In this document: positions 1 through 64,000 of the stretch, one piece after another
How the letters are laid out: every line of letters begins with the position of its first letter
How positions within the stretch are numbered: position 1 is the stretch's first letter
NCBI GenBank assembly: GCA_017525025.1
Contig: JAFXUJ010000007.1
Span: 1 to 64,000, forward strand
From: Elusimicrobiaceae bacterium
GTDB taxonomy: Bacteria; Elusimicrobiota; Elusimicrobia; Elusimicrobiales; Elusimicrobiaceae
Reading direction: 5' to 3'
DNA: 64,000 bases
Notes under the pieces: model-generated
What the model was told of the DNA's origin: nothing
What the model saw: the letters and a program-made list of their open reading frames with translations, nothing else
Database searches by the model: none
Translations under genes and position numbers: made by a program

Positions 1-1
1 A

Positions 2-575
2 GAAGTTGTAAATATGGTAGCGGAAAAGACAGGCTATCCGGAAGACATGCTGGATTTAGATTTAGACATGGAAGCCGACCTCGGCATTGATACGGTTAAA
101 CAAGCCGAATTGTTTGCGGCCATGCGCGAACATTACGGAATTGTGGCGCAAGATGGTATCCAATTGAAAGATTACCCGACCATTCGCCATTGTATCCAGT
201 TTGTATTAACGCATGCTATGGGCGCTAAACAGCAAGTAGCTCCTGTGCCGTCCGTTGCTCCGGCACAACCCGTAGCAGCAAGCGCACCCGTAACACCGCC
301 TCCGGCGGTGGAAACTCCGGCACCTGTTGCAACACCCAAAGTTGTTGCGTTGGATGAAGCTACGGTCACTAAAGAAATTGTCAAAATGGTAGCAGATAAA
401 ACAGGCTATCCGGAAGATATGCTGGATTTAGATTTAGACATGGAAGCTGATCTCGGCATTGATACGGTTAAACAAGCTGAATTGTTTGCGGCCATGCGCG
501 AACATTACGGAATCGTGGCACAAGAAGGTATCCAACTGAAAGATTACCCGACCATTCGCCATTGTATCCAGTTTG
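2..575 (+). repeat. Tandem duplication of ACP module, 372-base period
   Basis: Bases 2-203 and 374-575 are close copies that differ at scattered, mostly silent positions. They are separated by a Pro/Ala-rich linker of about 57 codons that is not conserved. The period of 372 bases (124 codons) keeps the frame. Tandem ACPs are a known feature of PfaA-type synthases; how many more copies lie to the left cannot be seen. Confidence 0.9.
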
Positions 576-3454
576 CCCTATCACATACAGGGGCTCCGGC
601 GGCTGTAACACCTGCGGTATCCGCTACGCCGGCTCCTGCTCCGACAACAACTCCGGCAGCTCTTGAAACGCCTGTGCCGCAAACGGCGGTTAGACATGAA
701 GGGATCATGGCAACCGACAAAGTAGAAAAACCGTCTGAAGATATGCTTAAGACCAATCCGACGGCGCCCGTTCAGCGGCACGAGTCGCTAGCCGAACGCC
801 CGGAACGTGAAGGGTATGCCGGTGAGCATTGCCATGAAAAGAAATTACGTCATGTAACGATGGTGGCTCCGGCTCCGCTAGCGGAAAGAGAAAACAGACG
901 TTTATCCAAAGATCGTACGGTACTGATTTTTGCGGATAATGCCCAGCTTATTAAAGCATATCAGGAAGAATGCAAAGAGTTGGGGGTAAAATACCACGTA
1001 TTCACTACACTTAAAACTCGCAGCAAAAATACAACCATTGTGAATTGGGAATCGTACGAAGAAACGGAAGCCGCGCTTAAAGATTACGCGGCGGAAGATC
1101 CCAACGTGCAAGGTATTGTGTATTTGTTGGGGGCCAATGTAAAGAAATTTGATAAGAAAGTCAGCCCACATAACGAACTAACCAAATACGTCATGCCGTT
1201 GTTTATTGCCTTGCGCGTATTTGAAAAAGGATTAACGAACCGTTCGGATGCGGATACGTTCTTTGCGGTTAATACAAAAATAGACGGTACATTTGGTTAT
1301 ACTACGAAGGACGAATTTAACCCCATTACCGGGGCCCTTTGCGGTGGAACTACGTGTTTCCGTAAAGATGTTTATGAACGCACCGGGGCTCTTGGTAAAC
1401 TGTTAGACTTTGAACCGACCACCACACCGGACGAAATGGCCCAACGGACCATTGATGAAGTTCTCCATGGTGATATGCGTCTGATGATTGGTACACGGGG
1501 TGGAGAGCGTTCTACGATTTTGTCTATTCCCACACGCTTAGACAGACGTGTCAAACACGTCAATTTGGCGGGTAAAACGGTCATCTTTACAGGTTCCGGC
1601 CGCGGAATCGGAGCTATGCTTTCCCAAAAGATTGCCGCCCAATACCATAGCAAAATAATTGTATTGGATATTATTGAGATCCAAGAAAAAACTCCGTTAT
1701 GGGCAACCATGAACGAAGCCGAATTGGCGGCTTTAAAGAAACAAATGTGGGAAGAAATGAAGGCCGATCCCACACAAAAAGCAACGCCGGTTCTGTTGGA
1801 GCGTGCTTTTGGCCGTGTGAAAGATTCCATTACCCTGTACAATAACTTGCAAAAGTTACGTGAATTGGGTAGCGAGGTGGAATATTACCATTGCGACGTG
1901 CTTAACAGCTCTATGGTAAAAGAAGTCTGCACCAAAATAAAGGCCAAAAACGGCCGTGTAGACGGGCTGATTCACTTTGCGGGTTTGGAGCGCTCCAAAC
2001 TGATTTATGATAAGGATCCTGCCGAATATTACCGTATCTTTGATGTGAAAGCTACCAGCTTTGCCAGTTTCTTGGCTAATAATATTGTACGGGAGGGCGG
2101 TTTCTTTGCTTTTGCTTCTTCCATTGCCGGTAAATATGGAAACCTGGGCCAATGCGACTACGCCAGCGCCAACGATTATTTAGCCAAATCGGCATTCTCT
2201 CTTACCAATCAAGGGTATCGTGCCGTGGCAATTGCCATGAGCGCCTACAAAAATGTAGGGATGGGTGTGCGCGCCGGGGTTGAAACGTTCTTGCGTGCCA
2301 ACGGAGTGGATTTTGTGGATCCCGAGGACGGTATGCAAATTTTCTTAGATGAAATCGTCTATGGCACCGTGCCGGAGATTATTTTAACGGGTTCTTTGGG
2401 CCGCTTGGACTGGGACCATCAGTTACGTACCGAAATGGATGAAATTATCCCGGAAGGGGCGGAAGAAACTCCTTCCGCCAACACGCCTGTTAATCCGCCG
2501 GCTCCCACGCCGGTAACCCCTGCTGCGGCTACCCCAACGCCGGCCGTGGCACCCGCGCCTGTTTCTCCGGCTGCTTCACCGGCTGTAGAAAAACCTGCTT
2601 TTAAAGCGCAACACTTTTTGGGTAAGGTAAGCTCTTGTGTGAAAGGGGAAGAAATCCACTTGGAAAAAGAGTTTAACTTGGAATCCGACCCTTATTTGGC
2701 GGACCATGCCATCGAAGGCACGCCGTATGTGCCGGGCGTAATGGGCATTGAAACGTTTATGGAAACGGCGGCGGAATTAACCGATACTGTCCCGCAAGGG
2801 TTGCAAGATGTTCACTTTTATTTGCCGATTAAGTTATTGCGCAACCGGCCGCAAGCGGTGCGCGTCATCGGTAAAACGAACGGGGCCGAAACCACTATGG
2901 AAATAGAGTCGGACTTTATCAACAGTAAAGGGATTAAAATGGGGAATACCCGCCGCCATTTTACAGCCAAAGTGTTAGATGGATTTGTGTCTACTTGGGG
3001 CACGGTCAAAGCTGCTGCGTTGGCCTCCATTAACCACCCGATAACCGTTACAAAAGAAGAAATCTATAAAAAATATTTTCATGGACCTTCTTTCCAAGTG
3101 TTAGGCGGGATTTTAAGTGTGGATAAAGATGTTTGCGTGGCGGTGTATAACACAACTCCGCGCCCGCAATGGCCCGATGGCCCCAAGACATTGTTAGCCA
3201 ATCCGATGTTAATTGAGGCAGCTTTCCAATGTTGCGGTTTCCAAGATATGACCATTGAGCGCAAAATGACGCTTCCGGACGGAATTGCGGCTATTGCGGT
3301 ACTGAATAAACAACTACCGCCGGCTCAATTGTATTTATATGGTGTAAACCGCGGACATACGGCTGATGGCAAAACATTACACGATGCTTATGTATTTGAT
3401 GAAGCGGGTAACGTGTGGATAGAATTCCACGGCTATCAGGCAATTGGGCAATAA
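2..3454 (+). CDS. PfaA/PKS-like multidomain synthase, 3' part (ACP-ACP-KR-DH)
   Basis: The frame is open to the left edge, so the gene begins outside the window. The Met at base 14 lies inside the first ACP and is not a start; residues are numbered from it. Visible order: ACP (1-65), Pro/Ala linker, ACP (125-190), Pro/Ala linker, an SDR-type ketoreductase (nucleotide motif TGSGRGIG at 526-533; catalytic Ser702 or Ser703, Tyr716 and Asn720), Pro/Ala linker, and a double-hotdog dehydratase (His898 in [12 protein letters not shown]; the second motif reads IEAAFQ, with Glu1068 where Asp is usual). This matches polyunsaturated-fatty-acid or polyketide synthase subunits that build reduced acyl chains on carrier domains; KS and AT would lie upstream. 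Both ACPs carry Thr (T27, T151) in [10 protein letters not shown] where the family usually has the phosphopantetheine Ser. A PPTase gene follows after 8 bases, which supports an acyl-carrier role. The product is unknown. Confidence 0.85.
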
Positions 3455-3462
3455 CAAGGCTC

Positions 3463-4104
3463 ATGGCATATCAAACAAAAATTGTTGATTTAACACACCT
3501 GCCCCCGGCAGACGGTATTTTAAGCTCGCGGGAACAAGCGTTTTATCAAACGCTCCGATTTCCTAAGAGGCGTACCGAATGGCTCGGGGGCCGGTTTGCA
3601 TTAAAGCAAGTGGTGGGGGAAATTTGCTCCCTTACAGATCTTAAACAAATAGAAGTATTGGCGCAGGAATCGGGCCGGCCGCAGCTCATAATAAGCGGTC
3701 AAGAGGGCTCTTTATCTTATAGTATTACGCACAGCAACGGTTTTGCGGTAGCGGCTGCCAGCGTAACGGAGAAATTTTTGGGAATTGATTTAGAAAAGAT
3801 AGCGCACCGCATAGAGGCGTGGAAAGAAGATTTTTTCCATCCGGACGAGCTTACACAAGACGGAGATGAATTTCTTACTGCGCTTTGGACGCAAAAAGAG
3901 GCCCTTGTTAAACTGCTCGGCACCGGGCTATCCTTACGCAGTAACGAAGTATGTTGTATAAACGGTGCACCGCGTTTTGCGGGCCGTGCTTTGAAAATTT
4001 ATGAAGAATTGGGAAGCCCGGCCCTTACGGTAACTACCTCGGCTTTGATACCCGGTTTTATGTTTACGGTGGCGGCGGGGACAGCGACGGATGCTTGGGC
4101 TTGA
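3463..4104 (+). CDS. 4'-phosphopantetheinyl transferase (Sfp/HetI type)
   Basis: A 213-residue protein that moves phosphopantetheine from CoA to carrier proteins. The family motifs are visible: LGIDLEKI (magnesium-binding acidic residues) and WTQKEALVKLLGTGLS (the W-x-x-KEA-x-x-K signature). The ATG at 3463 is chosen because it follows the synthase stop by 8 bases and has an AAGG stretch just upstream; an earlier in-frame GTG at 3415 would overlap the synthase and adds residues without family resemblance. Coupling to the ACP gene suggests it serves that synthase, although it may also activate the fatty-acid ACP. The last codons overlap the -35 box of the next promoter. Confidence 0.88.
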   Translation: MAYQTKIVDLTHLPPADGILSSREQAFYQTLRFPKRRTEWLGGRFALKQVVGEICSLTDLKQIEVLAQESGRPQLIISGQEGSLSYSITHSNGFAVAAASVTEKFLGIDLEKIAHRIEAWKEDFFHPDELTQDGDEFLTALWTQKEALVKLLGTGLSLRSNEVCCINGAPRFAGRALKIYEELGSPALTVTTSALIPGFMFTVAAGTATDAWA

Positions 4105-4128
4105 CATTTCTTTGTTTAGGTGTATACT
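4101..4128 (+). promoter_or_regulatory. Strong sigma-70 promoter
   Basis: A perfect TTGACA (4101-4106) and TATACT (4123-4128), preceded by TG as part of an extended -10, are separated by 16 bases. The start point is predicted near 4134. The -35 overlaps the PPTase stop codon. It drives the short transcript that ends at the terminator at 4212-4244, or the leader of the carboxyltransferase gene. Confidence 0.8.
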
Positions 4129-4133
4129 ACCTT

Positions 4134-4244
4134 GCTATCAGTGTGGCCAGTATATTCCTGTTTACTCAGCCGGATACCTTTGAAAACTAACCTTTATATG
4201 AAAGTTCAAAAAGCCAATCTTGTTAAAAGATTGGCTCTTTTTTT
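4134..4244 (+). ncRNA. Putative small RNA or attenuated leader (~110 nt)
   Basis: The stretch is bounded by a near-consensus promoter and a perfect intrinsic terminator. It holds a central hairpin with outer stem TTTGAA (4179-4184)/TTCAAA (4205-4210) and inner stem CTTT/AAAG around an ATATG loop, followed by the terminator hairpin. I do not recognise it as SRP RNA, 6S RNA, tmRNA or a named riboswitch. It may be a free small RNA, or a leader that controls read-through into the carboxyltransferase gene starting 35 bases after the terminator. An 18-codon frame (4198-4254) spans the terminator but has no ribosome site. Confidence 0.5.
4212..4244 (+). terminator. Intrinsic terminator
   Basis: A perfect 10-bp stem (AGCCAATCTT/AAGATTGGCT, 4212-4221 and 4227-4236) with a 5-base loop is followed by C and seven T. 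It lies between the promoter at 4101 and the start codon at 4280. Confidence 0.85.
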
Positions 4245-4279
4245 AGTAAAATAAAAATATACCTATTTGGGAGGCCATT

Positions 4280-5884
4280 ATGAAAGAACTTTTTGAGGAC
4301 CCGCGGCAGGACGAGCCGTCTAACGACCCGGCCCCGGCCAGCCTTGTAAAATTCAGACAAATTTCCCAAGATGCTCTTAAAGGGGCCGGCGAGGCGCGTA
4401 TTAAAGCCCAGAAAGATAAAGGTAAGATGACCGCCCGCGAACGTATTTCTTACTTATTAGATAAAGACACTTTTTTTGAAATCCAAAGTTTGCTGGAGAG
4501 TTCGTGCAGCGACTTCGGCGTAAAAGACAAACACATCAAAGGGGACGGAGTAGTGACCGGTTTTGGTCGTATCAACGGACGCGAAGTGGCCCTCTTTGCA
4601 CAGGATTTTACCCAGCTGGGTGGCTCACTTGGTTTGGCCCACGCGCGTAAGATTGCCGATATTATGGACAAAGCCATTGAGGCCAAGATCCCGGTTATCG
4701 GGCTTTTTGACTCCGGCGGAGCGCGTATTCAGGAAGGGGTGGATAGTTTAAACGGCTTCGGTGAGATTTTTTACCGCAATGTTAAGGCCTCCGGCGTTAT
4801 CCCGCAAATTTCCGTTATTTTAGGTCCGTGTGCAGGGGGGGCGGCTTATTCTCCGGCATTGACAGACTTTATTTTTATGGTGGATGGTATCAGCCATATG
4901 TTTATTACCGGCCCGGGTGCCGTTAAAGCCGCTACCGGGGAAGAAGTAGATTTTGATTCTTTGGGCGGCAGCCGCCCGCATAGTGAGAAAAGCGGTGTAT
5001 GTCAATTTATTGCCAAGTCCGAGCAAGACTGTTTCCGCCAAGTACGTGAGTTGCTTTCTTTCTTGCCGCAAAACTGTGAAGAATTGGCGCCTACGGAAAC
5101 CACCAGTGATGTGTTTGACCGCAGTGTTCCCCTTTTGGAACGTATTTGCGAAATGGATCCTAAAAAAGCGTTCCGTATTCACCACGTGATTTGGCGGCTC
5201 GCGGATGATTTCGGTTTCTTTGAAATCCATCAAAATTTTGCCAAGAATATTGTGATTGGTTTTATACGCTTAGGGGGACAAGTGGTAGGAGTAGTTGCCA
5301 ACAACCCGGCCCATTTAGGAGGCGCGTTGGATTGTGACGCCAGCGATAAAGCCGCCCGATTTATCCGCTTCTTGAATGCGTTTAATATTCCGCTTTTGAC
5401 GTTAGTGGATACGGGAGGATATTTGCCCGGAGTAGAGCAAGAACACGGAGGAATTATCCGTCACGGAGCCAAGTTGCTCTATGCCTATTCCGAAGCATCT
5501 ATTCCCAAAGTAACGCTCGTACTGCGTAAAGCGTATGGGGGAGCATATATTGCTATGGGCTCCAAAATTTTGCGGGGGGATTTCAACTTCGCTTTCCCCA
5601 GTGCGGAAATTGCCGTCATGGGGCCGCGCGGGGCCGTTGAGATTTTATATTCGCGCGCCATTAAGGAAGAAAAAGATCCCGCCAAACAAGAAGCTCTTAA
5701 AATAAAAATGACGCAGGAATATTCGGATAAATTTGCTTCGCCGTACCAAGCCGCTACGAACGGTTCTATAGACGAAATTATTGAACCGGCCGAAGCCCGC
5801 GCCAAAATTATTCGCGCGTTCCAGGTTCTGCGCACGAAACGCGATCCGAAACGAAATCCCCACAAGGGAAATATTCCGTTGTAA
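4280..5884 (+). CDS. Acyl-CoA carboxylase, carboxyltransferase subunit (PccB/MmdA family)
   Basis: A 534-residue, two-half crotonase-fold carboxyltransferase, the usual length for the propionyl-CoA carboxylase beta/methylmalonyl-CoA decarboxylase alpha family. The N half carries the GGARIQEGVDSLNG and GPCAGGAAYSPAL motifs that build the first oxyanion hole. The C half carries RHGAKLLYAYSEA, LRKAYGGAYIAMGSK and AVMGPRGAVEILY. It moves a carboxyl group between carboxybiotin and an acyl-CoA. A GGGAGG ribosome site lies 7 bases before the ATG. No biotin carrier, biotin carboxylase or sodium-pump subunit is adjacent, so substrate and direction cannot be told. If it makes methylmalonyl- or malonyl-CoA, it could feed the synthase upstream; that link is only positional. 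Confidence 0.88.
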   Translation: MKELFEDPRQDEPSNDPAPASLVKFRQISQDALKGAGEARIKAQKDKGKMTARERISYLLDKDTFFEIQSLLESSCSDFGVKDKHIKGDGVVTGFGRINGREVALFAQDFTQLGGSLGLAHARKIADIMDKAIEAKIPVIGLFDSGGARIQEGVDSLNGFGEIFYRNVKASGVIPQISVILGPCAGGAAYSPALTDFIFMVDGISHMFITGPGAVKAATGEEVDFDSLGGSRPHSEKSGVCQFIAKSEQDCFRQVRELLSFLPQNCEELAPTETTSDVFDRSVPLLERICEMDPKKAFRIHHVIWRLADDFGFFEIHQNFAKNIVIGFIRLGGQVVGVVANNPAHLGGALDCDASDKAARFIRFLNAFNIPLLTLVDTGGYLPGVEQEHGGIIRHGAKLLYAYSEASIPKVTLVLRKAYGGAYIAMGSKILRGDFNFAFPSAEIAVMGPRGAVEILYSRAIKEEKDPAKQEALKIKMTQEYSDKFASPYQAATNGSIDEIIEPAEARAKIIRAFQVLRTKRDPKRNPHKGNIPL

Positions 5885-5903
5885 AAGGGAGTTTATTTTA
5901 GTT

Positions 5904-5941
5904 AAAGCGGTGCGTATGTTTGTATAACGCACCGCTTTTTT
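5904..5941 (+). terminator. Intrinsic terminator after the carboxyltransferase gene
   Basis: A 12-bp perfect stem (5904-5915 with 5927-5938) and an 11-base loop run into a T tract. It ends the carboxyltransferase transcript ahead of the sigma-factor promoter. Confidence 0.88.
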
Positions 5942-5982
5942 GTTGTTTATTTTTTTGATTAGGTAACGAACCGTGAAAAATT

Positions 5983-5991
5983 TGATATGAT
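5983..5991 (+). promoter_or_regulatory. Extended -10 promoter of the sigma-factor gene (leaderless type)
   Basis: TGA-TATGAT (5983-5991) is an extended -10. Its last base is followed by exactly six bases and then the ATG at 5998, so transcription is expected to begin at or within a base of the start codon. No good -35 is seen at 17 bases (a TTGATT lies too far upstream, at 5955). Confidence 0.55.
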
Positions 5992-5997
5992 AGAGGT

Positions 5998-7206
5998 ATG
6001 GAAAACGACTCTTCTTTAGATACTGTTAATGAATATTTCAAACATCTTGGAAAAATTACCCGGGAAATCAACGAAGAACGGATGGCCCGGTTGTGGAAGT
6101 TAGCCAAAAAGGGTGATGAGCAAGCCAAAAATAAAATTTTGGAAATGAACTTGCGGCTAGTCATTCCCAGCGCAAAACATTTTTTGCGACCGGGGATGGA
6201 ACTTATGGATTTAATTGAAGAAGGCAATTTGGGGTTACTGCAAGCCATTGAAAAATTTGAGCCGGCCCGCGGGTACCGTTTTTCCACGTATGCCGTGTAT
6301 TGGATTGAGCAATATATTCGCAAATATATTGAAGAACAATCCGGCCCGATTAAAATCCCATCTCATGCTTGGGGAAATTTAAAACGTTGGTTCCGCGTAT
6401 GGAACGAATTACGGGAAGCCAATGGGCGGGATCCTTCTTTAAACGAAATGGCCCAAGCACTGGATTTGACGGCCCGCCAAGTAAAATCTGTGGTGGATAC
6501 GTTAAACGCTGCCAAAGGGGTAGATTCACTTACCGCCATCGTACATGAAGAAGATGAGATGATGTTGGAAGATTTAATCAGCGATGACGGAAAGGGGAAT
6601 CCCCATGATGTATTTTCCAAACAAGAAGACCAAAAAAATATCAAACAAAGCATGGCTGATTTAAACGAACGTGACCGGCAAATTGTTATTATGCGTTACG
6701 GTTTAGATGATAATGAACCCAAAACGCTTGGGGAAGTAGCCGAGAAATTAGGTCTTTCGCGTGAACGGGTGCGCCAGATTGAGGAACGTGCCGTTAATAC
6801 CTTGCGCCGCGAAGCGTTGAGATCCGGTATGTTGGAACAAAACGGGAATAGTTTTCGCACCCGCAAGCTGCACAGCGCGATGCGCCCGCGTACCAAAACG
6901 AATATTTTAGGGGAAGAGCAGGCGCGAGGGAAACTTGCCAAATTGTTGTATAAAGCCCAATCGGCCGCGCGGAAAGCCCTTGCCGCCGCCAAGAAGAAAC
7001 CGGCTAAGCCTGCCAAAAAAACTGCCAAGCGGACTTCAAAGGTACAGCCTAAAAAAACAAAGAAGCAGATTTTAACTAAAACAGTTAAAAAAATAAAAAA
7101 GGTTGTGGCTAAGAAAATTCATAAACGGCCCGCTAAAAAATCCGTTAAAAAAACGTCTAGACAAATGTCTAGAAAAACGAGCCGCCGGTCATCCCGCCGG
7201 AAATAA
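5998..7206 (+). CDS. Sigma-70 family RNA polymerase sigma factor with basic C-terminal tail
   Basis: A 402-residue sigma factor. Region 1.2 (about 3-35) is followed by region 2 (LVIPSAKHF, DLIEEGNLGLLQAIEKFE, then FSTYAVYWIEQYIRKYIEEQ in the -10-reading part), region 3 (residues 120-200) and region 4 (LNERDRQIVIMRYGL, then LGEVAEKLGLSRERVRQIEERA, the -35-reading helix-turn-helix). Region 1.1 is absent, as in group 2 sigma factors or short primary ones. From about residue 295 the protein continues for some 105 residues as a Lys/Ala/Arg-rich histone-H1-like tail (KKPAKPAKKTAK and similar) that normal sigma factors lack. A TGA sits 15 bases upstream in frame, so the ATG at 5998 is the only good start. 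Whether it is the housekeeping or an alternative sigma factor cannot be settled here. Confidence 0.88.
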   Translation: MENDSSLDTVNEYFKHLGKITREINEERMARLWKLAKKGDEQAKNKILEMNLRLVIPSAKHFLRPGMELMDLIEEGNLGLLQAIEKFEPARGYRFSTYAVYWIEQYIRKYIEEQSGPIKIPSHAWGNLKRWFRVWNELREANGRDPSLNEMAQALDLTARQVKSVVDTLNAAKGVDSLTAIVHEEDEMMLEDLISDDGKGNPHDVFSKQEDQKNIKQSMADLNERDRQIVIMRYGLDDNEPKTLGEVAEKLGLSRERVRQIEERAVNTLRREALRSGMLEQNGNSFRTRKLHSAMRPRTKTNILGEEQARGKLAKLLYKAQSAARKALAAAKKKPAKPAKKTAKRTSKVQPKKTKKQILTKTVKKIKKVVAKKIHKRPAKKSVKKTSRQMSRKTSRRSSRRK

Positions 7207-7211
7207 TTTAC

Positions 7212-7285
7212 GCCCCCGTAGCTCAATTGGATAGAGCGATTCCGTCCTAAGGAAGAGGTTGCGAGTTCAACTCCCGCCGGGGGTA
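7212..7285 (+). tRNA. tRNA-Arg (anticodon CCT)
   Basis: The cloverleaf folds with acceptor GCCCCCG/CGGGGGT, D stem GCTC/GAGC, anticodon loop GTCCTAA (anticodon CCT at 7246-7248) and T loop TTCAACT. One A-C mismatch lies in the T stem and one A-G at the top of the anticodon stem. The CCA end is not encoded. It lies 5 bases after the sigma-factor stop and is probably co-transcribed. Confidence 0.9.
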
Positions 7286-7340
7286 TTCCCTTCTAAAATT
7301 TCCTACTTCGTTGTTGTAGCAAACCTGGAACATTAAAAAA

Positions 7341-7369
7341 AGAAACTCCTGAATGGGAGTTTCTTTTTC
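7341..7369. terminator. Bidirectional terminator between two convergent tRNAs
   Basis: A 9-bp stem AGAAACTCC/GGAGTTTCT (7341-7349, 7356-7364) is flanked by T-rich tails on both strands (TTTTTCT on plus, seven T on minus). It serves tRNA-Arg on the plus strand and tRNA-Gln on the minus strand. Confidence 0.85.
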
Positions 7370-7373
7370 TATA

Positions 7374-7447
7374 TGGTTTCCGGACTAGGACTCGAACCTA
7401 GAATGACTGGACCAAAACCAGTAGTGATACCATTTCACCATCCGGAA
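7374..7447 (-). tRNA. tRNA-Gln (anticodon TTG), CCA encoded
   Basis: On the minus strand the acceptor TTCCGGA/TCCGGAA pairs perfectly, the D stem is GTGA/TCAC, the anticodon stem ACTGG/CCAGT encloses TTTTGGT (anticodon TTG), and the T arm is CTAGG-TTCGAGT-CCTAG. The discriminator A is followed by an encoded CCA (7376-7374). It is the only one of the four tRNAs here with a genomic CCA. Confidence 0.93.
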
Positions 7448-7525
7448 TAAAATCTTTTGTACTTCTTTTATTATTTTACATCACTTTCTACCCTTTTGTA
7501 AAGGGGAGGAGTTGCGGGCGGTACC

Positions 7526-8413
7526 TTATTTTGTGTAAAAAGAAGTTAAGAAAATACGTCGTTGCGGGTGACGTACCCGGTCGGCCAATTTTTGGGCATT
7601 TTCTTTGGTGTCTACTAAGGCAAATACCGTAGAACCCGAGCCGGACATTCGTACCGCCGCTCCGGGAAATGTGGACAAATCAGCCAAGGCTTTTTCTACA
7701 GAGGGGGTAAAAGGGACCACGTATTCTTCCAGGCGATTGAATAACAAATGTTTCCACTCGGTCAATGATTGGGAATGTGACAAAGCCGTTATCAATTGAT
7801 TTAATTGAGAAACGTGCATATTGATTTTTTCAGCGGTGGCTAAATGAGCGCGGTTGAAAATTTGCGAGGTAGGTACTACGGTGTTGGGGTAGACTAACAC
7901 CAACCAAGGTAAGGGGCCTGCGGCGGTTACGGGAGTCAGTTTTTCCCCAATGCCTTCCCCTTTTAAAAATGTATCCTCAAACATGAAAAGCGGCACATCG
8001 GCCCCTAACTTAGCGGCAAGTGTCATCAATTCTTGTTTGTTTTTGTTAAAAATTTCACACAAAGCGAGCAAGGTCCCGGCTGCATCGGAAGATCCTCCTC
8101 CCAAGCCTGCCCCGGTCGGTACGTGTTTATCCAATATCATATCCACGCGCGCCGTCAAACCATAATGCTCTAAAAACCCCCGGGCGGCCCGGCAAACCAA
8201 GTTGGATTCATCGGCCCGCAACATTTTCCCTATGGGGCCGGTAAGCGTAAGAGAAATGTGGGTTTGCAAAGACGGCTCGGCACATACCGTTAAATGATCC
8301 CCTACATTGATTTTGGCAAAAAGGGTGGCCAGTTCGTGGTAACCGTTGGGCCTTTTACCGGTAATTTCCAAAAACAGGTTGATCTTGGCGGGGCAAAAGC
8401 GGGTGATTTTCAT
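7526..8413 (-). CDS. ispE: 4-diphosphocytidyl-2-C-methyl-D-erythritol kinase
   Basis: A 295-residue GHMP kinase of the non-mevalonate isoprenoid pathway that phosphorylates CDP-methylerythritol. It shows the N-terminal PAKINLFLEITGKRPNGYHE signature, the ATP-binding loop PTGAGLGGGSSDAA (about residues 95-108), and the C-terminal GHMP motif AAVRMSGSGSTVFA. The length is typical. Its ATG overlaps the stop of the MORN-repeat gene by four bases (ATGA), so the two are translationally coupled. Confidence 0.95.
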   Translation of the reverse strand: MKITRFCPAKINLFLEITGKRPNGYHELATLFAKINVGDHLTVCAEPSLQTHISLTLTGPIGKMLRADESNLVCRAARGFLEHYGLTARVDMILDKHVPTGAGLGGGSSDAAGTLLALCEIFNKNKQELMTLAAKLGADVPLFMFEDTFLKGEGIGEKLTPVTAAGPLPWLVLVYPNTVVPTSQIFNRAHLATAEKINMHVSQLNQLITALSHSQSLTEWKHLLFNRLEEYVVPFTPSVEKALADLSTFPGAAVRMSGSGSTVFALVDTKENAQKLADRVRHPQRRIFLTSFYTK

Positions 8414-9468
8414 TTATCTCTCCGTTCCGGATGGTTGACCAAGGTGCCCCAGTGATATTGCTCACTGGCCAGTAAGGAGCCGTCTTCTTTATAGATATTC
8501 CGGTGCCCTTCTAACATCCCATCGGCATAGAATTCTTCTAAATAGTGTTTCCCGGTGGGGAAAAAGCCGGTTCGTTCACCGCTTAAACGGCCATTGGAAT
8601 AATTTTCTTGATACCACAAAGTTCCTTCCGGAAAAAACAACTCACGTTTACCGTCCAATTTTCCGTCTGTATAGTTTTCTTCCCGTTCCTTATTTCCGTT
8701 CTCGTAGTAACATAGACGCGGGCCGCTTAGATGACCGTTTTTATAAAATTCCCGGCAGCGTAAAGTTCCGTTTTGTTGGGTAAGGGTTCGTTCTCCGTGT
8801 AAACGGGAATTTTTATAGTGGCAGATAGCCGTTAACACATCTTTTTGCGTATAGGTACAATAGGACGCCTCTCCCTGTAAAAAACCATCCGTATACAATT
8901 CGTGTGCCAACACGCGTCCATCCGGGGCGTAGCGGACCAGCTCTCCATTCAATTTATTGTCTTTGTAGTGGGCTAAGGTGATGAGTTTATCGTTTTCATC
9001 AAATTCTTTTACTTCTCCGTCCGGGATATTACCAAGCAGTTCCAAAGTGGCTCCATTGGAAGCAATGGTTTCTTCGGCCACTTCTTTTCCGTTGCTGTAA
9101 AAAGAATGGGCCCCTTTGGAAGTTTTTAAGGTCGTTCCGGTGTAGCGGGGCGCTTGCGGCTCGGCAGGTTCGGCTGTTTGGGGGGCCGATTCATGGATTT
9201 GTTGTAAATTCCCTTCTTTGTATTCTTCACTAAACGAAACTGTCCCATCCGTTAAGTTTATAACTTCTAATTTCCCATCCAGTTTGCCGTTATGAAAAGA
9301 TTTTAGCGTGGCCGAAGAAACCGTCAGTTCGGTTACTTGGCCTTCGGGCAACGTTCCCATGGTATGCACCACGTTTTGTTCCCGGTCTACAAATTCTTTT
9401 GCCAACGGTTTGGCTAAGTAATAGGTGCGATCGGCCGGGGTGGTGATGCAAATGATTTTCTCTTTCAT
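8410..9468 (-). CDS. MORN-repeat protein (YwqK-like)
   Basis: A 352-residue protein made mostly of MORN-type beta-hairpin repeats of roughly 22 residues, with the pattern YxNGxLxGxxxxYxxNGxxxxE (for example FYKNGHLSGPRLCYYENGNK and NYSNGRLSGERTGFFPTGK). The first 100 residues hold weaker repeats, then an Ala/Pro/Glu-rich break, then at least eight clear copies. No signal peptide is visible, so it is probably cytoplasmic. Similar proteins are often annotated as YwqK antitoxins, but no toxin gene lies beside it and no function is claimed. An AGGAG site lies 6 bases before the ATG. It is co-transcribed with ispE. Confidence 0.85.
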   Translation of the reverse strand: MKEKIICITTPADRTYYLAKPLAKEFVDREQNVVHTMGTLPEGQVTELTVSSATLKSFHNGKLDGKLEVINLTDGTVSFSEEYKEGNLQQIHESAPQTAEPAEPQAPRYTGTTLKTSKGAHSFYSNGKEVAEETIASNGATLELLGNIPDGEVKEFDENDKLITLAHYKDNKLNGELVRYAPDGRVLAHELYTDGFLQGEASYCTYTQKDVLTAICHYKNSRLHGERTLTQQNGTLRCREFYKNGHLSGPRLCYYENGNKEREENYTDGKLDGKRELFFPEGTLWYQENYSNGRLSGERTGFFPTGKHYLEEFYADGMLEGHRNIYKEDGSLLASEQYHWGTLVNHPERRDK

Positions 9469-9572
9469 AAAAAACTCCTGCTGGATTAAAGTATATACCT
9501 AAAAAATTGTAGCACATTTAGGCCCCGGGCGTTTTAGTACATAACAGGGAACGATTTTTAGACGGGCCCCCC

Positions 9573-9601
9573 TTGACAATTTGCGGTGTAGTTGCTAATC
9601 T
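9573..9601 (+). promoter_or_regulatory. Promoter of trxA
   Basis: TTGACA (9573-9578) and TAATCT (9596-9601) are separated by 17 bases. The start point is predicted near 9608, which gives a leader of about 32 bases with an AGGGGG ribosome site before the ATG at 9640. Confidence 0.8.
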
Positions 9602-9639
9602 TAAAAGAAGAGGAGTTTCACACGAATAGGGGGATCGGT

Positions 9640-9960
9640 ATGAGTGAAGTAGTTGTAACAGATGCAAATTTTGAAGAAGAAGTATTGAAGTATCAAGGGC
9701 CGGTAATGGTAGATTTTTGGGCTACATGGTGTGGTCCGTGCCGTATGTTGGCTCCGGTGATTGAAGAATTAGCCAAAGAATATGCGGGCAAAGTGAAAGT
9801 TTGTAAGCTTAATACGGATGAAGGCCCGGATATAAGTTCCAAATACCGTATCACTTCTATTCCTACGGTTATTTTCTTTAAGAACGGCCAGGTGGTAGCG
9901 CAGACGGTTGGTTTGCAATCAAAAGCAGCTTTGCAGGAAAAATTAGATTCTCTGTTGTGA
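9640..9960 (+). CDS. trxA: Thioredoxin
   Basis: A 106-residue thioredoxin with the redox motif WCGPC in FWATWCGPCRMLAPV and the cis-proline loop SIPTVIFF. It is a cytoplasmic dithiol reductant for ribonucleotide reductase, peroxiredoxins and repair enzymes. The start at 9640 is chosen because an AGGGGG site precedes it and MSEVVVTDANF matches normal thioredoxin N-termini; an in-frame TTG at 9592 lies inside the -10 region. Confidence 0.95.
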   Translation: MSEVVVTDANFEEEVLKYQGPVMVDFWATWCGPCRMLAPVIEELAKEYAGKVKVCKLNTDEGPDISSKYRITSIPTVIFFKNGQVVAQTVGLQSKAALQEKLDSLL

Positions 9961-9970
9961 GGGAAAACCT

Positions 9971-10417
9971 ATGAAAAAACACATATTTGGTTTAGCGGGA
10001 GCAGGCTTATTGTTAGTGGGAGCATTTTATTTGGTGCCAGCCCAAGAAAAGTTGCCGGATCTTCCTGTGCTAACGGAAAAAGGATACAATGCCGTTGGTA
10101 AAAAAGATGTGTTTGTCATGTTGGTGGGGAAGGATAGTTGCCGGCCTTGCCTCGTAGCCAAAAAATATTTAGTTCCCCTGTTGTTGGAGAGGTACAAGGG
10201 AAATCAGCATGTCCATGTGGTAAAGGTGGATATAGGGGAAGTGGATGCGTTTGAACGGGAATTCGTACGAGTATTTGAAGTCAAGGTAACCCCTACGCTC
10301 TTTGTAGTACAAGACGGACAGGTGTTGTGGGGACAGGAGGGCTTCGATAAAGAGGAAACGGACGCTGTTCTTAAAGATATCGCCGACGCCGTAAATGAGG
10401 CATTAAAAGCTATTTAA
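9971..10417 (+). CDS. Exported thioredoxin-like protein
   Basis: A 148-residue protein with an N-terminal hydrophobic signal or anchor (residues 5-24) followed by a thioredoxin-like fold. CRPC sits where the redox Cys pair belongs (VGKDSCRPCLVAKKYL), and VTPTLFVVQDG is the cis-proline region. It is probably periplasmic or anchored in the inner membrane, where it would handle disulfides or cytochrome-type thiols. It lies 10 bases after trxA and shares its transcript, which ends at the terminator at 10424. The redox direction cannot be inferred. Confidence 0.75.
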   Translation: MKKHIFGLAGAGLLLVGAFYLVPAQEKLPDLPVLTEKGYNAVGKKDVFVMLVGKDSCRPCLVAKKYLVPLLLERYKGNQHVHVVKVDIGEVDAFEREFVRVFEVKVTPTLFVVQDGQVLWGQEGFDKEETDAVLKDIADAVNEALKAI

Positions 10418-10423
10418 CACCTA

Positions 10424-10458
10424 AGGAACCCTTTTGAAAACAAAAGGGTTCCTATTTT
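10424..10458 (+). terminator. Intrinsic terminator after the trxA operon
   Basis: A 13-bp perfect stem (10424-10436 with 10441-10453) has a 4-base AAAA loop and an ATTTTCTT tail. The tail also contains a TATTTT that could act as the -10 for polA. Confidence 0.85.
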
Positions 10459-10470
10459 CTTACCTATTGT

Positions 10471-13053
10471 ATGACAGATTTTTCACCCCAATTTTTTTTA
10501 GTAGATGCGCATAATTTTTTACATCGTAATTATCATGCGCTTCCTAAATTAACTACCTCTTCCGGTCAAGAGGTGGGGGCGTTGTATGGTTTTGTGCGAT
10601 GGCTGATTAAGATGTTGCGGGATTATCATCCGGCCTATGTTGCCGTATGTTTTGATTCTCCCGGGGGGTGCGCTCGGCGCAAGACTTTGTGGCCGGCTTA
10701 TAAAGGAACACGCAAAAAGCCGGACGAAGCGTTGATAAGCCAATTGAATTTAGCACGTGATATGGTCGCACGGTTGGGGCTAACGGTGGTGGCCCGCCCG
10801 GGCATTGAAGCGGACGACCTAATGGCCTTTTTAGCTCAACAAGCGGCTCGTTTGCAAGTTCCCAGTGTATTGGCTACTACCGATAAAGACGTTTACCAAT
10901 TTTTAACGGAACAAATTCATATTTGGCCGGCGGGTGGAAAAGATGGGTTCAAAGGGCCCGAAGCGGCAGTAGAGAAATTTGGGGTAAAAGCCACTTTCTT
11001 GCCGGATTATTTTTCTATCGTAGGGGATGCCTCGGATAATATCCCCGGAGTTCGCGGGGTAGGGCCTAAGAGCGCTGTAGAGCTTATTGAAAAATTCGGC
11101 CACTTGGAAGATATTTTGCGGGCCGCCCGGAATGATAACCCGGGTATTAAACCGGCTTTAGCCAAAAAGATTTTGGAACACGAAGGAGAAGCCTTGCTTT
11201 CCAAGCAATTGGTTTGCTTTGATTCCAATTTAGATATGACGTTTGTGTTGGATGATTACCGGGTACATATGCCCCAGCGGCAGGTGTTGGCCGATTTATT
11301 TGCCCAGTATGAGTTCAAGAATTTATTAGATTTATTGCCGCCCCCGGTAACCGTATCCGTTCCCGAACCGACAACGGTTCCCGAAGCGGAGGAAATTTCG
11401 CTAGCCCAGGCATTAAAAAAAGCGGCCCTTGCCCCACGGATTTTCTTGCATGCGCAGGAAGATTTCTTGCTTTTGGGGCTGAGTGAGCGGGAATTATCCC
11501 TTACTCCACTGGCTGATATTGAGCCGTGGGAGTTAGCGGACTTAGCAAAACTGGTAGAAAATGATGCGGTGGAAAAATCCGGTTATGATTTAAAACTGAC
11601 GCTACGCGAATTGGGAATTAACACCCATGAAAAATTTATTCGTTGTTTTGATGGACGCTTAGCTCGCTATTTGTTAAATCCATCGGGAGATTTAAGTTTT
11701 TCCGGGGCTTGCGCAGATTATTTCTCCGTGCAAGTCAATGAAGAAGATCCGCGCGAGCTCCTTTTGGCTTATAACCGTTTTGGGTGGAAATTACAAGATG
11801 TTTTAACCCAAAAATTAAAAGAAAGCGGACAGTATGATTTATTTTGTAATTTGGAGTTACCGCTCATGGCGGTCTTGTGTGCGATGGAATTTACGGGTTT
11901 GCGTATCGATCCGGGGTGGTTGGAAAGTTTCCGGGCGCTATTAGAAAAAGAAATTCAAACCTTGCAACAAGCCATTGATGCGCGCGCCGGCTATTCGGTT
12001 AATATAAATTCTCCTAAGCAACTGAGTACCCTTTTGTTTGAACAAATGCATATTCCGCCTGTTAAACGCACCAAAACCGGTTACTCCACCGATGAAGAGG
12101 TGCTGGAAGAAATCGCCCAGACGTATCCCATTGCACATGATATTTTAGAATATCGTACCAATGCCAAACTGAAGTCAACGTATGTGGATAATTTGCTTCT
12201 CATGGCAGATGACGAAAACAAGGTCCACTCTTATTTGGATCAAACCGGTACGGTAACAGGGCGTCTTTCCAGTTCCAGCCCCAATTTACAAAACATTCCC
12301 GTCCGTACGGAAAAAGGCCGACTTCTGCGTAAAGCGTTTTGCGCCGCGCCGGGGCACCAAATGCTCAGTGTGGATTACTCTCAAATTGATTTACGCGTGC
12401 TAGCGCATGAAAGCCAAGATCCGGTGCTTATCCAAGCATTTTTGGACGGGGGAGATATTCATACCCAAACGGCTGCGCAGGTGTTTGGGGTAATGCCGCT
12501 TATGGTTACGGAGCAAATGCGCTCTAGTGCAAAGGCTATAAATTTTGGTATCATTTATGGACAGGGGCCTCTGGGGCTTTCCCAAGCGCTGGGGATTTCC
12601 ATGCGCGAGGCTAAAGAATACATAGACAATTACTTCCGCCAATTCCGCGTAGTGCGCGAGTGGATTGATGCTAATATCGCCGCCGCCCGTCAAAATGGAT
12701 ATGTCAAAACAATGTTAGGTCATGTGCGGTATTTGCCGGAATTTAATATGGGTGTGGGAGCCATGGCTTCTTTTGCGCAACGCGCGGCTATTAACACCAT
12801 TGTGCAAGGCGGTTCGGCCGATATTATTAAAAAGGCCATGATTGATGTTTTTTGTGCCTACCGCAATAGCCCGGTCCAAATGACTATGCAGGTCCATGAT
12901 GAGCTGATTTTTGAAGTGCCGCAAGAGAGTTTAATCCAAACGGCTACCCAAATTAAAACTTTAATGCAGCAAGCGGTTACTTTGCGGGTACCGTTAGTGG
13001 CGGCGGCCAAAGCCGGTGCGAACTGGTACGAAATGAAAAAGATCCCTCTATGA
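10471..13053 (+). CDS. polA: DNA polymerase I
   Basis: An 860-residue family A polymerase for gap filling and Okazaki-fragment processing. The 5'-nuclease domain covers residues 1-290 (LVDAHNFLHR, ATTDKDVYQFL, GDASDNIPGVRGVGPKSA). The 3'-5' exonuclease domain (about 310-460) lacks the DxE acidic motif, so proofreading is probably lost, as in Taq and Bst enzymes. The polymerase domain holds motif A DYSQIDLRVLAHE (Asp where most have Glu in IELR), motif B RSSAKAINFGIIYGQG and motif C VHDEL. No Shine-Dalgarno site precedes the ATG. The stop overlaps the coaE start. Confidence 0.96.
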   Translation: MTDFSPQFFLVDAHNFLHRNYHALPKLTTSSGQEVGALYGFVRWLIKMLRDYHPAYVAVCFDSPGGCARRKTLWPAYKGTRKKPDEALISQLNLARDMVARLGLTVVARPGIEADDLMAFLAQQAARLQVPSVLATTDKDVYQFLTEQIHIWPAGGKDGFKGPEAAVEKFGVKATFLPDYFSIVGDASDNIPGVRGVGPKSAVELIEKFGHLEDILRAARNDNPGIKPALAKKILEHEGEALLSKQLVCFDSNLDMTFVLDDYRVHMPQRQVLADLFAQYEFKNLLDLLPPPVTVSVPEPTTVPEAEEISLAQALKKAALAPRIFLHAQEDFLLLGLSERELSLTPLADIEPWELADLAKLVENDAVEKSGYDLKLTLRELGINTHEKFIRCFDGRLARYLLNPSGDLSFSGACADYFSVQVNEEDPRELLLAYNRFGWKLQDVLTQKLKESGQYDLFCNLELPLMAVLCAMEFTGLRIDPGWLESFRALLEKEIQTLQQAIDARAGYSVNINSPKQLSTLLFEQMHIPPVKRTKTGYSTDEEVLEEIAQTYPIAHDILEYRTNAKLKSTYVDNLLLMADDENKVHSYLDQTGTVTGRLSSSSPNLQNIPVRTEKGRLLRKAFCAAPGHQMLSVDYSQIDLRVLAHESQDPVLIQAFLDGGDIHTQTAAQVFGVMPLMVTEQMRSSAKAINFGIIYGQGPLGLSQALGISMREAKEYIDNYFRQFRVVREWIDANIAAARQNGYVKTMLGHVRYLPEFNMGVGAMASFAQRAAINTIVQGGSADIIKKAMIDVFCAYRNSPVQMTMQVHDELIFEVPQESLIQTATQIKTLMQQAVTLRVPLVAAAKAGANWYEMKKIPL

Positions 13054-13634
13054 CAAAATGCCACACACATACCCGGCTGATAGGCCTCACGGGAAATATA
13101 GCCAGCGGAAAAAGCGCCGTGCTTACTTATTTGGCTCAATGCGGCGCGCAAACCTTGTCTTGTGATGCATTAGTGCGGGAGTTGTACCAAAAGCCCTGTG
13201 TACGGCAACAGTTACAAAAGTGGTTTTCTTCGGCGCAGCCGGCCGAAGTAGCGCAGCAGGTCTTTGCCTCAGCTTCCGCACGGAGAAAATTAGAACGGTT
13301 TTTACATCCGTTGGTATGGGAGCGCGTGCAACAATTTTTGGCGTCTTGCTCCAAAGGTTGGCTTGTGTTGGAAGTGCCGCTTTTGTTTGAAACGGATTGG
13401 TACACGCGTATGGATTTGACCGTTTTGGTGGCCGGTTCTCAGCGTACGTTGGCCAAACGTTTGCGGGCCCGTGGGCTATCCAAGGAATCTTATCAAAGCC
13501 GTTTGAATGCGCAAATGCCGCAAGAAGATAAAATGAAATTGGCGGATATAATTCTTTTTAATGATAGCTCTAAACAAGCGCTAGCAGCTAAAACAAAACG
13601 CCTATACCAAGCATTAGAAACTTTTTACGCATAA
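13050..13634 (+). CDS. coaE: Dephospho-CoA kinase
   Basis: A 194-residue P-loop kinase for the last step of CoA synthesis. The Walker A motif reads [13 protein letters not shown]. The CoaE-type segments [12 protein letters not shown] and [13 protein letters not shown] (substrate and lid regions) are present, and [21 protein letters not shown] is the family's C-terminal block. The ATG overlaps the polA stop by four bases, so the two are coupled. Its product feeds the CoA-dependent synthase and carboxylase seen earlier. Confidence 0.94.
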
Positions 13635-13651
13635 AAGAAGGAGTCAACAAC

Positions 13652-15103
13652 ATGGAAGAAAATACCGCTCAGGAAAAGACTGAGAAAGTAGTAAAAGAAA
13701 CCAAAGCAGCCAAACCCGCAGGGGAAGCTGCCAAGACCGAACGGACCGGACGCCCGGCAGCGGATAAAAGACCGGCCTTGCGGCCCAACAACAACGGGGG
13801 ACGGCCGAATAACGTTCCGCCGCGCCAACCCAATGGGGCTAAACCTATGGACGCACGTGCCTTGAACAAATTAAGCGTGCCGGAACTCACTAAATTGGCG
13901 GTCAATTACAACATTGAAGATATTTCCGGCCTTCGCAAACAAGAGCTCATTGGCCGTATTATCGCGGTTCAAGCCAAACAAAACGGTTCCGTGTATGGCG
14001 GAGGCGTGTTGGAAATTTTGCCGGACGGTTTCGGTTTCTTACGTTCGGAAGAAAACAACTACTTAGCCGGAGCAGAAGATATCTATGTATCTCCTTCTCA
14101 AATCAAACGTTTTGGGTTGCGCAAAGGGGATACCATTGAAGGATTGATCCGTCCTCCCAAAGATAACGAACGTTTCTTTGCCATGTTGCAAGTTCAAAAA
14201 GTCAACGGCACGGATTCCGATAAAATCTACAATCGCCCGCTTTTTGAAAATTTGACTCCCTTGCACCCCAATGAACGGTATACTTTGGAATTGGACAAAA
14301 ATGCCCTTACGCAACGCGTCATTGATTTAATCGCTCCTATCGGTAAAGGACAGCGTGCGCTCATCGTGGCTCCTCCCAAAAGCGGTAAAACCATGATTTT
14401 GCAAGCCATTGCCCACTCCATTGCCGAAAATTACAAAGATGCCGTGTTGATGGTGCTTTTGATTGATGAACGTCCCGAAGAAGTAACCGACATGAGCCGC
14501 AGCGTAAAGGGCGAAGTCGTAGCTTCTACGTTTGACGAACCGGCCGACCGCCACGTACAAGTGGCGGAAATGGTCATTGAAAAAGCCAAACGCTTGGCCG
14601 AGCAAGGAAAGGATGTGGTTATTTTGTTAGACTCCATTACCCGCCTGGCTCGGGCTTACAACACCGTAGCTCCGTCATCCGGCCGTGTGCTTACGGGGGG
14701 GTTGGAAGCGACTTCCTTGCAAAAACCGAAACGCTTTTTAGGGGCGGCGCGTAACATTGAAGAAGGCGGTTCGCTTACCATTATTGCGACGGCTATGATT
14801 GATACCGGCAGCCGTATGGATGAAGTTATCTTTGAGGAATTCAAAGGTACCGGTAATAGTGAATTGTGTTTAGACCGCAAACTTTCGGAACGGCGTATTT
14901 TCCCGGCGGTAGATATTAACCGCAGCTCTACCCGTAAAGAAAATCTGCTTTTAAGTGAGGACGAACTCAACAAAGTATGGATCATGCGCAAAGTCTTGGC
15001 GCCTTTGGGCCCGGTAGATGCAATGACTATGTTGCTTGAGAAATTGTCGTCCACTAAATCCAATCAGGATTTCTTTAAGCAAATGGAACTGGGCACCTTT
15101 TGA
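13652..15103 (+). CDS. rho: Transcription termination factor Rho
   Basis: A 483-residue hexameric RNA helicase that ends untranslated transcripts. A low-complexity Lys/Ala/Pro/Asn-rich N-terminal extension (1-65) precedes the Rho N domain ([20 protein letters not shown]), the cold-shock-like RNA-binding domain ([12 protein letters not shown]), the P-loop [10 protein letters not shown] (Ser where E. coli has Ala), the Walker B segment [11 protein letters not shown] and the Q/R-loop region. It lies 17 bases after coaE. Many intrinsic terminators also occur in this window, so both termination modes are used. Confidence 0.96.
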
Positions 15104-15124
15104 GGAAGTGAAAAATAAAATTAT

Positions 15125-15153
15125 TTCACAAAATCTGCCAGATATGGTAAAAT
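15125..15153 (+). promoter_or_regulatory. Promoter of rpmE
   Basis: TTCACA (15125-15130) and an extended -10 TGG-TAAAAT (15145-15153) are separated by 17 bases. The leader is about 26 bases with an AAAGGAAG ribosome site. A weak GTGAAA/TTTCAC inverted repeat just upstream may mark the end of the rho transcript. Confidence 0.7.
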
Positions 15154-15185
15154 AATCATATAGATTTTTGAAAGGAAGAAGAAAC

Positions 15186-15548
15186 ATGAAAGAAAAAATA
15201 CATCCTACTTATGAATTTGTAGAAGTTACTTGTGCGTGTGGAAATAAATTCATGACCCGTTCCACTGCGAAAACTTTAAAATTGGATATTTGCTCCGCTT
15301 GCCACCCGTTTTTTACCGGCAAACAAAAATTGTTGGATACGGAAGGTATGGTAGATAAATTTAATAAACGCTATGCCAAGACCGAAGGTAAGACTTTGGT
15401 CCGCAAACCGAAAACGGAAGTAAAAGCCAAAGCCAAATTAGCCCGCAAACCGGCCGCTGCCGTTAAAAAAGCAGTTGCTAAAAAACCGGCAAAAAAAGCC
15501 GCGGCTAAAAAAGAAACCAAGGCAGAAGCAAAAAAAGAAGCCAAATAG
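15186..15548 (+). CDS. rpmE: 50S ribosomal protein L31 with Lys/Ala-rich tail
   Basis: The first 75 residues are a zinc-type L31: [20 protein letters not shown], then [13 protein letters not shown] and DKFNKRYAK. The CxC and CxxC pairs mark the zinc-binding form. L31 usually stops near residue 70; here a further 45 or so residues of alternating Lys and Ala follow (total 120). The tail resembles the one on the sigma factor. The ATG at 15186 is chosen by its AAAGGAAG site and family alignment. The gene is monocistronic between its promoter and the terminator at 15561. Confidence 0.93.
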
Positions 15549-15560
15549 CAAGTGATTTTC

Positions 15561-15598
15561 AAAAGAGCAGATGACCTTCGGGCGTCTGCTCTTTTTCT
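15561..15598 (+). terminator. Intrinsic terminator after rpmE
   Basis: AAAAGAGCAGA (15561-15571) pairs with TCTGCTCTTTT (15585-15595) around a TTCG-containing loop, and the T tract follows directly. Confidence 0.88.
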
Positions 15599-15616
15599 AT
15601 GTAAATAGGATTAGGT

Positions 15617-16675
15617 ATGGATACTTCTAAATATATTGCTGAGTTTAAACAGCTGGAACAAGAACTTTCCAGCGGGAACTTATCCGCTGCGGATTTGGCC
15701 ACCAAGGCCAAACGCCACGCTTTTTTAAAACCCATTATTGAAAAGGAACAAGAAATCAACGCAGTGGAAAAAGCCATCGCAGATGACCGCGCCATGATTG
15801 AAGCGGGGGAAGATAAGGAACTCGTCAAAATGGCAGCTGATGAACTGGCCGAACTGGAAGAAAAATTGCCCGGCTTGCAAAAAGAGCTCCGCATTTTAGT
15901 TATTCCGCCCGATCCGAATGATTCTAAAAATATCTACTTGGAAATCCGTCCCGGAGCCGGGGGGGAAGAATCTGCTTTATTTGCGGCCGAGCTCTTGCGT
16001 GTGTACCAACATTTCGCGCAAACGAAAGGGTGGGGGACGGAGTTGCTGGAATACACGCCTACCGGGCTCAAAGGCTGTAAATACGTTAGTATGTTTATTA
16101 AAGGGGACGGGGCATACTCGTGGCTTCGCATGGAAGCGGGTACGCACCGCGTGCAACGGGTACCGGATACGGAAACATCGGGCCGCGTTCATACTTCTAC
16201 GGTTACGGTAGCCATTATGCCGGAAGCCGAAGAAATTGATATTCAAATACGTCCCGAAGATTTGGAAATGGAAACCTGCCGATCCGGCGGAGCCGGCGGG
16301 CAGAACGTCAATAAAGTAGAAACCGCCGTGCGTATTTTGCATAAACCTACCGGTATAGTGGTTTCTTGCCGGGAAGAACGCCACCAAGGTGCCAACCGCG
16401 AAAAAGCCATGGCTATGTTGCGTGCCAAGCTCTATCAAATAGAGGAAGAAAAACGTAATAAAGAAATTTACGACGAACGCAAAAGCCAAGTCGGTACGGG
16501 CGACCGCTCGGAAAAAATCCGCACGTATAACTTTCCGCAGAGCCGCGTAACCGATCACCGCACCGATATTTCTTACCATAACATCATGGAAATTATGGCC
16601 GGGAATATTGAGCCGGTATTGGAAGATTTACGTGCCTGGCGCGTAGAACAAAAATTGAAAAATTTGCAAATCTAA
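15617..16675 (+). CDS. prfA: Peptide chain release factor 1
   Basis: A 352-residue class I release factor that reads UAA and UAG. The GGQ motif sits in [19 protein letters not shown], and the RF1-type stretch [20 protein letters not shown] is present. The C-terminal [20 protein letters not shown] block is typical. Its stop overlaps the start of prmC by one base (TAATG), and PrmC methylates the Gln of this GGQ, so the pair is a functional unit. Confidence 0.97.
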
Positions 16676-17511
16676 TGACAATTACCCAATTGTTATCCTC
16701 AGCCACTCAACGTTTAACTGCGGCCGGATCCGATGAGCCGCAAGCCAACGCCGAGTGGCTTTTAGCATGTACGTTGGGTGTTACCCGCACGTGGATTTTA
16801 TCTCACCCGGACTATACTCCTACACAAGAAGAACTTGCTTTGTATGAAAAATATATTACCCGCAAGGCCACCGGAGAGCCGCTTTCACACATCGTAGGAT
16901 ACCAGCCGTTTGGCGGGCTGGATATTCTGGTGTCGCCGGATGTGCTTACCCCACGCCCGGAAACCGAAGAACTGGTTGATTTGGTTTCCGCATTATACGA
17001 TCAAAAACAACCGTACGCTTTTTTGGACATGTGTACGGGGAGCGGGTGTATCGCGTGTGCGCTGGCAAAGCGCTTTTCCCATGCGCAGATTTTGGCGGTT
17101 GATGTGAGCGAAAAAGCATTATTTGTTGCGCAGAAAAATATAAAAAAATTTCGTTTGTATGAACAGGTGCATTTACTGCAAAGTAATTTGTGGGAAGGTG
17201 TTACGGGAACGTTTGATTTAATTATTTCCAACCCGCCGTATATTCCTTCGTCCATCGTGGATACGCTCACGAAAGAGGTGTTGCGTGAGCCGCGGTTGGC
17301 ACTTGACGGAGGGGCGGACGGGCTGGATGTTGTGCGCCCGTTGTGTTCGGCGGCGGGGGATTATTTGAATCCCGGCGGTTGGTTAGCGTTGGAATTATGC
17401 AAAGGCCAAGCTGCGGCCGTAGCACGCGGACTTTGTGAATTCGGCTGGAAAGCCGATGTAAAAAAAGATATAGTGGGAATAGAGCGTTTTGTATTAGCAC
17501 AAAAAATTTAA
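16675..17511 (+). CDS. prmC: Release factor glutamine methyltransferase
   Basis: A 278-residue SAM-dependent N5-glutamine methyltransferase. The SAM site reads FLDMCTGSGCIACALA, and the glutamine-binding motif is NPPYIP at about residues 186-191. The N-terminal helical domain carries LSHIVGYQPFGG and the TPRPETEELV motif. It overlaps prfA by one base, and its target is the release-factor GGQ. Confidence 0.96.
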   Translation: MTITQLLSSATQRLTAAGSDEPQANAEWLLACTLGVTRTWILSHPDYTPTQEELALYEKYITRKATGEPLSHIVGYQPFGGLDILVSPDVLTPRPETEELVDLVSALYDQKQPYAFLDMCTGSGCIACALAKRFSHAQILAVDVSEKALFVAQKNIKKFRLYEQVHLLQSNLWEGVTGTFDLIISNPPYIPSSIVDTLTKEVLREPRLALDGGADGLDVVRPLCSAAGDYLNPGGWLALELCKGQAAAVARGLCEFGWKADVKKDIVGIERFVLAQKI

Positions 17512-17528
17512 TGTTTTAGGGAGTTGTT

Positions 17529-18800
17529 ATGGATCGCTTTTTAATTCGCGGCGGGAAAAAATTGCACGGAACAGTACACATTAGTGGCAGTAAAAATGCG
17601 GCGTTGCCGATTTTAGTGGCCACTCTACTCACCGACGAAAAATGTATTTTGCACCGGGTGCCCAATTTGCGGGACGTGCGTACCACGCTTAAAATTTTAG
17701 AGTATTTAGGTAAAAAAATAACGTATCAAAACAATACCGTTACCATAGAGGCCAACGGTCAACTGAAAAACGATTTACCGTATGAACTTGTTAAGCAGAT
17801 GCGGGCCAGCTTTTGGGTGGCCGGGCCCTTGTTGGCGCGTTTTAAAGAAGCGCAAATTCCATTGCCCGGCGGGTGTGCTATCGGCGTGCGTCCGGTAGAT
17901 ATTCACTTGAAAGGGTTTGAAAAATTAGGGGCCTCTTGCGAAACACAAGCCGGGAATGTGTTAATTCGGGCGGAAAAATTAGTTCCGGCTAAAATTGTTT
18001 TACGTTTCCCCAGCGTAGGAGCCACGCAAAATTTACTCATGTGCGCGTGTTTGATTGAAGGCGAAACGGTGTTGGAAAATGTAGCCAAAGAACCGGAAAT
18101 TGATGATGTGATTTCCTTCTTAACAAAAATGGGAGCGCGCATTCGCATTGGGGAAAAGGGGAATTTAATTGTGCAAGGTGTCAAAACATTACACGGGGCC
18201 GAACATACGGTCGTTGCGGACCGCATTGAAAGCGGTTCTTTTATGTTAGCCGCCGCCGCTACCCGAGGGGACGTAACCGTGGCCGATTGCGTGCCGGAAC
18301 ATAACGCTATTTTGTTGGAAGATTTACAGGAAGCCGGATTTACCTTGACGGTAGGAAAGGATTCGGTACGTGTTCATGCTTATGACGGAGAAATCAAACC
18401 GCTTCGCATTTGTACGGCCCCTTATCCGGGTTTTGCCACCGATTTGCAGGCCCCGTGGATGACGCTGATGACCTTATGCACCGGAACGGCAGAAGTAGAT
18501 GAAGCCGTATTTGAGAACCGATTTATGCATGCCCCGGAGTTGGTGCGTATGGGAGCACAAATCTCTACGGAAAAGAGTTTGGCGCGTGTAACGGGGGTAA
18601 AAAAATTATCGGCGGCCCATGTGCAATCATCTGATTTGCGGGGTGGGTTTGCCCTTGTGATAGCCGGTTTGTGTGCCGAAGGTGAAACAGAGGTGGAACG
18701 CGTCTATCATATTGACCGCGGATATGAAAAATTAGAAGAAAAATTAACTGCATTGGGGGCGGATATCCGCCGGTATAACCCCGATAAAAATGAATTTTAA
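17529..18800 (+). CDS. murA: UDP-N-acetylglucosamine 1-carboxyvinyltransferase
   Basis: A 423-residue enzyme for the first committed step of peptidoglycan synthesis, transfer of enolpyruvate to UDP-GlcNAc. The N-terminal ISGSKNAALPIL, the catalytic-loop Cys in PGGCAIGVRPVDIH (the fosfomycin target, so sensitivity is expected), and DLRGGFALVIAGLCAEGET near the C-terminus are all present. A GGGAG site precedes the ATG. Its end overlaps folC by 11 bases. Confidence 0.97.
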   Translation: MDRFLIRGGKKLHGTVHISGSKNAALPILVATLLTDEKCILHRVPNLRDVRTTLKILEYLGKKITYQNNTVTIEANGQLKNDLPYELVKQMRASFWVAGPLLARFKEAQIPLPGGCAIGVRPVDIHLKGFEKLGASCETQAGNVLIRAEKLVPAKIVLRFPSVGATQNLLMCACLIEGETVLENVAKEPEIDDVISFLTKMGARIRIGEKGNLIVQGVKTLHGAEHTVVADRIESGSFMLAAAATRGDVTVADCVPEHNAILLEDLQEAGFTLTVGKDSVRVHAYDGEIKPLRICTAPYPGFATDLQAPWMTLMTLCTGTAEVDEAVFENRFMHAPELVRMGAQISTEKSLARVTGVKKLSAAHVQSSDLRGGFALVIAGLCAEGETEVERVYHIDRGYEKLEEKLTALGADIRRYNPDKNEF

Positions 18801-19944
18801 TACTTGGTTTAACGAATTGCAAACCCGTACCGCTAAAAATTCCGGTGCGGGTTTGGTTGCTTTTAAGGCCCTGTTGGAAAGATTGGGCCATCCGCAAAGC
18901 CGGTATCAAATTATTCACGTGGCCGGTACAAACGGAAAAGGGACCGTTTGTACGCTTTTAGCACATGTATTAGCGTGTGCGGGAGCAAAAACGGGGTTAT
19001 TTATTTCCCCGCATTTAATTTCGCCCACCGAGCGGATGCAGATTAACGGAACGGAAATCACAACGGACGATTTTCGGCGGGTGGTTGAGACGGTCTTATC
19101 ATGTGCGAAAGAACCGTTGAATTTGTTTGAGATCTTGACGGCGGCCGCGTTTGTGTATTTTGCCGAGCAAAATGTTCAATTTGTAGTGTTGGAAACGGGA
19201 CTTGGCGGCCGTAAAGATCCTACCAATGTGTGTGTGCCTGTTTTATCCATTATTACTTCTATCGGTTTAGATCATACCCGTTTGCTGGGGAATACCTTGG
19301 AGCAAATCGCCGCCGAAAAAGCCGGTATTATTAAACCCGGCGTACCGGTGCTGGCGGGAGGTGTTTCATCTGCCGCCAAACATATAATAGCCACCACCGC
19401 GCAAGAAAAACAGGCGAGACTCACCTGGATAAACACCGGGGAATTACCCGGGCAGGCGTATGAGCAAAATGTGCGTCTTGTCTCTCACGCGGCGGAGAAG
19501 TTGGGAATTGATGAAAGGGTGCTGCGAGGTGCTTTGGAAACGGTTAAATTGCCCGGGCGGTTTGAAGTTTTCCGCCACGGAGGGAAAACAATTATTTTAG
19601 ATGGTGCACATAACCCGCAAGCCATAGAGAATTTACTCTCTTTTTGGTGTCATACCCCTTTTGCCACGCAACCGGCTGCGGTGCTTTGCGGTTTTATGCA
19701 AGATAAAGATTATCCGCGTATGATAGCTTCTTTATCGGCGTATTTTAAAAAGGGAATTGTTACTTCTCCACCTTCTTTGCGGGCAGCCGACCGCGAACAC
19801 CTGGCTCCTCTCTTGCCGTCCGGGTGGAAATTTACAATCCCCGTGTGGGAAGCCTTTGTTGCCGCCCAACAACAAGCGGATGTTATTTTGGTTACGGGCT
19901 CGTTTTATCTGGTAGGGGCTGTGCGGGGTTGGCTGGGGAAATAA
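18790..19944 (+). CDS. folC: Folylpolyglutamate synthase / dihydrofolate synthase
   Basis: A 384-residue Mur-ligase-fold enzyme that adds Glu to folates. The P-loop reads HVAGTNGKGTVCTLL, followed by GLFISPHLISPTERM, ETGLGGRKDPTNV (magnesium site) and LDGAHNPQAI (C-terminal domain entry). It is slightly shorter than the usual 410-430 residues but shows all motifs. It overlaps murA, so the two are coupled. Only weak structure, and no clear terminator, follows before the promoter at 19985. Confidence 0.92.
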   Translation: MNFNTWFNELQTRTAKNSGAGLVAFKALLERLGHPQSRYQIIHVAGTNGKGTVCTLLAHVLACAGAKTGLFISPHLISPTERMQINGTEITTDDFRRVVETVLSCAKEPLNLFEILTAAAFVYFAEQNVQFVVLETGLGGRKDPTNVCVPVLSIITSIGLDHTRLLGNTLEQIAAEKAGIIKPGVPVLAGGVSSAAKHIIATTAQEKQARLTWINTGELPGQAYEQNVRLVSHAAEKLGIDERVLRGALETVKLPGRFEVFRHGGKTIILDGAHNPQAIENLLSFWCHTPFATQPAAVLCGFMQDKDYPRMIASLSAYFKKGIVTSPPSLRAADREHLAPLLPSGWKFTIPVWEAFVAAQQQADVILVTGSFYLVGAVRGWLGK

Positions 19945-19984
19945 ACGGGGAGAGTAAGTGCCCGGTTTTTCGTCATAAATACGG

Positions 19985-20014
19985 TTGACAGGAAAGCCCG
20001 TATTGTGGTTAAAT
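19985..20014 (+). promoter_or_regulatory. Promoter of the coiled-coil gene
   Basis: A perfect TTGACA (19985-19990) is followed at 18 bases by TTAAAT (20009-20014). A TAGGAGAG ribosome site lies before the ATG at 20043. Confidence 0.65.
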
Positions 20015-20042
20015 TTAAGAAAGTGTTTTTAGGAGAGCCCGT

Positions 20043-21806
20043 ATGGCGTTACATAGTGAAAATTTTGAAGACCGAGAGGATTTAGCCCGCTTTTTGGATA
20101 AATTCAAAGAGCCGGATTTTTTAAGTGAGGAAGAATTGGCCGCGCAGACGAATCTGCCGGCGAAAGAGCCTTTGCAAAAGGACTCTTCTTTTGAAAAACT
20201 AGAGCGCAAGATACAAGAGTTGGAAGGACGCTTTGAAGCTTCTGCGGAACAAAATGAACGCATTTTGCAAGAACTCTCCGAAACACGCCAATCCGTTGAA
20301 CGCCAACAAAGCAAAGATGAATTTATTGCGCATCTGTCTGAAACAATTGCCAACCTAAAAGCCAGTGTAGAAAAGCTCTCTCGCGCCCAACAAGAACAGT
20401 CTTTTGCTTTTCGCGATGACCAGGTGCAACGTGGGTTTGATACTTTCCCGCAAGCCCCGGCTCGTTCTAATAGAGCCCCATATGACGCTTCTTATTACCA
20501 AGAAGAGCGCCGCCGCCAAGAACAAGAAGAAAAGGAACGTATCATTTCCAGCTTACATTACAAAGCTTCCCAGTTAAAGGCGGTCAACAGCGCGTTGGAC
20601 CGAGAAATCAAAAAGGTCCAGCAAGAGAAAATGGAAGCGCTTAAAAAATCTGCGGAGCAAGCCAAGGAAATTTTATCCTTGCGCGATCAATTAACGCAGG
20701 CCGAGGAACGTTTTAAATCGTTTGATTTTGAAGGACGTATCATATCGGTGCGCCAGGAATATGAGCAACGCGTAAATAGTTTGGAAACGCAGTTGAAAGA
20801 AATTTCCGATACTTGTATGAAACAAGTGGAAGAAATTGAAACCTTGCGTGCGGAGAATATCAAACTCCAACAAGTAGCCGTAGAAAAAGAGCAAGTGCTC
20901 ATGCTGTTAGAAGAAAAAGAACGGGAACTGCAATCACTCAAGGAGCAAATGGCTACCGTCAAAGAGCAAAGCCGCAAACAGAGCCAACAGCAACAAAAAC
21001 TCTTTGCCGAACAAATCCGCAGTTTGGAAGCGAAACGCGGCGAGTTGGCGGCGCAGTTTGCTGCAGCCCAGAATGATTTGCAATCTGTACGGAGTGAAAA
21101 AGAAGTGTTGGAAAAGAATTTCCGCGAATTGGTACAGAAAATAAATAATAACGATGCGGTATTAGAACAACTGAAGCAAAAAATTGATGTGTTAACGCAA
21201 CAGAATGAAGAGTTAATTCATCACAATGAACAATTGTTGCAAGATAATGAGCAACTGGCCCAGGATAATGAGCAGTTGTCGCAAGATAATGAACACTTGG
21301 TACAGGATAATGCGCATCTGTCGCAACACAATAATCAGTTGGTTGCGCGCAATACGCAATTGGAGCAAGATAATCACATTTTGGCGGATGCTAACCATAC
21401 ACTGGCTGATGAAAAACAACGCTTGGAAGCGCAACAGGCCCAGCAACCGCGTCAAACGCCCCCGCCGCCTATTTTGCGCCAAGTAACCAAAACGCCGACG
21501 GCGCCACTCTTGCCTAAAAAATCGCCGGTTATTCATTTGGACGATAAATTGACTGAAAAAGTAGTGGCCGAACATATTTCCAGCCAACCGGTATCGGCGG
21601 AAGATTTGGCCGCGTTGGAAAAAGTAGTGGCTGTTCCGGTTAAAGACAAGAAAAAACAGGCTCCTAAAGAAGAGGATTTGCCGGAAATCAAAACGGCCAA
21701 GCCGATTCCGCAACCGGAAGTTTCGTTGGACCGGGACGATTTCTTAGAGAAAACGGATAGCTTTTTAGGACGTATTAAGTGGTCTATTTTCCGCGAAGAT
21801 CGTTAA
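20043..21806 (+). CDS. Long coiled-coil protein, function unknown
   Basis: A 587-residue acidic protein without signal peptide or membrane segment. Residues 45-100 and 150-460 are near-continuous coiled coil (Glu/Gln/Lys-rich heptads). Within it, residues 387-463 are an array of eleven 7-residue units of the form xNxxLxx (for example QDNEQLAQDNEQLSQDNEHL) with Asn and Leu in fixed places. After it come a Pro/Gln-rich hinge (465-490) and an acidic C-terminal region. I do not recognise a family; architecture alone suggests a cytoplasmic scaffold or filament-forming protein. It is followed after 20 bases by ddl. Confidence 0.8.
   Translation: MALHSENFEDREDLARFLDKFKEPDFLSEEELAAQTNLPAKEPLQKDSSFEKLERKIQELEGRFEASAEQNERILQELSETRQSVERQQSKDEFIAHLSETIANLKASVEKLSRAQQEQSFAFRDDQVQRGFDTFPQAPARSNRAPYDASYYQEERRRQEQEEKERIISSLHYKASQLKAVNSALDREIKKVQQEKMEALKKSAEQAKEILSLRDQLTQAEERFKSFDFEGRIISVRQEYEQRVNSLETQLKEISDTCMKQVEEIETLRAENIKLQQVAVEKEQVLMLLEEKERELQSLKEQMATVKEQSRKQSQQQQKLFAEQIRSLEAKRGELAAQFAAAQNDLQSVRSEKEVLEKNFRELVQKINNNDAVLEQLKQKIDVLTQQNEELIHHNEQLLQDNEQLAQDNEQLSQDNEHLVQDNAHLSQHNNQLVARNTQLEQDNHILADANHTLADEKQRLEAQQAQQPRQTPPPPILRQVTKTPTAPLLPKKSPVIHLDDKLTEKVVAEHISSQPVSAEDLAALEKVVAVPVKDKKKQAPKEEDLPEIKTAKPIPQPEVSLDRDDFLEKTDSFLGRIKWSIFREDR
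21201..21431 (+). repeat. 21-base repeat array encoding Asn/Leu heptads
   Basis: Eleven in-frame units of 21 bases, the best ones starting GATAATGA and containing CAACTG or CAGTTG, encode xNxxLxx heptads. Outer units are degraded and inner ones are close copies, as expected for growth by internal duplication. Confidence 0.85.
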
Positions 21807-21826
21807 CGGTTAAAAAGGATTTTAAC

Positions 21827-22897
21827 ATGTCAGATTTACAAGTGGTGGTTCTGTACGGTGGTAAATCTACCGAGCATGAAGTCTCCGTGCATAGTGCACA
21901 AACGGTGTGTAAATTGCTGGCCCAATCCGGGCGTTATCACGTATATCCGGTTTTTATTGATAAACAAGGCTATTGGTTTCTACAGAAACAATGCGGGGAA
22001 AAAACCGCTCAAGATAAACCTATTTCGCCCGTCCTTAAGCCGGGGGTTCACTTGCAAGCGTTGGACGGCTCGTGGGAATTGAAAGTAGATGTGTTTTTCC
22101 CGGTATTGCACGGTACGAATTGTGAAGACGGCACCATGCAGGGTTTTTTGGAAACTTTAGATGTCCCTTACGTGGGGTGTGGGGTGTTGGCTTGTGCTAT
22201 GGGCATGAACAAAATCGTTTCTAAGCAGCTTGCTCAGGATGCCGGGGTGCCGGTGTTACCTTTTGAAGTCGTACGGCGGGGAGAAAAATATTCCTTGGAG
22301 TTATTGGCGGCCTGGGTAAAAAAGCAAGGATTGCCCGTTTTTGTTAAACCGGTCAGTTTAGGTTCTTCCGTCGGTGTGAGGAAAGTAAAAAACCTGGAAG
22401 AATTAAAATCTGCCATAGATTTTGCTTTACAATTTGATAAGGAAGTAATGGTTGAAAAAGGGGTAGACCGTGCGCGGGAAATTTTCTGTGCGTTATACGG
22501 GGAAAGCCCGAGCATAAAGACTTCTGCTTGCGGGGAATTGCGTGCGTTGGCGGGGGAATTCTTTGATTACAATGCTAAGTATATTGTAGCCGGCGGGTGT
22601 GAAACAAAAGTACCGGCGGATATCCCGGCGGAAACCGCGGCCCAAATGCGTAAAGATAGCGCGGCCATTTTTACGGTTCTTCGCGGTAGCGGGCTGGCGC
22701 GGGTAGATTTCTTGATGGATAAAGAAGGAAAGTATTATTTTTCCGAGATTAACACCCTGCCCGGCATGAGTGAAACGAGTTTGTATCCGCAATTGTTTGA
22801 AGCCGGCGGAGAAAGTTATCCCCGTTTATTGGACGGTTTAATAGAACAAGCCTGTGCCACCTGGGCACGTAAAAAAGAGCTTTCGCTCAATCGGTGA
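21827..22897 (+). CDS. ddl: D-alanine--D-alanine ligase
   Basis: A 356-residue ATP-grasp ligase that makes the D-Ala-D-Ala end of the peptidoglycan stem. The N-terminal LYGGKSTEHEVSVHSA motif, the ATP-grasp segments KPVSLGSSVGV and VEKGVDRAREI, and the C-terminal EINTLPGMSETSLYP (magnesium ligands and omega loop) are visible. The ATG at 21827 has an AAAGGA site; an upstream in-frame GTG (21779) overlaps the preceding gene and adds unrelated residues. Confidence 0.96.
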   Translation: MSDLQVVVLYGGKSTEHEVSVHSAQTVCKLLAQSGRYHVYPVFIDKQGYWFLQKQCGEKTAQDKPISPVLKPGVHLQALDGSWELKVDVFFPVLHGTNCEDGTMQGFLETLDVPYVGCGVLACAMGMNKIVSKQLAQDAGVPVLPFEVVRRGEKYSLELLAAWVKKQGLPVFVKPVSLGSSVGVRKVKNLEELKSAIDFALQFDKEVMVEKGVDRAREIFCALYGESPSIKTSACGELRALAGEFFDYNAKYIVAGGCETKVPADIPAETAAQMRKDSAAIFTVLRGSGLARVDFLMDKEGKYYFSEINTLPGMSETSLYPQLFEAGGESYPRLLDGLIEQACATWARKKELSLNR

Positions 22898-22900
22898 TTT

Positions 22901-23347
22901 ATGAAAAAATGGATGCAACACTTTACTGAATTAAATATTTGGGTAAAAATAATTCTGGGGTTTTGTTTGTTTGGGGTTTTTGCCAATGCGGTATTAGTGT
23001 GCCGGGATTTATTGCATGAGGGGGTTTTGTTGCGGCTTCATGCGGGCTTTTTGTTGTTGTATTTGGCACAAACTATTTTTATTCTTGTGCCGGAGCGAAT
23101 GGTGTGTGTGTTGGCTGCCTTGCAAGGGATATTGGCTTTGCTGATTAACGCGGATTTTACTTTTATGCCGATCGTTCGTCTGATCGGGCGCTGTGTTTAT
23201 TTGCTTTCGCCGGAAGTGGGACTTGAAAATCTTAAAGAATACCGATATGTCGTTGTGTCGGCGGCGTTTACGTTACAAATGTTGAGTGCGTTTGCGTTAT
23301 TTACGCTACTACCTAAAAACGAGCCGAAACAGCCGGCTGAAAATTAG
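22901..23347 (+). CDS. Small inner-membrane protein, unknown
   Basis: A 148-residue protein with four predicted membrane helices (about residues 15-35, 43-63, 66-88 and 118-140) and a short charged C-terminal tail. There is no recognised family and no catalytic motif. It starts 3 bases after ddl and ends at a strong terminator, so it is the last gene of the ddl transcript. A link to the envelope is only suggested by that position. Confidence 0.7.
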   Translation: MKKWMQHFTELNIWVKIILGFCLFGVFANAVLVCRDLLHEGVLLRLHAGFLLLYLAQTIFILVPERMVCVLAALQGILALLINADFTFMPIVRLIGRCVYLLSPEVGLENLKEYRYVVVSAAFTLQMLSAFALFTLLPKNEPKQPAEN

Positions 23348-23368
23348 TCAATGTTGTTTTTAAATACT

Positions 23369-23394
23369 CACCCCGGGGATTGCCCGGGGTGTTT

Positions 23395-23396
<2 letters not shown>
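23369..23396. terminator. Intrinsic terminator between convergent genes
   Basis: CACCCCGGG (23369-23377) pairs with CCCGGGGTG (23383-23391), followed by TTTTTATTT on the plus strand. It overlaps the last codons of tgt on the other strand; the minus-strand tail is weaker. Confidence 0.85.
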
Positions 23397-24579
<1,183 letters not shown>

Positions 24580-24634
24580 TTTTAGATGATGGGTTTTGTA
24601 GTTCGTGGATATATCTCAGGAAAGGTTGTCATCA

Positions 24635-24645
24635 TTTTTTTTTTT
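24635..24645 (+). repeat. T11 homopolymer upstream of a prepilin gene
   Basis: Eleven T in a row end within a TTGATA that could be the -35 of the prepilin at 24686. Such tracts slip easily in replication. Confidence 0.7.
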
Positions 24646-24685
24646 GATAAACTGACTTTGATGTTTATCTCATGTGGGAGCCCGT

Positions 24686-25243
24686 ATGAAAAACAAAATC
24701 AGTTGTAGACAAGCTTTTACACTCATAGAATTACTTGTAGTCGTGCTTATTATTGGAATTTTAGCCAGTATCGCGTTGCCACAGTACGAAAGAGCGGTGT
24801 GGAAATCTCGCTTTGCGGAGGTCTATACGGTAACTAGCTCGCTTGAAAAAGCGATTCAGTTATACGTGTTATCAAACGGATATCCGTCCGCACAAATAAA
24901 CCTAGGGCCGGACGATTTAGATATAGATACATTATCTAATTTGAGGGTTGCTACTTTGTTTGGAAACCCGTCTTATTGTTCCAAGCATGTATGTTATTCT
25001 GTGCGATGTAGGCCAGATCATTGTGAGTGGAGAGCGGATATGTATAGAGATGCTGAACATCCTTCCTATCAAACAGAGTTTTCTGAAATGTTTGGATATT
25101 TATATAATTCCGATCAAATTTGGGGGCCTAGGGCCAATTCATGGTATAGATCATGTTGGTGGGAAGAAGGGATCCCTACGGAAGACGTAGGTAGATTTCT
25201 TTGTCAGTCCACCCAATGGCAAGATGTTGGATCAGGTTTTTAA
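24686..25243 (+). CDS. Type IV prepilin-like protein (orphan)
   Basis: A 185-residue class III-signal protein. A short basic leader (MKNKISCRQA) precedes the prepilin peptidase motif FTLIELLVVVLIIGILAS, with Glu at mature position 5 and one long hydrophobic helix. The rest is a unique globular part with about seven Cys (YCSKHVCYSVRCRPDHC), probably disulfide-bonded outside the cell. The ATG at 24686 is chosen for its GGGAG site. It stands alone between tgt and a terminator. The start of its body resembles the prepilin at 40677; the rest differs. Confidence 0.88.
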   Translation: MKNKISCRQAFTLIELLVVVLIIGILASIALPQYERAVWKSRFAEVYTVTSSLEKAIQLYVLSNGYPSAQINLGPDDLDIDTLSNLRVATLFGNPSYCSKHVCYSVRCRPDHCEWRADMYRDAEHPSYQTEFSEMFGYLYNSDQIWGPRANSWYRSCWWEEGIPTEDVGRFLCQSTQWQDVGSGF

Positions 25244-25261
25244 TGCGTTTTTTCACTAAAC

Positions 25262-25292
25262 AAAAACCCCAACGTTAAGTTGGGGTTTTTTC
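25262..25292. terminator. Bidirectional terminator between prepilin and pdp
   Basis: A 12-bp stem AAAAACCCCAAC/GTTGGGGTTTTT (25262-25273, 25279-25290) has a 5-base loop and T tails in both directions. It serves the prepilin (plus) and the phosphorylase (minus). Confidence 0.9.
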
Positions 25293-25308
25293 TTCTTTCG
25301 CAATTATT

Positions 25309-26625
25309 TTATTTAATCACTTCTTTTACAATTTTGTAAGCGACCGGTTTTTGAGCGCCCACTTTAACGGCCGTTTTAAATAATGCGACTCCTGCATCCA
25401 GTCGCTTTTTATCCGAGGCGTAGAGAGTCGCAATTACGTCGCCTTTTTTAACGGTTTCGCCGCCTTTTTTGTTTAGCCAAATACCGGCCCCATAATCAAT
25501 CTTATCTTCCATGGTATTGCGTCCCGCCCCCAAAAGCACCGCAGCCATGCCGGCGGTCTTGGCATCAATGTGTTGGACGTATCCGTTTTTATCCGCCTTT
25601 AACTGGTATTTCAATTTGGCATCTTTAAAATATCCTTTGGGGTCGTCTACAGCTAAGGGGCTGGCACCTTGCCATTTGAGCATTTCACGCAGTTTGGCAG
25701 CGGCTTCCCCATTGTTAATTTTTTCTTCCAGTAACGCGCGCGCCTTTTTGGCATCTTTTTGTGCACCGCTGATAAGTAGCATATTTACGGCTTCTTCCAG
25801 GAGCAGTTCATAAAAATCGGGCGCGAGTTTTTTGTCCCCTTTTAAAATAAGTATCGTTTGGCGCATTTCGTTAGCGTTGCCGATAGCACGGCCCAAGGGT
25901 TGGTCCATATATGTAATAAGGGCACGGCATTTAAGGCCCAACAGTTTGGCTGTTCCTACAAGGGCCCGGGCCAACTTGCGGCTGTCTTCCAGTTTTTGCA
26001 TAAAGGCCCCGGAACCGTATTTTACGTCCATCAGTAAACTATCTACGCCCTCGGCATATTTTTTGGATAAAATGCTGGCCACGATCAGCGGCCTGCTTTC
26101 TACCGAGCCGGAAGCATCGCGCAAAGAATAAAGTTTTTTATCGGCCGGAGCTAAATCTTTTGTCTGACCGAACATACATACATTTAGTTTTTTAATTTGG
26201 CGGTAGATTAGGTTAACGGGCATGCGTACTTCAAAATTCTTCATGGATTCCAATTTATCCAACGTGCCGCCGGTATGACCGAGTCCCCGGCCGGACATCA
26301 TCGGTACCGCTACCCCCGCGCAGGCGACCAAAGGAGCCAGCGCCATAGAAATGCCGTCCCCTACGCCACCGGTAGAATGTTTGTCTACTTTGGGCAGTTT
26401 GGTAACGGCCGAGAAATCAAGCCTCTTGCCGGAATATGCCATGGCTTTGGTAAGCATAGCGGTTTCTTTATCGTCAAGCGGATTTAAAAAACAGGCCATC
26501 AAAAAAGAGGAAAGTTGATAATCGGGTACGGTTTCTTGTGCGGCGCCGTTAGCAACAAAATTCAACTCCTCTTGCGAAAGTTTCTTGCCGTTTCGTTTCT
26601 TGATAATAATATCAATCATTCTCAT
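25309..26625 (-). CDS. pdp: Pyrimidine-nucleoside (thymidine) phosphorylase
   Basis: A 438-residue enzyme for reversible phosphorolysis of pyrimidine nucleosides in salvage. The family signature SGRGLGHTGGTLDKLES and the phosphate-binding KHSTGGVGDGIS are present. Other typical segments are SKKYAEGVDSLLMDVKYGSG and the C-terminal biotinyl-like domain. The start is set at 26625 because MRMIDIIIKKRNGKKLS matches pyrimidine-type enzymes exactly at the N-terminus, and a GGAG site lies 8 bases away; ATGs at 26631 and further up are possible but worse. Whether it prefers thymidine only or all pyrimidines is not decided. Confidence 0.93.
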   Translation of the reverse strand: MRMIDIIIKKRNGKKLSQEELNFVANGAAQETVPDYQLSSFLMACFLNPLDDKETAMLTKAMAYSGKRLDFSAVTKLPKVDKHSTGGVGDGISMALAPLVACAGVAVPMMSGRGLGHTGGTLDKLESMKNFEVRMPVNLIYRQIKKLNVCMFGQTKDLAPADKKLYSLRDASGSVESRPLIVASILSKKYAEGVDSLLMDVKYGSGAFMQKLEDSRKLARALVGTAKLLGLKCRALITYMDQPLGRAIGNANEMRQTILILKGDKKLAPDFYELLLEEAVNMLLISGAQKDAKKARALLEEKINNGEAAAKLREMLKWQGASPLAVDDPKGYFKDAKLKYQLKADKNGYVQHIDAKTAGMAAVLLGAGRNTMEDKIDYGAGIWLNKKGGETVKKGDVIATLYASDKKRLDAGVALFKTAVKVGAQKPVAYKIVKEVIK

Positions 26626-26715
26626 AAGCATTTCTCCTTCGCGGGGTGTCCCCCGGAATTTCAGCATAGCATTTTTCGGCGAAAAAGAGAAGATGTTTCG
26701 GCAAGTAAAATTTCC

Positions 26716-26745
26716 ATTAAAAAAGCCCCCGAAAAGGGGGCTTTT
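26716..26745 (-). terminator. Intrinsic terminator after the lipoprotein gene (minus)
   Basis: AAAAGCCCCC/GGGGGCTTTT (26721-26730, 26736-26745) forms a 10-bp stem; on the minus strand the last arm runs into six T. It separates the lipoprotein gene from pdp. Confidence 0.85.
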
Positions 26746-26760
26746 CTATAAGTGATTTTA

Positions 26761-27441
26761 CTATTTGTATTGTTTGAGCGGTTTAATGCTACCGGCATTT
26801 TGTTGCATCAGTTGCTGTAAAGCCGTTTTTTGTTTGTCCACAATTTGCTTTTGACGTTTTAAATACCCTTTAAAATTAGATGCTTCGGCCGCCGCTTTTT
26901 TAAGTTCGGTTTCGGTACGGGTGGTAATTAAAAAGGCCTTTACTTTTACGTCCTCGCCAAAGGTGGTTTGAATATCCTGTAAGATTTCTTGGTTATCAAG
27001 TTGTACTTCGTCAAAAGCTTCTTTCATCAGGGTGCGTTCTTTTACAGAGGCTTTACCCGGTAAAAAAGCTTCGTCCATGGTTACTTCCAACACCTGGGGC
27101 AACGCGGCTGCCTTTGCTGCTTTTTTCTTGACGGGGGCCGGGACCGGTGCCGGTTTTTCCTCAACCGGTTGCGCCACTTCCACCGGGGTTTGTTCAGGCG
27201 GGTTTGCCTTGTTTAGGGAGGCTTGCAATAAAGCAGTCAGTTGCTCAAGTTTTTGCGCACGGTCCGCACTTAGATTACTCATGGCGTCTGCCGGATTACC
27301 GGATGACATGGAAGACACTTTCATCATGACATTTAGATATTGTTGCATCCAAAACGATTTAATTTTCTGGTCTTGCTCGGGGTTCGTGCACCCGGCTCCC
27401 AATAAAACGGCACAAAATATAAATGATGTAATTTTTTTCAT
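26761..27441 (-). CDS. Putative lipoprotein, unknown
   Basis: A 226-residue protein with a lipoprotein signal (ITSFIFCAVLLGAGC, Cys at residue 18). It continues with a helical stretch, a Pro/Val/Lys-rich linker (80-110) and a helical C-terminal half with charged repeats (about 130-220). No known domain was recognised. It would be anchored in a membrane and face the periplasm or the surface. A GAGAGG site precedes the ATG and its own terminator follows, so it is monocistronic. Confidence 0.75.
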   Translation of the reverse strand: MKKITSFIFCAVLLGAGCTNPEQDQKIKSFWMQQYLNVMMKVSSMSSGNPADAMSNLSADRAQKLEQLTALLQASLNKANPPEQTPVEVAQPVEEKPAPVPAPVKKKAAKAAALPQVLEVTMDEAFLPGKASVKERTLMKEAFDEVQLDNQEILQDIQTTFGEDVKVKAFLITTRTETELKKAAAEASNFKGYLKRQKQIVDKQKTALQQLMQQNAGSIKPLKQYK

Positions 27442-27470
27442 AAAAACCTCTCTTAGGCACTATAACAAAT

Positions 27471-28280
27471 TTAAGGTAGTCCGTACAACCGCTTTGTTTG
27501 TAAGACGGTTTGTTGGGACAAAGATTCTAACGGAATATCTAAATAATCAGCCATGAATTGCGCTAAAAGCGGAATATTAGACGGATCATTACGGGTGCCC
27601 CGTTTCCCTTGGGGGGATAAATACGGACAATCCGTCTCTAAAATGATTTTATCCGTACCCACTTTTTTTATTACTTCGCGGATATATTCATTTTTTTTGT
27701 ACGTAAAACAACCGTTAATTCCAAGCAAAAGGCCCAAATCCAAGGCTTGTTTGGCTTCTTCGTACCGGGCGCAGAAACAATGCAGTACGCCGGGATATCC
27801 GGTGTGCGTATGCGCGGACCAATGATGTTTTAAACAAGTAAACGTGTCGTTATAAACCTCATAATTTTCAGCTTCACGCCGCACATGTAATACAAGCGGC
27901 TTTTGTACTTGATTTGCCAGCAAGATAGATTGCACAAAAAGTTGGTGTTGCGTTTCTTTATCGGCTTGGTTTAAGCAGGTATAATCTAAGCCGGTTTCTC
28001 CTACAGCTAATACGCGTTTATCTTGTAAAAGTTTTGTTAACCGGGCCGCATGTTGGGCGGAGAATGAGGCGGCGTATTCCGGGTGCACGCCCAGCACGGC
28101 AAAGATAAATCCGGGATATTTTTCCGTCAAGGATAAGGTATCGGTCCATTCCTGTGGCGCGCAGCCAATTTCAACGGCCGCGCAAATACCGGCTTGCGGC
28201 AGGCGGGTTGTAATGAGTTCTTCGCGGTCTGCATCAAAAGCCGGATCACCTAAATGAGCGTGGGAATCTATCCATTGCAT
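27471..28280 (-). CDS. tatD: TatD-family metal-dependent hydrolase/DNase
   Basis: A 269-residue TIM-barrel hydrolase. Metal ligands are visible: DSHAHLGD at the N-terminus, Glu in AVGETGLDY, LVLHVRRE, VLHCF, and the final ETDCPYLSP. TatD proteins are 3'-5' exonucleases acting in DNA repair or quality control; the substrate here is not shown. The ATG is preceded by ATATAT and then TAAAAT, and no Shine-Dalgarno site is present, so the mRNA is probably leaderless. It is divergent from smpB with only 60 bases between. Confidence 0.93.
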   Translation of the reverse strand: MQWIDSHAHLGDPAFDADREELITTRLPQAGICAAVEIGCAPQEWTDTLSLTEKYPGFIFAVLGVHPEYAASFSAQHAARLTKLLQDKRVLAVGETGLDYTCLNQADKETQHQLFVQSILLANQVQKPLVLHVRREAENYEVYNDTFTCLKHHWSAHTHTGYPGVLHCFCARYEEAKQALDLGLLLGINGCFTYKKNEYIREVIKKVGTDKIILETDCPYLSPQGKRGTRNDPSNIPLLAQFMADYLDIPLESLSQQTVLQTKRLYGLP

Positions 28281-28286
28281 ATATAT

Positions 28287-28292
28287 ATTTTA
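28287..28292 (-). promoter_or_regulatory. -10 box of tatD (leaderless type)
   Basis: TAAAAT on the minus strand ends exactly six bases before the tatD ATG. No -35 is evident in the AT-rich flank. Confidence 0.5.
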
Positions 28293-28325
28293 GCTTTTTT
28301 GTAAGAGATGGAATAGGGGCCCATT

Positions 28326-28334
28326 TGCTATAAT
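28326..28334 (+). promoter_or_regulatory. Extended -10 promoter of smpB (leaderless type)
   Basis: TGC-TATAAT, a perfect extended -10, ends six bases before the smpB ATG. The predicted start of transcription coincides with the ATG. Confidence 0.65.
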
Positions 28335-28340
28335 ATACCC

Positions 28341-28811
28341 ATGTCAAAGAAGCAAGCCGTTTTGGTGGTGTGCTCCAATCGTAAAGCATATCACGATTAT
28401 TTTATAGAAGACGATTATGAAGCCGGTCTGTGTTTGTTGGGCGCGGAAGTAAAATCCGTGCGTCAAAAAGAGATCAGCTTAGAAGGGAGCTTCGTGCGGA
28501 TAGAAAACGGGCAAGCGTATGTGTATAACATGCACATCAAACCCTACCGTTTTAATTCTCTTACGGAGCTGGATCCTACACGGTCCCGTCGGCTACTTTT
28601 GCATAAGAAAGAGTTGCGCAAACTTTCCGCCAAGGCGGAAATTAAAGGCTATGCGTTGGTGCCGCTGGAAGTATATTTGAAAAACGGTTGGGCCAAAGTG
28701 AAAGTAGCGGTAGCAAAAGGGAAACACCTGGTAGACAAGCGCGAATCTCTTAAAAAGCGGGACTTAAACCGGGAAATGGAACAAAATTTTAAAAACAAAA
28801 TTCGCTTCTAA
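28341..28811 (+). CDS. smpB: SsrA-binding protein
   Basis: A 156-residue tmRNA partner in trans-translation. It shows the beta-barrel motifs YHDYFIEDDYEAGLCLLGAE, EVKSVRQKEISLEGSFVRI, the HIKPYRFNS stretch, and the basic C-terminal tail starting KGKHLVDKRESLKKRD that enters the decoding centre. The ATG has no Shine-Dalgarno site; see the promoter just upstream. tRNA-Leu follows 46 bases later. Confidence 0.96.
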   Translation: MSKKQAVLVVCSNRKAYHDYFIEDDYEAGLCLLGAEVKSVRQKEISLEGSFVRIENGQAYVYNMHIKPYRFNSLTELDPTRSRRLLLHKKELRKLSAKAEIKGYALVPLEVYLKNGWAKVKVAVAKGKHLVDKRESLKKRDLNREMEQNFKNKIRF

Positions 28812-28857
28812 AAACGGCTGGATTTTTGTGTTGTAATATTCTAAAATATACTTACTT

Positions 28858-28941
28858 GGGCGGGTGGCGGAATTGGCAGACGCGTACGGCTCAGGACCGT
28901 ATGGACGAAAGTCCTTAAGGGTTCAAGTCCCTTTCCGCCCA
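28858..28941 (+). tRNA. tRNA-Leu (anticodon CAG)
   Basis: A class II tRNA of 84 bases. Acceptor GGGCGGG pairs with TCCGCCC (one G-T), the anticodon stem TACGG/CCGTA encloses CTCAGGA (anticodon CAG), a long variable arm (TGGACGAAAGTCC) is present, and the T loop is TTCAAGT. The CCA end is not encoded. ftsQ starts 21 bases downstream. Confidence 0.94.
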
Positions 28942-28962
28942 TTTATTTTTTGGTTACATACC

Positions 28963-29790
28963 ATGATGAAAACGCGTAACTACTATCGGCCATCTACTGT
29001 TTCTTTAGGAAAGAAAAAGCGTGTCGCCCGGCGTAGATCAGGAACGCGCTTTTTTTTGAAGATTTTTATACTCCTCTCCTTTTTGCTCCTCTGCGTGGGC
29101 GGAGGGTGGCTGATCGTATCAAAGGGCTATCAATTGCTCGTGCAAACCAATCTTTCCCAATGGCAAGTGAAAAAGGTGGTGGTATCCGGCCTGACGGACG
29201 GTTTACAGGCCCAAGTTTTAGCCCAGGTTCAACCTTATCAAGGAAAATCTTTTTCCGCCGAGCAAAGTCTCTCTTTGCGTCAAAACATTTCTCAAAAGTA
29301 TCCCATGTTAAAGCAGGTGCGCGTCAAACGCGGGCTGTTAAGCGGTACGCTCACGGTGTCGGCTTTGCGCCGGGAGCCGTTGGCTCAGTTTAAAATGCCG
29401 GATGGTTCCGTTAAATACATAGATGCCGATAGCACCGTCTACGCGGATCCGACCTCTAAAGGTAATGTATCCATTTTACCGGTTGAGTTAGAAGGAAAAG
29501 TGCCTGAAAAATTAAGCGCGGAATTTATAGAGTTGGTAGAGAGTATTTTAAAATTGCGCAAAGAGTTAAATTTTGCCTTTTTACGGATGAATATGACGGA
29601 TAATACCGTCAAAATGTATATGCCGGATGAATCGGTAATTGATTTCGGGCAAGCTAGACAACTAAAAAAGAAAGCGGACCGTGCCGCGCAGATTTTAGCG
29701 TTAGCACGGGAAAAATATCCTGCACCGTTTACATTGGATTTTCGCTTTTTTGAAAATGGGAAAGTTTTTTTAGCACAAAAGGCTCATTAA
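28963..29790 (+). CDS. ftsQ: Cell division protein FtsQ
   Basis: A 275-residue bitopic division protein. A basic cytoplasmic N-terminus (to about residue 25) and one membrane helix (about 27-50) are followed by a POTRA domain (VKKVVVSGLTDGLQAQVLAQ) and the FtsQ beta domain. It links the FtsZ ring to septal wall synthesis. Earlier in-frame codons lie inside tRNA-Leu and were discarded; tandem ATGs at 28963/28966 remain, without a clear ribosome site. The order ftsQ-ftsA-ftsZ supports the call more than sequence identity does. Confidence 0.88.
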   Translation: MMKTRNYYRPSTVSLGKKKRVARRRSGTRFFLKIFILLSFLLLCVGGGWLIVSKGYQLLVQTNLSQWQVKKVVVSGLTDGLQAQVLAQVQPYQGKSFSAEQSLSLRQNISQKYPMLKQVRVKRGLLSGTLTVSALRREPLAQFKMPDGSVKYIDADSTVYADPTSKGNVSILPVELEGKVPEKLSAEFIELVESILKLRKELNFAFLRMNMTDNTVKMYMPDESVIDFGQARQLKKKADRAAQILALAREKYPAPFTLDFRFFENGKVFLAQKAH

Positions 29791-29882
29791 ATTTTATAAT
29801 AGAGAAAGGTTTGTTAAAACTACTGGACCTGTGGCATTTTTTATACTAGAATTTATTCATACTTTTGTAGGCGGTTTTTTTT

Positions 29883-31133
29883 ATGGCAAAAACAAATTTG
29901 ATTGCGGGGTTGGACATCGGCAGCGGCAAGATGACGTGTATTGCGGCCGCTCACGATGCGGAAACCAATACCCTAAAAGTTCTCGCCGGTAAGAGCGTTC
30001 CTTGTAAGGGGTTGCGCGGGGGTATGGTGTCGGATATTCGGGAAACATCGGCGGCGGTTACACATATTTTAGGCAGTATAGAACGGGAATGCAACCGGGA
30101 AATCGGTAATTTGTTTGTAGGGGTACGTGGATCTCATTTGGAATCGTTTAGCAACCACGGTACGTATAACATTTCCCGCATGGATAAAGAAATTACCCAG
30201 GCGGATATGGACAGCGCGGTGGAAAATGCCAAATCCATGCCTCTTAAAAATGATAGCGAAATCGTCAATGTAATTACGCAAGGATACTCGGTGGACAAGC
30301 AACGCGGGATCAACAACCCGGAAGGGATGGAAGGTTCCCGCCTGGAAGTGGATGTGCATATTACGACCGGTTCTTCTACGCATTTAAACAATTTGGCAAA
30401 AGCTATTCAACGTCCCGGGTTTAAGATTGACGGAACTTTTTACAGTTTGGTGCCGTTGGCTGATTGTGTGTTAACCCCGGAAGAAAAAGAAATCGGTGCG
30501 CTCATTTTGGATTTAGGCGGGGAAACTATGTCCGTAGGTATTTATGTCAACGGAATTTTGAAATTTTCCCGTGATATCCCGTACGGATGTGATTTAATTA
30601 CCAGTGATCTTTCCCGCGGGTTACATACATCGCGCCAGCACGCTAAAGAAATCAAAGAAAAATACGGGGTTTCCTTCCCTACTTTCCTAGATGAGGAAGG
30701 GGAAATTCCGGTTCCTTCTTTGGACGGGCGCAGCACGCACAATATTAAGAAAAGTTATGTGTTGGATATTATCCAGCCGCGCGTAGAAGAATTGATGAAT
30801 TTAGTTGCTGATTGCGTGAAAACTTCCGGCTATAAGAATTTCCCGGTGGTGGGAGTTGTAACGGGGGGCGGTTCACTCATGCCGGGTATTACCGAGCATT
30901 GTGTGAATATTTTAGGACTCAAAGAAGTTCGCCGCGGAACCGTCCAACGTGATTTGTTAACCAGTGATGATGTTTATTTCGATCCGCTATATAGCACCGC
31001 TATGTCTTTGGCAATTTATGCGTCCGACAATCCCGGTTACGAGGAGTATGCGGGGGGCTCTTATGAAAAGGGTTCTTCCTTGTTCGGCAAAGTAGGTAAG
31101 TGGCTTAAAGGTGTAGACATTTTCGGCGGTTGA
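29883..31133 (+). CDS. ftsA: Cell division protein FtsA
   Basis: A 416-residue actin-like ATPase that tethers FtsZ to the membrane. Visible are the phosphate-1 motif LIAGLDIGSGKMTCIAA, the SHS2 (1C) insert region, ALILDLGGETMSVGIY (phosphate 2), VGVVTGGGSLMPGI (adenosine motif), and a C-terminal amphipathic end WLKGVDIFGG. The ATG follows a run of eight T; AGGCGG is the likely ribosome site. ftsZ starts 14 bases after its stop. Confidence 0.96.
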   Translation: MAKTNLIAGLDIGSGKMTCIAAAHDAETNTLKVLAGKSVPCKGLRGGMVSDIRETSAAVTHILGSIERECNREIGNLFVGVRGSHLESFSNHGTYNISRMDKEITQADMDSAVENAKSMPLKNDSEIVNVITQGYSVDKQRGINNPEGMEGSRLEVDVHITTGSSTHLNNLAKAIQRPGFKIDGTFYSLVPLADCVLTPEEKEIGALILDLGGETMSVGIYVNGILKFSRDIPYGCDLITSDLSRGLHTSRQHAKEIKEKYGVSFPTFLDEEGEIPVPSLDGRSTHNIKKSYVLDIIQPRVEELMNLVADCVKTSGYKNFPVVGVVTGGGSLMPGITEHCVNILGLKEVRRGTVQRDLLTSDDVYFDPLYSTAMSLAIYASDNPGYEEYAGGSYEKGSSLFGKVGKWLKGVDIFGG

Positions 31134-31147
31134 TTACGGAGAAGTGC

Positions 31148-32305
31148 ATGAACGATTTATTTATGCCGGCCAATTCGTTTGAATCGAAAAAGGCCAAGAT
31201 TAAAGTAATAGGGGTAGGCGGTGGTGGCGGAAATGCTATCAACCACATGGTTAATTCCGGCCTGCAAAATGTAGATTTTATTGCCGTGAATACAGACGCG
31301 CAAGATTTGCGCCGTAACCGGGCCCCTTATTTGGTACAAGTAGGTGAAAAAATTACCAAAGGGCTTGGAGTCGGGGGGGACCCGGAACGCGGTAAATTGG
31401 CGGCAGAAGAATCCAAAGAAAAATTGAAACTCATTATCGGCCAATGCGATTTGTTGTTCATAACGGCCGGAATGGGGGGCGGTACGGGAACAGGTGTTGC
31501 CCCATATTTGGCCAAGTTAGCCAAAGAGTTGTACGGGGATGATTTATTGGTTATCGGGGTAGTAACGCGTCCGTTTAACTTTGAAGGATACGTGCGTGAA
31601 AGACAAGCCGACGAAGGTATTAAAGAAATGTCCAAGCATGTAGACTCCATGATTATCGTACCCAATGAAAAACTTTTTGCGAATATTGATCCGGAGACAT
31701 CTTCCAAAGAAGCTTTTAAAATGGTAGATGAAGTATTATTGCAAGCGGTAAAGGGAATTTCGGAAGTTATTACACAACCCGGAGAAGTGAATATTGATTT
31801 CAATGATATCCGCAAAGTGATGTGCCATTCCAATAAATCCTTAATCGGTATTGGCGAAGCAAGCGGTCCGGGACGGCACTTGCAAGCTGTGAAAAAAGCG
31901 ATTTCTTCACCGCTTTTGGAAAATGCGGATATCCGCGGAGCTACGGGATTTATTGTTCATTTTTCTGCTGAGGAAGATTTAACTTTGCTTGAACAGGGCG
32001 AAGTAATGAATTTAATTCGGCAGTATGCCAGCAACGATTCCATCATCATGTTTGGATACACGTATGATTCGTCGCTTGCGGGTTCTTTTAAAGTAACGGT
32101 CATTGCTACCGGGTTTAGCCCGGAGAAGGCCAATGTGTTTAATGCTCGCCGTCCGTTGTCGGCCCAAGCGGTTTCACCGATGGCCAAACCTTCGGCGACG
32201 GGTGTTTTTGCCTCTTTGGAAGAGGAACAACAACGCCCCTTTGTACAAGAAGATGAAATGATGATACCGGCGTTTATGCGCCGGAATAAAACCGGTCGTA
32301 AATAG
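31148..32305 (+). CDS. ftsZ: Cell division protein FtsZ
   Basis: A 385-residue tubulin-like GTPase that forms the division ring. The GTP motif is GMGGGTGTGVAPYLAKLAK; VIGVGGGGGNAINHM and the T7 loop NIDFNDIRKVM are present. The C-terminal tail ends in MMIPAFMRRNKTGRK, which fits the conserved FtsA-binding peptide (xxIPAFxR). The ATG at 31148 has a GGAG site at 8 bases; a TTG overlapping the ftsA stop was discarded. pilT follows after 8 bases. Confidence 0.97.
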   Translation: MNDLFMPANSFESKKAKIKVIGVGGGGGNAINHMVNSGLQNVDFIAVNTDAQDLRRNRAPYLVQVGEKITKGLGVGGDPERGKLAAEESKEKLKLIIGQCDLLFITAGMGGGTGTGVAPYLAKLAKELYGDDLLVIGVVTRPFNFEGYVRERQADEGIKEMSKHVDSMIIVPNEKLFANIDPETSSKEAFKMVDEVLLQAVKGISEVITQPGEVNIDFNDIRKVMCHSNKSLIGIGEASGPGRHLQAVKKAISSPLLENADIRGATGFIVHFSAEEDLTLLEQGEVMNLIRQYASNDSIIMFGYTYDSSLAGSFKVTVIATGFSPEKANVFNARRPLSAQAVSPMAKPSATGVFASLEEEQQRPFVQEDEMMIPAFMRRNKTGRK

Positions 32306-32313
32306 GAGAAAAT

Positions 32314-33405
32314 ATGGCGGTAGGATTACAAAGTTTGCTTAGAACTGTAATAGACAATAAGGCTACGGGGTTACACATTCGCGGTAATTCCAATGCGTAC
32401 GTGCGTTTGTACGGACAAATGAAACCGATTGAAGACAGCTTTATATCTAACGAAGAAGCTAAAAAGATGGCGTTGTCTTGTATGGGAAATCGAGAACGCA
32501 GAATTTTTGAACAGTATAACGCTGTAGACTTTGCTTTGGATGCTAAGTCTTACGGACGTTTCCGCTTTAATATTTTCCGCCAAATGGGGAAAGTTTGTAT
32601 GGCCATCCGGCACATTCCTTACAAAGTTCCCTCTTTTGATGACCTCAATTTGCCGGGTGATATTTTGCGTCAAATTGCAGATAACCGCCGCGGACTCATT
32701 TTGGTAACAGGGATGACCGGTTCTGGTAAATCTTCTACCCTGGCCGCCATGATTGACTATATCAACCAAACGCGTGCTAACCATATTTTAACGATTGAAG
32801 ATCCGGTGGAATTTATTCACACGGAAAGCCGCAGCATTGTCAGCCAGTTGGAATTAGGGGTAGATACACCCTCTTACACCAGCGCGTTGCGTTCGGCCAT
32901 GCGTCAAGACCCGGATGTTATTCTCATCGGGGAGTTGCGCGATCCGGAAGTTATGAAAGCCGCTATCGGTGCGGCGGAAACCGGGCAGTTGGTGTTGGGT
33001 ACCATGCACACGGTAAACGTTACCCAGACCTTGGCACGTTTAGTGGATGCTTTCCCGGTGGATCAACAACCCCAAATCCGGTTGCAATTATCGGAACTTG
33101 TGCGCGGTATCATCTGCCAGCGCTTGCTGCCTACGATTAAACCCGGTATGCGCCCGGCCTTGGAAGTGCTGGTAGCTACTCCGCAGGCGCGCAAACTCAT
33201 TTTGGAAAATAAACCCAACGACTTACTGAAAGTAATGCAGCAAGGTGAATTCTACGGTATGAACACGTTTGACCAAGCCTTGGCCAAACTTTATAAAGAT
33301 GGTCATATTGATATGGAAACGGCCCAAAACGCTGCCACCAGCCCGGATGCTATTATGTTGGCTATCCGCGGTGTGACGGACAGTTTGGACGCAGTGGAAC
33401 AATAA
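32314..33405 (+). CDS. pilT: Twitching motility / pilus retraction ATPase PilT
   Basis: A 363-residue secretion ATPase of the PilT branch. Walker A is TGMTGSGKSSTLAAM (about residue 130), the Asp box is HILTIEDPVEF, Walker B is DPDVILIGELRDPE, and the His box is GTMHT. It drives depolymerisation of type IV pili, which fits the orphan prepilins in this window. It is placed between division genes and cmk with tight spacing, an unusual neighbourhood for pilT; the pilus assembly genes are not here. Confidence 0.95.
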   Translation: MAVGLQSLLRTVIDNKATGLHIRGNSNAYVRLYGQMKPIEDSFISNEEAKKMALSCMGNRERRIFEQYNAVDFALDAKSYGRFRFNIFRQMGKVCMAIRHIPYKVPSFDDLNLPGDILRQIADNRRGLILVTGMTGSGKSSTLAAMIDYINQTRANHILTIEDPVEFIHTESRSIVSQLELGVDTPSYTSALRSAMRQDPDVILIGELRDPEVMKAAIGAAETGQLVLGTMHTVNVTQTLARLVDAFPVDQQPQIRLQLSELVRGIICQRLLPTIKPGMRPALEVLVATPQARKLILENKPNDLLKVMQQGEFYGMNTFDQALAKLYKDGHIDMETAQNAATSPDAIMLAIRGVTDSLDAVEQ

Positions 33406-33408
33406 TAC

Positions 33409-34089
33409 ATGCGAGCCAAAGGGTTTGTAATTGCTATTGATGGAACAGCCGGCACGGGCAAGTCTACGGTGGGTAAAGCCGTAGCTGCCCGGCTGGGGTA
33501 TGGTTTTTTAAGTACCGGTGAAATGTATCGGGCATTGGCTTATAGCGTATTTGCCAAGCAAATCAACCCGGAAGATCACGATGCCGTTTTGGCCGCGGCT
33601 CGTGCCTTACGTTTTACTTTTGCCCGTCAGGAAGATGCTTCCCTTAAGATGTTTGTAGATGGCGAATTTTTGGGTCCCAAGTTACATTTGGAAGAAGTCG
33701 GAAACGTGGCCAGCCGTGTTTCTACGAATGCCGAAGCGCGCCGCGTGCTAACGGAAAAGATGCGCGAAGTCGGTGAAGAAGGGGCCATTGTGATGGAAGG
33801 GCGCGATATCGGTACAGTCGTTTTCCCGGATGCGGAATTTAAGTTTTATCTGGATGCTTCGGCCGAGGAACGTGCCAACCGTCGTTTTAAACAGTTGCAA
33901 GAAGCGGGTGAGAAACCTAATTATGATGAGATCTTACGTCTCATCCAAGAGCGAGATTATCGAGATAAAAACCGGGCGGCCGCTCCTTTAAAGCCGGCCA
34001 AAGATGCCCTTGTAATTGATACTTCACATTTAACTTTGCAACAAACGATAGATACTGTTTTGGAGAAATTACCCCGTCATGCTTCTTAA
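33409..34089 (+). CDS. cmk: Cytidylate kinase
   Basis: A 226-residue NMP kinase (CMP/dCMP to diphosphate). The P-loop reads IAIDGTAGTGKSTVGKAVA, GFLSTGEMYRALA is the nucleotide-monophosphate site, and VMEGRDIGTVVFP and RDYRDKNRAAAPL are family blocks. It starts 3 bases after pilT and overlaps plsC by 11. The order cmk-plsC-rpsA is common in bacteria. Confidence 0.96.
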   Translation: MRAKGFVIAIDGTAGTGKSTVGKAVAARLGYGFLSTGEMYRALAYSVFAKQINPEDHDAVLAAARALRFTFARQEDASLKMFVDGEFLGPKLHLEEVGNVASRVSTNAEARRVLTEKMREVGEEGAIVMEGRDIGTVVFPDAEFKFYLDASAEERANRRFKQLQEAGEKPNYDEILRLIQERDYRDKNRAAAPLKPAKDALVIDTSHLTLQQTIDTVLEKLPRHAS

Positions 34090-34672
34090 TTTGGTAAAAT
34101 TAACTGCACGGTTTTATTTTAAAACTTTCCATGATTTTAAAGTGGAAGGGTTGGAAAATATTCCTAAAACGGGTGCGCTGATTATTGCGGGTAACCACCT
34201 GTCCAATGCCGATCCGCCTGCCGTAGGAGGATTTGCCGGGCTCGTGCGTGATTCACGCTTTGTAGCCAAAAAGGAGTTGTTTGCTATTCCGCTACTGGGG
34301 TGGTTTTTCCGTCACAGCGGGTATATTTCGGTAGACCGCACCCGTACGATAGGAGATTTCGGCGCGCTTAAAGAAGTGGTACATGCGCTGGAAAAAGGTG
34401 AAAGCGTGGTTATGTTCCCCGAGGGGACACGCAGTAAAACCGGTCAACCGCAAAAGCCCAAAAGCGGTATTGGTTTTTTAGTGTATAAAACGGGGGCTCC
34501 GGTGTTACCCGTAAAGATAGAAGGGACATTCGGCTGGCCGTGGGTGCGCAAGATTCGTGTTAAGTTCGGCACGGTTATGCATTTACAAAAAGATGAAACC
34601 TTAGAACCCAAGGCCCAATATAAAGAATTTGCAAAACAAATAATGGATTCAATAAATTCAATTCATATCTAA
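34079..34672 (+). CDS. plsC: 1-acyl-sn-glycerol-3-phosphate acyltransferase
   Basis: A 197-residue lysophosphatidate acyltransferase that makes phosphatidic acid at the inner membrane. The catalytic HX4D motif is NHLSNAD, and the substrate motif FPEGTRSK follows. Its start lies inside the end of cmk. It is shorter than E. coli PlsC but typical of the cmk-linked form. Confidence 0.93.
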   Translation: MLLNLVKLTARFYFKTFHDFKVEGLENIPKTGALIIAGNHLSNADPPAVGGFAGLVRDSRFVAKKELFAIPLLGWFFRHSGYISVDRTRTIGDFGALKEVVHALEKGESVVMFPEGTRSKTGQPQKPKSGIGFLVYKTGAPVLPVKIEGTFGWPWVRKIRVKFGTVMHLQKDETLEPKAQYKEFAKQIMDSINSIHI

Positions 34673-34717
34673 CGGAGGTTACGCAGGTATCCCGGTGGAT
34701 ATCTGTAATAAGGACTT

Positions 34718-35908
34718 ATGACGACAAACGAAGAAATTAAACAAACCGAAGACACAATTAACGAAACAGAAATGACGATGGACCAGTTAATTGCGCAGCA
34801 AGAGTCTTTATCGGAAAAGTTGTATAAGAAGGAAATTGTAGAAGTACCGGTTGTACAAATCAACCAAGATTATATTTTAGTGGACGTGGGTGCCAAGAAA
34901 GAAGCAGCCATTGCCATCAGCGAATTTGAAGGTAAAACGCTGCCGGCCGTGGGAGATACGATTTCTGCGGTACTCGTTAAACGTGGCAGTGATGAACGCC
35001 CGGCACTTTTATCTCATAAAAAAGCTTTGGAATTTTTAGGTTGGGACGTTTGCAAAAAAGCGTATGAAGCCAAAGAACGCGTCAAAGGAACGATTACCCA
35101 ATGTGTGAAAGGCGGTTATATTGTAGAAGTGTTTGGAGTCAGTGGTTTTATGCCGCTTTCTCTTTCGGAATTACACACCGCTTATAAACATTACTTACCC
35201 GTCGGGGCCAAAATTAAAGCGCAAATTGTAGAATTTGCCAAAGAAAAACAAAAACTGATTGTGTCCCGTAAACAAGTGTTGGAAGAAGACGAATCGGTTC
35301 GCCGTGAACAGGTCTTGGGTGAAATTAAAGCCGGAGATATTTTGCGCGTCGTCGTTTCTAAGGTAGACAAAGAAAAATTATTCTTGCGTTTCCACGGCAT
35401 TGAAGGGGTGGTAACTTTGGAAAACGTCGCATGGAAAGAACCGGAAACGGCCATTACCAATTTCCGCCGCGGCCAACGCTTGAAAGCAAAACTCTTGAAT
35501 TTGGATAAGGAAACACCCCGGTTGGAATTTGGGTTGAAACAATTGTTCTTAAATCCGGCCGATGCACTTAAACGCCGCTACCCGTATAAGAGCTCTGTAA
35601 AAGCTACGGTAGTTAAAGTATCCGAAGAAGAAGGGGTGGAATGTACTATCGGAAAGAATAATACCAAAGCGTACATCAGCCCGTTTGAAATGGGGCGTGA
35701 TTTTAATGCTAAAGAGGGAGACACCATCAGTGCGTTAGTGGTAGGCGTCAATCCGGAAACTTTCACGGTAAACTTGTCTGTTAAGAAGTACGATCAGGTG
35801 CAAAACCGTAAAGTGGTAGAGCAATATTTAAAGCAAGCCCCTCGTCCGACTTTAGGGCAGTTGTTACAAGATTCTCTCTCAACAGAAAATGAAGAGGAAA
35901 ACAACTAA
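34718..35908 (+). CDS. rpsA: 30S ribosomal protein S1 (four S1 domains)
   Basis: A 396-residue protein with four OB-fold S1 domains (about residues 40-105, 120-190, 205-275 and 290-360; for example GTITQCVKGGYIVEVFGVSGFMP). E. coli S1 has six, but four-domain forms are usual outside Proteobacteria. It helps mRNAs bind the 30S subunit, which is relevant here because several mRNAs appear to lack leaders. AAGGA lies before the ATG, and a terminator follows at 35927. Confidence 0.93.
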   Translation: MTTNEEIKQTEDTINETEMTMDQLIAQQESLSEKLYKKEIVEVPVVQINQDYILVDVGAKKEAAIAISEFEGKTLPAVGDTISAVLVKRGSDERPALLSHKKALEFLGWDVCKKAYEAKERVKGTITQCVKGGYIVEVFGVSGFMPLSLSELHTAYKHYLPVGAKIKAQIVEFAKEKQKLIVSRKQVLEEDESVRREQVLGEIKAGDILRVVVSKVDKEKLFLRFHGIEGVVTLENVAWKEPETAITNFRRGQRLKAKLLNLDKETPRLEFGLKQLFLNPADALKRRYPYKSSVKATVVKVSEEEGVECTIGKNNTKAYISPFEMGRDFNAKEGDTISALVVGVNPETFTVNLSVKKYDQVQNRKVVEQYLKQAPRPTLGQLLQDSLSTENEEENN

Positions 35909-35926
35909 GTTAGATTGAATGAACAT

Positions 35927-35951
35927 AAAGCCCCGCAGGAGCGGGGCTTTT
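35927..35951 (+). terminator. Intrinsic terminator after rpsA
   Basis: AAAGCCCCGC/GCGGGGCTTT (35927-35936, 35941-35950) with a 4-base loop, followed by a short T tail. Confidence 0.85.
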
Positions 35952-36019
35952 ACGTGGAAAGTATAAGAACTTGATTGCAAATCTTTTCCCGCCTGAAGGG
36001 AAGTTTAAGGAGCTAGTAA

Positions 36020-37048
36020 ATGATCAATAAAAAGAAAGCATTTACCTTAACAGAGTTGTTGGTGGTAGTGGTTATAGTAGGGATACTGGCTACAGTTACT
36101 TTGCCTAAGTTTGGTAAAGTGCTGGAGACCCGTAAAACAACAGAAGCTGAAGAGATGATGCGTGCCGTCCGTACAGAACAAGAACGGCGTTGTTCTTTGG
36201 ATAAACCGTATTTATCTTCCTTTGAAAATTTATCTGATTTGGTAAGAGCTAAGGAAACGGAATATTACAAATATAGCTTAACTGCCAGCGGAATTATTGC
36301 CTCCAGTAAAGGAAAATATTCCTATGATTTAAAGATGCCGTCCTATGCGGACGGCCGGATTTGCTGCGAAGGAGATTCTTGCAAAGATTTAAATAAAGAC
36401 TATCCGTCTTGTTCTTCTTTACCGGCTTCTACGAGGGGAGATGATGCTTGTTTGGCTCCTGTTGTAGAGCCCCAAGATCCTACGGGTTGCTTAGGCCCGG
36501 CTACTCAATCCTGCGGTTGCAAAGAGGGCGGCGTGCAAAGCCGTACTTGTAACGTGGCAACGGGCGTATGGAGCGATTGGGGCCCGTGCAGCATGCCGGA
36601 TGAATGTACCTGTACCGGAGAGGCAGAACGTGCTTGCGATTGCCATGGGAATGTAGGCGATCAAATTGATTATAGCAAGACAGCTGCTGTTAACGTGGGG
36701 ACGCAAACCCGCGTTTGCAATACGCAAACCGGAACATGGGGCTCCTGGGGTGAATGCAGTGTTTTGCCTTGTACTTGCCAATGGCAACCGGGGCATGCAG
36801 AAAACCATTACACCACGGTGGTTGGAACGTGCGCCCAGTGCGAAAAAATGAAAGACGGCGCCTCTTGCGGAACGTGCGGCCTGCAAACCCAGGGAACGAT
36901 TTGCGATAATTACATAACGGATTGTACGCAGGTATGCAAAGTTGGTGAAAATGTATACAACGATTTAACATTGTGTAACCAAAATCAAGGTACGTTATTA
37001 TGTGCGATTACACATGTTACCCCCACCGTGTGCACTTGCCCGCATTAA
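36020..37048 (+). CDS. Type IV prepilin-like protein with Cys-rich, WxxW repeat body
   Basis: A 342-residue orphan prepilin. Leader MINKKKA, peptidase motif FTLTELLVVVVIVGILAT (Glu at +5), then a helical spine to about residue 75. The body has more than twenty Cys and two repeats of the form Q-x-R-x-C-N-x-x-T-G-x-W-x-x-W-G-x-C (near residues 175-195 and 233-252), similar in spacing to thrombospondin type 1 motifs. It must be exported and disulfide-bonded. It has an AAGGAG site and its own terminator, and no pilus gene is beside it. A role in attachment is a guess from the repeats. Confidence 0.87.
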   Translation: MINKKKAFTLTELLVVVVIVGILATVTLPKFGKVLETRKTTEAEEMMRAVRTEQERRCSLDKPYLSSFENLSDLVRAKETEYYKYSLTASGIIASSKGKYSYDLKMPSYADGRICCEGDSCKDLNKDYPSCSSLPASTRGDDACLAPVVEPQDPTGCLGPATQSCGCKEGGVQSRTCNVATGVWSDWGPCSMPDECTCTGEAERACDCHGNVGDQIDYSKTAAVNVGTQTRVCNTQTGTWGSWGECSVLPCTCQWQPGHAENHYTTVVGTCAQCEKMKDGASCGTCGLQTQGTICDNYITDCTQVCKVGENVYNDLTLCNQNQGTLLCAITHVTPTVCTCPH

Positions 37049-37077
37049 AATAAAAGTGGTAAGTACAAAATAAATTT

Positions 37078-37108
37078 AACCCCCGACTATTGCCCGGGGG
37101 TTATTTTT
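37078..37108 (+). terminator. Intrinsic terminator after the Cys-rich prepilin
   Basis: AACCCCCG (37078-37085) pairs with CGGGGGTT (37095-37102), followed by ATTTTT. On the minus strand it lies just after ruvC and may serve it weakly. Confidence 0.8.
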
Positions 37109-37130
37109 GTAAAGGTTTTTAAATCTTAGC

Positions 37131-37694
37131 TTATTTTTTAATTTGTTTTTCTTTAGCCTCTTTGAGCTTAGCTAAAAAAGCCGCTTTTAGGTTAATTTGA
37201 TTTGCCAGCGGAGCCGTTTTGAGGTGACAAATGCCAATGGCCACAGCATCTGCGGTGTCATCCGGCGACGGGGCTTTATCTAAGCGAAGTGTGAGTTGCA
37301 CCATGCGCTGAACTTGTTTTTTATCAGCGGTTCCCGTTCCGCAAATCATCATCTTTACTCGGCGGGGAGGATAAAAAGTAATAGGTTTTTGGGCTTGTTC
37401 ACAGGCCAGAATAATAACTCCGCGCGTCATAACGGTATTGGCCATGGTAGTGGCACGTTTTAAAAAAAAGTTTTGTTCCATGGCTATCTGGTCCGGCCGG
37501 TAGGTGTGCAAAATTTGTTGTAACTCCCGGAAGATATAATCCAGCCGTTTAGGAAGTTCCTGTCCGGCTTCGGTGTGGAGCAAACCACAGGCCCGCAAAG
37601 TAAGAACGGAACGGGCGTTTCGTGTTAAAACAGCCCATCCCGTTCTATCTAAACCAGGGTCTATCGCTAAAACCGTAGTTGTCGTATCCGTCAA
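37131..37694 (-). CDS. ruvC: Holliday junction endodeoxyribonuclease RuvC
   Basis: A 187-residue resolvase that cuts Holliday junctions during recombination. The catalytic Asp sits in LAIDPGLDRTGWAVL, Glu in IAMEQNFF, and the final acidic pair in PSPDDTADAVAIG. The start is a TTG at 37694 with AGAGGG upstream; no ATG or GTG precedes the catalytic Asp. It lies 11 bases after yebC, and this pair is often neighbours. ruvA and ruvB are not in the window. Confidence 0.95.
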   Translation of the reverse strand: MTDTTTTVLAIDPGLDRTGWAVLTRNARSVLTLRACGLLHTEAGQELPKRLDYIFRELQQILHTYRPDQIAMEQNFFLKRATTMANTVMTRGVIILACEQAQKPITFYPPRRVKMMICGTGTADKKQVQRMVQLTLRLDKAPSPDDTADAVAIGICHLKTAPLANQINLKAAFLAKLKEAKEKQIKK

Positions 37695-37705
37695 GGTCCC
37701 TCTTG

Positions 37706-38464
37706 CTACGCGTTAAGTTTAGCGGCAACAGCTTCGTCAATGTTAGAATTGTCATAGACATTTTTCGTGTCATCATGATCATCTAAAGCTTCTAACATTT
37801 TCATTAAAGTTTCGGCGGTGTGCTCATCCGTTACGCTTACTTCCGTATCCGGCAGCATGGTTAAATCGGCCGATTCCGGAGTAATTCCTTTGGCTTCAAT
37901 GGCCTTTTTGACCGTTTCCAATTCATTCATGTCCGGGTTGGTAATTACTTCGTATACATCCCCGGCGGTACGGACGTCTTCGGCTCCGGCTTCCAAAGCT
38001 AAGTTCATCAAATCGTCTTCACTGATGTCTTCTTTTTTTACCACAATCATGCCTTTGCTTTTAAACATATAAGACACACACCCGGCAGTGCCGATAGATC
38101 CGCCATGGCTGGTAAAAATTTTGCGGATTTCGGCAAAAGTACGGTTTTTGTTATCGGTGGTACATTCCACGATAATGGCTACCGAACCGGGGCCGTATCC
38201 TTCATACGTAATTTCTTCATACGATACACCGGGTAGTTGGCCGGTTCCTTTCATAATGGCGCGTTTTACGTTATCGGAGGGCATGTTGGCGGCGCGGGCG
38301 TCGTCAACGGCCTTGCGTAAGCGCGGGTTTTGGTCGGGATTGCCGCCGCTCATTTTGGCGGCGATGGTGATTTCCCGTAAAATTTTAGTGAATACTTTGC
38401 CTTTTTTGGCATCTACGAGGGCCTTTTTATGTTTAATACCGGCCCAGTGCGAATGTCCACCCAT
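37706..38464 (-). CDS. yebC: YebC/PmpR-family regulator / translation factor
   Basis: A 252-residue member of the TACO1/YebC family. The N-terminal GGHSHWAGIKHKKALVDAKK and FTKILREITIAAK are nearly invariant. RLRKAVDDARAANMPSDNVKRAI and EGYGPGSVAIIVECTTDN complete the signature. Family members are reported as transcription regulators and as factors that help ribosomes through proline-rich stretches, and this genome has Pro-rich linkers. An AAGGAG site lies 8 bases before the ATG. Confidence 0.95.
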   Translation of the reverse strand: MGGHSHWAGIKHKKALVDAKKGKVFTKILREITIAAKMSGGNPDQNPRLRKAVDDARAANMPSDNVKRAIMKGTGQLPGVSYEEITYEGYGPGSVAIIVECTTDNKNRTFAEIRKIFTSHGGSIGTAGCVSYMFKSKGMIVVKKEDISEDDLMNLALEAGAEDVRTAGDVYEVITNPDMNELETVKKAIEAKGITPESADLTMLPDTEVSVTDEHTAETLMKMLEALDDHDDTKNVYDNSNIDEAVAAKLNA

Positions 38465-38582
38465 GGGTATACTCCTTACTACAATAAGATAAATTTATTT
38501 TAGCAAATTTTAGAACGAACGGATATAAAATAAAAAAGCCCGCGCCAAAGAAGGGGTTGATTTGATACAATAAATACACATA

Positions 38583-38655
38583 GCCCCGTTAGTTCAACTG
38601 GATAGAGCGTTGGTCTTCGGAACCAAAGATACGAGTTCGAATCTTGTACGGGGCG
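38583..38655 (+). tRNA. tRNA-Arg (anticodon TCG)
   Basis: Acceptor GCCCCGT/ACGGGGC is perfect; the anticodon stem TTGGT/ACCAA encloses CTTCGGA (anticodon TCG, 38617-38619); the T loop is TTCGAAT. CCA is not encoded. An extended -10 TGA-TACAAT lies at 38563-38571. Confidence 0.93.
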
Positions 38656-38810
38656 CTTTTGTTGGGTTAGGTATGGCCTGTTGGACAGAATCAAATAACC
38701 TTTTTATGGTTTGGGGCCCAATCGGCTATTCCATACACAAACGACGTGAAAAATTAAAATCTAATCTAAAATAACCACCCCTAAATAATTAAAGAGGGTA
38801 TGGTTTTAGC

Positions 38811-38816
38811 TATAAT
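38811..38816 (+). promoter_or_regulatory. -10 box of the CpXC gene (leaderless type)
   Basis: A perfect TATAAT ends six bases before the ATG at 38823. The sequence around it (GCTATAATATAC) is identical to that before smpB. Confidence 0.6.
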
Positions 38817-38822
38817 ATACTT

Positions 38823-39464
38823 ATGAAATCAATCAAAAACGAAGCGGCAGCCCACTGCCCTAACCATTGTGAAGCATTTGATGTAGAGTACTGGTCCGTA
38901 ATCAGCGCCGATAAAGACCCCGACTTAAAAACTGCGGCGTTGGGGGGCGAGCTCAATTTGGTACAATGCCCGGAATGCGGTTCTTTTTTCCACCACGATG
39001 GGGATTTGATCTATTTTGACGCTCCGCTGGAGCTGCTCGTTTTTGTATTTGCTGAAAAAAGTCGTGCGCAGGAAAAAGAATTGCTTACCCGTATGCAACA
39101 AGATTATCAAATCATTAAAACAACCCTGCTTAAAGAGTTGCATATGGATTATCCCCCGCTGTCTGTCTTCGGATTAGAATCCTTGAAAAACATCTTGCAG
39201 AAGGAAGAAGAGAACTCGTTTGAGTCCGAAGCGGTAGCCGCCTGTTCGGCCGCAGAAGGGTTTGAGGTGGTGCGGTTGAAGCCGTCTTATGCGCGGGAAC
39301 ATCATTTTTCGTATTACGTGCCGGCTCCGACCGGGAAAGCCACCCCCAATGCTTATGCTGTAGCCGCTAGCAAAGTGCTAAAATCCGGCTTGAAGAGTCC
39401 TCTGTTGATGAACTTTAAGGATCAGATGAGTCAGGAGGGGGCCTCCGTGCCGCTAGTACTATGA
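38823..39464 (+). CDS. CpXC-domain protein
   Basis: A 213-residue protein. The first 75 residues resemble the CpXC domain: an N-terminal Cys-containing segment AHCPNHCEAFDVEYWSVI, the ALGGELNLVQCPECGSFF block with a CxxC zinc-type pair, and HDGDLIYFDAP. The rest is helical with no recognised domain. The family has no established function. No signal peptide is present, and the mRNA is probably leaderless. Its stop overlaps the start of the CCA/poly(A) enzyme by four bases, which suggests shared control. Confidence 0.75.
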   Translation: MKSIKNEAAAHCPNHCEAFDVEYWSVISADKDPDLKTAALGGELNLVQCPECGSFFHHDGDLIYFDAPLELLVFVFAEKSRAQEKELLTRMQQDYQIIKTTLLKELHMDYPPLSVFGLESLKNILQKEEENSFESEAVAACSAAEGFEVVRLKPSYAREHHFSYYVPAPTGKATPNAYAVAASKVLKSGLKSPLLMNFKDQMSQEGASVPLVL

Positions 39465-40564
39465 TACCGGAAAAATATAGAGAACAACTGTATACCGTAG
39501 GAGAATACGCCAGCAAGCTGGGGTTAAAGGCTTGGGTCGTGGGGGGAGCTGTACGGGATTTTTATTTAAAGCGTGATACGTTGGACATTGATTTGGCTTT
39601 CAGCGGAAACCAAGAATCGGTAGCGGGTTTCTGTGTCAAAAAATGGGGTGGCGGAAAGCATAAATTTTCGCGGTTTTATACGTATCGGGTAGATTTGGCT
39701 AACGGACTTAAATTGGATATGATCCGTACCCGCCGCGAGAAATACCCTCGCCCGGGGTGTTTGCCGGAAGTAGAGCCCAGCCCGAATATCAAAGATGATC
39801 TTTTCCGGCGGGATTTTACGACCAATGCCTGGTGCTGTTCCATCAATCCGGATACGTTTGGGCAATTGTATGACCCGTTTGGGGCGCAAAAAGATATCCA
39901 AAATGGATTGGTTCGCATTTTGCATGATAAAAGCTTTTTAGATGATCCTACCCGCTTGTACCGGGCGGTGCGCTTTGCCGGACGTTTTGGGTGGAAATTG
40001 GCCCCCAAGACGGAACGCTTATTGCGCGCGGCCGTGAAGGAAGAATATCCGCTTTTGGTGTCGCGTGATAGGTTCAGCCACGAATTTTTAAAGATATTAG
40101 AAGAACCGCGCGTAAAAGACATATTTGCGCTCATGGAAAAATATGATTTGTTAAAATTTGCCTGGCCCGGGCTTGCGTGGAATGATGTTTTGTTAAAGAC
40201 AAATTCCGTGCAGGAGCGAATTGGCATTTTAGCGTGTCGGTTGGGTGATAGCGGTGGAGAATTTATCCGCAGTTTACATTTGCCGGTAAATTTTTCACAT
40301 GAAGCCTTGGATGCTTGGAAAGTAGCACAGGAAAAATTGAGCCCGTTAGGAGTGTTGTCTTTAGTAAAGAAAAACATCTTGCATTTGGTTTTTCCGGAAA
40401 TACCGGCCAGTGCGTTAGAGCCTTGTTTTGTTACCGGGCGCGATTTAAAAGAAATGGGGTTTGCCGGCCGTCATATTTCCACGGAATTAACCGGTTTGCG
40501 CCGGGCCCAGTGGGAGGGGAAAATTAAATCCCGTGCTGAGGCTTTAAAACAGCTTAAAAAGTAA
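39461..40564 (+). CDS. CCA tRNA nucleotidyltransferase / poly(A) polymerase family protein
   Basis: A 367-residue class II nucleotidyltransferase. The head domain shows VVGGAVRDFYLKRDTLDIDL (GG, RD and catalytic DxD), RRDFTTNAW and DPTRLYRAVRFAGRFGW; the C-terminal part is helical. Bacterial CCA-adding and poly(A) enzymes share these motifs and cannot be separated by eye. Three of the four tRNAs here lack an encoded CCA, so a CCA-adding enzyme is needed, and this is the only candidate in view. It is translationally coupled to the CpXC gene. Confidence 0.88.
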   Translation: MIPEKYREQLYTVGEYASKLGLKAWVVGGAVRDFYLKRDTLDIDLAFSGNQESVAGFCVKKWGGGKHKFSRFYTYRVDLANGLKLDMIRTRREKYPRPGCLPEVEPSPNIKDDLFRRDFTTNAWCCSINPDTFGQLYDPFGAQKDIQNGLVRILHDKSFLDDPTRLYRAVRFAGRFGWKLAPKTERLLRAAVKEEYPLLVSRDRFSHEFLKILEEPRVKDIFALMEKYDLLKFAWPGLAWNDVLLKTNSVQERIGILACRLGDSGGEFIRSLHLPVNFSHEALDAWKVAQEKLSPLGVLSLVKKNILHLVFPEIPASALEPCFVTGRDLKEMGFAGRHISTELTGLRRAQWEGKIKSRAEALKQLKK

Positions 40565-40582
40565 CTTAGCGGAGTCTGTATC

Positions 40583-40609
40583 CCCCGGGTTTATACCCGG
40601 GGTTTTTTT
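40583..40609 (+). terminator. Intrinsic terminator after the CCA/poly(A) gene
   Basis: CCCCGGGT (40583-40590) and ACCCGGGG (40595-40602) form an 8-bp stem with a 4-base loop, followed by seven T. Confidence 0.88.
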
Positions 40610-40676
40610 CTTGCTTCTTTTTTGCTAGTATGTAGTGTCGGCATACATTTAATATATAGTTTTAAGGAGACATTAT

Positions 40677-41216
40677 ATGTCTGTTTCTAACAAAGGTTTT
40701 ACCTTGGTTGAAGTTTTGGTAGTGGTGCTCATCATTGGCATTTTGGTAGCCTTGGCGCTTCCCGAGTACATGAAAGCGGTGGAGAGAACCCGCTTAATAG
40801 AAATGGTCGGCTTATTGGATACGATTGCCAAAGCGCAACAACGTAAATACATGCAATTTAATCACTTTATTGATAATATTGCTTCGCTGGATGTATCTAT
40901 AGAAGGAGCCACCGGAGACACGTTTTACAGTAGAGGTAACCCTGTTACAGGCGAACATTGTAACGGCTTTGAAGTTACCTTGCATAGTGAAGATTCCTTT
41001 ACAACCGGCTATGCAGACGCAGTGCGCTACATAGATAATGGGGAGGTTGTCTATCAATACACCCTTACCCGTTTGTACGGTAGTCCCAATACTACTTGCA
41101 GTAGTGACCAGGAACGAGGGCAAGGTTTGTGCGCGGATTTTTGCGGAATTGACCAGGCGGTGGCCTCTTGTTGCAGCAATGGTACGAATACCGCTTGTGT
41201 AGAAAATAACGACTAG
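40677..41216 (+). CDS. Type IV prepilin-like protein (orphan)
   Basis: A 179-residue prepilin. Leader MSVSNKG, then FTLVEVLVVVLIIGILVALALPEY with Glu at +5, a helical spine, and a body that ends in a Cys-rich stretch (GLCADFCGIDQAVASCC). AAGGAGA lies before the ATG and a terminator after the stop, so it is a single-gene unit. It is the third standalone prepilin in the window; the first 40 residues resemble the one at 24686, the rest does not. Confidence 0.9.
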   Translation: MSVSNKGFTLVEVLVVVLIIGILVALALPEYMKAVERTRLIEMVGLLDTIAKAQQRKYMQFNHFIDNIASLDVSIEGATGDTFYSRGNPVTGEHCNGFEVTLHSEDSFTTGYADAVRYIDNGEVVYQYTLTRLYGSPNTTCSSDQERGQGLCADFCGIDQAVASCCSNGTNTACVENND

Positions 41217-41241
41217 CTTGGACGATCATCCAATTTGCAAA

Positions 41242-41264
41242 AACCCGGGGCTCCCGGGTTTTTT
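41242..41264 (+). terminator. Intrinsic terminator after the prepilin
   Basis: AACCCGGG (41242-41249) and CCCGGGTT (41253-41260) form an 8-bp stem with a 3-base loop, followed by a T run. Confidence 0.85.
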
Positions 41265-41324
41265 GTTTTATACGCGTAAGGGGATATACACAATCCTTCA
41301 TAAATTTGTAGAATAATGGAGTAT

Positions 41325-41957
41325 ATGGAATTGATTGTTTTTATACCGATTTTATTCTTTTCTATTATCCTGCATGAGTTTGCGCACGGGTACGTGGCCT
41401 ACCGTTTGGGAGATGACACGGCCTATTATGCCGGGCGGCTCACGCTCAACCCGCTCCGGCACGTTGATCCCGTCGGTACGATAGGGGTGCCGCTCTTATG
41501 CTATGTAATGGGATTGCCGCTTTTCGGTTGGGCCAAACCGGTGCCGGTTAATCCGTTGCGGCTGCCTTCGCCACGCAAAGATATGGGGAAAGTTGCCTTG
41601 GCGGGGCCGGTGATCAATTTGATATTGGCGGTGCTTTTTGCGTTGCTGCTCAAAGCCGTATTGCTTGGGCAGGGATTCTTGGGTGCTGAAGTTGTTAAAA
41701 GTGCGTTGGTGTTTTTGCAATACGGTATTTTGGTCAATGTGATGTTGGCTGTGTTTAATTTGCTTCCCATCGTGCCGTTGGATGGAGGCCGCATTGTAAC
41801 GGCATTACTTCCCGTTCGGGCTGCTTTGGCATATGACCGCTTTTTCAGCCGGTGGGGAATGTGGTTGGTAATTGTGCTCATTCTTACCGGAGCAGTGCGG
41901 TACTTGTTGTTACCGCCGGCGACGTTGGTGTTAACGCTGATCAGTAAAATTTTATAG
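41325..41957 (+). CDS. Site-2 protease family membrane metallopeptidase (M50)
   Basis: A roughly 210-residue membrane zinc protease of the short M50 type. The HExxH motif sits in LHEFAHGYVAYRLGD near residue 20, followed by AGRLTLNPLRHVDPVG and the second zinc motif NLLPIVPLDGGRI. Five or six hydrophobic segments are visible. Two in-frame ATGs exist (41316 and 41325); the second has GGAG just upstream and is preferred. The target is unknown. It is the first of eleven tightly packed genes that run to 53283. Confidence 0.88.
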   Translation: MELIVFIPILFFSIILHEFAHGYVAYRLGDDTAYYAGRLTLNPLRHVDPVGTIGVPLLCYVMGLPLFGWAKPVPVNPLRLPSPRKDMGKVALAGPVINLILAVLFALLLKAVLLGQGFLGAEVVKSALVFLQYGILVNVMLAVFNLLPIVPLDGGRIVTALLPVRAALAYDRFFSRWGMWLVIVLILTGAVRYLLLPPATLVLTLISKIL

Positions 41958-41971
41958 TAAAAGAGGTTTTT

Positions 41972-43027
41972 ATGGCAGAAAACAAGATTGTGCTTTCCGG
42001 CATGCGCCCAACAGGGAAATTGCATTTAGGCAATTTTTACGGCGCCCTTAAAAACTGGGTGCGCTTGCAAGACCAATATAACTGCTTTTTCTTCGTAGCG
42101 GATTTACATTCTTTAACGACGGCTTACCAACATACGGAAGACTTGGCGGCTAATTCCCAAGCTATGTTGGTGGATTGGTTAACGGCCGGTTTAGACCCCA
42201 ATAAATGTACCATCTTTGTTCAATCGGACGTGCCGGAGGTAAGTGAGCTGAACACCCTATTAGGTATGATTACGCCTTTGGGTTGGCTACTTAGAAATCC
42301 GACGTATAAAGAACAAGTGCAGGAATTACTCAAACAAAAATATGCCGGACAACTGGATGAAAAATCATTAGGAGAGAAGTTATCTTCTATTGCCGGAGAC
42401 GATGAAATTTCCTGTTTTGGCTTTTTGGGTTACCCGGTGCTGATGGCAACGGATATTCTCATTCAGCAAGCCTCTTATGTGCCGGTGGGGCAGGATCAAA
42501 CCGCTCACTTGGAAATTGCACGCGATTTGGCCCGCCGCTTTGCTGAAATCTACGGCGAGCAAGTGTTTACCGAGCCCCAACCGCTTTACACGGCCGTGGC
42601 GCGGGTGCCGGGTATTGACGGGAGGAAGATGTCCAAATCGTACAATAACGCCATTTCACTGGGAGAAAATTTGGACGAAGTGCGCAAAAAAGTAATGGCT
42701 ATGTTTACCGATCCGGATAAGAAAAAAGCTACCGATCCGGCCAATCCGGAAGGCTGCGTGGTATTTGCTTTTCACCGTATTTACAACCCGAATGCTGCCA
42801 AACGCTGCGAAGAATGTAAGGCGGGGGCTTTGGGTTGTGTGGCCTGTAAGAAAGAACTTTTTGCGTTAATGGAGCCGGAACTCACTCAATTTGCTCAACG
42901 GCGTAAAGAGATTGAAAACGACAAAGGCCGTTTGGCTCAAATTGTTAAAGACGGTAAAGAACGGGCCCGTGCCAATGCGGCCCAAACTCTTTTGAAAGTA
43001 AAAAAAGTAATGCGGGTAATTCAATAA
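41972..43027 (+). CDS. trpS: Tryptophan--tRNA ligase
   Basis: A 351-residue class I synthetase. The HIGH-like motif is PTGKLHLGNF, GQDQTAHLEIARDL is the family block, and KMSKS sits in DGRKMSKSYNNAI. A Cys cluster (CEECKAGALGCVACKK, about residues 282-297) may bind zinc and is an extra found in some TrpS enzymes. AGAGG lies before the ATG. The stop overlaps scpA by one base. Confidence 0.96.
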   Translation: MAENKIVLSGMRPTGKLHLGNFYGALKNWVRLQDQYNCFFFVADLHSLTTAYQHTEDLAANSQAMLVDWLTAGLDPNKCTIFVQSDVPEVSELNTLLGMITPLGWLLRNPTYKEQVQELLKQKYAGQLDEKSLGEKLSSIAGDDEISCFGFLGYPVLMATDILIQQASYVPVGQDQTAHLEIARDLARRFAEIYGEQVFTEPQPLYTAVARVPGIDGRKMSKSYNNAISLGENLDEVRKKVMAMFTDPDKKKATDPANPEGCVVFAFHRIYNPNAAKRCEECKAGALGCVACKKELFALMEPELTQFAQRRKEIENDKGRLAQIVKDGKERARANAAQTLLKVKKVMRVIQ

Positions 43028-43800
43028 TGAACACGCAAGCTCCTCTTAATATTCACATCAATGTCTTTGAAGGCCCGATGGACCTGCTCTTGCATTTGAT
43101 TAAAAAAGATAATTTGGACGTATGTGATATTAACATCGCGGAAATTACGAAACAGTATTTGGACTACCTAAACGTGATGAAGGAGCTAAACCTGGAGGTT
43201 GCGGGTGAGTTTTTAGTGATGGCCAGTACGCTGATGCAAATCAAGGCCAAAACGTTACTGCCCAGCCAAGCGCCTACTTCGGAAAATGAAGGGCCGGACC
43301 CAGCGAAAGAATTGATTGCCAAGTTGGTAGAATACCAAAAATATAAAGAAGCCAGCCAATTTTTAAATCAAAAGTTGGAAGAAAATAAAGATAAATTTTA
43401 TCGTTCGGCTCCTATTTTTGATAACGGCGAAAAAATTATCAATGTGCAAATGTTTGACTTGCTCAGTGCCGTTAAACGTGCCTTTGAGCGGCTGGATGAG
43501 CGCAAGCGTATTGAACTACTGAAAATTGAAGAATTCCCCATAGAAATGAAAATGCAAAAAGTAGTTGATATGCTTAAAAACCGCAACTGGGTTCTCTTGG
43601 ATGATATTTTTGTAGGAGAGACTAAAAAACGCGGTGTGATTACTTGCTTTATGGCCCTGTTGGAACTGATTAAAATCAAGAAGTTACTGGCCCGGCAAGA
43701 TGAAAAGGAAGGGCAAATCCGTATTTATTTAAACCCGGATAACAAAGACAAAGATTTTAAAACTTTGATGCATGGCGAAGAAACAGCCGTTGCTGCATAA
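43027..43800 (+). CDS. scpA: Segregation and condensation protein A
   Basis: A 257-residue kleisin that joins the SMC dimer with ScpB in chromosome compaction. The N-terminal block FEGPMDLLLHLIKKDNLDV and DINIAEITKQYLDYL are characteristic. The C-terminal winged-helix part is present. It starts within the trpS stop and is followed after 12 bases by scpB. smc is not in the window. Confidence 0.95.
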   Translation: MNTQAPLNIHINVFEGPMDLLLHLIKKDNLDVCDINIAEITKQYLDYLNVMKELNLEVAGEFLVMASTLMQIKAKTLLPSQAPTSENEGPDPAKELIAKLVEYQKYKEASQFLNQKLEENKDKFYRSAPIFDNGEKIINVQMFDLLSAVKRAFERLDERKRIELLKIEEFPIEMKMQKVVDMLKNRNWVLLDDIFVGETKKRGVITCFMALLELIKIKKLLARQDEKEGQIRIYLNPDNKDKDFKTLMHGEETAVAA

Positions 43801-43812
43801 GTCGGAGAATGT

Positions 43813-44721
43813 ATGAATACAGATGAACAAATTCAAAATCAATCATTGCCGCAACAACCGGCCGAAGCCCCGGTTGAGCAGCAAGCTCCCGAAACAACGC
43901 CCTTGTTGCAGACGGACGATTTGAAAAAAATAGTAGAAACCCTTTTGTTTATTACGGATCGGCCCGTCAAACCCAACCGTTTGGCAGATGTCATTGACGG
44001 GACCAACACTAAACAGGTGCGCGAGGTGATTCAAACCTTGCAAGATGAATATGTGGCCCAAGGACGCGCGGTGCAAATTGTAGAAATCGGCGGCGGTTTC
44101 CAAATGGCTACGAAACCCGAATACGGCCGTTGGGTCCGTAAGCTTTATAACGAAAAAATGACCACTAAACTTTCTACAGCCGCCTTAGAAACATTGGCAA
44201 TTATTGCCTATAAACAACCTATTACCCGGGCGGAAATGGAAGCCATTCGCGGGGTGGATGTAGCGGGCCCGCTTGAAAAGTTATTGGAACGTTCCTTAGT
44301 GCGTGTTGTGGGTAAAAAAGATACGATTGGACGCCCCATGGTGTATGGTACGACGGATGAATTTTTACGGATGTTTGGTTTAAATAAACTTTCCGAATTA
44401 CCGGATTTGCAAGTATTTGCTGCTAAAAATTTGCATGAGAAGCAGGAAGATTTACCGTTTGGTGATCCGCTGCCGCCGCTTAATGAGCCGGCCATTATTC
44501 CGCTGGAAGAATTAGAACCGGAAGAACGGCTGGAAGTATTAGATGGGGAAGCAGATCCTTTCTTTAAACGGAACAGTTATAACCGCGGGGATTTTTTTCA
44601 AACGCAACCCGCCCAAGAGCCGGAAACGCAAGAAACGTCGCCGGATCAAACCGCTTCAAACGTTGAAGCGGCTGTGTCTGAAAACGCGGGGGAAACGCCC
44701 CGGGAGGAATCTAAATCATGA
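43813..44721 (+). CDS. scpB: Segregation and condensation protein B
   Basis: A 302-residue partner of ScpA with two winged helices (about 35-110 and 110-185). The signature LETLAIIAYKQPITRAEMEAIRG is split by no insertion, and GRPMVYGTTDEFLRMFGL follows. A Gln/Pro-rich N-terminus (1-30) and an acidic C-terminal tail of about 80 residues are extra. The stop overlaps glgA by four bases. Confidence 0.95.
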   Translation: MNTDEQIQNQSLPQQPAEAPVEQQAPETTPLLQTDDLKKIVETLLFITDRPVKPNRLADVIDGTNTKQVREVIQTLQDEYVAQGRAVQIVEIGGGFQMATKPEYGRWVRKLYNEKMTTKLSTAALETLAIIAYKQPITRAEMEAIRGVDVAGPLEKLLERSLVRVVGKKDTIGRPMVYGTTDEFLRMFGLNKLSELPDLQVFAAKNLHEKQEDLPFGDPLPPLNEPAIIPLEELEPEERLEVLDGEADPFFKRNSYNRGDFFQTQPAQEPETQETSPDQTASNVEAAVSENAGETPREESKS

Positions 44722-46166
44722 ATATCGTATTAGCTGCCAGCGAGGCTTTTCCGTTTTGTAAAACGGGCGGGCTAGCGGATGTTGTGGGTGCTTTGTGTCA
44801 ACAATTCGCTGCCCGGAAAGGCAATAAAGTGCTCCTTTTCTTGCCGCATTACCGCAATATTGTGCGGGTTTCTTCGCTAAAAGTGGTTCCCGGCGTATAT
44901 TTAGTCCCGATAGGAGATAAAATTGAGCAGGTTTCTCTTTCCTATATCAACTGGGGAAACGTGCTCGTTTTCTTTGTGGGAAATCGCAAATATTTTGACC
45001 GTCCCGAACTGTATCGCACCCGTGAGGGGGAATATACGGACAATGACGAACGGTTTATTTTGTTCTCTCGGGCCGTGCTGGAAGGATGTAAATTTATCGG
45101 GTTCAGGCCGGACCTTATTCACTGCCACGATTGGCAAACGGGCTTGATTCCGGCTTATTTAAAAACCGTATATAAATTAGATGCTTTTTATACCCGTACC
45201 CGCAGCGTGTATACCATTCATAATATCGCTTATCAAGGACATTATCCGTACTCCTCTTTCCGCAAGGCAGGATTTCACCCGGTGGATTATACGCCGGATA
45301 AATTTGAATATTACGGCGGTGTGAGTTTTTTAAAAAGCGGAATTGTGTTCGCCGATAATATCAATACCGTTAGCCCCAATTATGCCCGCGAGATCCAAAG
45401 TGATCCGGCCATGGGTTTTGGCTTAGAAGGGCTTTTACGCTACCGCAATAAAAACTTCTGCGGAATTGTTAATGGTATAGATACCGACGTATGGGATCCG
45501 GAGTTGGATCCGGCCTTGCCGATTGGATATGATGCATCCGAAGTAATAGGCGGTAAGGCGGCGGCTAAACGTTTGCTATGCCAAGAATGTAAGTTATCCT
45601 TGGATTTGGAAAAGCCGGTAATTGGGATGGTTTCCCGGTTGGATTATCAAAAGGGGTTGGACATGGTGGTAGACGTTATTGAGAAGTTTAAAAACCGCGC
45701 CCAGTTCGTTATATTGGGCATGGGAGACCCCATGTTGGAAAAGGCTTTCCGCAGTTTGGCACGCAACAATGCAGGCAGTGTCAATTTCCAAGGTCGCTTA
45801 GACGAAGAACTCGCGCACCGCATTTATGCCGGGGCGGATATGTTCTTAATGCCCTCGCGTTTTGAACCGTGTGGGCTTTCTCAAATGATTGCCATGAAGT
45901 ACGGCACGATTCCGGTAGTTTCGCACGTGGGCGGCTTAGTAGATACTGTAAAGGGATATACCGGAGAAAATGAAGAGACGGCTACAGGATTTTTTATTGA
46001 ACCGTTTACACCCGCCGGTATTTGCCAAACACTTAACAAAGCGTTGCGCGTTTTTGAAGATAAAAAAAGGTGGTTGCGCCTTATGCGCAATGCCATGCGC
46101 CAGGATGTATCGTGGGATAAATCGGCCCGTTCCTATCTGGAACTGTACGAGAAAACAATTGTATAG
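44718..46166 (+). CDS. glgA: Glycogen synthase (ADP-glucose type)
   Basis: A 482-residue GT5 glycosyltransferase that extends alpha-1,4-glucan from ADP-glucose. The N-terminal KTGGLADVVGAL binds the nucleotide sugar. HCHDWQTGLIPAYLK, YTIHNIAYQGHYPY, MVSRLDYQKGLDM and PSRFEPCGLSQMIAM are all in place. It overlaps scpB by four bases and lies among chromosome and envelope genes, not with other glg genes. Confidence 0.96.
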   Translation: MNIVLAASEAFPFCKTGGLADVVGALCQQFAARKGNKVLLFLPHYRNIVRVSSLKVVPGVYLVPIGDKIEQVSLSYINWGNVLVFFVGNRKYFDRPELYRTREGEYTDNDERFILFSRAVLEGCKFIGFRPDLIHCHDWQTGLIPAYLKTVYKLDAFYTRTRSVYTIHNIAYQGHYPYSSFRKAGFHPVDYTPDKFEYYGGVSFLKSGIVFADNINTVSPNYAREIQSDPAMGFGLEGLLRYRNKNFCGIVNGIDTDVWDPELDPALPIGYDASEVIGGKAAAKRLLCQECKLSLDLEKPVIGMVSRLDYQKGLDMVVDVIEKFKNRAQFVILGMGDPMLEKAFRSLARNNAGSVNFQGRLDEELAHRIYAGADMFLMPSRFEPCGLSQMIAMKYGTIPVVSHVGGLVDTVKGYTGENEETATGFFIEPFTPAGICQTLNKALRVFEDKKRWLRLMRNAMRQDVSWDKSARSYLELYEKTIV

Positions 46167-46177
46167 AGGGCGGTTTT

Positions 46178-46966
46178 ATGAATTTCCCAAACGAAACACA
46201 AACTAAAAAAACAACTGCACCTAAACAGGTTTTTCGCTTATATCGGCACCTGTTTGTGTTGGTATTTGCCATCGCTATTTTGTGGCAAGGATTATTGTTC
46301 ATGGATATGCGGTTGGGGCAATATTACGACGAATTGAAAAATTCGTTTAAAGTAATTTTGACTTTGGACGGACAAGTTGACAACGATTTGCTTGCACAAA
46401 TGGGCGAGACACTTAACCAAAAGGCTGATATTGCTTCCGTTAAATTGTTTTCCGCTCAAGACGGGTTGGAAGTTGTCCGCCGTCAAAATCCGCAGTTGGT
46501 GCAGTCTCTTTTGCTGATGGGCCGTAACAAGATGCCCGCCTATTTTGAAATCCGGTTGACAGATGAAGCGGTACGGAATGTGGATGCCCTGTTGGCTAAT
46601 TTAACGTCCGAGTATAAGGGCGTTAAGCCTCATTACAATACAGACCATGCCCAGCTGGTTTTTATGCTAGGGTTGTGTAAAAAATTATTGCGCTTATCTT
46701 TGTGGGGAGCGGGGCTGTTGTTTCTAATATTTATGTTTTTGGTAGAAGCGCACCCGGCGGACAAGAAAAAATCGCATGCTCCCAGCGCGGTACTTTCCGG
46801 TGTGCTAGCCGGTGTAGGAGCGGCGTTGTTTTTCGTGCTCTTAATTTACCCGACGGGTTTTCTAAATACGGCGATTCGGGCGTTTACCACACCGGAACGA
46901 CAGATTTTGTTGATAGCTTTTTGTGGACTTTTAGGATGGACGTTATCTAAATGGCAAAAATTTTAG
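46178..46966 (+). CDS. ftsX: FtsX-like permease-fold protein
   Basis: A 262-residue membrane protein with FtsX topology: cytoplasmic N-terminus, one helix (about 25-47), an external domain (50-160, containing VKLFSAQDGLEVVRRQNP and PAYFEIRLTD), then three further helices. FtsX transmits ATPase action of FtsE to cell-wall hydrolase activators. Sequence likeness is weak; the call rests on topology and on the EnvC-like gene that overlaps it by 16 bases. No ftsE is adjacent, which is unusual. Confidence 0.7.
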   Translation: MNFPNETQTKKTTAPKQVFRLYRHLFVLVFAIAILWQGLLFMDMRLGQYYDELKNSFKVILTLDGQVDNDLLAQMGETLNQKADIASVKLFSAQDGLEVVRRQNPQLVQSLLLMGRNKMPAYFEIRLTDEAVRNVDALLANLTSEYKGVKPHYNTDHAQLVFMLGLCKKLLRLSLWGAGLLFLIFMFLVEAHPADKKKSHAPSAVLSGVLAGVGAALFFVLLIYPTGFLNTAIRAFTTPERQILLIAFCGLLGWTLSKWQKF

Positions 46967-48120
46967 CGATTCTTTGCATGTTGCTGCTGGGAGCCGCGCC
47001 GCTTTATTGCGACGAGGCGTCCGATCGCAAACGTGAAATTGAACGGCTCAAAAAAGAGGCCGCCCAAAAAGAAAACGAATTAAAAAAATACAGGGAAGAA
47101 GAAAAGAAAATTTCTAAAGAAATGTCAGCCTTAGAAAGCCAAAAAATGCGGACGCAGCAGATGAAGAATAAAGTAGAGTCGGACATTTCTTACGTAGAAC
47201 AAAACTTACTTTCCACTGAAGAAAAACGAATTGCTTTGGAGCGCAGTATGCCTATGTGGCAAGGCGTCGTGGGGGCAGAACTGGAAGATTATTATTTTAC
47301 TCCGCCTTGCCCGTTATGTGCCGGCGGATATAGTTTGGAACAGGAAATTTTTATCAACCGGATGATTACGCATAAAGCTGCTTTCTCTGCGGAGCTGCAC
47401 AAGGCCAATCTGGAAGCCAAAGAGCGCATCCAAACATTTGAGGAACGCAACCGTAAGCTCTTGGCACAAAGCTCCCGCATCCGGGAAGAACAACAGGTTA
47501 TTTCCCGTTCGTTTAACAAGAAAAAGAAAGATTTAGATATTACGAAACGTAAAGCGGATGCCATACGCAAGGAAATTAACGAGCTGAATAAATCAGCAGC
47601 AGAATTAAATAATTTATTGGCGTCGTTTGAACGTAAACGCAAGGCCGCTGCCAAAAAGACGGTTTCGGGGACTAATAAACAAGTAAGCGGGCCGCAAATT
47701 CCTGTTTCGGCATATAGTTTGCCGTGGCCGGTCAAGGGGAAAGTGTTGAGTAAATTTGGCAAGGAATACCGGGCCGATTTAAATACATGGATTTTCCGCG
47801 ACGGAATTAAAATTGCCGCCCGCCGCGATGAATCGGTACGTGCGGTGGCCGATGGCAGCGTCATTTATGCGGGGCCTTTCCGCTCGTATGGGAACGTAGT
47901 AATTATGGATCACGGAAAAGGATTTTTTACGATTTATGGCTTCCTACATGAAATCAAAGTTACTGTAGGAACAAAATTGTCCGAATCGGGGGTATTAGGT
48001 ACCGCCGGGCAGGATACGCAGGCGTCATCCGGTACGGGGCAATATGCTGTATATTTTGAAATTCGCCAAGGAACTACGGCGGTAGATCCGCAAAATTGGC
48101 TCACAAAAGAGGCATTATGA
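46951..48120 (+). CDS. envC: EnvC-like murein hydrolase activator, degenerate M23 domain
   Basis: A 389-residue exported protein: signal peptide (1-21), a long coiled coil (22-110 and 150-235), and a C-terminal LytM/M23 domain (about 260-389). The zinc site is broken: the usual HxxxD reads FRDGIKI without the metal ligands, and the final HxH reads AVYFEIR. Like E. coli EnvC it would not cut the wall but activate amidases under FtsX control. The overlap with the FtsX-like gene and the coiled coil support that reading. Its stop overlaps ctpA. Confidence 0.82.
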   Translation: MAKILAILCMLLLGAAPLYCDEASDRKREIERLKKEAAQKENELKKYREEEKKISKEMSALESQKMRTQQMKNKVESDISYVEQNLLSTEEKRIALERSMPMWQGVVGAELEDYYFTPPCPLCAGGYSLEQEIFINRMITHKAAFSAELHKANLEAKERIQTFEERNRKLLAQSSRIREEQQVISRSFNKKKKDLDITKRKADAIRKEINELNKSAAELNNLLASFERKRKAAAKKTVSGTNKQVSGPQIPVSAYSLPWPVKGKVLSKFGKEYRADLNTWIFRDGIKIAARRDESVRAVADGSVIYAGPFRSYGNVVIMDHGKGFFTIYGFLHEIKVTVGTKLSESGVLGTAGQDTQASSGTGQYAVYFEIRQGTTAVDPQNWLTKEAL

Positions 48121-49475
48121 AAGATAAAAAATTAAATCGTTATGCTGTGTTAGCAGCCGTCATTTTTTTCATTGGGACGCTTTTTCCCTATGCGTACGGA
48201 GAAGTGGACCGCAGTTTAAAAAAATTGCGCACCCTGGTAGAGGTGTTGGAATTTGTGCGGGAAAATTATGTGGAGCCGACGGATTCCGATAAATTGTTGG
48301 AAGGTGCCATTCGCGGCATGGTGGGAGAACTGGATGATTTTTCCCAATATTTAAACGAAAAAGAATTTAAAGGTTTAAAGAATGATACCCGCGGTGATTT
48401 CGGTGGGTTGGGTATCCGCTTGCAAAAAATAGACGATTTTATTACGGTCATCACGCCTATGCCGGGTACTCCGGCCTTTAAAGCAGGCATGATGCCGGGA
48501 GAGCGCATTTTGTTTGTAGATGATAAAGACCTAAGTGGTATGTCTTTGGAAGAAGCGGTAGAGCTCATGCGCGGGCCGGTAGGAAGCAAAGTTAAAATTA
48601 CCACCAGCCGTAAGGACGAAAAGACCGGAAAATACAAACGTCTGCCGGATTATCATTTTAAACGTGAACAGATTGTGCCGGAAGTAGTATATCACCGGAT
48701 GTTAGCGGATCACGTCGGCTATTTATATATGGTGGATTTCTCCGGGCATAGTTTGGAAGCGGTAGAAGCGGCTTTGCAAGATTTAACTAAACAGGGCATG
48801 AAACAACTGGTGCTGGATTTGCGCTTTAACCCCGGCGGCTTGTTGATGGGGGCTGTGGATATTTCAAAAATGTTTTTGCCCGAAGATAAAATGATTGTAT
48901 ATACGCAGGGCCGCAAGCCGACGTATTACCAAGAGTTTAAAACGAAAACAAACGGGGCTTATGTGGACGTGCCGATGGCGGTATTAGTTAACCAAGGTTC
49001 TGCCAGTGCCAGTGAAATTGTAGCGGGTGCTCTGCAAGATCATAAACGGGCTTTTGTAGTCGGCCAGCGAACGTTCGGTAAAGCCAGTGTGCAGCAACTG
49101 GTACCGCTTTCCGGTGGGAGAGGTTTGCGCTTAACGATTGCCCGGTACTATACGCCGCTGGGCCGCTTGATTCAACGGGATTATCGCGATAAATCCAAAG
49201 CCGAAGAAGGCGGAATTTTCCCGGATGTGGAGGTAACGATAAAAGCCAATGACGAGTATAAATTATTCAAACCGTATAGCGAAATTATTTATACGCCCGG
49301 GAAGCCCTTGCCCAAATTGGAATTTAAAGAAAAAGATCCCGTGTTGGATAAAGCCGTGGAAATTTTAACCGGTAAAATAACGTTGGAAGAAGCCATGGCC
49401 GAAAGCCAAAAAGCAGCTCAAGCTAAAAAAGCCGAAAAAAAGAACGAATCGGCGCCGGAAGAAATAGCGGAATAA
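48117..49475 (+). CDS. ctpA: C-terminal processing peptidase (S41)
   Basis: A 452-residue exported serine protease. It has an N-terminal signal or anchor (9-28), an S41 N domain (LVEVLEFVRENYVEP), a PDZ domain (PGTPAFKAGMMPGERIL) and the protease core with Ser in GSASASEIVAGAL and Lys in FGKASVQ. It trims periplasmic proteins, including wall hydrolases in other bacteria. The C-terminal 30 residues are Lys/Ala/Glu-rich. The ATG at 48117 overlaps the envC stop (ATGA); a TTG further up was discarded. Confidence 0.94.
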   Translation: MKDKKLNRYAVLAAVIFFIGTLFPYAYGEVDRSLKKLRTLVEVLEFVRENYVEPTDSDKLLEGAIRGMVGELDDFSQYLNEKEFKGLKNDTRGDFGGLGIRLQKIDDFITVITPMPGTPAFKAGMMPGERILFVDDKDLSGMSLEEAVELMRGPVGSKVKITTSRKDEKTGKYKRLPDYHFKREQIVPEVVYHRMLADHVGYLYMVDFSGHSLEAVEAALQDLTKQGMKQLVLDLRFNPGGLLMGAVDISKMFLPEDKMIVYTQGRKPTYYQEFKTKTNGAYVDVPMAVLVNQGSASASEIVAGALQDHKRAFVVGQRTFGKASVQQLVPLSGGRGLRLTIARYYTPLGRLIQRDYRDKSKAEEGGIFPDVEVTIKANDEYKLFKPYSEIIYTPGKPLPKLEFKEKDPVLDKAVEILTGKITLEEAMAESQKAAQAKKAEKKNESAPEEIAE

Positions 49476-49482
49476 TAAAACG

Positions 49483-50505
49483 ATGAAAAAAGATGTTCTT
49501 ATCTTAGGGATAGAATCCACTTGCGATGAAACCTCCGCGGCTCTTTTAAAGGGCGGGCGGGAGCTCGTGACCAATGTGATTTATTCCCAAATTGAAGAGC
49601 ATAAAAAATATCACGGCGTCGTGCCGGAACTGGCCAGCCGGGCGCATGCCGCCAAAATTGCCGGTGTAATCGCGCAAGCTTTGGGCGATAGCCCGCTTGA
49701 TTATGTGGCTTTTGCCAGCGGGCCGGGGCTTCCGGGCGGGTTGGTGGTAGGACGGGTAGCCGCTGAAACCTTGGCCACCCTTAAACAAGTGCCTATGATT
49801 GGGGTTAACCATTTGGAAGGCCATCTTTTTGCTTGCGATTTTGAGGGAAACGAGGTTAAAAACCGGTTGCAATTTCCGCTAATAGCGTTGGTGGTTTCCG
49901 GCGGACATACGGAACTGTGGTATGTAAAAGGATACGGAGCATATAAAGTATTGGGCCGTACCCGGGATGACGCCGCCGGGGAAGCTTTTGACAAAGTGGC
50001 TAAATTACTGGGATTACCTTATCCGGGTGGGCCGCAAGTATCTAAGCAAGCTCTCGCCGGCCGACGGGATGCCATTAACTTCCCGCGGCCGCTTATGCCC
50101 GGAACGTGGGAGTTTTCATTTAGCGGTATCAAAACGGCCGTTAGTTACTACTTGCGCGACCATAAACAATTTGATATAGCGGATGTATGTGCCAGTTTTG
50201 AACAGGCCATGGTAGATACGCTAACCACTAAAACACTGGACGCCGCAGTCCGATATAAAGTAAAACATATTGCGGTTGGCGGAGGGGTAGCCGCTAACAC
50301 GTTACTGCGTGAACGTATGCAGACATTAGCAGCGCAACGGGGAATAGAAACACACTTTGTGGATCGGAAATTATCCTCCGATAATGCGGCCATGATTGCA
50401 TTAGCTGCGTACAAAAAGTTAGAATACGCAGAGCGTACCGGCCAAACCATTAAGGCCAATGTGAACATTGATCCCAATATGAAAGTTAAAAATTGGGGTA
50501 AGTAA
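49483..50505 (+). CDS. tsaD: tRNA threonylcarbamoyladenosine transferase TsaD
   Basis: A 340-residue ASKHA-fold enzyme that makes t6A37 in ANN-decoding tRNAs. The N-terminal LGIESTCDETSAALL, the metal motif HLEGHLFA, ALVVSGGHTEL, FSFSGIKTAV and GGGVAANTLLRE are all seen. It starts 7 bases after ctpA. Its stop codon is in frame with the next gene, which prevents any N-terminal extension of that gene. Confidence 0.97.
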   Translation: MKKDVLILGIESTCDETSAALLKGGRELVTNVIYSQIEEHKKYHGVVPELASRAHAAKIAGVIAQALGDSPLDYVAFASGPGLPGGLVVGRVAAETLATLKQVPMIGVNHLEGHLFACDFEGNEVKNRLQFPLIALVVSGGHTELWYVKGYGAYKVLGRTRDDAAGEAFDKVAKLLGLPYPGGPQVSKQALAGRRDAINFPRPLMPGTWEFSFSGIKTAVSYYLRDHKQFDIADVCASFEQAMVDTLTTKTLDAAVRYKVKHIAVGGGVAANTLLRERMQTLAAQRGIETHFVDRKLSSDNAAMIALAAYKKLEYAERTGQTIKANVNIDPNMKVKNWGK

Positions 50506-50514
50506 GGAGCAGGT

Positions 50515-51717
50515 ATGATTTTATGGGCAATGCCCGATTCGGGTGACCAAACAAAAGAAGATTACGCCACTTGGGTAGCTCTTTTTAAACAAGAGAACCC
50601 TACGGTAGATTTAACGGTGCGGGTATTTACGCGTAATATCTTGTGGCGACGTATATTTACATTGAAAGGCCCGATGCACGGCGAGGAAATGCCGGATTTA
50701 ATCCAAATTCCGCACTATTGGACGGCGTTACTCGTTAAAGCCGGCGTGGCAGAAAATCTCTCCCAACTGGACCCGGGGCTTTCCTTAGCCAGTTGCTTAC
50801 TGCCGCTTAAAGAAAATTGCTACCAACCGGGCACGAAAGATTTATATTCTTATCCGTGGTGGTTTGATTTAAGTGCGCTTCATTACCGCGCGGACCACTT
50901 GAAAATGGTAACCGATCACCCGGAAGAAGATTTAAAAACGTGGCAGGGGCTCCTTTCTATTTGTGCGGCCCTGCGGGAAAAATTCCGCGATGTCCCCGGC
51001 TATTATCCCATGCAAAATAGTGATTGGCGCGGTTCGCTCTCTATGCGTAGCGCGCTCCCGTGTGTGTGGAGCCGTGGAATCAGTTTTTTTACGGAGGACA
51101 GGGCCTCCTCGCTGATAGGAACAAGCGGGTTTAAAGAAGCGTTGCGCGATTATGTCAATTTAGCGTTGCATGATTATATGCCCATCTTGCGTGAACGCGG
51201 TTCACTGGGTACGATGGTTTCCGGCAAAGCCAGCATGATGATTTCACGTAAACAAGGTATCAGTACGTTTGGGGCGCGGCGTGGCGGACGGGTCCGCACC
51301 GTGCCGGTGCCGGCTACCGGAGAGAAAAGTTGTGCGTATCTATCGGGGATGAATTTGTTTATCAATGCCGCTTCCCAGCATAAACAAGATGCGTTAAAAT
51401 TTATTAAATTTTGCGCTCGGCCGGATATGCAACTTAGGTATGCTAACATGGTGGAAGCGTTCCCTGCGTTTGAGGAACCCTTTGAGCAATTTATTGCCTC
51501 TTCTTCCCGCTTGCCGATTTACAAGGGGATTCTATCTTCTGCCCGCACGTTGCCTAATATGGTCATTATGGGTACGGTGATGGAAATTTTAAAACGAGTG
51601 CTTGCGGTATGTGCGGAACAAATTGTAGAGAACCGCTTTACGCAAGCTTCATTGGATAGAGAACTGGAAATGACCGCCAAAGAAATTGATTACCTGCTAT
51701 CCATTTATAAGGGGTAA
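50515..51717 (+). CDS. Solute-binding-protein-like protein without signal peptide
   Basis: A 400-residue protein with the layout of family 1 extracellular solute-binding proteins (sugar ABC type): MILWAMPDSG at the start resembles the first mature strand; MPDLIQIPHYWTALLVKAG, YSYPWWFDLSALHYRAD and FGARRGGRVRTVPVP match the family pattern. There is no signal peptide or lipobox, and an in-frame stop lies 9 bases upstream, so none can be added. It is therefore predicted to be cytoplasmic. No permease or ATPase gene is near. A GAF-GAF-GGDEF gene starts 3 bases after its stop. It may be a ligand sensor for that cyclase; this is inferred from position only. Confidence 0.75.
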   Translation: MILWAMPDSGDQTKEDYATWVALFKQENPTVDLTVRVFTRNILWRRIFTLKGPMHGEEMPDLIQIPHYWTALLVKAGVAENLSQLDPGLSLASCLLPLKENCYQPGTKDLYSYPWWFDLSALHYRADHLKMVTDHPEEDLKTWQGLLSICAALREKFRDVPGYYPMQNSDWRGSLSMRSALPCVWSRGISFFTEDRASSLIGTSGFKEALRDYVNLALHDYMPILRERGSLGTMVSGKASMMISRKQGISTFGARRGGRVRTVPVPATGEKSCAYLSGMNLFINAASQHKQDALKFIKFCARPDMQLRYANMVEAFPAFEEPFEQFIASSSRLPIYKGILSSARTLPNMVIMGTVMEILKRVLAVCAEQIVENRFTQASLDRELEMTAKEIDYLLSIYKG

Positions 51718-51720
51718 GAT

Positions 51721-53283
51721 ATGTTTGATAAAAAATCTTATACACTTTACAAATTTCATAAACAAATCAACCAATCCTTTCAAAACAAACGCGAATTGTT
51801 GGAATGTGCGTTGCCGGCTTTGCGCGATTTGTTCAAATTGGATCGGGTATACTTTTTTAACTGGCAACAAGAGTGGGCACTTTTGTCCCTTAAAATGATG
51901 TGCAAAAAAGAATACTGCATGGATATGCAGGAAGATATTTCCGTGGCAAACGAACCTGCTTTCTTGCGTCAGTTATTACAAACAGGTATAGCGGAAACGA
52001 CGGATCTAAGCTATCCGGCGTTGTATGTGTTGATCCGTTGGAAACGGCCGAGTGTGGAATTAAAATCGGGTGAGATTCGTTCTGTCTTGCGGGAAAAAGT
52101 AGGTGTGCTCCGGTTGGAACGTTTTCGTAAAAACCGTGTTTTTACGCCGGCGGAAATTGATCTAATTAAAGATTTGGGTAAAGAAATTTCCCACAACTTG
52201 TACAACACGGAAATTGACCAAATCAAAAACCAGCGATTAAGCATGTCTACCGCGCTGAACGATTTATCCACGATTTTTGCTTCTTCCTTGCGTCTTAACG
52301 ACGGTTTGGAACTCATTTTAAAGGGGGTACAACGTTTCTTTCAGTTTGACCGCGTGCACTTATATTTAACCAACTCCGAGGGAACACGCATTAAATCGGT
52401 GTGGGGGGTAGATATATCGGGCACGGTCACGCAAGAGTCCGGCTCGTCCTTGGGCGAAGAAGAAAAACAAATTTTAAAAGAAGTATTTGAATCTTCTGCC
52501 ACGTACCGCGCGCGGCGCAGTATCGTATATATTCCGCTTAAATTGCAGCGCAGCAAAGTGGGTTTTTTGACGTTTGATAATATTCTTTCGCGGCGGAAAA
52601 TCGGGTATTTGGATTTTATTTCGCTTCAGCAATTTGCGTCTCAAATGGCACTGTCTATTGACAACGCACGGCTGTTTGAGCGCGTGCAAGAATTATCTAA
52701 TTACGACGAACTGACCAAGCTCCCCGTGCGTCGCTATTTCAACGAAAAATTCGCCGAAGAAATTTACCGCTCTAAACGGTTTGGGTTGTCGCTCTCGCTT
52801 ATCATCATGGACATTGACTGGTTCAAACAAATCAATGACAACCACGGACACCAAATTGGTGATTGGGCGTTAAAATCGGTGAGTAAAATTATTCGTTCTT
52901 GCCTGCGGCAGACGGATGTGCCGTGCCGCTTTGGGGGGGACGAAATGGTTATTATGCTTCCGCGCACCAATAGCGAAGAAGCTAAAATCATTGCCCGCCG
53001 TTTAAAAGAGCGTATCCACGCCATCACTTTGCCGGACCGGGATGCATTGGAACCGGTACATTTGAGCATCAGTCAAGGGATTGCCACCTTCCCGTCTGAT
53101 GGAGCCACGGTAGAAGCTTTGTTGGAAAAAGCTGATAAGGCGCTTTATGTAGTCAAACAGCGCGGCCGCGGAGATTTTGCCGTGTACCGCGAAGTGCTTG
53201 ATCAACTCCAGCCCGAGCCGGAAGAACAACCCGCCGTTGCGGATAAGCCCAAAGACGCGCAAGAAGATAAACAGCTCCCATAA
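51721..53283 (+). CDS. Diguanylate cyclase, GAF-GAF-GGDEF
   Basis: A 520-residue soluble protein with two GAF-like sensor regions (about 20-165 and 175-325) and a GGDEF domain (about 335-495). The active-site loop is GGDEM (405-409) with Met in the last place; metal and substrate residues in MDIDWFKQINDNHGHQIGD are intact. An inhibitory I-site RQTD lies five residues before the loop, so feedback by c-di-GMP is expected. A short acidic Pro/Glu tail ends it. No membrane segment is seen. It is the last gene of the run that began at 41.3 kb. Activity is likely but the Met variant should be tested. Confidence 0.88.
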   Translation: MFDKKSYTLYKFHKQINQSFQNKRELLECALPALRDLFKLDRVYFFNWQQEWALLSLKMMCKKEYCMDMQEDISVANEPAFLRQLLQTGIAETTDLSYPALYVLIRWKRPSVELKSGEIRSVLREKVGVLRLERFRKNRVFTPAEIDLIKDLGKEISHNLYNTEIDQIKNQRLSMSTALNDLSTIFASSLRLNDGLELILKGVQRFFQFDRVHLYLTNSEGTRIKSVWGVDISGTVTQESGSSLGEEEKQILKEVFESSATYRARRSIVYIPLKLQRSKVGFLTFDNILSRRKIGYLDFISLQQFASQMALSIDNARLFERVQELSNYDELTKLPVRRYFNEKFAEEIYRSKRFGLSLSLIIMDIDWFKQINDNHGHQIGDWALKSVSKIIRSCLRQTDVPCRFGGDEMVIMLPRTNSEEAKIIARRLKERIHAITLPDRDALEPVHLSISQGIATFPSDGATVEALLEKADKALYVVKQRGRGDFAVYREVLDQLQPEPEEQPAVADKPKDAQEDKQLP

Positions 53284-53296
53284 AGCTTGAATGAAT

Positions 53297-53335
53297 TATC
53301 ATCCCCGCTATAAGCATACGGGGATGATATTTTTT
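53297..53335 (+). terminator. Intrinsic terminator of the long operon
   Basis: An 11-bp stem TATCATCCCCG/CGGGGATGATA (53297-53307, 53319-53329) has an 11-base loop and a following T6. It closes the run of eleven genes. Confidence 0.9.
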
Positions 53336-53410
53336 AAGAGCCGGAAAACGCTTGAAAACGATTATTTTTTCTATCCTTTTTCTCCGCCGTAAAAAAATCA
53401 AAAAAAATAG

Positions 53411-53439
53411 TTGACAACACGCCCAAAAGTTGCGAAAAT
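53411..53439 (+). promoter_or_regulatory. Promoter of the giant secreted protein
   Basis: A perfect TTGACA (53411-53416) is followed at 17 bases by an extended -10 TGC-GAAAAT (53431-53439). The start point is predicted near 53446. Confidence 0.65.
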
Positions 53440-53445
53440 GTAAAG

Positions 53446-53564
53446 GTACTGTATCGGCGTGTTTTTGAAGAAACTTAAACGCGTCGTTTTGCGCGTTTAT
53501 TTTGGCGCATGGATTTGTTGTTATTAAATTTAAATTAAGGGTGCCCCACATAGGGATTATATAC
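53446..53564 (+). promoter_or_regulatory. Long 5' leader with hairpin
   Basis: A leader of about 119 bases precedes the ATG. It contains AAACGCG (53477-53483) and CGCGTTT (53492-53498), a 7-bp hairpin followed by ATTTT, which could act as an attenuator or stabilise the message. I recognise no riboswitch in it. AGGGA lies 9 bases before the ATG. Confidence 0.4.
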
Positions 53565-56500
53565 ATGAATAAAATTAAGAATTTACTTTCTGTTTCACTC
53601 GGTAAATTGGCCGCATTGGCTCTTTTATCGGCGGTAGTATTTGCAGCGGCTACGCCCGCCCTCGCGCAGACAGCAGATGTACGTTATGCCGGTGTGTTTT
53701 ATCAGGATAATCCTTCCACTGTTAACGGTATGTACTGTGATTATGCCATAGAAACTTTTGGAACTGCCGGTAATAAAAGTAATGTGCAATTTCTAAACGA
53801 TATTGTGCAATTCAATTTTACCGGAAACACTTTTGGGGAAGGAAGCCCGGTAACCATACGGTATCAGTTTGACCACAATACAACGACAGCCCCTACTTCC
53901 ATTTCGGAACGCCAAACAAATACGGCGTACAGTTTGGGAGATCAGTTTTATTTATTATACAACGGTAATTATTTAGTATTTTCTGTAACCCAAGCCGGTA
54001 CAACATCCGACAATACCAATGCGCAAATGTTGTTTTTGATGGCAACCCTTTTTGGAAGCTTTACTTATCCTTCTACGCCAATTACAGATGGTTCATTAAC
54101 GGTTTCTTATTCTACCTCCGGTTCCGGTAGCGAGCGCATTCCCGGGGCCCCCTACGGTGTAGGAGATACTTATTGGGTGGAAGATTCTGCCGGTATTAGA
54201 CGATATTTCACAGTTACGAATGCTACCCAAACCAGTAGTGGTATTAATATCGCCGCGGGAACTGTTGACAACCGCAGTTTTACGCATGGTATTTCCCCTA
54301 GTAGTTCCCAAAACGGGACGGATCCGTGGGTCAGCTCTGCTCTTATTGAATATGACCAACCTTATCCGTCGGCAGTTCCGTCGCAAAATGAGTATCCTAA
54401 CCATTGTTTAGCTCTTTGTATGAACGTGGTGTGTACGAATAAGCCCATGTCTCAAAGTACGTATTCTATTGCGTTTCCGTTACAAAACATTAAGTTTGAC
54501 ATCGTTAAATACTATAACAACAAGAACGTAGAAAACCCGGAAGAAACTCCCGCAGTTCGCACCATTGACTTGTACCCGGACTTGGAAGAAGCTAAATGTG
54601 GGTCGTATGCCTGTGGCGGTGCAGTCGCCGGGAATCCTTGCACATCAGCCGAATATGTTTGCGATAGAAATATTTGTAACTATTGGTGTACAGGTTCTGG
54701 GTGTGAAGAGTCAGATTTTAAAAATATGTGCCACAAGAGGACGGAGTCTGGTGGCTATCAATGGAACGATAGCGCTCAATGTTGTAGGATTTCCGATAGT
54801 ACGGATTGCGATGTCCCAAGCAATGTTTGTGGTAATTATGGCGAAAACTGCATGATTTTTAATAACGATGGTACCCCAACCAATCAAGCTATTCCGTTCT
54901 GTGCGGCGTGGGATGGGTCATACGATATCGCGGGCGAATTTGGTAAAACAAACGGTACATTTGCTTTCCGCGCGACGGTAGCCACGGACGTGCCCGGCGA
55001 TAATATCATTACCGATAAAATCCAATTCAATTCTACGATTGCCTACCCGGGTATGAACCAAATACCGATACGGGTAGACGTAACCAACATCCATACCGTG
55101 CGCAGTACGCCCAGTTTGGTGGGTAACATTACTGCCGTTTCCGCCCAGCCGTATACGTATGCGTATCGGTTGAGTAAGGATTCAGATGTACGCATTGCCG
55201 TCATGGATGCCTCTACGGACGACGATGTGCAATACGGAGCTACATCAAGCCAAACCGGAGACCCAGCCTATATCTGGGACGTTGCTTCTCGCGATATTGT
55301 CCGCACCTTAGTAGATTGGCAACCGCGATTAGGCGAAGGTATGAAAGGGATTGACCCGGACGTGCAAATTACGGAATTTGACTCTTGGGACGGCCGCAAT
55401 GACGACGGGCTTTTCTTGCCGGCGGGTAATTATGTGGTAGCCTTGCAAGCCAAATCACAAGACGAATGGCCGGGGATTGACTTCTCCCGTGCCGTTACGC
55501 GTCAACTTTCGTTAGACCCCTTGAAACTGACCGACGTGGTAGCTACCGGCTTAACCAAACAGTCTACGGCGTATGCCAGTATAGCTTATACACCGACGGA
55601 ATCTTCTAAAGTATATTGGTATATATACACGCCGGGTACAACTTTTGGCAATGATGTTTCCACTCCCAATGCGGTATTGACCAACTCGGCCGCTCCTACA
55701 GGTACGGAACCCAGTGTTACCGGGGCGACCGGGAGCCCTGTTTTTGTGTTAACGGAAGACCGCGTGGGACGTATGAATTTTACCAGCAAATGGAACGGAT
55801 TATGCGGTATGGACGGCACGGTGCCTTTCCACTTGGCCCAAAACCAAGCGTATCCTACGGGGGCTGTAGATAATTTGCCCGGGCAAAACCCGCAACCGTT
55901 AACCGGGACCTGTACGAATGCGGATGGTTGTACCTATTATATGCCCCAGTGCGTGCGCACCTATGCCGAACATGAAAAGATGTCCGACGGCGGTTACTGC
56001 GGAGACACGCTTCACCCGTTTGTATCGGGCAATATCTGCCAAGAAACATTTGAATACGGGGCTCCGTTACCGGACGGCAATTACGTCTATGCCTTGTGGG
56101 CGGAAATCCCGTATAACGGTTGTTACTACAATAAATCCAGTAGTTGGACGGACGGTACGAACACAGCCCCGTATTTTGATGCCGGTAATGCGTGCGGCGC
56201 TAACGGTACTTTGCCTAACGGGGCCTTGAATGGCCAAGCTTTTAGCGGTGTAAAAACCTTAAAATATGATATCGGCCAAGTGGCTATTGAACGCGGTGTA
56301 GTGGATATTACCATGCAGCCGGTCAGCTACTCTACCGTGGGTTCCAGCCCGACGGCGTTTGGTTTGGATCCGTTCATTTTCAAATACTCTATTGCGCGTG
56401 ATGCTACCGTGGTAGCCAAAGTAACCAACAGCGCCGGTACCGTTACGGTTAAGTACTTAACGCCGGAAACCGGTATTACCCAAGTGGCCCAACAGATGAA

Positions 56501-58943
56501 TACCCTCTCTTGGGACGGACGGGATGACGCCGGCCGTATGGTTTACCCCGGTACTTATATGTTTGTGGTAGAAGCTAAAGATGCCATGTTCCCGGCGGTA
56601 ACGAATCGTGCGTCTGTGGTGTTCCCGGTGGATATGTACCGCTTGGTGGACCTCTCTACTACCGATGTGTACGGCGACAGCAATGCAAAAGCGACTTTGT
56701 CTTACACGCTTTCCAAAGCGATGAACGTGCAGGTAAATATATATAATAAGGATATCGTCATTCCCAATTACAATTCTGCTACCGGGGATTATAACGATAT
56801 CACGATTACGTCCAGTGCTACGGGTATGGGATATGCAGATGCGCTCCCGGCCTCGCTTACCTTTACTTTGAGTGACGGTTCTACGTATACGGGAACTTCC
56901 GCAACGGAAGGTACGGAAACGATCTATGCTACGACTTACCGCGATACGATCACGACCCGCTACAACCCCAGCTACGATGGTACCTCTACTACGTGTGATC
57001 CGACGGATCCGATGACGTGTCAGTATCGTATCTCTGTCCTACGTGAATACTTTACAACGTCGGCCACCAGTGTGGCTGCTTGGCCGCCGCGGTTGTGCGA
57101 CCAAACGACGGATGCGGCAAACTTTGTCGGCGGATATGTAGACCCCGCTACCCGGCCGCAATGTATTTATGTAAACGATACGGCTTTCACCAATTACCCG
57201 GCGGATGCGGCAGAGGCTGCTTCCGGTGTGGTAGATGTGCGCTTGCAGCCAGTCCACACCATTGAACGCACTGCTTTGAAACCGGGGGATGGTTTACAAC
57301 TGATGGAAGAGTGGGATGCGCTCTATTTCTACAATCCGCTTAAGTGCCCGGCTAACTCTACCAACTTAAAGAACTGCTTATATGAAATGGTGCCGGATGG
57401 ATCGTATCCGTTCTTTGTATCGGCTCGCTCCAATGAACCGTTTGACCGCTACTATTATAATGAAGCGACGGACGGCCCCATGACGGATCCTGCTACCGGT
57501 ACCAACTATGTGGACGGGGCTCCGTTTAGAACCATGGCCGATACCAAACAAGAAAGCTACCTCTACGCCACGGATAAAGCTGTCAGCAAACTGAACATTA
57601 CCCGCGGCCCGGTGTATTTCTTGGACGGCTCTACGGTTGTGTATCCCAATGCTCCGCAACTCTTTAATGTATCGTCCGGCCCGGTGTTCATCCCGCCGTA
57701 CGAAATTAACTTCTCCGTGTCCCGTGCGGCCACGGTGGAAGTAGCGATTGTGGCGTTACAGCCCGGTGTTTGTAACCCGGACCCGACCGTCCACCAAGAC
57801 TTGAAGAACAACATTGCCGGAGATATTTGTAAGTTTATCTCTACCATGACAATTGCCAATACGGGCCACTTTGACCCGACCATTGTTCGCAAGGCTTATT
57901 GGGACGGTACCGATAATAACGGTTACTACGTTAAACCGGGTATTTATGAAGTACGCTTAACCGCTAAAAACTACCCGGATCCCGGCCTGTATCAAACGAC
58001 CGTTAAGAGTATTACCGTCAATGCGGACCTCTTAAAAGTGTTTGATTTGTTGGAAGCCGATGGATACGCTATTGCCCAACGCGGTACCGATATGAAGATT
58101 AGCTATCAATTATCCGTACCGATGAAAGTAGGTATTCAAATTTTCAAACCGGGTACCACTATTTACGATTACCAAAAAGGCACCTTGCGTAACCCCACCA
58201 CGGGTTCGGAAGTGAAAGATATTCGTGAAGTTTTGGTTAAGGCTATCACCGGTATCCGCCCCGGCACTACGCTGATTGAAGAAGTCTGGGACGGAACGGA
58301 CTACGCCGGCCAAGAAGTGCCTGACGGAACCTATCCGTTCCGCTTTGTAACGGCCTTGAACTCGGCCGATATTGACTCGGTAACGGGTGAGATTATTGGG
58401 GATTGGGCCCAAACGGATGGCGACCCCAACCCGGCCAACTGGAAGGTCAACCGCGTGGCTGATACGTATGAGTATCAAAACTTGCACAAAGCCACCATTG
58501 CTATCGGGGACGGACGCTTCGTCTGCGAAGACTGGGAGAAAACGGTATTCTTCTATCCCAACCCGTTTAATACTACCAACGGTACGCTTGAAATTACCAA
58601 GATGCCGGTGCCGGGTGAAATGTCCATTAAATACTATAACCTGGCGGGCGACTTAGTGCGTGATAGCGAATACACTTGTGTGGATGCCAATAACTATCAA
58701 GTAACTATGGGTAGTAGTTTAACGTTCAACCCGGATAACACACCGGACGGCTCCACACAGATGTCGGAAGCGGATTTACTGGCCTTCCCCAACGTACGCA
58801 ACGCGGCGATGCGCTGCCGCTGGGATAAGAACAACCAGCACAAGAAGAAAGTTGCGCGCGGTGTATACTTCGCCTTGGTAGATTTTAAAGCGAAAATGGG
58901 CCGCGAGCATTGCCAAAAAGTTGTAAAGATTTTGATTCCGTAA
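53565..58943 (+). CDS. Giant secreted protein with FlgD-like Ig repeats and a T9SS-like C-terminal domain
   Basis: A 1792-residue protein. Signal peptide (1-34, ending TPALA-Q) is followed by a unique N-terminal region and a Cys-rich stretch (about 345-440). Then come at least six FlgD-like Ig modules, each marked by W-D/N-G and a PxGxYxxxxxA strand (Trp at 608, 743, 983, 1250, 1446 and 1575). The C-terminal part starts with YPNPF (1664-1668) and ends with a GVYFALVDFKAK and KVVKILIP pair, which resembles type A sorting domains of type IX secretion. The ATG at 53565 is the first residue of the signal peptide. A PorV-like gene follows. It is probably displayed on or released from the surface; its target is unknown. 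Confidence 0.82.
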   Translation: MNKIKNLLSVSLGKLAALALLSAVVFAAATPALAQTADVRYAGVFYQDNPSTVNGMYCDYAIETFGTAGNKSNVQFLNDIVQFNFTGNTFGEGSPVTIRYQFDHNTTTAPTSISERQTNTAYSLGDQFYLLYNGNYLVFSVTQAGTTSDNTNAQMLFLMATLFGSFTYPSTPITDGSLTVSYSTSGSGSERIPGAPYGVGDTYWVEDSAGIRRYFTVTNATQTSSGINIAAGTVDNRSFTHGISPSSSQNGTDPWVSSALIEYDQPYPSAVPSQNEYPNHCLALCMNVVCTNKPMSQSTYSIAFPLQNIKFDIVKYYNNKNVENPEETPAVRTIDLYPDLEEAKCGSYACGGAVAGNPCTSAEYVCDRNICNYWCTGSGCEESDFKNMCHKRTESGGYQWNDSAQCCRISDSTDCDVPSNVCGNYGENCMIFNNDGTPTNQAIPFCAAWDGSYDIAGEFGKTNGTFAFRATVATDVPGDNIITDKIQFNSTIAYPGMNQIPIRVDVTNIHTVRSTPSLVGNITAVSAQPYTYAYRLSKDSDVRIAVMDASTDDDVQYGATSSQTGDPAYIWDVASRDIVRTLVDWQPRLGEGMKGIDPDVQITEFDSWDGRNDDGLFLPAGNYVVALQAKSQDEWPGIDFSRAVTRQLSLDPLKLTDVVATGLTKQSTAYASIAYTPTESSKVYWYIYTPGTTFGNDVSTPNAVLTNSAAPTGTEPSVTGATGSPVFVLTEDRVGRMNFTSKWNGLCGMDGTVPFHLAQNQAYPTGAVDNLPGQNPQPLTGTCTNADGCTYYMPQCVRTYAEHEKMSDGGYCGDTLHPFVSGNICQETFEYGAPLPDGNYVYALWAEIPYNGCYYNKSSSWTDGTNTAPYFDAGNACGANGTLPNGALNGQAFSGVKTLKYDIGQVAIERGVVDITMQPVSYSTVGSSPTAFGLDPFIFKYSIARDATVVAKVTNSAGTVTVKYLTPETGITQVAQQMNTLSWDGRDDAGRMVYPGTYMFVVEAKDAMFPAVTNRASVVFPVDMYRLVDLSTTDVYGDSNAKATLSYTLSKAMNVQVNIYNKDIVIPNYNSATGDYNDITITSSATGMGYADALPASLTFTLSDGSTYTGTSATEGTETIYATTYRDTITTRYNPSYDGTSTTCDPTDPMTCQYRISVLREYFTTSATSVAAWPPRLCDQTTDAANFVGGYVDPATRPQCIYVNDTAFTNYPADAAEAASGVVDVRLQPVHTIERTALKPGDGLQLMEEWDALYFYNPLKCPANSTNLKNCLYEMVPDGSYPFFVSARSNEPFDRYYYNEATDGPMTDPATGTNYVDGAPFRTMADTKQESYLYATDKAVSKLNITRGPVYFLDGSTVVYPNAPQLFNVSSGPVFIPPYEINFSVSRAATVEVAIVALQPGVCNPDPTVHQDLKNNIAGDICKFISTMTIANTGHFDPTIVRKAYWDGTDNNGYYVKPGIYEVRLTAKNYPDPGLYQTTVKSITVNADLLKVFDLLEADGYAIAQRGTDMKISYQLSVPMKVGIQIFKPGTTIYDYQKGTLRNPTTGSEVKDIREVLVKAITGIRPGTTLIEEVWDGTDYAGQEVPDGTYPFRFVTALNSADIDSVTGEIIGDWAQTDGDPNPANWKVNRVADTYEYQNLHKATIAIGDGRFVCEDWEKTVFFYPNPFNTTNGTLEITKMPVPGEMSIKYYNLAGDLVRDSEYTCVDANNYQVTMGSSLTFNPDNTPDGSTQMSEADLLAFPNVRNAAMRCRWDKNNQHKKKVARGVYFALVDFKAKMGREHCQKVVKILIP

Positions 58944-58949
58944 CTTGCG

Positions 58950-58967
58950 CGGGGGCGTAAGCCCCCG
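58950..58967 (+). terminator. GC hairpin, possible weak terminator
   Basis: CGGGGGC-GTAA-GCCCCCG is a perfect 7-bp hairpin just after the giant gene, but no T tract follows. It may protect the mRNA end or reduce read-through into the PorV-like gene. Confidence 0.4.
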
Positions 58968-59045
58968 GCAGGCGGAAAAACAAGCAGTAGCAGTAAATGT
59001 TGTGTGAAGTTAAATTAACTTTTCCGGAGAAACGGAACGAGATTT

Positions 59046-60026
59046 ATGAATATCAAAATGAAAGTTTTAGCAGTTTGTTTAGCCGTCGGTTTGAGTGGAT
59101 TGCCCGCTTGGGCCGATATTAACGATTATGCCGGTACCAGCGCGAGTGCATTTTTGAAAATCGGTGCCGGAACTCCTACCGCACAGGCGTTAGGTAATGC
59201 CTATGTGTCTGTTGCGGAGGGGCCGGAAGCCCTATTTTGGAACCCGGCCGGGGCTGCTTCGGCAACGACGCGTGAACTGCAATTTTCGTATTTGAGTTAT
59301 TTACAAGGATATAAAGCCCGTACGTTGGCGTATTTGCAACCCATTGGTAAAACTATTTTGGGTGTTTCACTCAATTATATGGACATGGATGATTTTGATT
59401 TCCGCGACTATTGGGGACACCAACAACCGGAAATCGGCGTGCCGGTGCAGAATTTTGTAGGTAGTTTATCCATCGCCCGCGGACTTTTTAACCAAAAAAT
59501 ACAAATCGGTGGTACCGCCAAGTATATTAGTGAACGTTTGTATAATGGTTCCGGCCATAATCACTACGATAATGTGGGCTTTGATGTGGGAGCCAAATTG
59601 CGCTTAGTAAAATGGTTGGGATTGGGCGGCGCTTTGGTTAATATCGGCGATAGAGATGAAATGCCTAAAGGGTTACGTTTAGGTGCGGATTTGAATACGC
59701 GCTATTTTACCGTTTCCGGCGAATATATGAAGTATGAAGACGATAATGTACGCTACGGCGTAGGTTTAGCCGTGCACATCCCGGAAGATTTACTGCAAGT
59801 AGCCCGATTTGATTTGCGCGTAGGTTATTACACGCGCACTAATACAGGGGTAAGTGAAGAATCCTGGGTATCGGATATAGGGTTAGAAGAGACCTCCCGG
59901 GTATCTTTTGGTTTCGGCCTTTATAGCTCGGAACTGTTTGGGTACGGGGCCTCGGTAGATTACGCGGTAACTCCGTTTGGAGCGCTCGGAACATCGCACC
60001 AAGTGGCGGTTTCCATACAATTTTAG
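59046..60026 (+). CDS. PorV/PorQ-family outer-membrane protein
   Basis: A 326-residue beta-barrel protein with signal peptide (1-23, ending PAWA). The family N-terminus SASAFLKIGAGTPTAQALGNAYVSVAEGPEALFWNPAG is clear, followed by alternating strands and a terminal Phe (VAVSIQF) as in outer-membrane proteins. In Bacteroidetes, PorV shuttles type IX cargo; here the presumed cargo gene is directly upstream. No other type IX component is in the window. It is followed after 2 bases by a small prepilin gene, so it may share the Tad transcript. Confidence 0.85.
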   Translation: MNIKMKVLAVCLAVGLSGLPAWADINDYAGTSASAFLKIGAGTPTAQALGNAYVSVAEGPEALFWNPAGAASATTRELQFSYLSYLQGYKARTLAYLQPIGKTILGVSLNYMDMDDFDFRDYWGHQQPEIGVPVQNFVGSLSIARGLFNQKIQIGGTAKYISERLYNGSGHNHYDNVGFDVGAKLRLVKWLGLGGALVNIGDRDEMPKGLRLGADLNTRYFTVSGEYMKYEDDNVRYGVGLAVHIPEDLLQVARFDLRVGYYTRTNTGVSEESWVSDIGLEETSRVSFGFGLYSSELFGYGASVDYAVTPFGALGTSHQVAVSIQF

Positions 60027-60028
60027 GT

Positions 60029-60211
60029 ATGTATAAAAAAGGGAAAAACCTGTTTAATAAAAGAGGACAAACCGCAGTAGAATATATGATTGTGGCGGCC
60101 AGTTTATTTACGGCGTTTATTTCCTTTTATGTGTTGTACTCGCACCTGGTTCCCCAGCAGTTTGATAAGGGTGCACAAGTTATTTTAGTGGAATACGAAG
60201 CCGGACAATAG
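60029..60211 (+). CDS. Small class III prepilin / TadE-like pseudopilin
   Basis: A 60-residue protein. A basic leader (MYKKGKNLFNKRG) precedes QTAVEYMIVAASLFTAFIS: a Gln-x-x-x-Glu-Tyr start of the mature part and one hydrophobic helix, as in Flp pilins and TadE/TadF proteins. The rest is 25 residues. It lies between the PorV-like gene and a Flp pilin gene and is likely processed by the Tad prepilin peptidase, which is not in the window. Confidence 0.75.
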   Translation: MYKKGKNLFNKRGQTAVEYMIVAASLFTAFISFYVLYSHLVPQQFDKGAQVILVEYEAGQ

Positions 60212-60235
60212 TTTTATAAATCAGGAGGACGGACT

Positions 60236-60472
60236 ATGAAGTTTATCGTTGCAGTACAAAACAGAATGAATGCCCTTAAAGCGCAAGCTTTGGGTTGTTT
60301 GAAGAAAAAAGAAGGCCAAAACACCATTGAATACGTGCTCATGCTCGTAGTAGTGGTAGGTGTGGCCGGTTTGGCTGGCGTGCTTATTAAAAGATTCATG
60401 CCGGATTTGTTTGACCAAGTCAAAGCCAAAATCTTGGGCGGTATGGATAAAGCCTCAGAGACCAATTATTAA
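60236..60472 (+). CDS. flp: Flp-family type IVb pilin
   Basis: A 78-residue protein. After a leader of about 25 residues the cleavage region KKEGQNTIEYVLMLVVVVGVAG gives Glu-Tyr at positions 5-6 of the mature pilin and one helix, followed by a short amphipathic tail. It is the probable main subunit of the Tad pilus. The AGGAGG ribosome site is the strongest in the locus, which fits a highly made subunit. Confidence 0.87.
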   Translation: MKFIVAVQNRMNALKAQALGCLKKKEGQNTIEYVLMLVVVVGVAGLAGVLIKRFMPDLFDQVKAKILGGMDKASETNY

Positions 60473-60475
60473 GTT

Positions 60476-60961
60476 ATGAAATTCGGTAAGAAGCGTGGTG
60501 GGCAGGTAACTGCGGAACTGATGCTGATTTTGCCGGTATTCATGTTAATGATTTTTTTCGTACTTGAATACGGCAACATCGCTTACCACACGATTATTGC
60601 TAACCATGCTTCTTACGAATTTGCCCGTATCGGCTCGCTGGTGGCCGTTAAAAAACCCAGCGGACGGCCGGATCGGACGGTCGTCATGCAGAAGATTAAC
60701 CAAGCCAAATTAAAAGTATTTGGCTCTAAGGCGGGGGGAATCGGCGTAAACGTAAAGGTGGAAACCACCGGGGCCGATCCGATGTATAAAAAACACCGCC
60801 ACGAAGATTTGGTTGTAACCGTAACATACCCGGTGCATTTGGTTTTCCCGGGGACGAGTTATGTACTCGCCAGTGAGCCGCGCCGCGAAGGAATCCGGCG
60901 GATCAGTGCCACTACCCGTATGCCGATTGAGAAAATGTATTTAAGTTCGGATACGAAATAG
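60476..60961 (+). CDS. tadE: TadE-like pseudopilin
   Basis: A 161-residue protein. RGGQVTAELMLILPVFMLM is the TadE-type start (Gln, Glu at +5, then the membrane helix). It continues with FFVLEYGNIAYHTIIANHASYEFARIGSLVA, typical of TadE, and a soluble external domain. It is a minor pilin of the Tad machine. It starts 3 bases after flp. Confidence 0.87.
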   Translation: MKFGKKRGGQVTAELMLILPVFMLMIFFVLEYGNIAYHTIIANHASYEFARIGSLVAVKKPSGRPDRTVVMQKINQAKLKVFGSKAGGIGVNVKVETTGADPMYKKHRHEDLVVTVTYPVHLVFPGTSYVLASEPRREGIRRISATTRMPIEKMYLSSDTK

Positions 60962-61002
60962 ATTTGAAGGTATTAATTTTAAAGTTGTTTTAAGGAGATA
61001 AA

Positions 61003-61755
61003 ATGAAAAGAGGGATTTTCCTGCCGTTAGTAATTGCGATTGCCGCGGCGATTGTGTACGCGATGATTGTAAGCAGCGCCGAAAAGAAGCTCAATGCTTC
61101 CAAGAACATTAAACAAGTCTTTGTTCCGATTCGCGATATTAAAGAGCGCGAAGTTATTAAGCGTGACTTTATTAAACCGGTTCCTGTTCCGGCGGCTTAT
61201 CTGCAAAAAGACGCTTTTACCTATTCTACGGATGCTGATTTTAAAGCTATTGAAAACGCCGTGGCGCGCGTCCAAATCCCTAAAGGAAACCAAATTTCCA
61301 AATACGCTATTACATCCTTATCTCCGGAAGCCGGATTGTCCAGCAAAATCCCGGTGCAAATGCGCGGATACATGGTTTCTGTGCCGTTATCTACCGCCAG
61401 CATGATTAAGCCGGATGATAACGTGGACGTACTGCTTACTTTTGAAGCGGTCATGAAAAGCGGCAGCCGCCAAAAAGTAGCCTTAACACTCTTGCAAAAT
61501 GTTAAAGTCCTGGGTGTCGGTTCGGACTTGGGCCAGGGCTTAGATATACGCGCGGCTAACGCTATGAAGAATAAAGAAGAAGATGCGGCCGCTTACTCGG
61601 ATAATTCCACCTTGGCGTTGGCTCTTTCCCCGCGGGATGCCCAGTATTTGGCGTTGGCCCAGGCGGAAGGAGATATTTCGGTTATCTTGCGTTCGCATGG
61701 TGACGTAAATAACTACTTAATGGAAATTGCGACCTTTGAAAAATTATTTAATTAA
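61003..61755 (+). CDS. cpaB: Flp pilus assembly protein CpaB/RcpC
   Basis: A 250-residue periplasmic protein with an N-terminal signal or anchor (4-24), a SAF domain (VFVPIRDIKEREVIKRDF and following) and an RcpC domain with MVSVPLSTASMIKPDDNVDVLLTF. It works with the secretin in the outer part of the Tad channel. AAGGAGA lies before the ATG. Confidence 0.9.
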   Translation: MKRGIFLPLVIAIAAAIVYAMIVSSAEKKLNASKNIKQVFVPIRDIKEREVIKRDFIKPVPVPAAYLQKDAFTYSTDADFKAIENAVARVQIPKGNQISKYAITSLSPEAGLSSKIPVQMRGYMVSVPLSTASMIKPDDNVDVLLTFEAVMKSGSRQKVALTLLQNVKVLGVGSDLGQGLDIRAANAMKNKEEDAAAYSDNSTLALALSPRDAQYLALAQAEGDISVILRSHGDVNNYLMEIATFEKLFN

Positions 61756-61765
61756 CAGGATACTT

Positions 61766-62509
61766 ATGAATAAAAAGTTAATTGCAAGGATATCTTTTTT
61801 AGTGTTGCTTTCAGGCGCGCTTTTGCCGGTAACGGCACACGCCAAGAAAACACGGCTGGTGGCCGTGAGTGCCGATGTGGTAGAAATTAGCGGAACGATG
61901 CAAAACGTCAAAGGTTTTGCCTGGAACCAATTGTTTGACTTTGAGGAAGCTTCTATCCCGGGGATCTTATCGCTGGGCGAATTCCAACGTAAAACAGCGG
62001 TCACTACGCGTCTTCGTCTAATGGAAACCGAAGGCCGCGCCCAGGTGCTTTCCAACCCTAAGATTGTTACTTCGTCCGGTAACAGCGCTAAGATCTCCGT
62101 CGGTGGTAAAGTGCCGATACCGGTAGTAAACAACCAAGGGGTAGGTTCTCAGATGGAAGATTACGGTATTTTGCTCAATGTTCTTCCTACCATCATCCCG
62201 GAACGCAACAACATTATTGATTTGCAAGTGCAATTAGCTGTATCCACGGTGGACTATTCCCGTACCGTCGTGATCGGTACGGCTACGGCGCCTTCCTTTA
62301 CCAACCGCGACGTGGAAACCCACGTAGAACTTAACAGCGGTGAAACGCTTGTAATCGGGGGTTTAAAAAGCAGTGCCCGTAACGTGTCCGAAGACCGCGT
62401 GCCGTTCTTAGGGCGCTTGCCGCTTTTAGGACTTTTATTTAAAAGTAAAGACGTAACGGAAGAACAACGCTCCCTCTTCCTGTTTATTACGGTTGAAATC
62501 GTAGAGTAA
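61766..62509 (+). CDS. cpaC: Tad secretin CpaC/RcpA, short form
   Basis: A 247-residue secretin. It has a signal peptide (1-25, ending VTAHA), a short N-terminal piece, then the secretin barrel: VTTRLRLMETEGRAQVLSNPKI, VGGKVPIPVV, YGILLNVLPTI and the C-terminal GETLVIGGLKSS...RVPFLGRLPLLGLLFKS. Usual CpaC proteins have about 400-500 residues with BON and N-domain modules; here these are missing. It starts 10 bases after cpaB. Another protein may supply the periplasmic ring. Confidence 0.87.
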   Translation: MNKKLIARISFLVLLSGALLPVTAHAKKTRLVAVSADVVEISGTMQNVKGFAWNQLFDFEEASIPGILSLGEFQRKTAVTTRLRLMETEGRAQVLSNPKIVTSSGNSAKISVGGKVPIPVVNNQGVGSQMEDYGILLNVLPTIIPERNNIIDLQVQLAVSTVDYSRTVVIGTATAPSFTNRDVETHVELNSGETLVIGGLKSSARNVSEDRVPFLGRLPLLGLLFKSKDVTEEQRSLFLFITVEIVE

Positions 62510-62512
62510 AGT

Positions 62513-64000
62513 ATGGCAGAAGAAAACGAATCTCTTCAAAGTGATGCAAAAATTATTGCCTTTGCAGGGCCGAAAGAAGGCGCCGGCAAAACTACGCTGG
62601 TACTGAATTTGGCTTTGGGTTGGGCCGGTATTCAAAAACGACCGGTGCTTATTGTGCCGCTAGACCCCTTGGCCCGCCAAGAACACAATTTTTATTTAGA
62701 TATTGCTAACCCGGTCAGCGTGTCTGACTTATTAAAGGTGTTGGGCAATACCTCTATTGCAGTAGTGGGTGGATTATTACGCGGCAAAATTTCCATGTCC
62801 CAATGGGGGGTAGGATTGCTCCCGCTGGGGAACACCCGCGCGCAAGTGGGTGCTATCAGCCCTAAAATTTTAATTCCGATTTTGTCCCGCTTATCTCAAA
62901 CTTTTGATATCTTTTTGGACGTAGATTCCAGCTTTCCGATGCAGGCCTTTGCCTTTGATATTGCAGACAAAGTGTTTTGGGTAACGAATGCTACCCGTAC
63001 GCATATCAATTCTACGGTACAGTTGTTTAACGATTATAAAGAACAACATTACCCGATGGACCGCGTCAGCATTATTTGCAACGGGTTTGATATGCCGGGA
63101 TCTATTCCTTACGAAGAAATGGAACGTTTCTACTCGCAATTAGGGCGTGAGGTAGATGTGTTCTTGCCGTGGGACGCCGATGTGATGGCAGCTTCCAACC
63201 GCCGCGAAGTGGAAATTATTTCCAACCCGCAAGCGGAATGGGTAAAGGGCCTCCGGTTAGTGTTGGCCAAAATCCGTGATTTAAAGCCGGCTCCTAAAGA
63301 TTGGACATCTTCCGTTACCGATGAAGAGTTTGCCCAAGCTTCGCAGGAAATCTGGTCGCCGCTTTTGTTAGATGACGGGCAATCTTCTTCCGCCGTGGAT
63401 CATATCCAAACCGAAGAAGAAGGGACCAAGACGAAACTATCCTTTTGGGACGATTTGAAACAAAAAATCCACAAAGAAGTGGTGCATACGCTGGAAATTG
63501 AGCACATCGTTATCAGCGACGAAAGCACCGCCAGCGAACAAACCCGCAAACGGGTGGCGGCCATTGTGGATGATATTTTACAAAAGCAACCCAACTTGCA
63601 ATTCTCGCGTGATCAACGTTCTCGCTTCTCTTCGGAACTGTTAGACGAAATTTTAGGGTTAGGGCCGCTGGAAGTCTTGATGCGCGATCCGGCCGTAACC
63701 GAAATCATGGTCAATGCCTTTGATAAGATCTTCATCGAACAAAAAGGTAAATTAACGCTTACGAAATACAAATTTAGAAATAATGATCAAGTGGTGCAAG
63801 TTATTAAACGTATCGTAGCGCCGTTAGGCCGCCGTATTGATGAATCGGTGCCGCTGGTGGACGCGCGTTTGAAAGACGGTTCCCGTGTAAACGCGATTAT
63901 TTCCCCATTGGCCGTTTCCGGTCCGACGCTGACGATTCGTCGCTTCTCTACCAAGCCGTTTGGCCCGGAAGATTATTACCGCTTTGGTACGATTACTCCG
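62513..64000 (+). CDS. CpaE-like / CpaF (TadA) fusion, 3' end outside window
   Basis: One open frame of 496 codons runs from the ATG at 62513 to the window edge without a stop. Residues 1-265 are a ParA/MinD-like CpaE domain (deviant Walker A GPKEGAGKTTLVLNLALG, ILVIVPLDP-type strand, FDIFLDVDSSFP). A linker (265-325) follows, then the N-terminal domain of a CpaF/TadA secretion ATPase: DEILGLGPLEVLMRDPAVTE, IMVNAFDKIFIEQKGKL, IDESVPLVDARLKDGSRVNA and GPTLTIRRFS. The CpaF Walker motifs would lie beyond base 64000. In most Tad loci these are separate genes. CpaE helps place the machine and CpaF powers pilus assembly. Confidence 0.87.
   Translation, partial: MAEENESLQSDAKIIAFAGPKEGAGKTTLVLNLALGWAGIQKRPVLIVPLDPLARQEHNFYLDIANPVSVSDLLKVLGNTSIAVVGGLLRGKISMSQWGVGLLPLGNTRAQVGAISPKILIPILSRLSQTFDIFLDVDSSFPMQAFAFDIADKVFWVTNATRTHINSTVQLFNDYKEQHYPMDRVSIICNGFDMPGSIPYEEMERFYSQLGREVDVFLPWDADVMAASNRREVEIISNPQAEWVKGLRLVLAKIRDLKPAPKDWTSSVTDEEFAQASQEIWSPLLLDDGQSSSAVDHIQTEEEGTKTKLSFWDDLKQKIHKEVVHTLEIEHIVISDESTASEQTRKRVAAIVDDILQKQPNLQFSRDQRSRFSSELLDEILGLGPLEVLMRDPAVTEIMVNAFDKIFIEQKGKLTLTKYKFRNNDQVVQVIKRIVAPLGRRIDESVPLVDARLKDGSRVNAIISPLAVSGPTLTIRRFSTKPFGPEDYYRFGTITP

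Follow-up and report, generated by a model that had tools for sequence, protein, structure and literature searches.

Ligand binding makes a solute-binding protein (SBP) close and expose a surface that it did not have before, and in systems of the NspS-MbaA type the gene for such a protein typically adjoins that of a c-di-GMP enzyme. SiaC of Pseudomonas aeruginosa has a cytosolic role and, unlike the SBP described below, is not known to have the SBP fold; LacI-type sensors are fused to DNA-binding domains. As far as the accessible parts of the sources go, ligand-loaded SBPs activate transmembrane receptors, c-di-GMP enzymes included (PMC9602780), and the SBP fold is also used inside the cell, in cytosolic SBP-fold proteins and domains (PMC9602780, PMC8846402). 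The gene pair reported here resembles each of these systems in part. It would share with the NspS-MbaA type, to the extent that the available text describes it, a ligand-binding SBP working with a c-di-GMP enzyme, with SiaC-SiaD (7e6g) the binding of a diguanylate cyclase by a separate activator protein, and with LacI-type Periplas_BP domains and cytosolic single-domain proteins matching SBP Pfam models an intracellular SBP fold. It differs from the first in that the NspS-type SBP is extracytosolic and its receptor transmembrane, whereas both proteins of our pair are soluble and predicted to be cytosolic, and from LacI-type sensors in that its SBP is free-standing, of sugar type and partnered by a GGDEF enzyme. 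The SBP-driven signalling known so far crosses the membrane; in our pair an SBP of importer type seems to have become permanently cytosolic and bound to a second-messenger enzyme. The pair suggests that SBP-driven second-messenger control has moved into the cytoplasm, and with it a new way of sensing a sugar-like compound there. We found no description of a cytosolic SBP-cyclase pair in the open-access literature (subscription journals and preprints lay outside the scope), and the arrangement is undescribed as far as searched. Present in much of a little-studied phylum and in a few genomes from another, the pair would supply a mostly uncultured bacterial group with a defined two-protein sensor that is easy to express, and would show how transport proteins get recruited as intracellular sensors.

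The window, by which we mean the whole 64,000-nucleotide stretch of DNA analysed, carries the features below; family labels run from f1 to f29, f1 being the window's own family and f2 another family of its order.

49483-50505, + strand: tsaD, the upstream neighbour of the pair in f1, f2, f9, f10 and f12-f14
50503-50514, + strand: tsaD TAA in the SBP frame (50503-50505), then GGAG (50506-50509), a likely ribosome-binding site
50515-51717, + strand: signal-less solute-binding protein, SBP_bac_8/SBP_bac_1 fold, 400 aa (from ORF, Pfam and homologue comparison)
50644-50646, + strand: W44 of the SBP, invariant (156/156 aligned signal-less members)
50719-50721, + strand: W69 of the SBP (153/156), aligned with the Trp changed in the engineered Thermus variant 7c6z
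50854-50868, + strand: PWWFD, SBP residues 114-118 (P114 156/156, W115 150/156, D/E118 151/156)
51682-51708, + strand: C-terminal tail EIDYLLSIY, SBP residues 390-398, a tail type common to most signal-less members
51721-53283, + strand: soluble diguanylate cyclase, 520 aa, GAF-GAF-GGDEF (from ORF, Pfam, model, hhalign and hydropathy)
51799-52191, + strand: divergent first GAF (GAF1), about residues 27-157, from hhalign against GAF2
52303-52659, + strand: second GAF (GAF2), residues 195-313 (weak Pfam GAF at 195-315)
52699-53169, + strand: GGDEF domain, with RxxD (RQTD) from 52906 and active-site GGDEM at 52933-52947

The SBP gene runs from the ATG at 50515 to the TAA at 51715-51717, and the bases GGAGCAGGT lie between that ATG and the tsaD TAA. 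Because tsaD's own TAA is an in-frame stop 9 nt (three codons) before the SBP ATG, no room is left for a signal peptide or N-terminal extension, and a missed upstream start is ruled out. The protein begins with MILWAMPDSG, a mature-type start at the first mature strand, and no hydrophobic leader is found in residues 1-40. A Kyte-Doolittle scan over 19 residues peaks at 1.69 for the SBP and 0.94 for the cyclase (2.59 for the control FtsX, encoded in the window) and finds no membrane-like segment in either protein. Coordinates and hydropathy thus agree with the earlier note, made from the DNA letters and their open reading frames, which had described an SBP without signal peptide and with an in-frame stop 9 bases upstream. 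Pfam matches the protein to SBP_bac_8 (1.6e-15, 58.1 bits, cut-off 27), the profile spanning the two-lobed domain, and to SBP_bac_1 (9e-10, 39.5 bits, cut-off 26). Of the properties expected of these families, export by signal peptide or lipobox is not met by the window SBP, and a cognate ABC permease is not met by the window genome. This genome (1.55 Mb, 99.24% complete) has one SBP of the family, three GGDEF domains and only two BPD_transp_1 (PF00528) permeases, the best NCBIfam relatives of which are of the peptide/nickel type (Dpp/Opp/Nik), with both typing queries partial and below the curated cut-offs. With both permeases peptide-type, the genome-wide PF00528 search found no sugar ABC permease for the SBP to serve; nor is any transporter present at the locus, as had also been claimed from the sequence beforehand. 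AlphaFold prediction of the SBP from its single sequence reached a pLDDT of 37, and the SBP alignments contain no stretch conserved enough for a degenerate-pattern search.

The cyclase gene (ATG 51721, TAA 53281-53283) starts 3 nt past the SBP stop. Pfam detects GGDEF (2e-45, 154.9 bits) and a weak GAF at residues 195-315, with no match in the N-terminal region of the first GAF; a GAF1 profile built from 125 relatives aligns to the GAF2 profile with an hhalign probability of 92-95%, which indicates that the GAF-GAF-GGDEF architecture is right. Pfam, hhalign and hydropathy together support the earlier description of the next gene, 3 bases on, as that of a soluble two-GAF cyclase. The GGDEF domain has the expected signature (stretch RQTDVPCRFGGDEM, with Met for Phe), metal-site Asp and RxxD motif; D364/D366, R396/D399 and G405-E408 are conserved, and production of c-di-GMP by the window cyclase is inferred on sequence grounds. 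GGDEM (window 52933-52947) is the motif in the window's genus, most other paired cyclases having GGDEI or GGDEV and a few (L045, L064, L069) GGDEF proper. The AlphaFold model of the cyclase has a mean pLDDT of 72.9, with GAF1 poor, and its PDB matches support only a sensor-GGDEF enzyme. In one relative (G182) the paired cyclase (L047:7498-10419) carries a C-terminal extension of about 470 residues without a confident Pfam match. As likely c-di-GMP effectors, the window genome encodes one PilZ protein and one MshEN-type ATPase.

The gene-level facts, i.e. signal absence, pairing and clade, are firm. The cyclase lies directly downstream of the SBP in 163 of 169 loci of the window's phylum, one locus per genome (85 from f1, 57 from f2 and 27 from twelve other families), and in the six loci without a cyclase the contig ends 0, 145, 146, 324, 357 and 438 bp past the SBP. 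The gene-neighbour search proposed in the earlier note thereby finds the pairing conserved in relatives; the same census rules out a single-assembly artefact. A further genome of the phylum outside the 169 (G175) also has the pair. From SBP stop to cyclase start the median distance is 3 nt, with at most 30 nt in 142 of the 163 and overlap (negative distances) in 27, and none of the loci read showed the two joined in a fusion protein. Of what defines the NspS-MbaA type, an SBP gene beside a c-di-GMP enzyme gene is met (163/169 loci), and an extracytosolic SBP and a transmembrane receptor with a periplasmic domain are not (cyclase hydropathy 0.94). In all 164 readable SBP N-termini the nearest start codon lies -3 to +12 residues from the domain start, and an in-frame stop is found no more than 15 codons upstream in 134. 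Of the 30 whose open frame extends further, G134 is preceded by a hydrophobic stretch that has a usable start, and a longer protein is not excluded there; in G010 a mildly hydrophobic stretch has no start codon before it.

A search of 340 genomes of the window's phylum with the SBP matched 187, exported relatives included, and the cyclase profile matched 183 of the same 340 at E 1e-60 or better, the weakest of which are probably unpaired cyclases. Complete paired members mostly score 260-540 bits, with two at 204-213 and those of f11 at 60-93. No signal-less SBP was found in seven f1/f2 genomes, six of which (G037, G067, G089, G095, G101, G117) are 69-81% complete; the seventh, G046, reaches 92% completeness but is 6% contaminated. 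Among the genomes searched with the profile, f15 and f21 gave no match above 110 bits, indicating that not all of the phylum has the pair. Beyond it, where two phyla were searched in breadth together with a few single genomes, 3 of 384 genomes of a second phylum (that of the Candidatus Omnitrophica genome G342) carry the pair, by itself.

The pairing greatly exceeds what chance would give: against 163/169, a cyclase is adjacent in none of 18 lower-scoring SBP-family ORFs of the window's phylum, several of which are exported SBPs fused to a permease, and when 80 loci around generic GGDEF cyclases of other phyla were examined, none contained an SBP of the same family. The latter count rules out pairing as a general habit of GAF-GGDEF cyclases, and a contig scan of other bacteria with the cyclase alignment returned generic cyclases only. 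Outside the phylum, the best SBP relatives are exported. In Herpetosiphon the SBP is a lipoprotein, and its neighbours are a permease-like ORF and a LacI-type regulator (names given by reading the sequences), and 10 of 400 genomes of its phylum reach E 1e-45, with top scores of at most 197 bits and no paired-type cyclase at those 10 loci. A first tree, built from 51 signal-less SBPs and 21 that are exported or other, splits the two sets on one branch (support 100/97); in a second, of 72 rows with the two outside phyla added and 13 rows omitted, the split of 43 signal-less rows from 29 labelled exported has support 99/93 and is present in 98% of bootstrap trees. As placed by these trees, the root of which is not independently known and in which f11 sits on a long branch, the paired SBPs are one clade apart from exported ABC-type relatives, and exported orthologues occur only outside it. 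Orthologues with signal peptides and ABC permeases would have refuted the earlier note; none was found, the orthologues being signal-less with no permease replacing the pairing. Its interpretation, a cytoplasmic binding protein reporting a ligand to the cyclase, is supported, with contact, ligand and effect on the cyclase inferred.

Some relatives depart from these patterns. L344, labelled exported in the second tree, is without a recognisable signal peptide; in L344 and L346:7507-8724, both from the phylum of G343, the related SBP has no permease or cyclase beside it and adjoins an alcohol-dehydrogenase-like gene, and is possibly an independent cytosolic SBP. L187, L188, L189, L191 and L192, from the window's phylum, are long ORFs with a hydrophobic leader, an SBP domain and an ABC-permease-like C-terminal half, and L316-L318 and L320-L326, from the phylum of G342, are similar ORFs recognised only by similar length and leader; all of these look like SBP-permease fusions.

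Profile comparison gives as closest solved homologues of the window SBP a Thermus thermophilus SBP (7c63/7c6f, E 2.5e-66) and Clostridium thermocellum CbpB (7x0i, 9.6e-62), so that by this measure its nearest solved structures are cellodextrin/beta-glucoside-type SBPs. We take 7c63 to be the Thermus thermophilus beta-glucosides-binding protein of the beta-glucosides paper. The Thermus protein and CbpB are exported parts of ABC importers, whereas the window SBP has neither signal peptide nor sugar permease and has a cyclase as partner. Within the Thermus set, some deposited constructs carry Ala where others have Trp or Glu; we take these for pocket mutants, and two of the changed positions align with window W69 and D118, the latter with the Glu changed in variant 7c71. 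W4, W44, P114 and W143 are invariant in the 156 aligned signal-less SBPs, and the acid at position 118 is absent in 5. The near-invariant Trp and acid positions suggest a working carbohydrate-type cleft, predicted without binding data, as opposed to a dead fold. For CbpB, the accessible part of its description (PMC9601137) gives cellodextrin affinities of 0.56-1.9 micromolar; we do not claim that the window SBP binds the same sugar. Furthermore, the SBPs of f11 are so divergent (60-93 bits) that ligand binding may not persist in all members.

The reading that we hold to be probable is that a cytosolic SBP of carbohydrate type acts as the gate of its partner cyclase, with contact, ligand, direction of control and enzyme activity all inferred. 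SBP and cyclase would form one cytosolic signalling unit: a sugar-ABC-type SBP would have lost its signal peptide, apparently once, in the ancestor of the paired clade, and would then have become the permanent partner of a soluble GAF-GAF-GGDEF cyclase. Most likely retaining its two-lobed clamp, it would bind a carbohydrate-like metabolite in the cytoplasm, and in its open or closed form would dock on the cyclase, with the rapidly evolving first GAF as the probable site, and would control how much c-di-GMP is made for effectors, for instance the PilZ protein and the MshEN-type ATPase. GAF1 is the proposed docking site since no other part of the cyclase evolves as fast (mean distance 2.12, with 0.93 for GAF2 and 0.57 for GGDEF). 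On the SBP side, the tail EIDYLLSIY is inferred to be a candidate docking element or cyclase contact; its strict pattern is met by 118 of 162 signal-less members versus 1 of 21 exported ones, many of the misses being near-variants and the f11 tails differing outright. Once TsaD is allowed for, the rates of SBP and cyclase correlate moderately overall (partial r 0.72), and of the three domains GAF1 gives the strongest distance correlation with the SBP (0.67). In f2, however, no cyclase domain follows SBP divergence as closely as TsaD does (0.98), and the rate correlation is therefore only suggestive and no proof of contact. The lack of fusion proteins and the GGDEM active site in place of GGDEF also count against this reading.

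The SBP might instead be an obligate structural partner that stabilises the cyclase or serves it as a scaffold, with a clamp that has ceased to respond to ligand. Pairing would then explain the conservation without any ligand, the loss of the acid at 118 in 5 of 156 members and the strong divergence of the f11 SBPs would be accommodated, and SiaC-SiaD (7e6g) offers a solved cyclase complex with a separate activator protein; near-invariance of the cleft Trp and acid positions across 156 sequences would, however, be unusual for a mere scaffold, and we regard this explanation as unlikely without dismissing it. It is also conceivable that the two genes are merely co-transcribed, the SBP buffering or delivering a cytosolic sugar and the cyclase sensing by its own GAFs. 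GAF domains can indeed bind small ligands themselves, as described for Lcd1, Tlr0485 and DcpA in the accessible part of the source (PMC8846402), but the pair remains intact through at least three neighbourhoods in two phyla and its reading frames overlap at the start of the cyclase in 27 of 163 loci; such persistent pairing and overlapping starts argue for stoichiometric co-production and make separate roles a decidedly doubtful proposition. Finally, that the SBP belongs by fold to an exported family with exported relatives in the same phylum leaves room for export by a non-classical route or from an unseen start, feeding a distant permease. We give this next to no credence in view of the in-frame stop directly upstream, a window genome with only peptide-type permeases, and exported relatives that fall on the other side of the tree.

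Within the gating of the cyclase by its SBP, a more specific proposal, speculative and in our judgement quite improbable, would have the SBP sense, inside the cell, a beta-linked disaccharide from the wall or from a glycan, e.g. a cellobiose-like product of peptidoglycan recycling. If true, wall turnover (FtsX, EnvC-type and CtpA proteins of the same gene run) would be tied to c-di-GMP in Elusimicrobium-like lineages, and in two phyla a family of periplasmic nutrient-binding proteins would have given rise to a checkpoint sensor in the cytosol.

The pair outlasts its surroundings, occurring in at least three neighbourhoods across two phyla. A run including envC, ctpA and tsaD precedes it in f1, f2, f10, f12, f13 and f14, with ftsX also part of the run in f1, f2 and f13 and glgA upstream as well in f1. 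In two deeper lineages, f20 and f22, the order is exported lipoprotein SBP, two permeases, signal-less SBP and cyclase, the upstream operon being an ABC importer of sugar type that has an exported SBP of its own. Within this operon f22 also has an MFS_2 sugar-symporter gene (L225:6575-8068), which supports the carbohydrate theme. The neighbours differ again in f4-f7, and in the second phylum the pair stands alone between genes that are presumably thpR-like and cinA-like. Downstream of the pair in the window (53502-60026) lie a 1813-aa ORF and then a 326-aa ORF, relatives of which follow the pair in several f1 genomes; relatives of the 1813-aa ORF are also found farther downstream in several other families.

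What the first reader, a model, noticed from the sequence alone, without database searches (positions are those of the whole stretch)
53411..64000. A combined PorV / giant Ig-repeat protein / Tad pilus locus
A 1792-residue exported protein with FlgD-like Ig repeats and a T9SS-like C-terminal domain, a PorV-like protein, and then flp, tadE, cpaB, cpaC and cpaE-cpaF all run in one direction with small gaps (102 bases, then 2, 24, 3, 41, 10 and 3). Type IX secretion parts and Tad pili are separate systems in well-studied bacteria. Shared transcription suggests that the cargo and the pilus act together, for example as an adhesin displayed alongside a Tad fibre. The link is inferred from order alone.
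Basis: partly seen in the sequence, partly recalled or inferred. Interest (0 to 1): 0.72.

Follow-up and report, generated by a model that had tools for sequence, protein, structure and literature searches.

The report
Tad pilus operon carrying T9SS-type cargo
In a whole class of poorly known bacteria (Elusimicrobia), the genes for a tight-adherence (Tad) pilus are joined to a giant secreted surface protein and its own outer-membrane carrier, both of a secretion type thought to be confined to the Bacteroidota, which suggests that pilus and protein form one surface machine.

Summary
The lineage is Elusimicrobiaceae (most likely Candidatus Avelusimicrobium). A full-length SprA/Sov-like translocon gene lies elsewhere in the genome and in nearly all the phylum, although papers call T9SS confined to Bacteroidetes. 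The PorV model's best PDB matches are PorV in SprA complexes. In relatives with many PorV/cargo pairs the carrier gene often follows its cargo. Several reduced lineages, the window genus included, kept one SprA, one PorV and one recognisable cargo: the tad-linked pair. Recognisable GldL, GldM and PorU were not found (no positive control), so this is T9SS-like, not a proven T9SS. Most likely the giant is exported by SprA, held by its PorV-type carrier and made with the Tad pilus as one adhesion apparatus. Physical coupling is inferred.

The parts
53297..53336 (+). terminator-like hairpin with T6 after the GGDEF gene: the upstream gene is probably a separate transcript
   Evidence: sequence, folding
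53411..53439 (+). promoter-like site TTGACA-17-GAAAAT, extended -10; likely start of the operon
   Evidence: 10 of 12; consensus match only, the scan as a whole found no excess over shuffles
53565..58943 (+). giant exported protein, 1792 aa: Sec signal peptide, conserved N-terminal domain, Cys-rich insertion, FlgD-like Ig repeats, T9SS-like CTD
58545..58940 (+). T9SS-like C-terminal sorting domain of the giant (132 aa, PNP...WD.N...GVYF...KILIP)
   Evidence: only match to model A3 in this genome
58944..58973 (+). GC-rich hairpin after the giant's stop, without a T run; present in some but not all relatives
59046..60026 (+). PorV-family outer-membrane barrel (326 aa), predicted 14 strands; only PorV of this genome; proposed dedicated shuttle/anchor of the giant
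60029..60211 (+). small Flp-like pilin 1 (60 aa, GQTAVEYM motif); no family-library match
60236..60472 (+). Flp-like pilin 2 (78 aa, GQNTIEYV motif)
60476..60961 (+). tadE, minor pilin (161 aa)
   Evidence: E=8.1e-11
61003..61755 (+). cpaB/rcpC (250 aa)
61766..62509 (+). cpaC-like secretin, unusually short (247 aa, secretin domain only)
   Evidence: 238-267 aa in most relatives
62513..64000 (+). cpaE(tadZ)-cpaF(tadA) fusion, 787 aa; continues to 64876 outside the window, followed by tadB 64885-66510, tadC 66514-67404, TPR 67412-68863, HAMP 68877-69983

Best explanation
This is the Tad pilus operon of class Elusimicrobia, into which a T9SS-like substrate and its own carrier are permanently built. 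The giant protein crosses the inner membrane by Sec, is recognised through its C-terminal domain and exported by the SprA/Sov-like translocon encoded elsewhere. It is then taken over by the PorV-family barrel encoded just downstream, which holds it on the cell surface. Because carrier and giant are made with the pilus, and because in Flavobacterium the carrier decides where a substrate ends up, the carrier most likely places the giant with the Tad apparatus, giving a composite adhesion structure. Shown: genes, order, class-wide conservation, SprA and PorV homology, one-client state in several reduced lineages. Inferred: export route, surface location, physical coupling to the pilus, adhesive function. 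My probabilities: export by the SprA/PorV route 0.85; joint function with Tad 0.7; direct physical docking 0.4.
For: Order giant-PorV-pilins-tadE-cpaB-cpaC-cpaEF-tadB-tadC-TPR-HAMP in the window genus and ten other genera of the order and in 18 of 18 further loci covering more genera of the same family and three other families of the class, including loci where the upstream GGDEF/SBP context was not found. In named genome records, 73 of 75 loci have the giant upstream (the other two hold under 240 nt) and 74 of 74 have tadE, cpaB, cpaC downstream. Phylum search: orthologues (E<1e-56) only in this class; outside it PorV relatives score 1e-37 or weaker, and the two inspected sit with a FlgD-type giant but no tad genes. 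SprA homologue: TIGR04189 E=4e-33 to 2e-42, collinear stretches, 1750-1900 aa, present in 164 of 199 genomes of the phylum. PorV: best PDB structure matches 8gl6_F and 6h3i_F, only PDB sequence-profile match 6h3i_F. CTD: 15 of 18 match TIGR04183. Carrier-after-cargo pairing in relatives: at least 35 of 91 PorV paralogues have a CTD ending within 1 kb upstream, against 1 downstream and 0 opposite (the downstream and opposite counts used the A3 list, which gave 25 upstream). Window genus: one SprA, one PorV, one CTD. Principle of cognate downstream carriers that set substrate location: PMC12618676, PMC9143113.
Against: No motor (GldL/PorL, GldM/PorM) or PorU found by family models, though no positive control rang. 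The SprA-like and PorV hits lie below the curated cut-offs. A hairpin between giant and PorV could uncouple their expression. The N-terminal domain has no significant fold match, so an adhesive role rests on architecture alone. Operon membership is not proof of contact.
Confidence: 0.62

Rival explanations
1. The giant-PorV pair is an ordinary T9SS-like surface protein with its carrier that merely shares a promoter with tad, for common regulation of surface factors, without physical or functional coupling.
For: PorV/cargo pairs occur elsewhere in many relatives; other conserved neighbours such as GGDEF, SBP and tsaD have no obvious role in the pilus.
Against: It is the pair kept where all others were lost, and it stays with tad across families in which the upstream context is gone.
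Confidence: 0.27
2. The giant and PorV are structural parts of the Tad outer-membrane complex, for example a collar that compensates for the unusually short secretin, not a displayed adhesin.
For: CpaC is about 240 aa with the secretin domain only in most class members; giant, PorV and secretin co-occur.
Against: The giant is among the fastest-changing large products of the operon (62% median identity in the genus against 88% for cpaC) and varies from about 1050 to 1810 aa, which fits an exposed protein better than a collar.
Confidence: 0.1
3. PorV here is a FadL-like uptake barrel and the giant is exported by another route (for instance by the Tad machine); no T9SS-like pathway is involved.
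For: FadL barrels are the next-best fold matches; T9SS motor and sortase not detected.
Against: SprA homologue nearly universal in the phylum; PorV ranks above FadL by fold and is the only PDB sequence-profile match; CTD-PorV pairing.
Confidence: 0.06

Closest known systems
Type IX secretion system of Bacteroidota (SprA/Sov, PorV, type A CTD)
   Same: SprA/Sov-like translocon, PorV-family barrel, Sec-exported substrate with a T9SS-like C-terminal domain
   Different: outside Bacteroidota; substrate and carrier lie in a tad operon; GldL, GldM and PorU not recognised; several lineages have a single recognisable client
SprB-SprF and other type B CTD / PorP-like shuttle pairs (PMC9143113, PMC12618676)
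   Same: very large surface protein gene followed directly by the gene of its outer-membrane carrier; many cognate pairs per genome in relatives; the carrier decides the destination
   Different: carrier is PorV-family, not PorP/SprF; CTD closest to type A models; partner machine would be a Tad pilus, not the gliding motor
Tad (Flp) pilus loci (Denise et al. 2019, PMC6668835, which reports Tad systems in Elusimicrobia)
   Same: flp, tadE, cpaB, cpaC, cpaE, cpaF, tadB, tadC
   Different: cpaE and cpaF fused, secretin reduced to its core domain, preceded by the giant and PorV genes
FlgD-Ig / PorV pairs elsewhere in Elusimicrobiota
   Same: cargo then PorV order
   Different: not linked to tad in the two loci inspected outside the class (L109, L110)

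Membership tests
Type IX secretion system | SprA/Sov outer-membrane translocon | tested here: met
   TIGR04189 E=4.2e-33 in own genome, 113.8 bits against a cut-off of 200; full-length single copy in most of the phylum, 164 of 199 genomes with a match
Type IX secretion system | PorV shuttle | tested here: met
   PorV_fam 86.4 bits (cut-off 90), PDB profile match 6h3i_F E=3.4e-4, best structure matches 8gl6_F and 6h3i_F
Type IX secretion system | substrate with Sec signal and CTD | tested here: met
   15 of 18 giants match TIGR04183 at E<=0.01, 14 of 18 match CHU_C; the window's own CTD is below curated cut-offs
Type IX secretion system | PorL/PorM (GldL/GldM) motor | tested here: inconclusive
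   GldM in 0 of 61 genomes, GldL in 1 of 41 and weak; no control genome rang
Type IX secretion system | PorU sortase | tested here: inconclusive
   Peptidase_C25 in 0 of 61; no control genome rang
Type IX secretion system | PorK/PorN ring | not tested
   no search spent on it
Tad pilus | Flp pilin with GQ..E-Y class III signal | tested here: met
   two small proteins with GQTAVEYM and GQNTIEYV motifs; library match weak for pilin 2, none for pilin 1
Tad pilus | TadA ATPase, TadB/TadC platform, TadZ/CpaE, CpaB, secretin, TadE | tested here: met
Tad pilus | TadV/CpaA prepilin peptidase | not tested
   not in this operon; not searched elsewhere
Cognate CTD/shuttle pair | carrier gene directly downstream of substrate gene | tested here: met
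   this locus and at least 35 of 91 PorV paralogues listed
Cognate CTD/shuttle pair | specific binding of substrate CTD by its carrier | not testable with these tools
   needs co-purification or complex prediction

The most novel reading that the evidence does not exclude
A composite surface machine: a T9SS-like translocon outside Bacteroidota whose only recognisable remaining client in several reduced Elusimicrobia is a giant adhesin that its own PorV-type carrier docks onto a Tad pilus, much as SprF delivers SprB to the gliding motor.
Probability: 0.4. Interest if true: 0.85.

Novelty: new variant of a known kind. Interest (0 to 1): 0.68.

Why it matters
Reviews and surveys describe T9SS as confined to Bacteroidetes (PMC4793230, PMC7463736, PMC7906972). 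Here an SprA/PorV/CTD pathway is nearly phylum-wide in Elusimicrobiota, and one client pair, kept in most of a class, is wired into a Tad pilus operon. If the coupling is real, Tad pili would join gliding motors as machines that receive T9SS-type surface proteins, and the reduced Elusimicrobiaceae would be a natural minimal case (one translocon, one carrier, one recognisable client) for asking which T9SS parts are essential and what powers export without recognisable PorL/PorM.

Tried and rejected
Giant-PorV fusion in G045 (L047): one ORF, but the CTD end is frameshifted and PorV keeps its ribosome site and signal peptide, so not used as fusion evidence. Fold of the giant's N-terminal domain: no significant PDB match (best E=7e-3, adhesin repeat domains). 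CTD profile against PDB: nothing significant; SprA profile against PDB: no match. Pfam scan of the SprA candidate: no match, although TIGR04189 matches strongly. PHROGs for the small pilins: nothing. GldM, GldL and PorU negatives are not counted as absence because no control rang.

Full report
What is there. The ORFs, strands and gaps in the finding are correct. The giant starts at ATG 53565 with a Sec signal peptide, has a conserved N-terminal domain, FlgD-like Ig repeats and a T9SS-like C-terminal domain. Downstream are a PorV-family barrel, two small Flp-like pilins with GQTAVEYM and GQNTIEYV motifs, TadE, CpaB, a secretin, and a CpaE-CpaF fusion that ends at 64876, followed outside the window by TadB, TadC, a TPR protein and a HAMP protein. 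The genus is most likely Candidatus Avelusimicrobium, from named records with 69-85% identical PorV.

Transcription. A hairpin with T6 follows the GGDEF gene and a TTGACA-17-GAAAAT site starts at 53411, so the unit probably starts there. PorV and the first pilin are 2 bases apart. A strong GC hairpin without a T run follows the giant's stop here and in some relatives but not in others; it may set the giant-to-PorV ratio, but that is only a guess.

Conservation. The same order is found throughout the window genus and in ten other genera of the order. A phylum search with the PorV alignment shows a clear step: E<1e-56 in many families of class Elusimicrobia, E 1e-37 or weaker outside it. I fetched 18 of the loci from further genera of the same family and from three other families of the class; all 18 keep giant-PorV-pilins-tad, although GGDEF and SBP genes were not found upstream in the other families. 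In named genome records, 73 of 75 loci have the giant upstream, the two exceptions holding under 240 nt, and 74 of 74 have tadE, cpaB and cpaC downstream. Outside the class, the two inspected loci have a PorV next to a FlgD-type giant but no tad genes.

Is it T9SS? An SprA/Sov-like protein of 1761 aa is encoded in this genome (G000:C2, about 35064-40349), with several collinear stretches matching TIGR04189 (E=4e-33; up to 2e-42 in relatives), and its alignment finds matches, mostly full-length, in 164 of 199 genomes of the phylum; most listed genomes without it belong to one genus with small genomes. The PorV model (pLDDT 72, 14 strands) has PorV from SprA complexes as its two best structure matches, ahead of FadL, and the PorV profile matches only PorV in PDB sequences. 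Fifteen of 18 CTDs match the type A sorting-domain model. GldM, GldL and PorU models found nothing convincing, but nothing rang in the control genomes either. I therefore claim it works like the SprA/PorV/CTD part of T9SS, not that a complete T9SS is present. Published surveys and reviews restrict T9SS to Bacteroidetes (PMC4793230, PMC7463736, PMC7906972).

Pairs and reduction. Family f2 relatives have 4-27 PorV-like matches and several to many CTDs. Of 91 PorV paralogues listed, at least 35 have a CTD ending within 1 kb upstream on the same strand (25 by model A3 alone), against 1 downstream and none on the opposite strand by A3; both lists were truncated, so this is a lower bound. This is the arrangement of cognate type B substrate/shuttle pairs in Flavobacterium, where the downstream carrier is needed for secretion and decides the final location (PMC12618676, PMC9143113). 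In family f1, genera g1 (window), g13 and g14 have one PorV and one CTD and g12 one PorV and mostly one CTD, while g15 and g16 with larger genomes have more (6-15 PorV rows, 6-12 CTD rows). G090, the g13 genome, is a single contig of 1,643,562 bases, which I recall as the size of E. minutum Pei191 (not tested). SprA is kept in all of them. So where the system shrank, the pair in the tad operon is what stayed. This is the strongest argument that pilus and cargo matter to each other.

Mechanism. Sec export of the giant, passage through SprA guided by the CTD, hand-over to PorV, display at the surface together with the Tad pilus. Homologies, order, conservation and retention are shown; the route is inferred from T9SS biology; docking to the pilus is a hypothesis by analogy with SprF-SprB. 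The giant changes faster (median 62% identity in the genus) than PorV (77%), the secretin (88%) or the CpaEF fusion (86%), as expected of an exposed protein; the small pilins are about as variable as the giant.

Limits.

Noticed in passing
G000:C2:35064-40349 (L083:8065-13350): Full-length SprA/Sov-like translocon gene, present in nearly all the phylum Elusimicrobiota although T9SS is described as confined to Bacteroidetes; no recognisable PorL/PorM or PorU with it.
   Followed up: partly
61766-62509 and relatives: CpaC secretin of only about 240 aa (secretin domain alone, no N-domains recognised) throughout the class, and cpaE fused to cpaF.
   Followed up: partly
upstream of PorV in at least 12 f1 genomes (G011, G018, G019, G023, G024, G030, G124, G126, G135, G067, G073, G224): Assemblies break inside the giant's CTD; in G019 and G023 two contigs end with the same 141 nt of CTD followed by different genes; G063 and G135 show tandem giants (99.9% identical over 3.6 kb in G063). 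Suggests extra copies or recombination at the giant gene.
   Followed up: partly
53565-58943, residues about 345-450: Cysteine-rich insertion (14 Cys in about 105 residues) in the giant of the window genus, mostly absent in f2 relatives.
   Followed up: no
L041 and the same place in other f2 loci, between GGDEF and the giant: In family f2 two more genes lie between GGDEF and the giant: a possible second barrel protein and a 570-590 aa protein.
   Followed up: no
G000:C7:70296-76889 (beyond the window): After the HAMP gene come a lipoprotein-like gene, sensor kinase/response regulator-like genes and two more TadE/TadG-like proteins, so the tad region may continue to about 76.9 kb.
   Followed up: no
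58944-58973: Strong GC hairpin without T run between giant and PorV, present in some relatives only; could adjust the giant to PorV ratio.
   Followed up: partly
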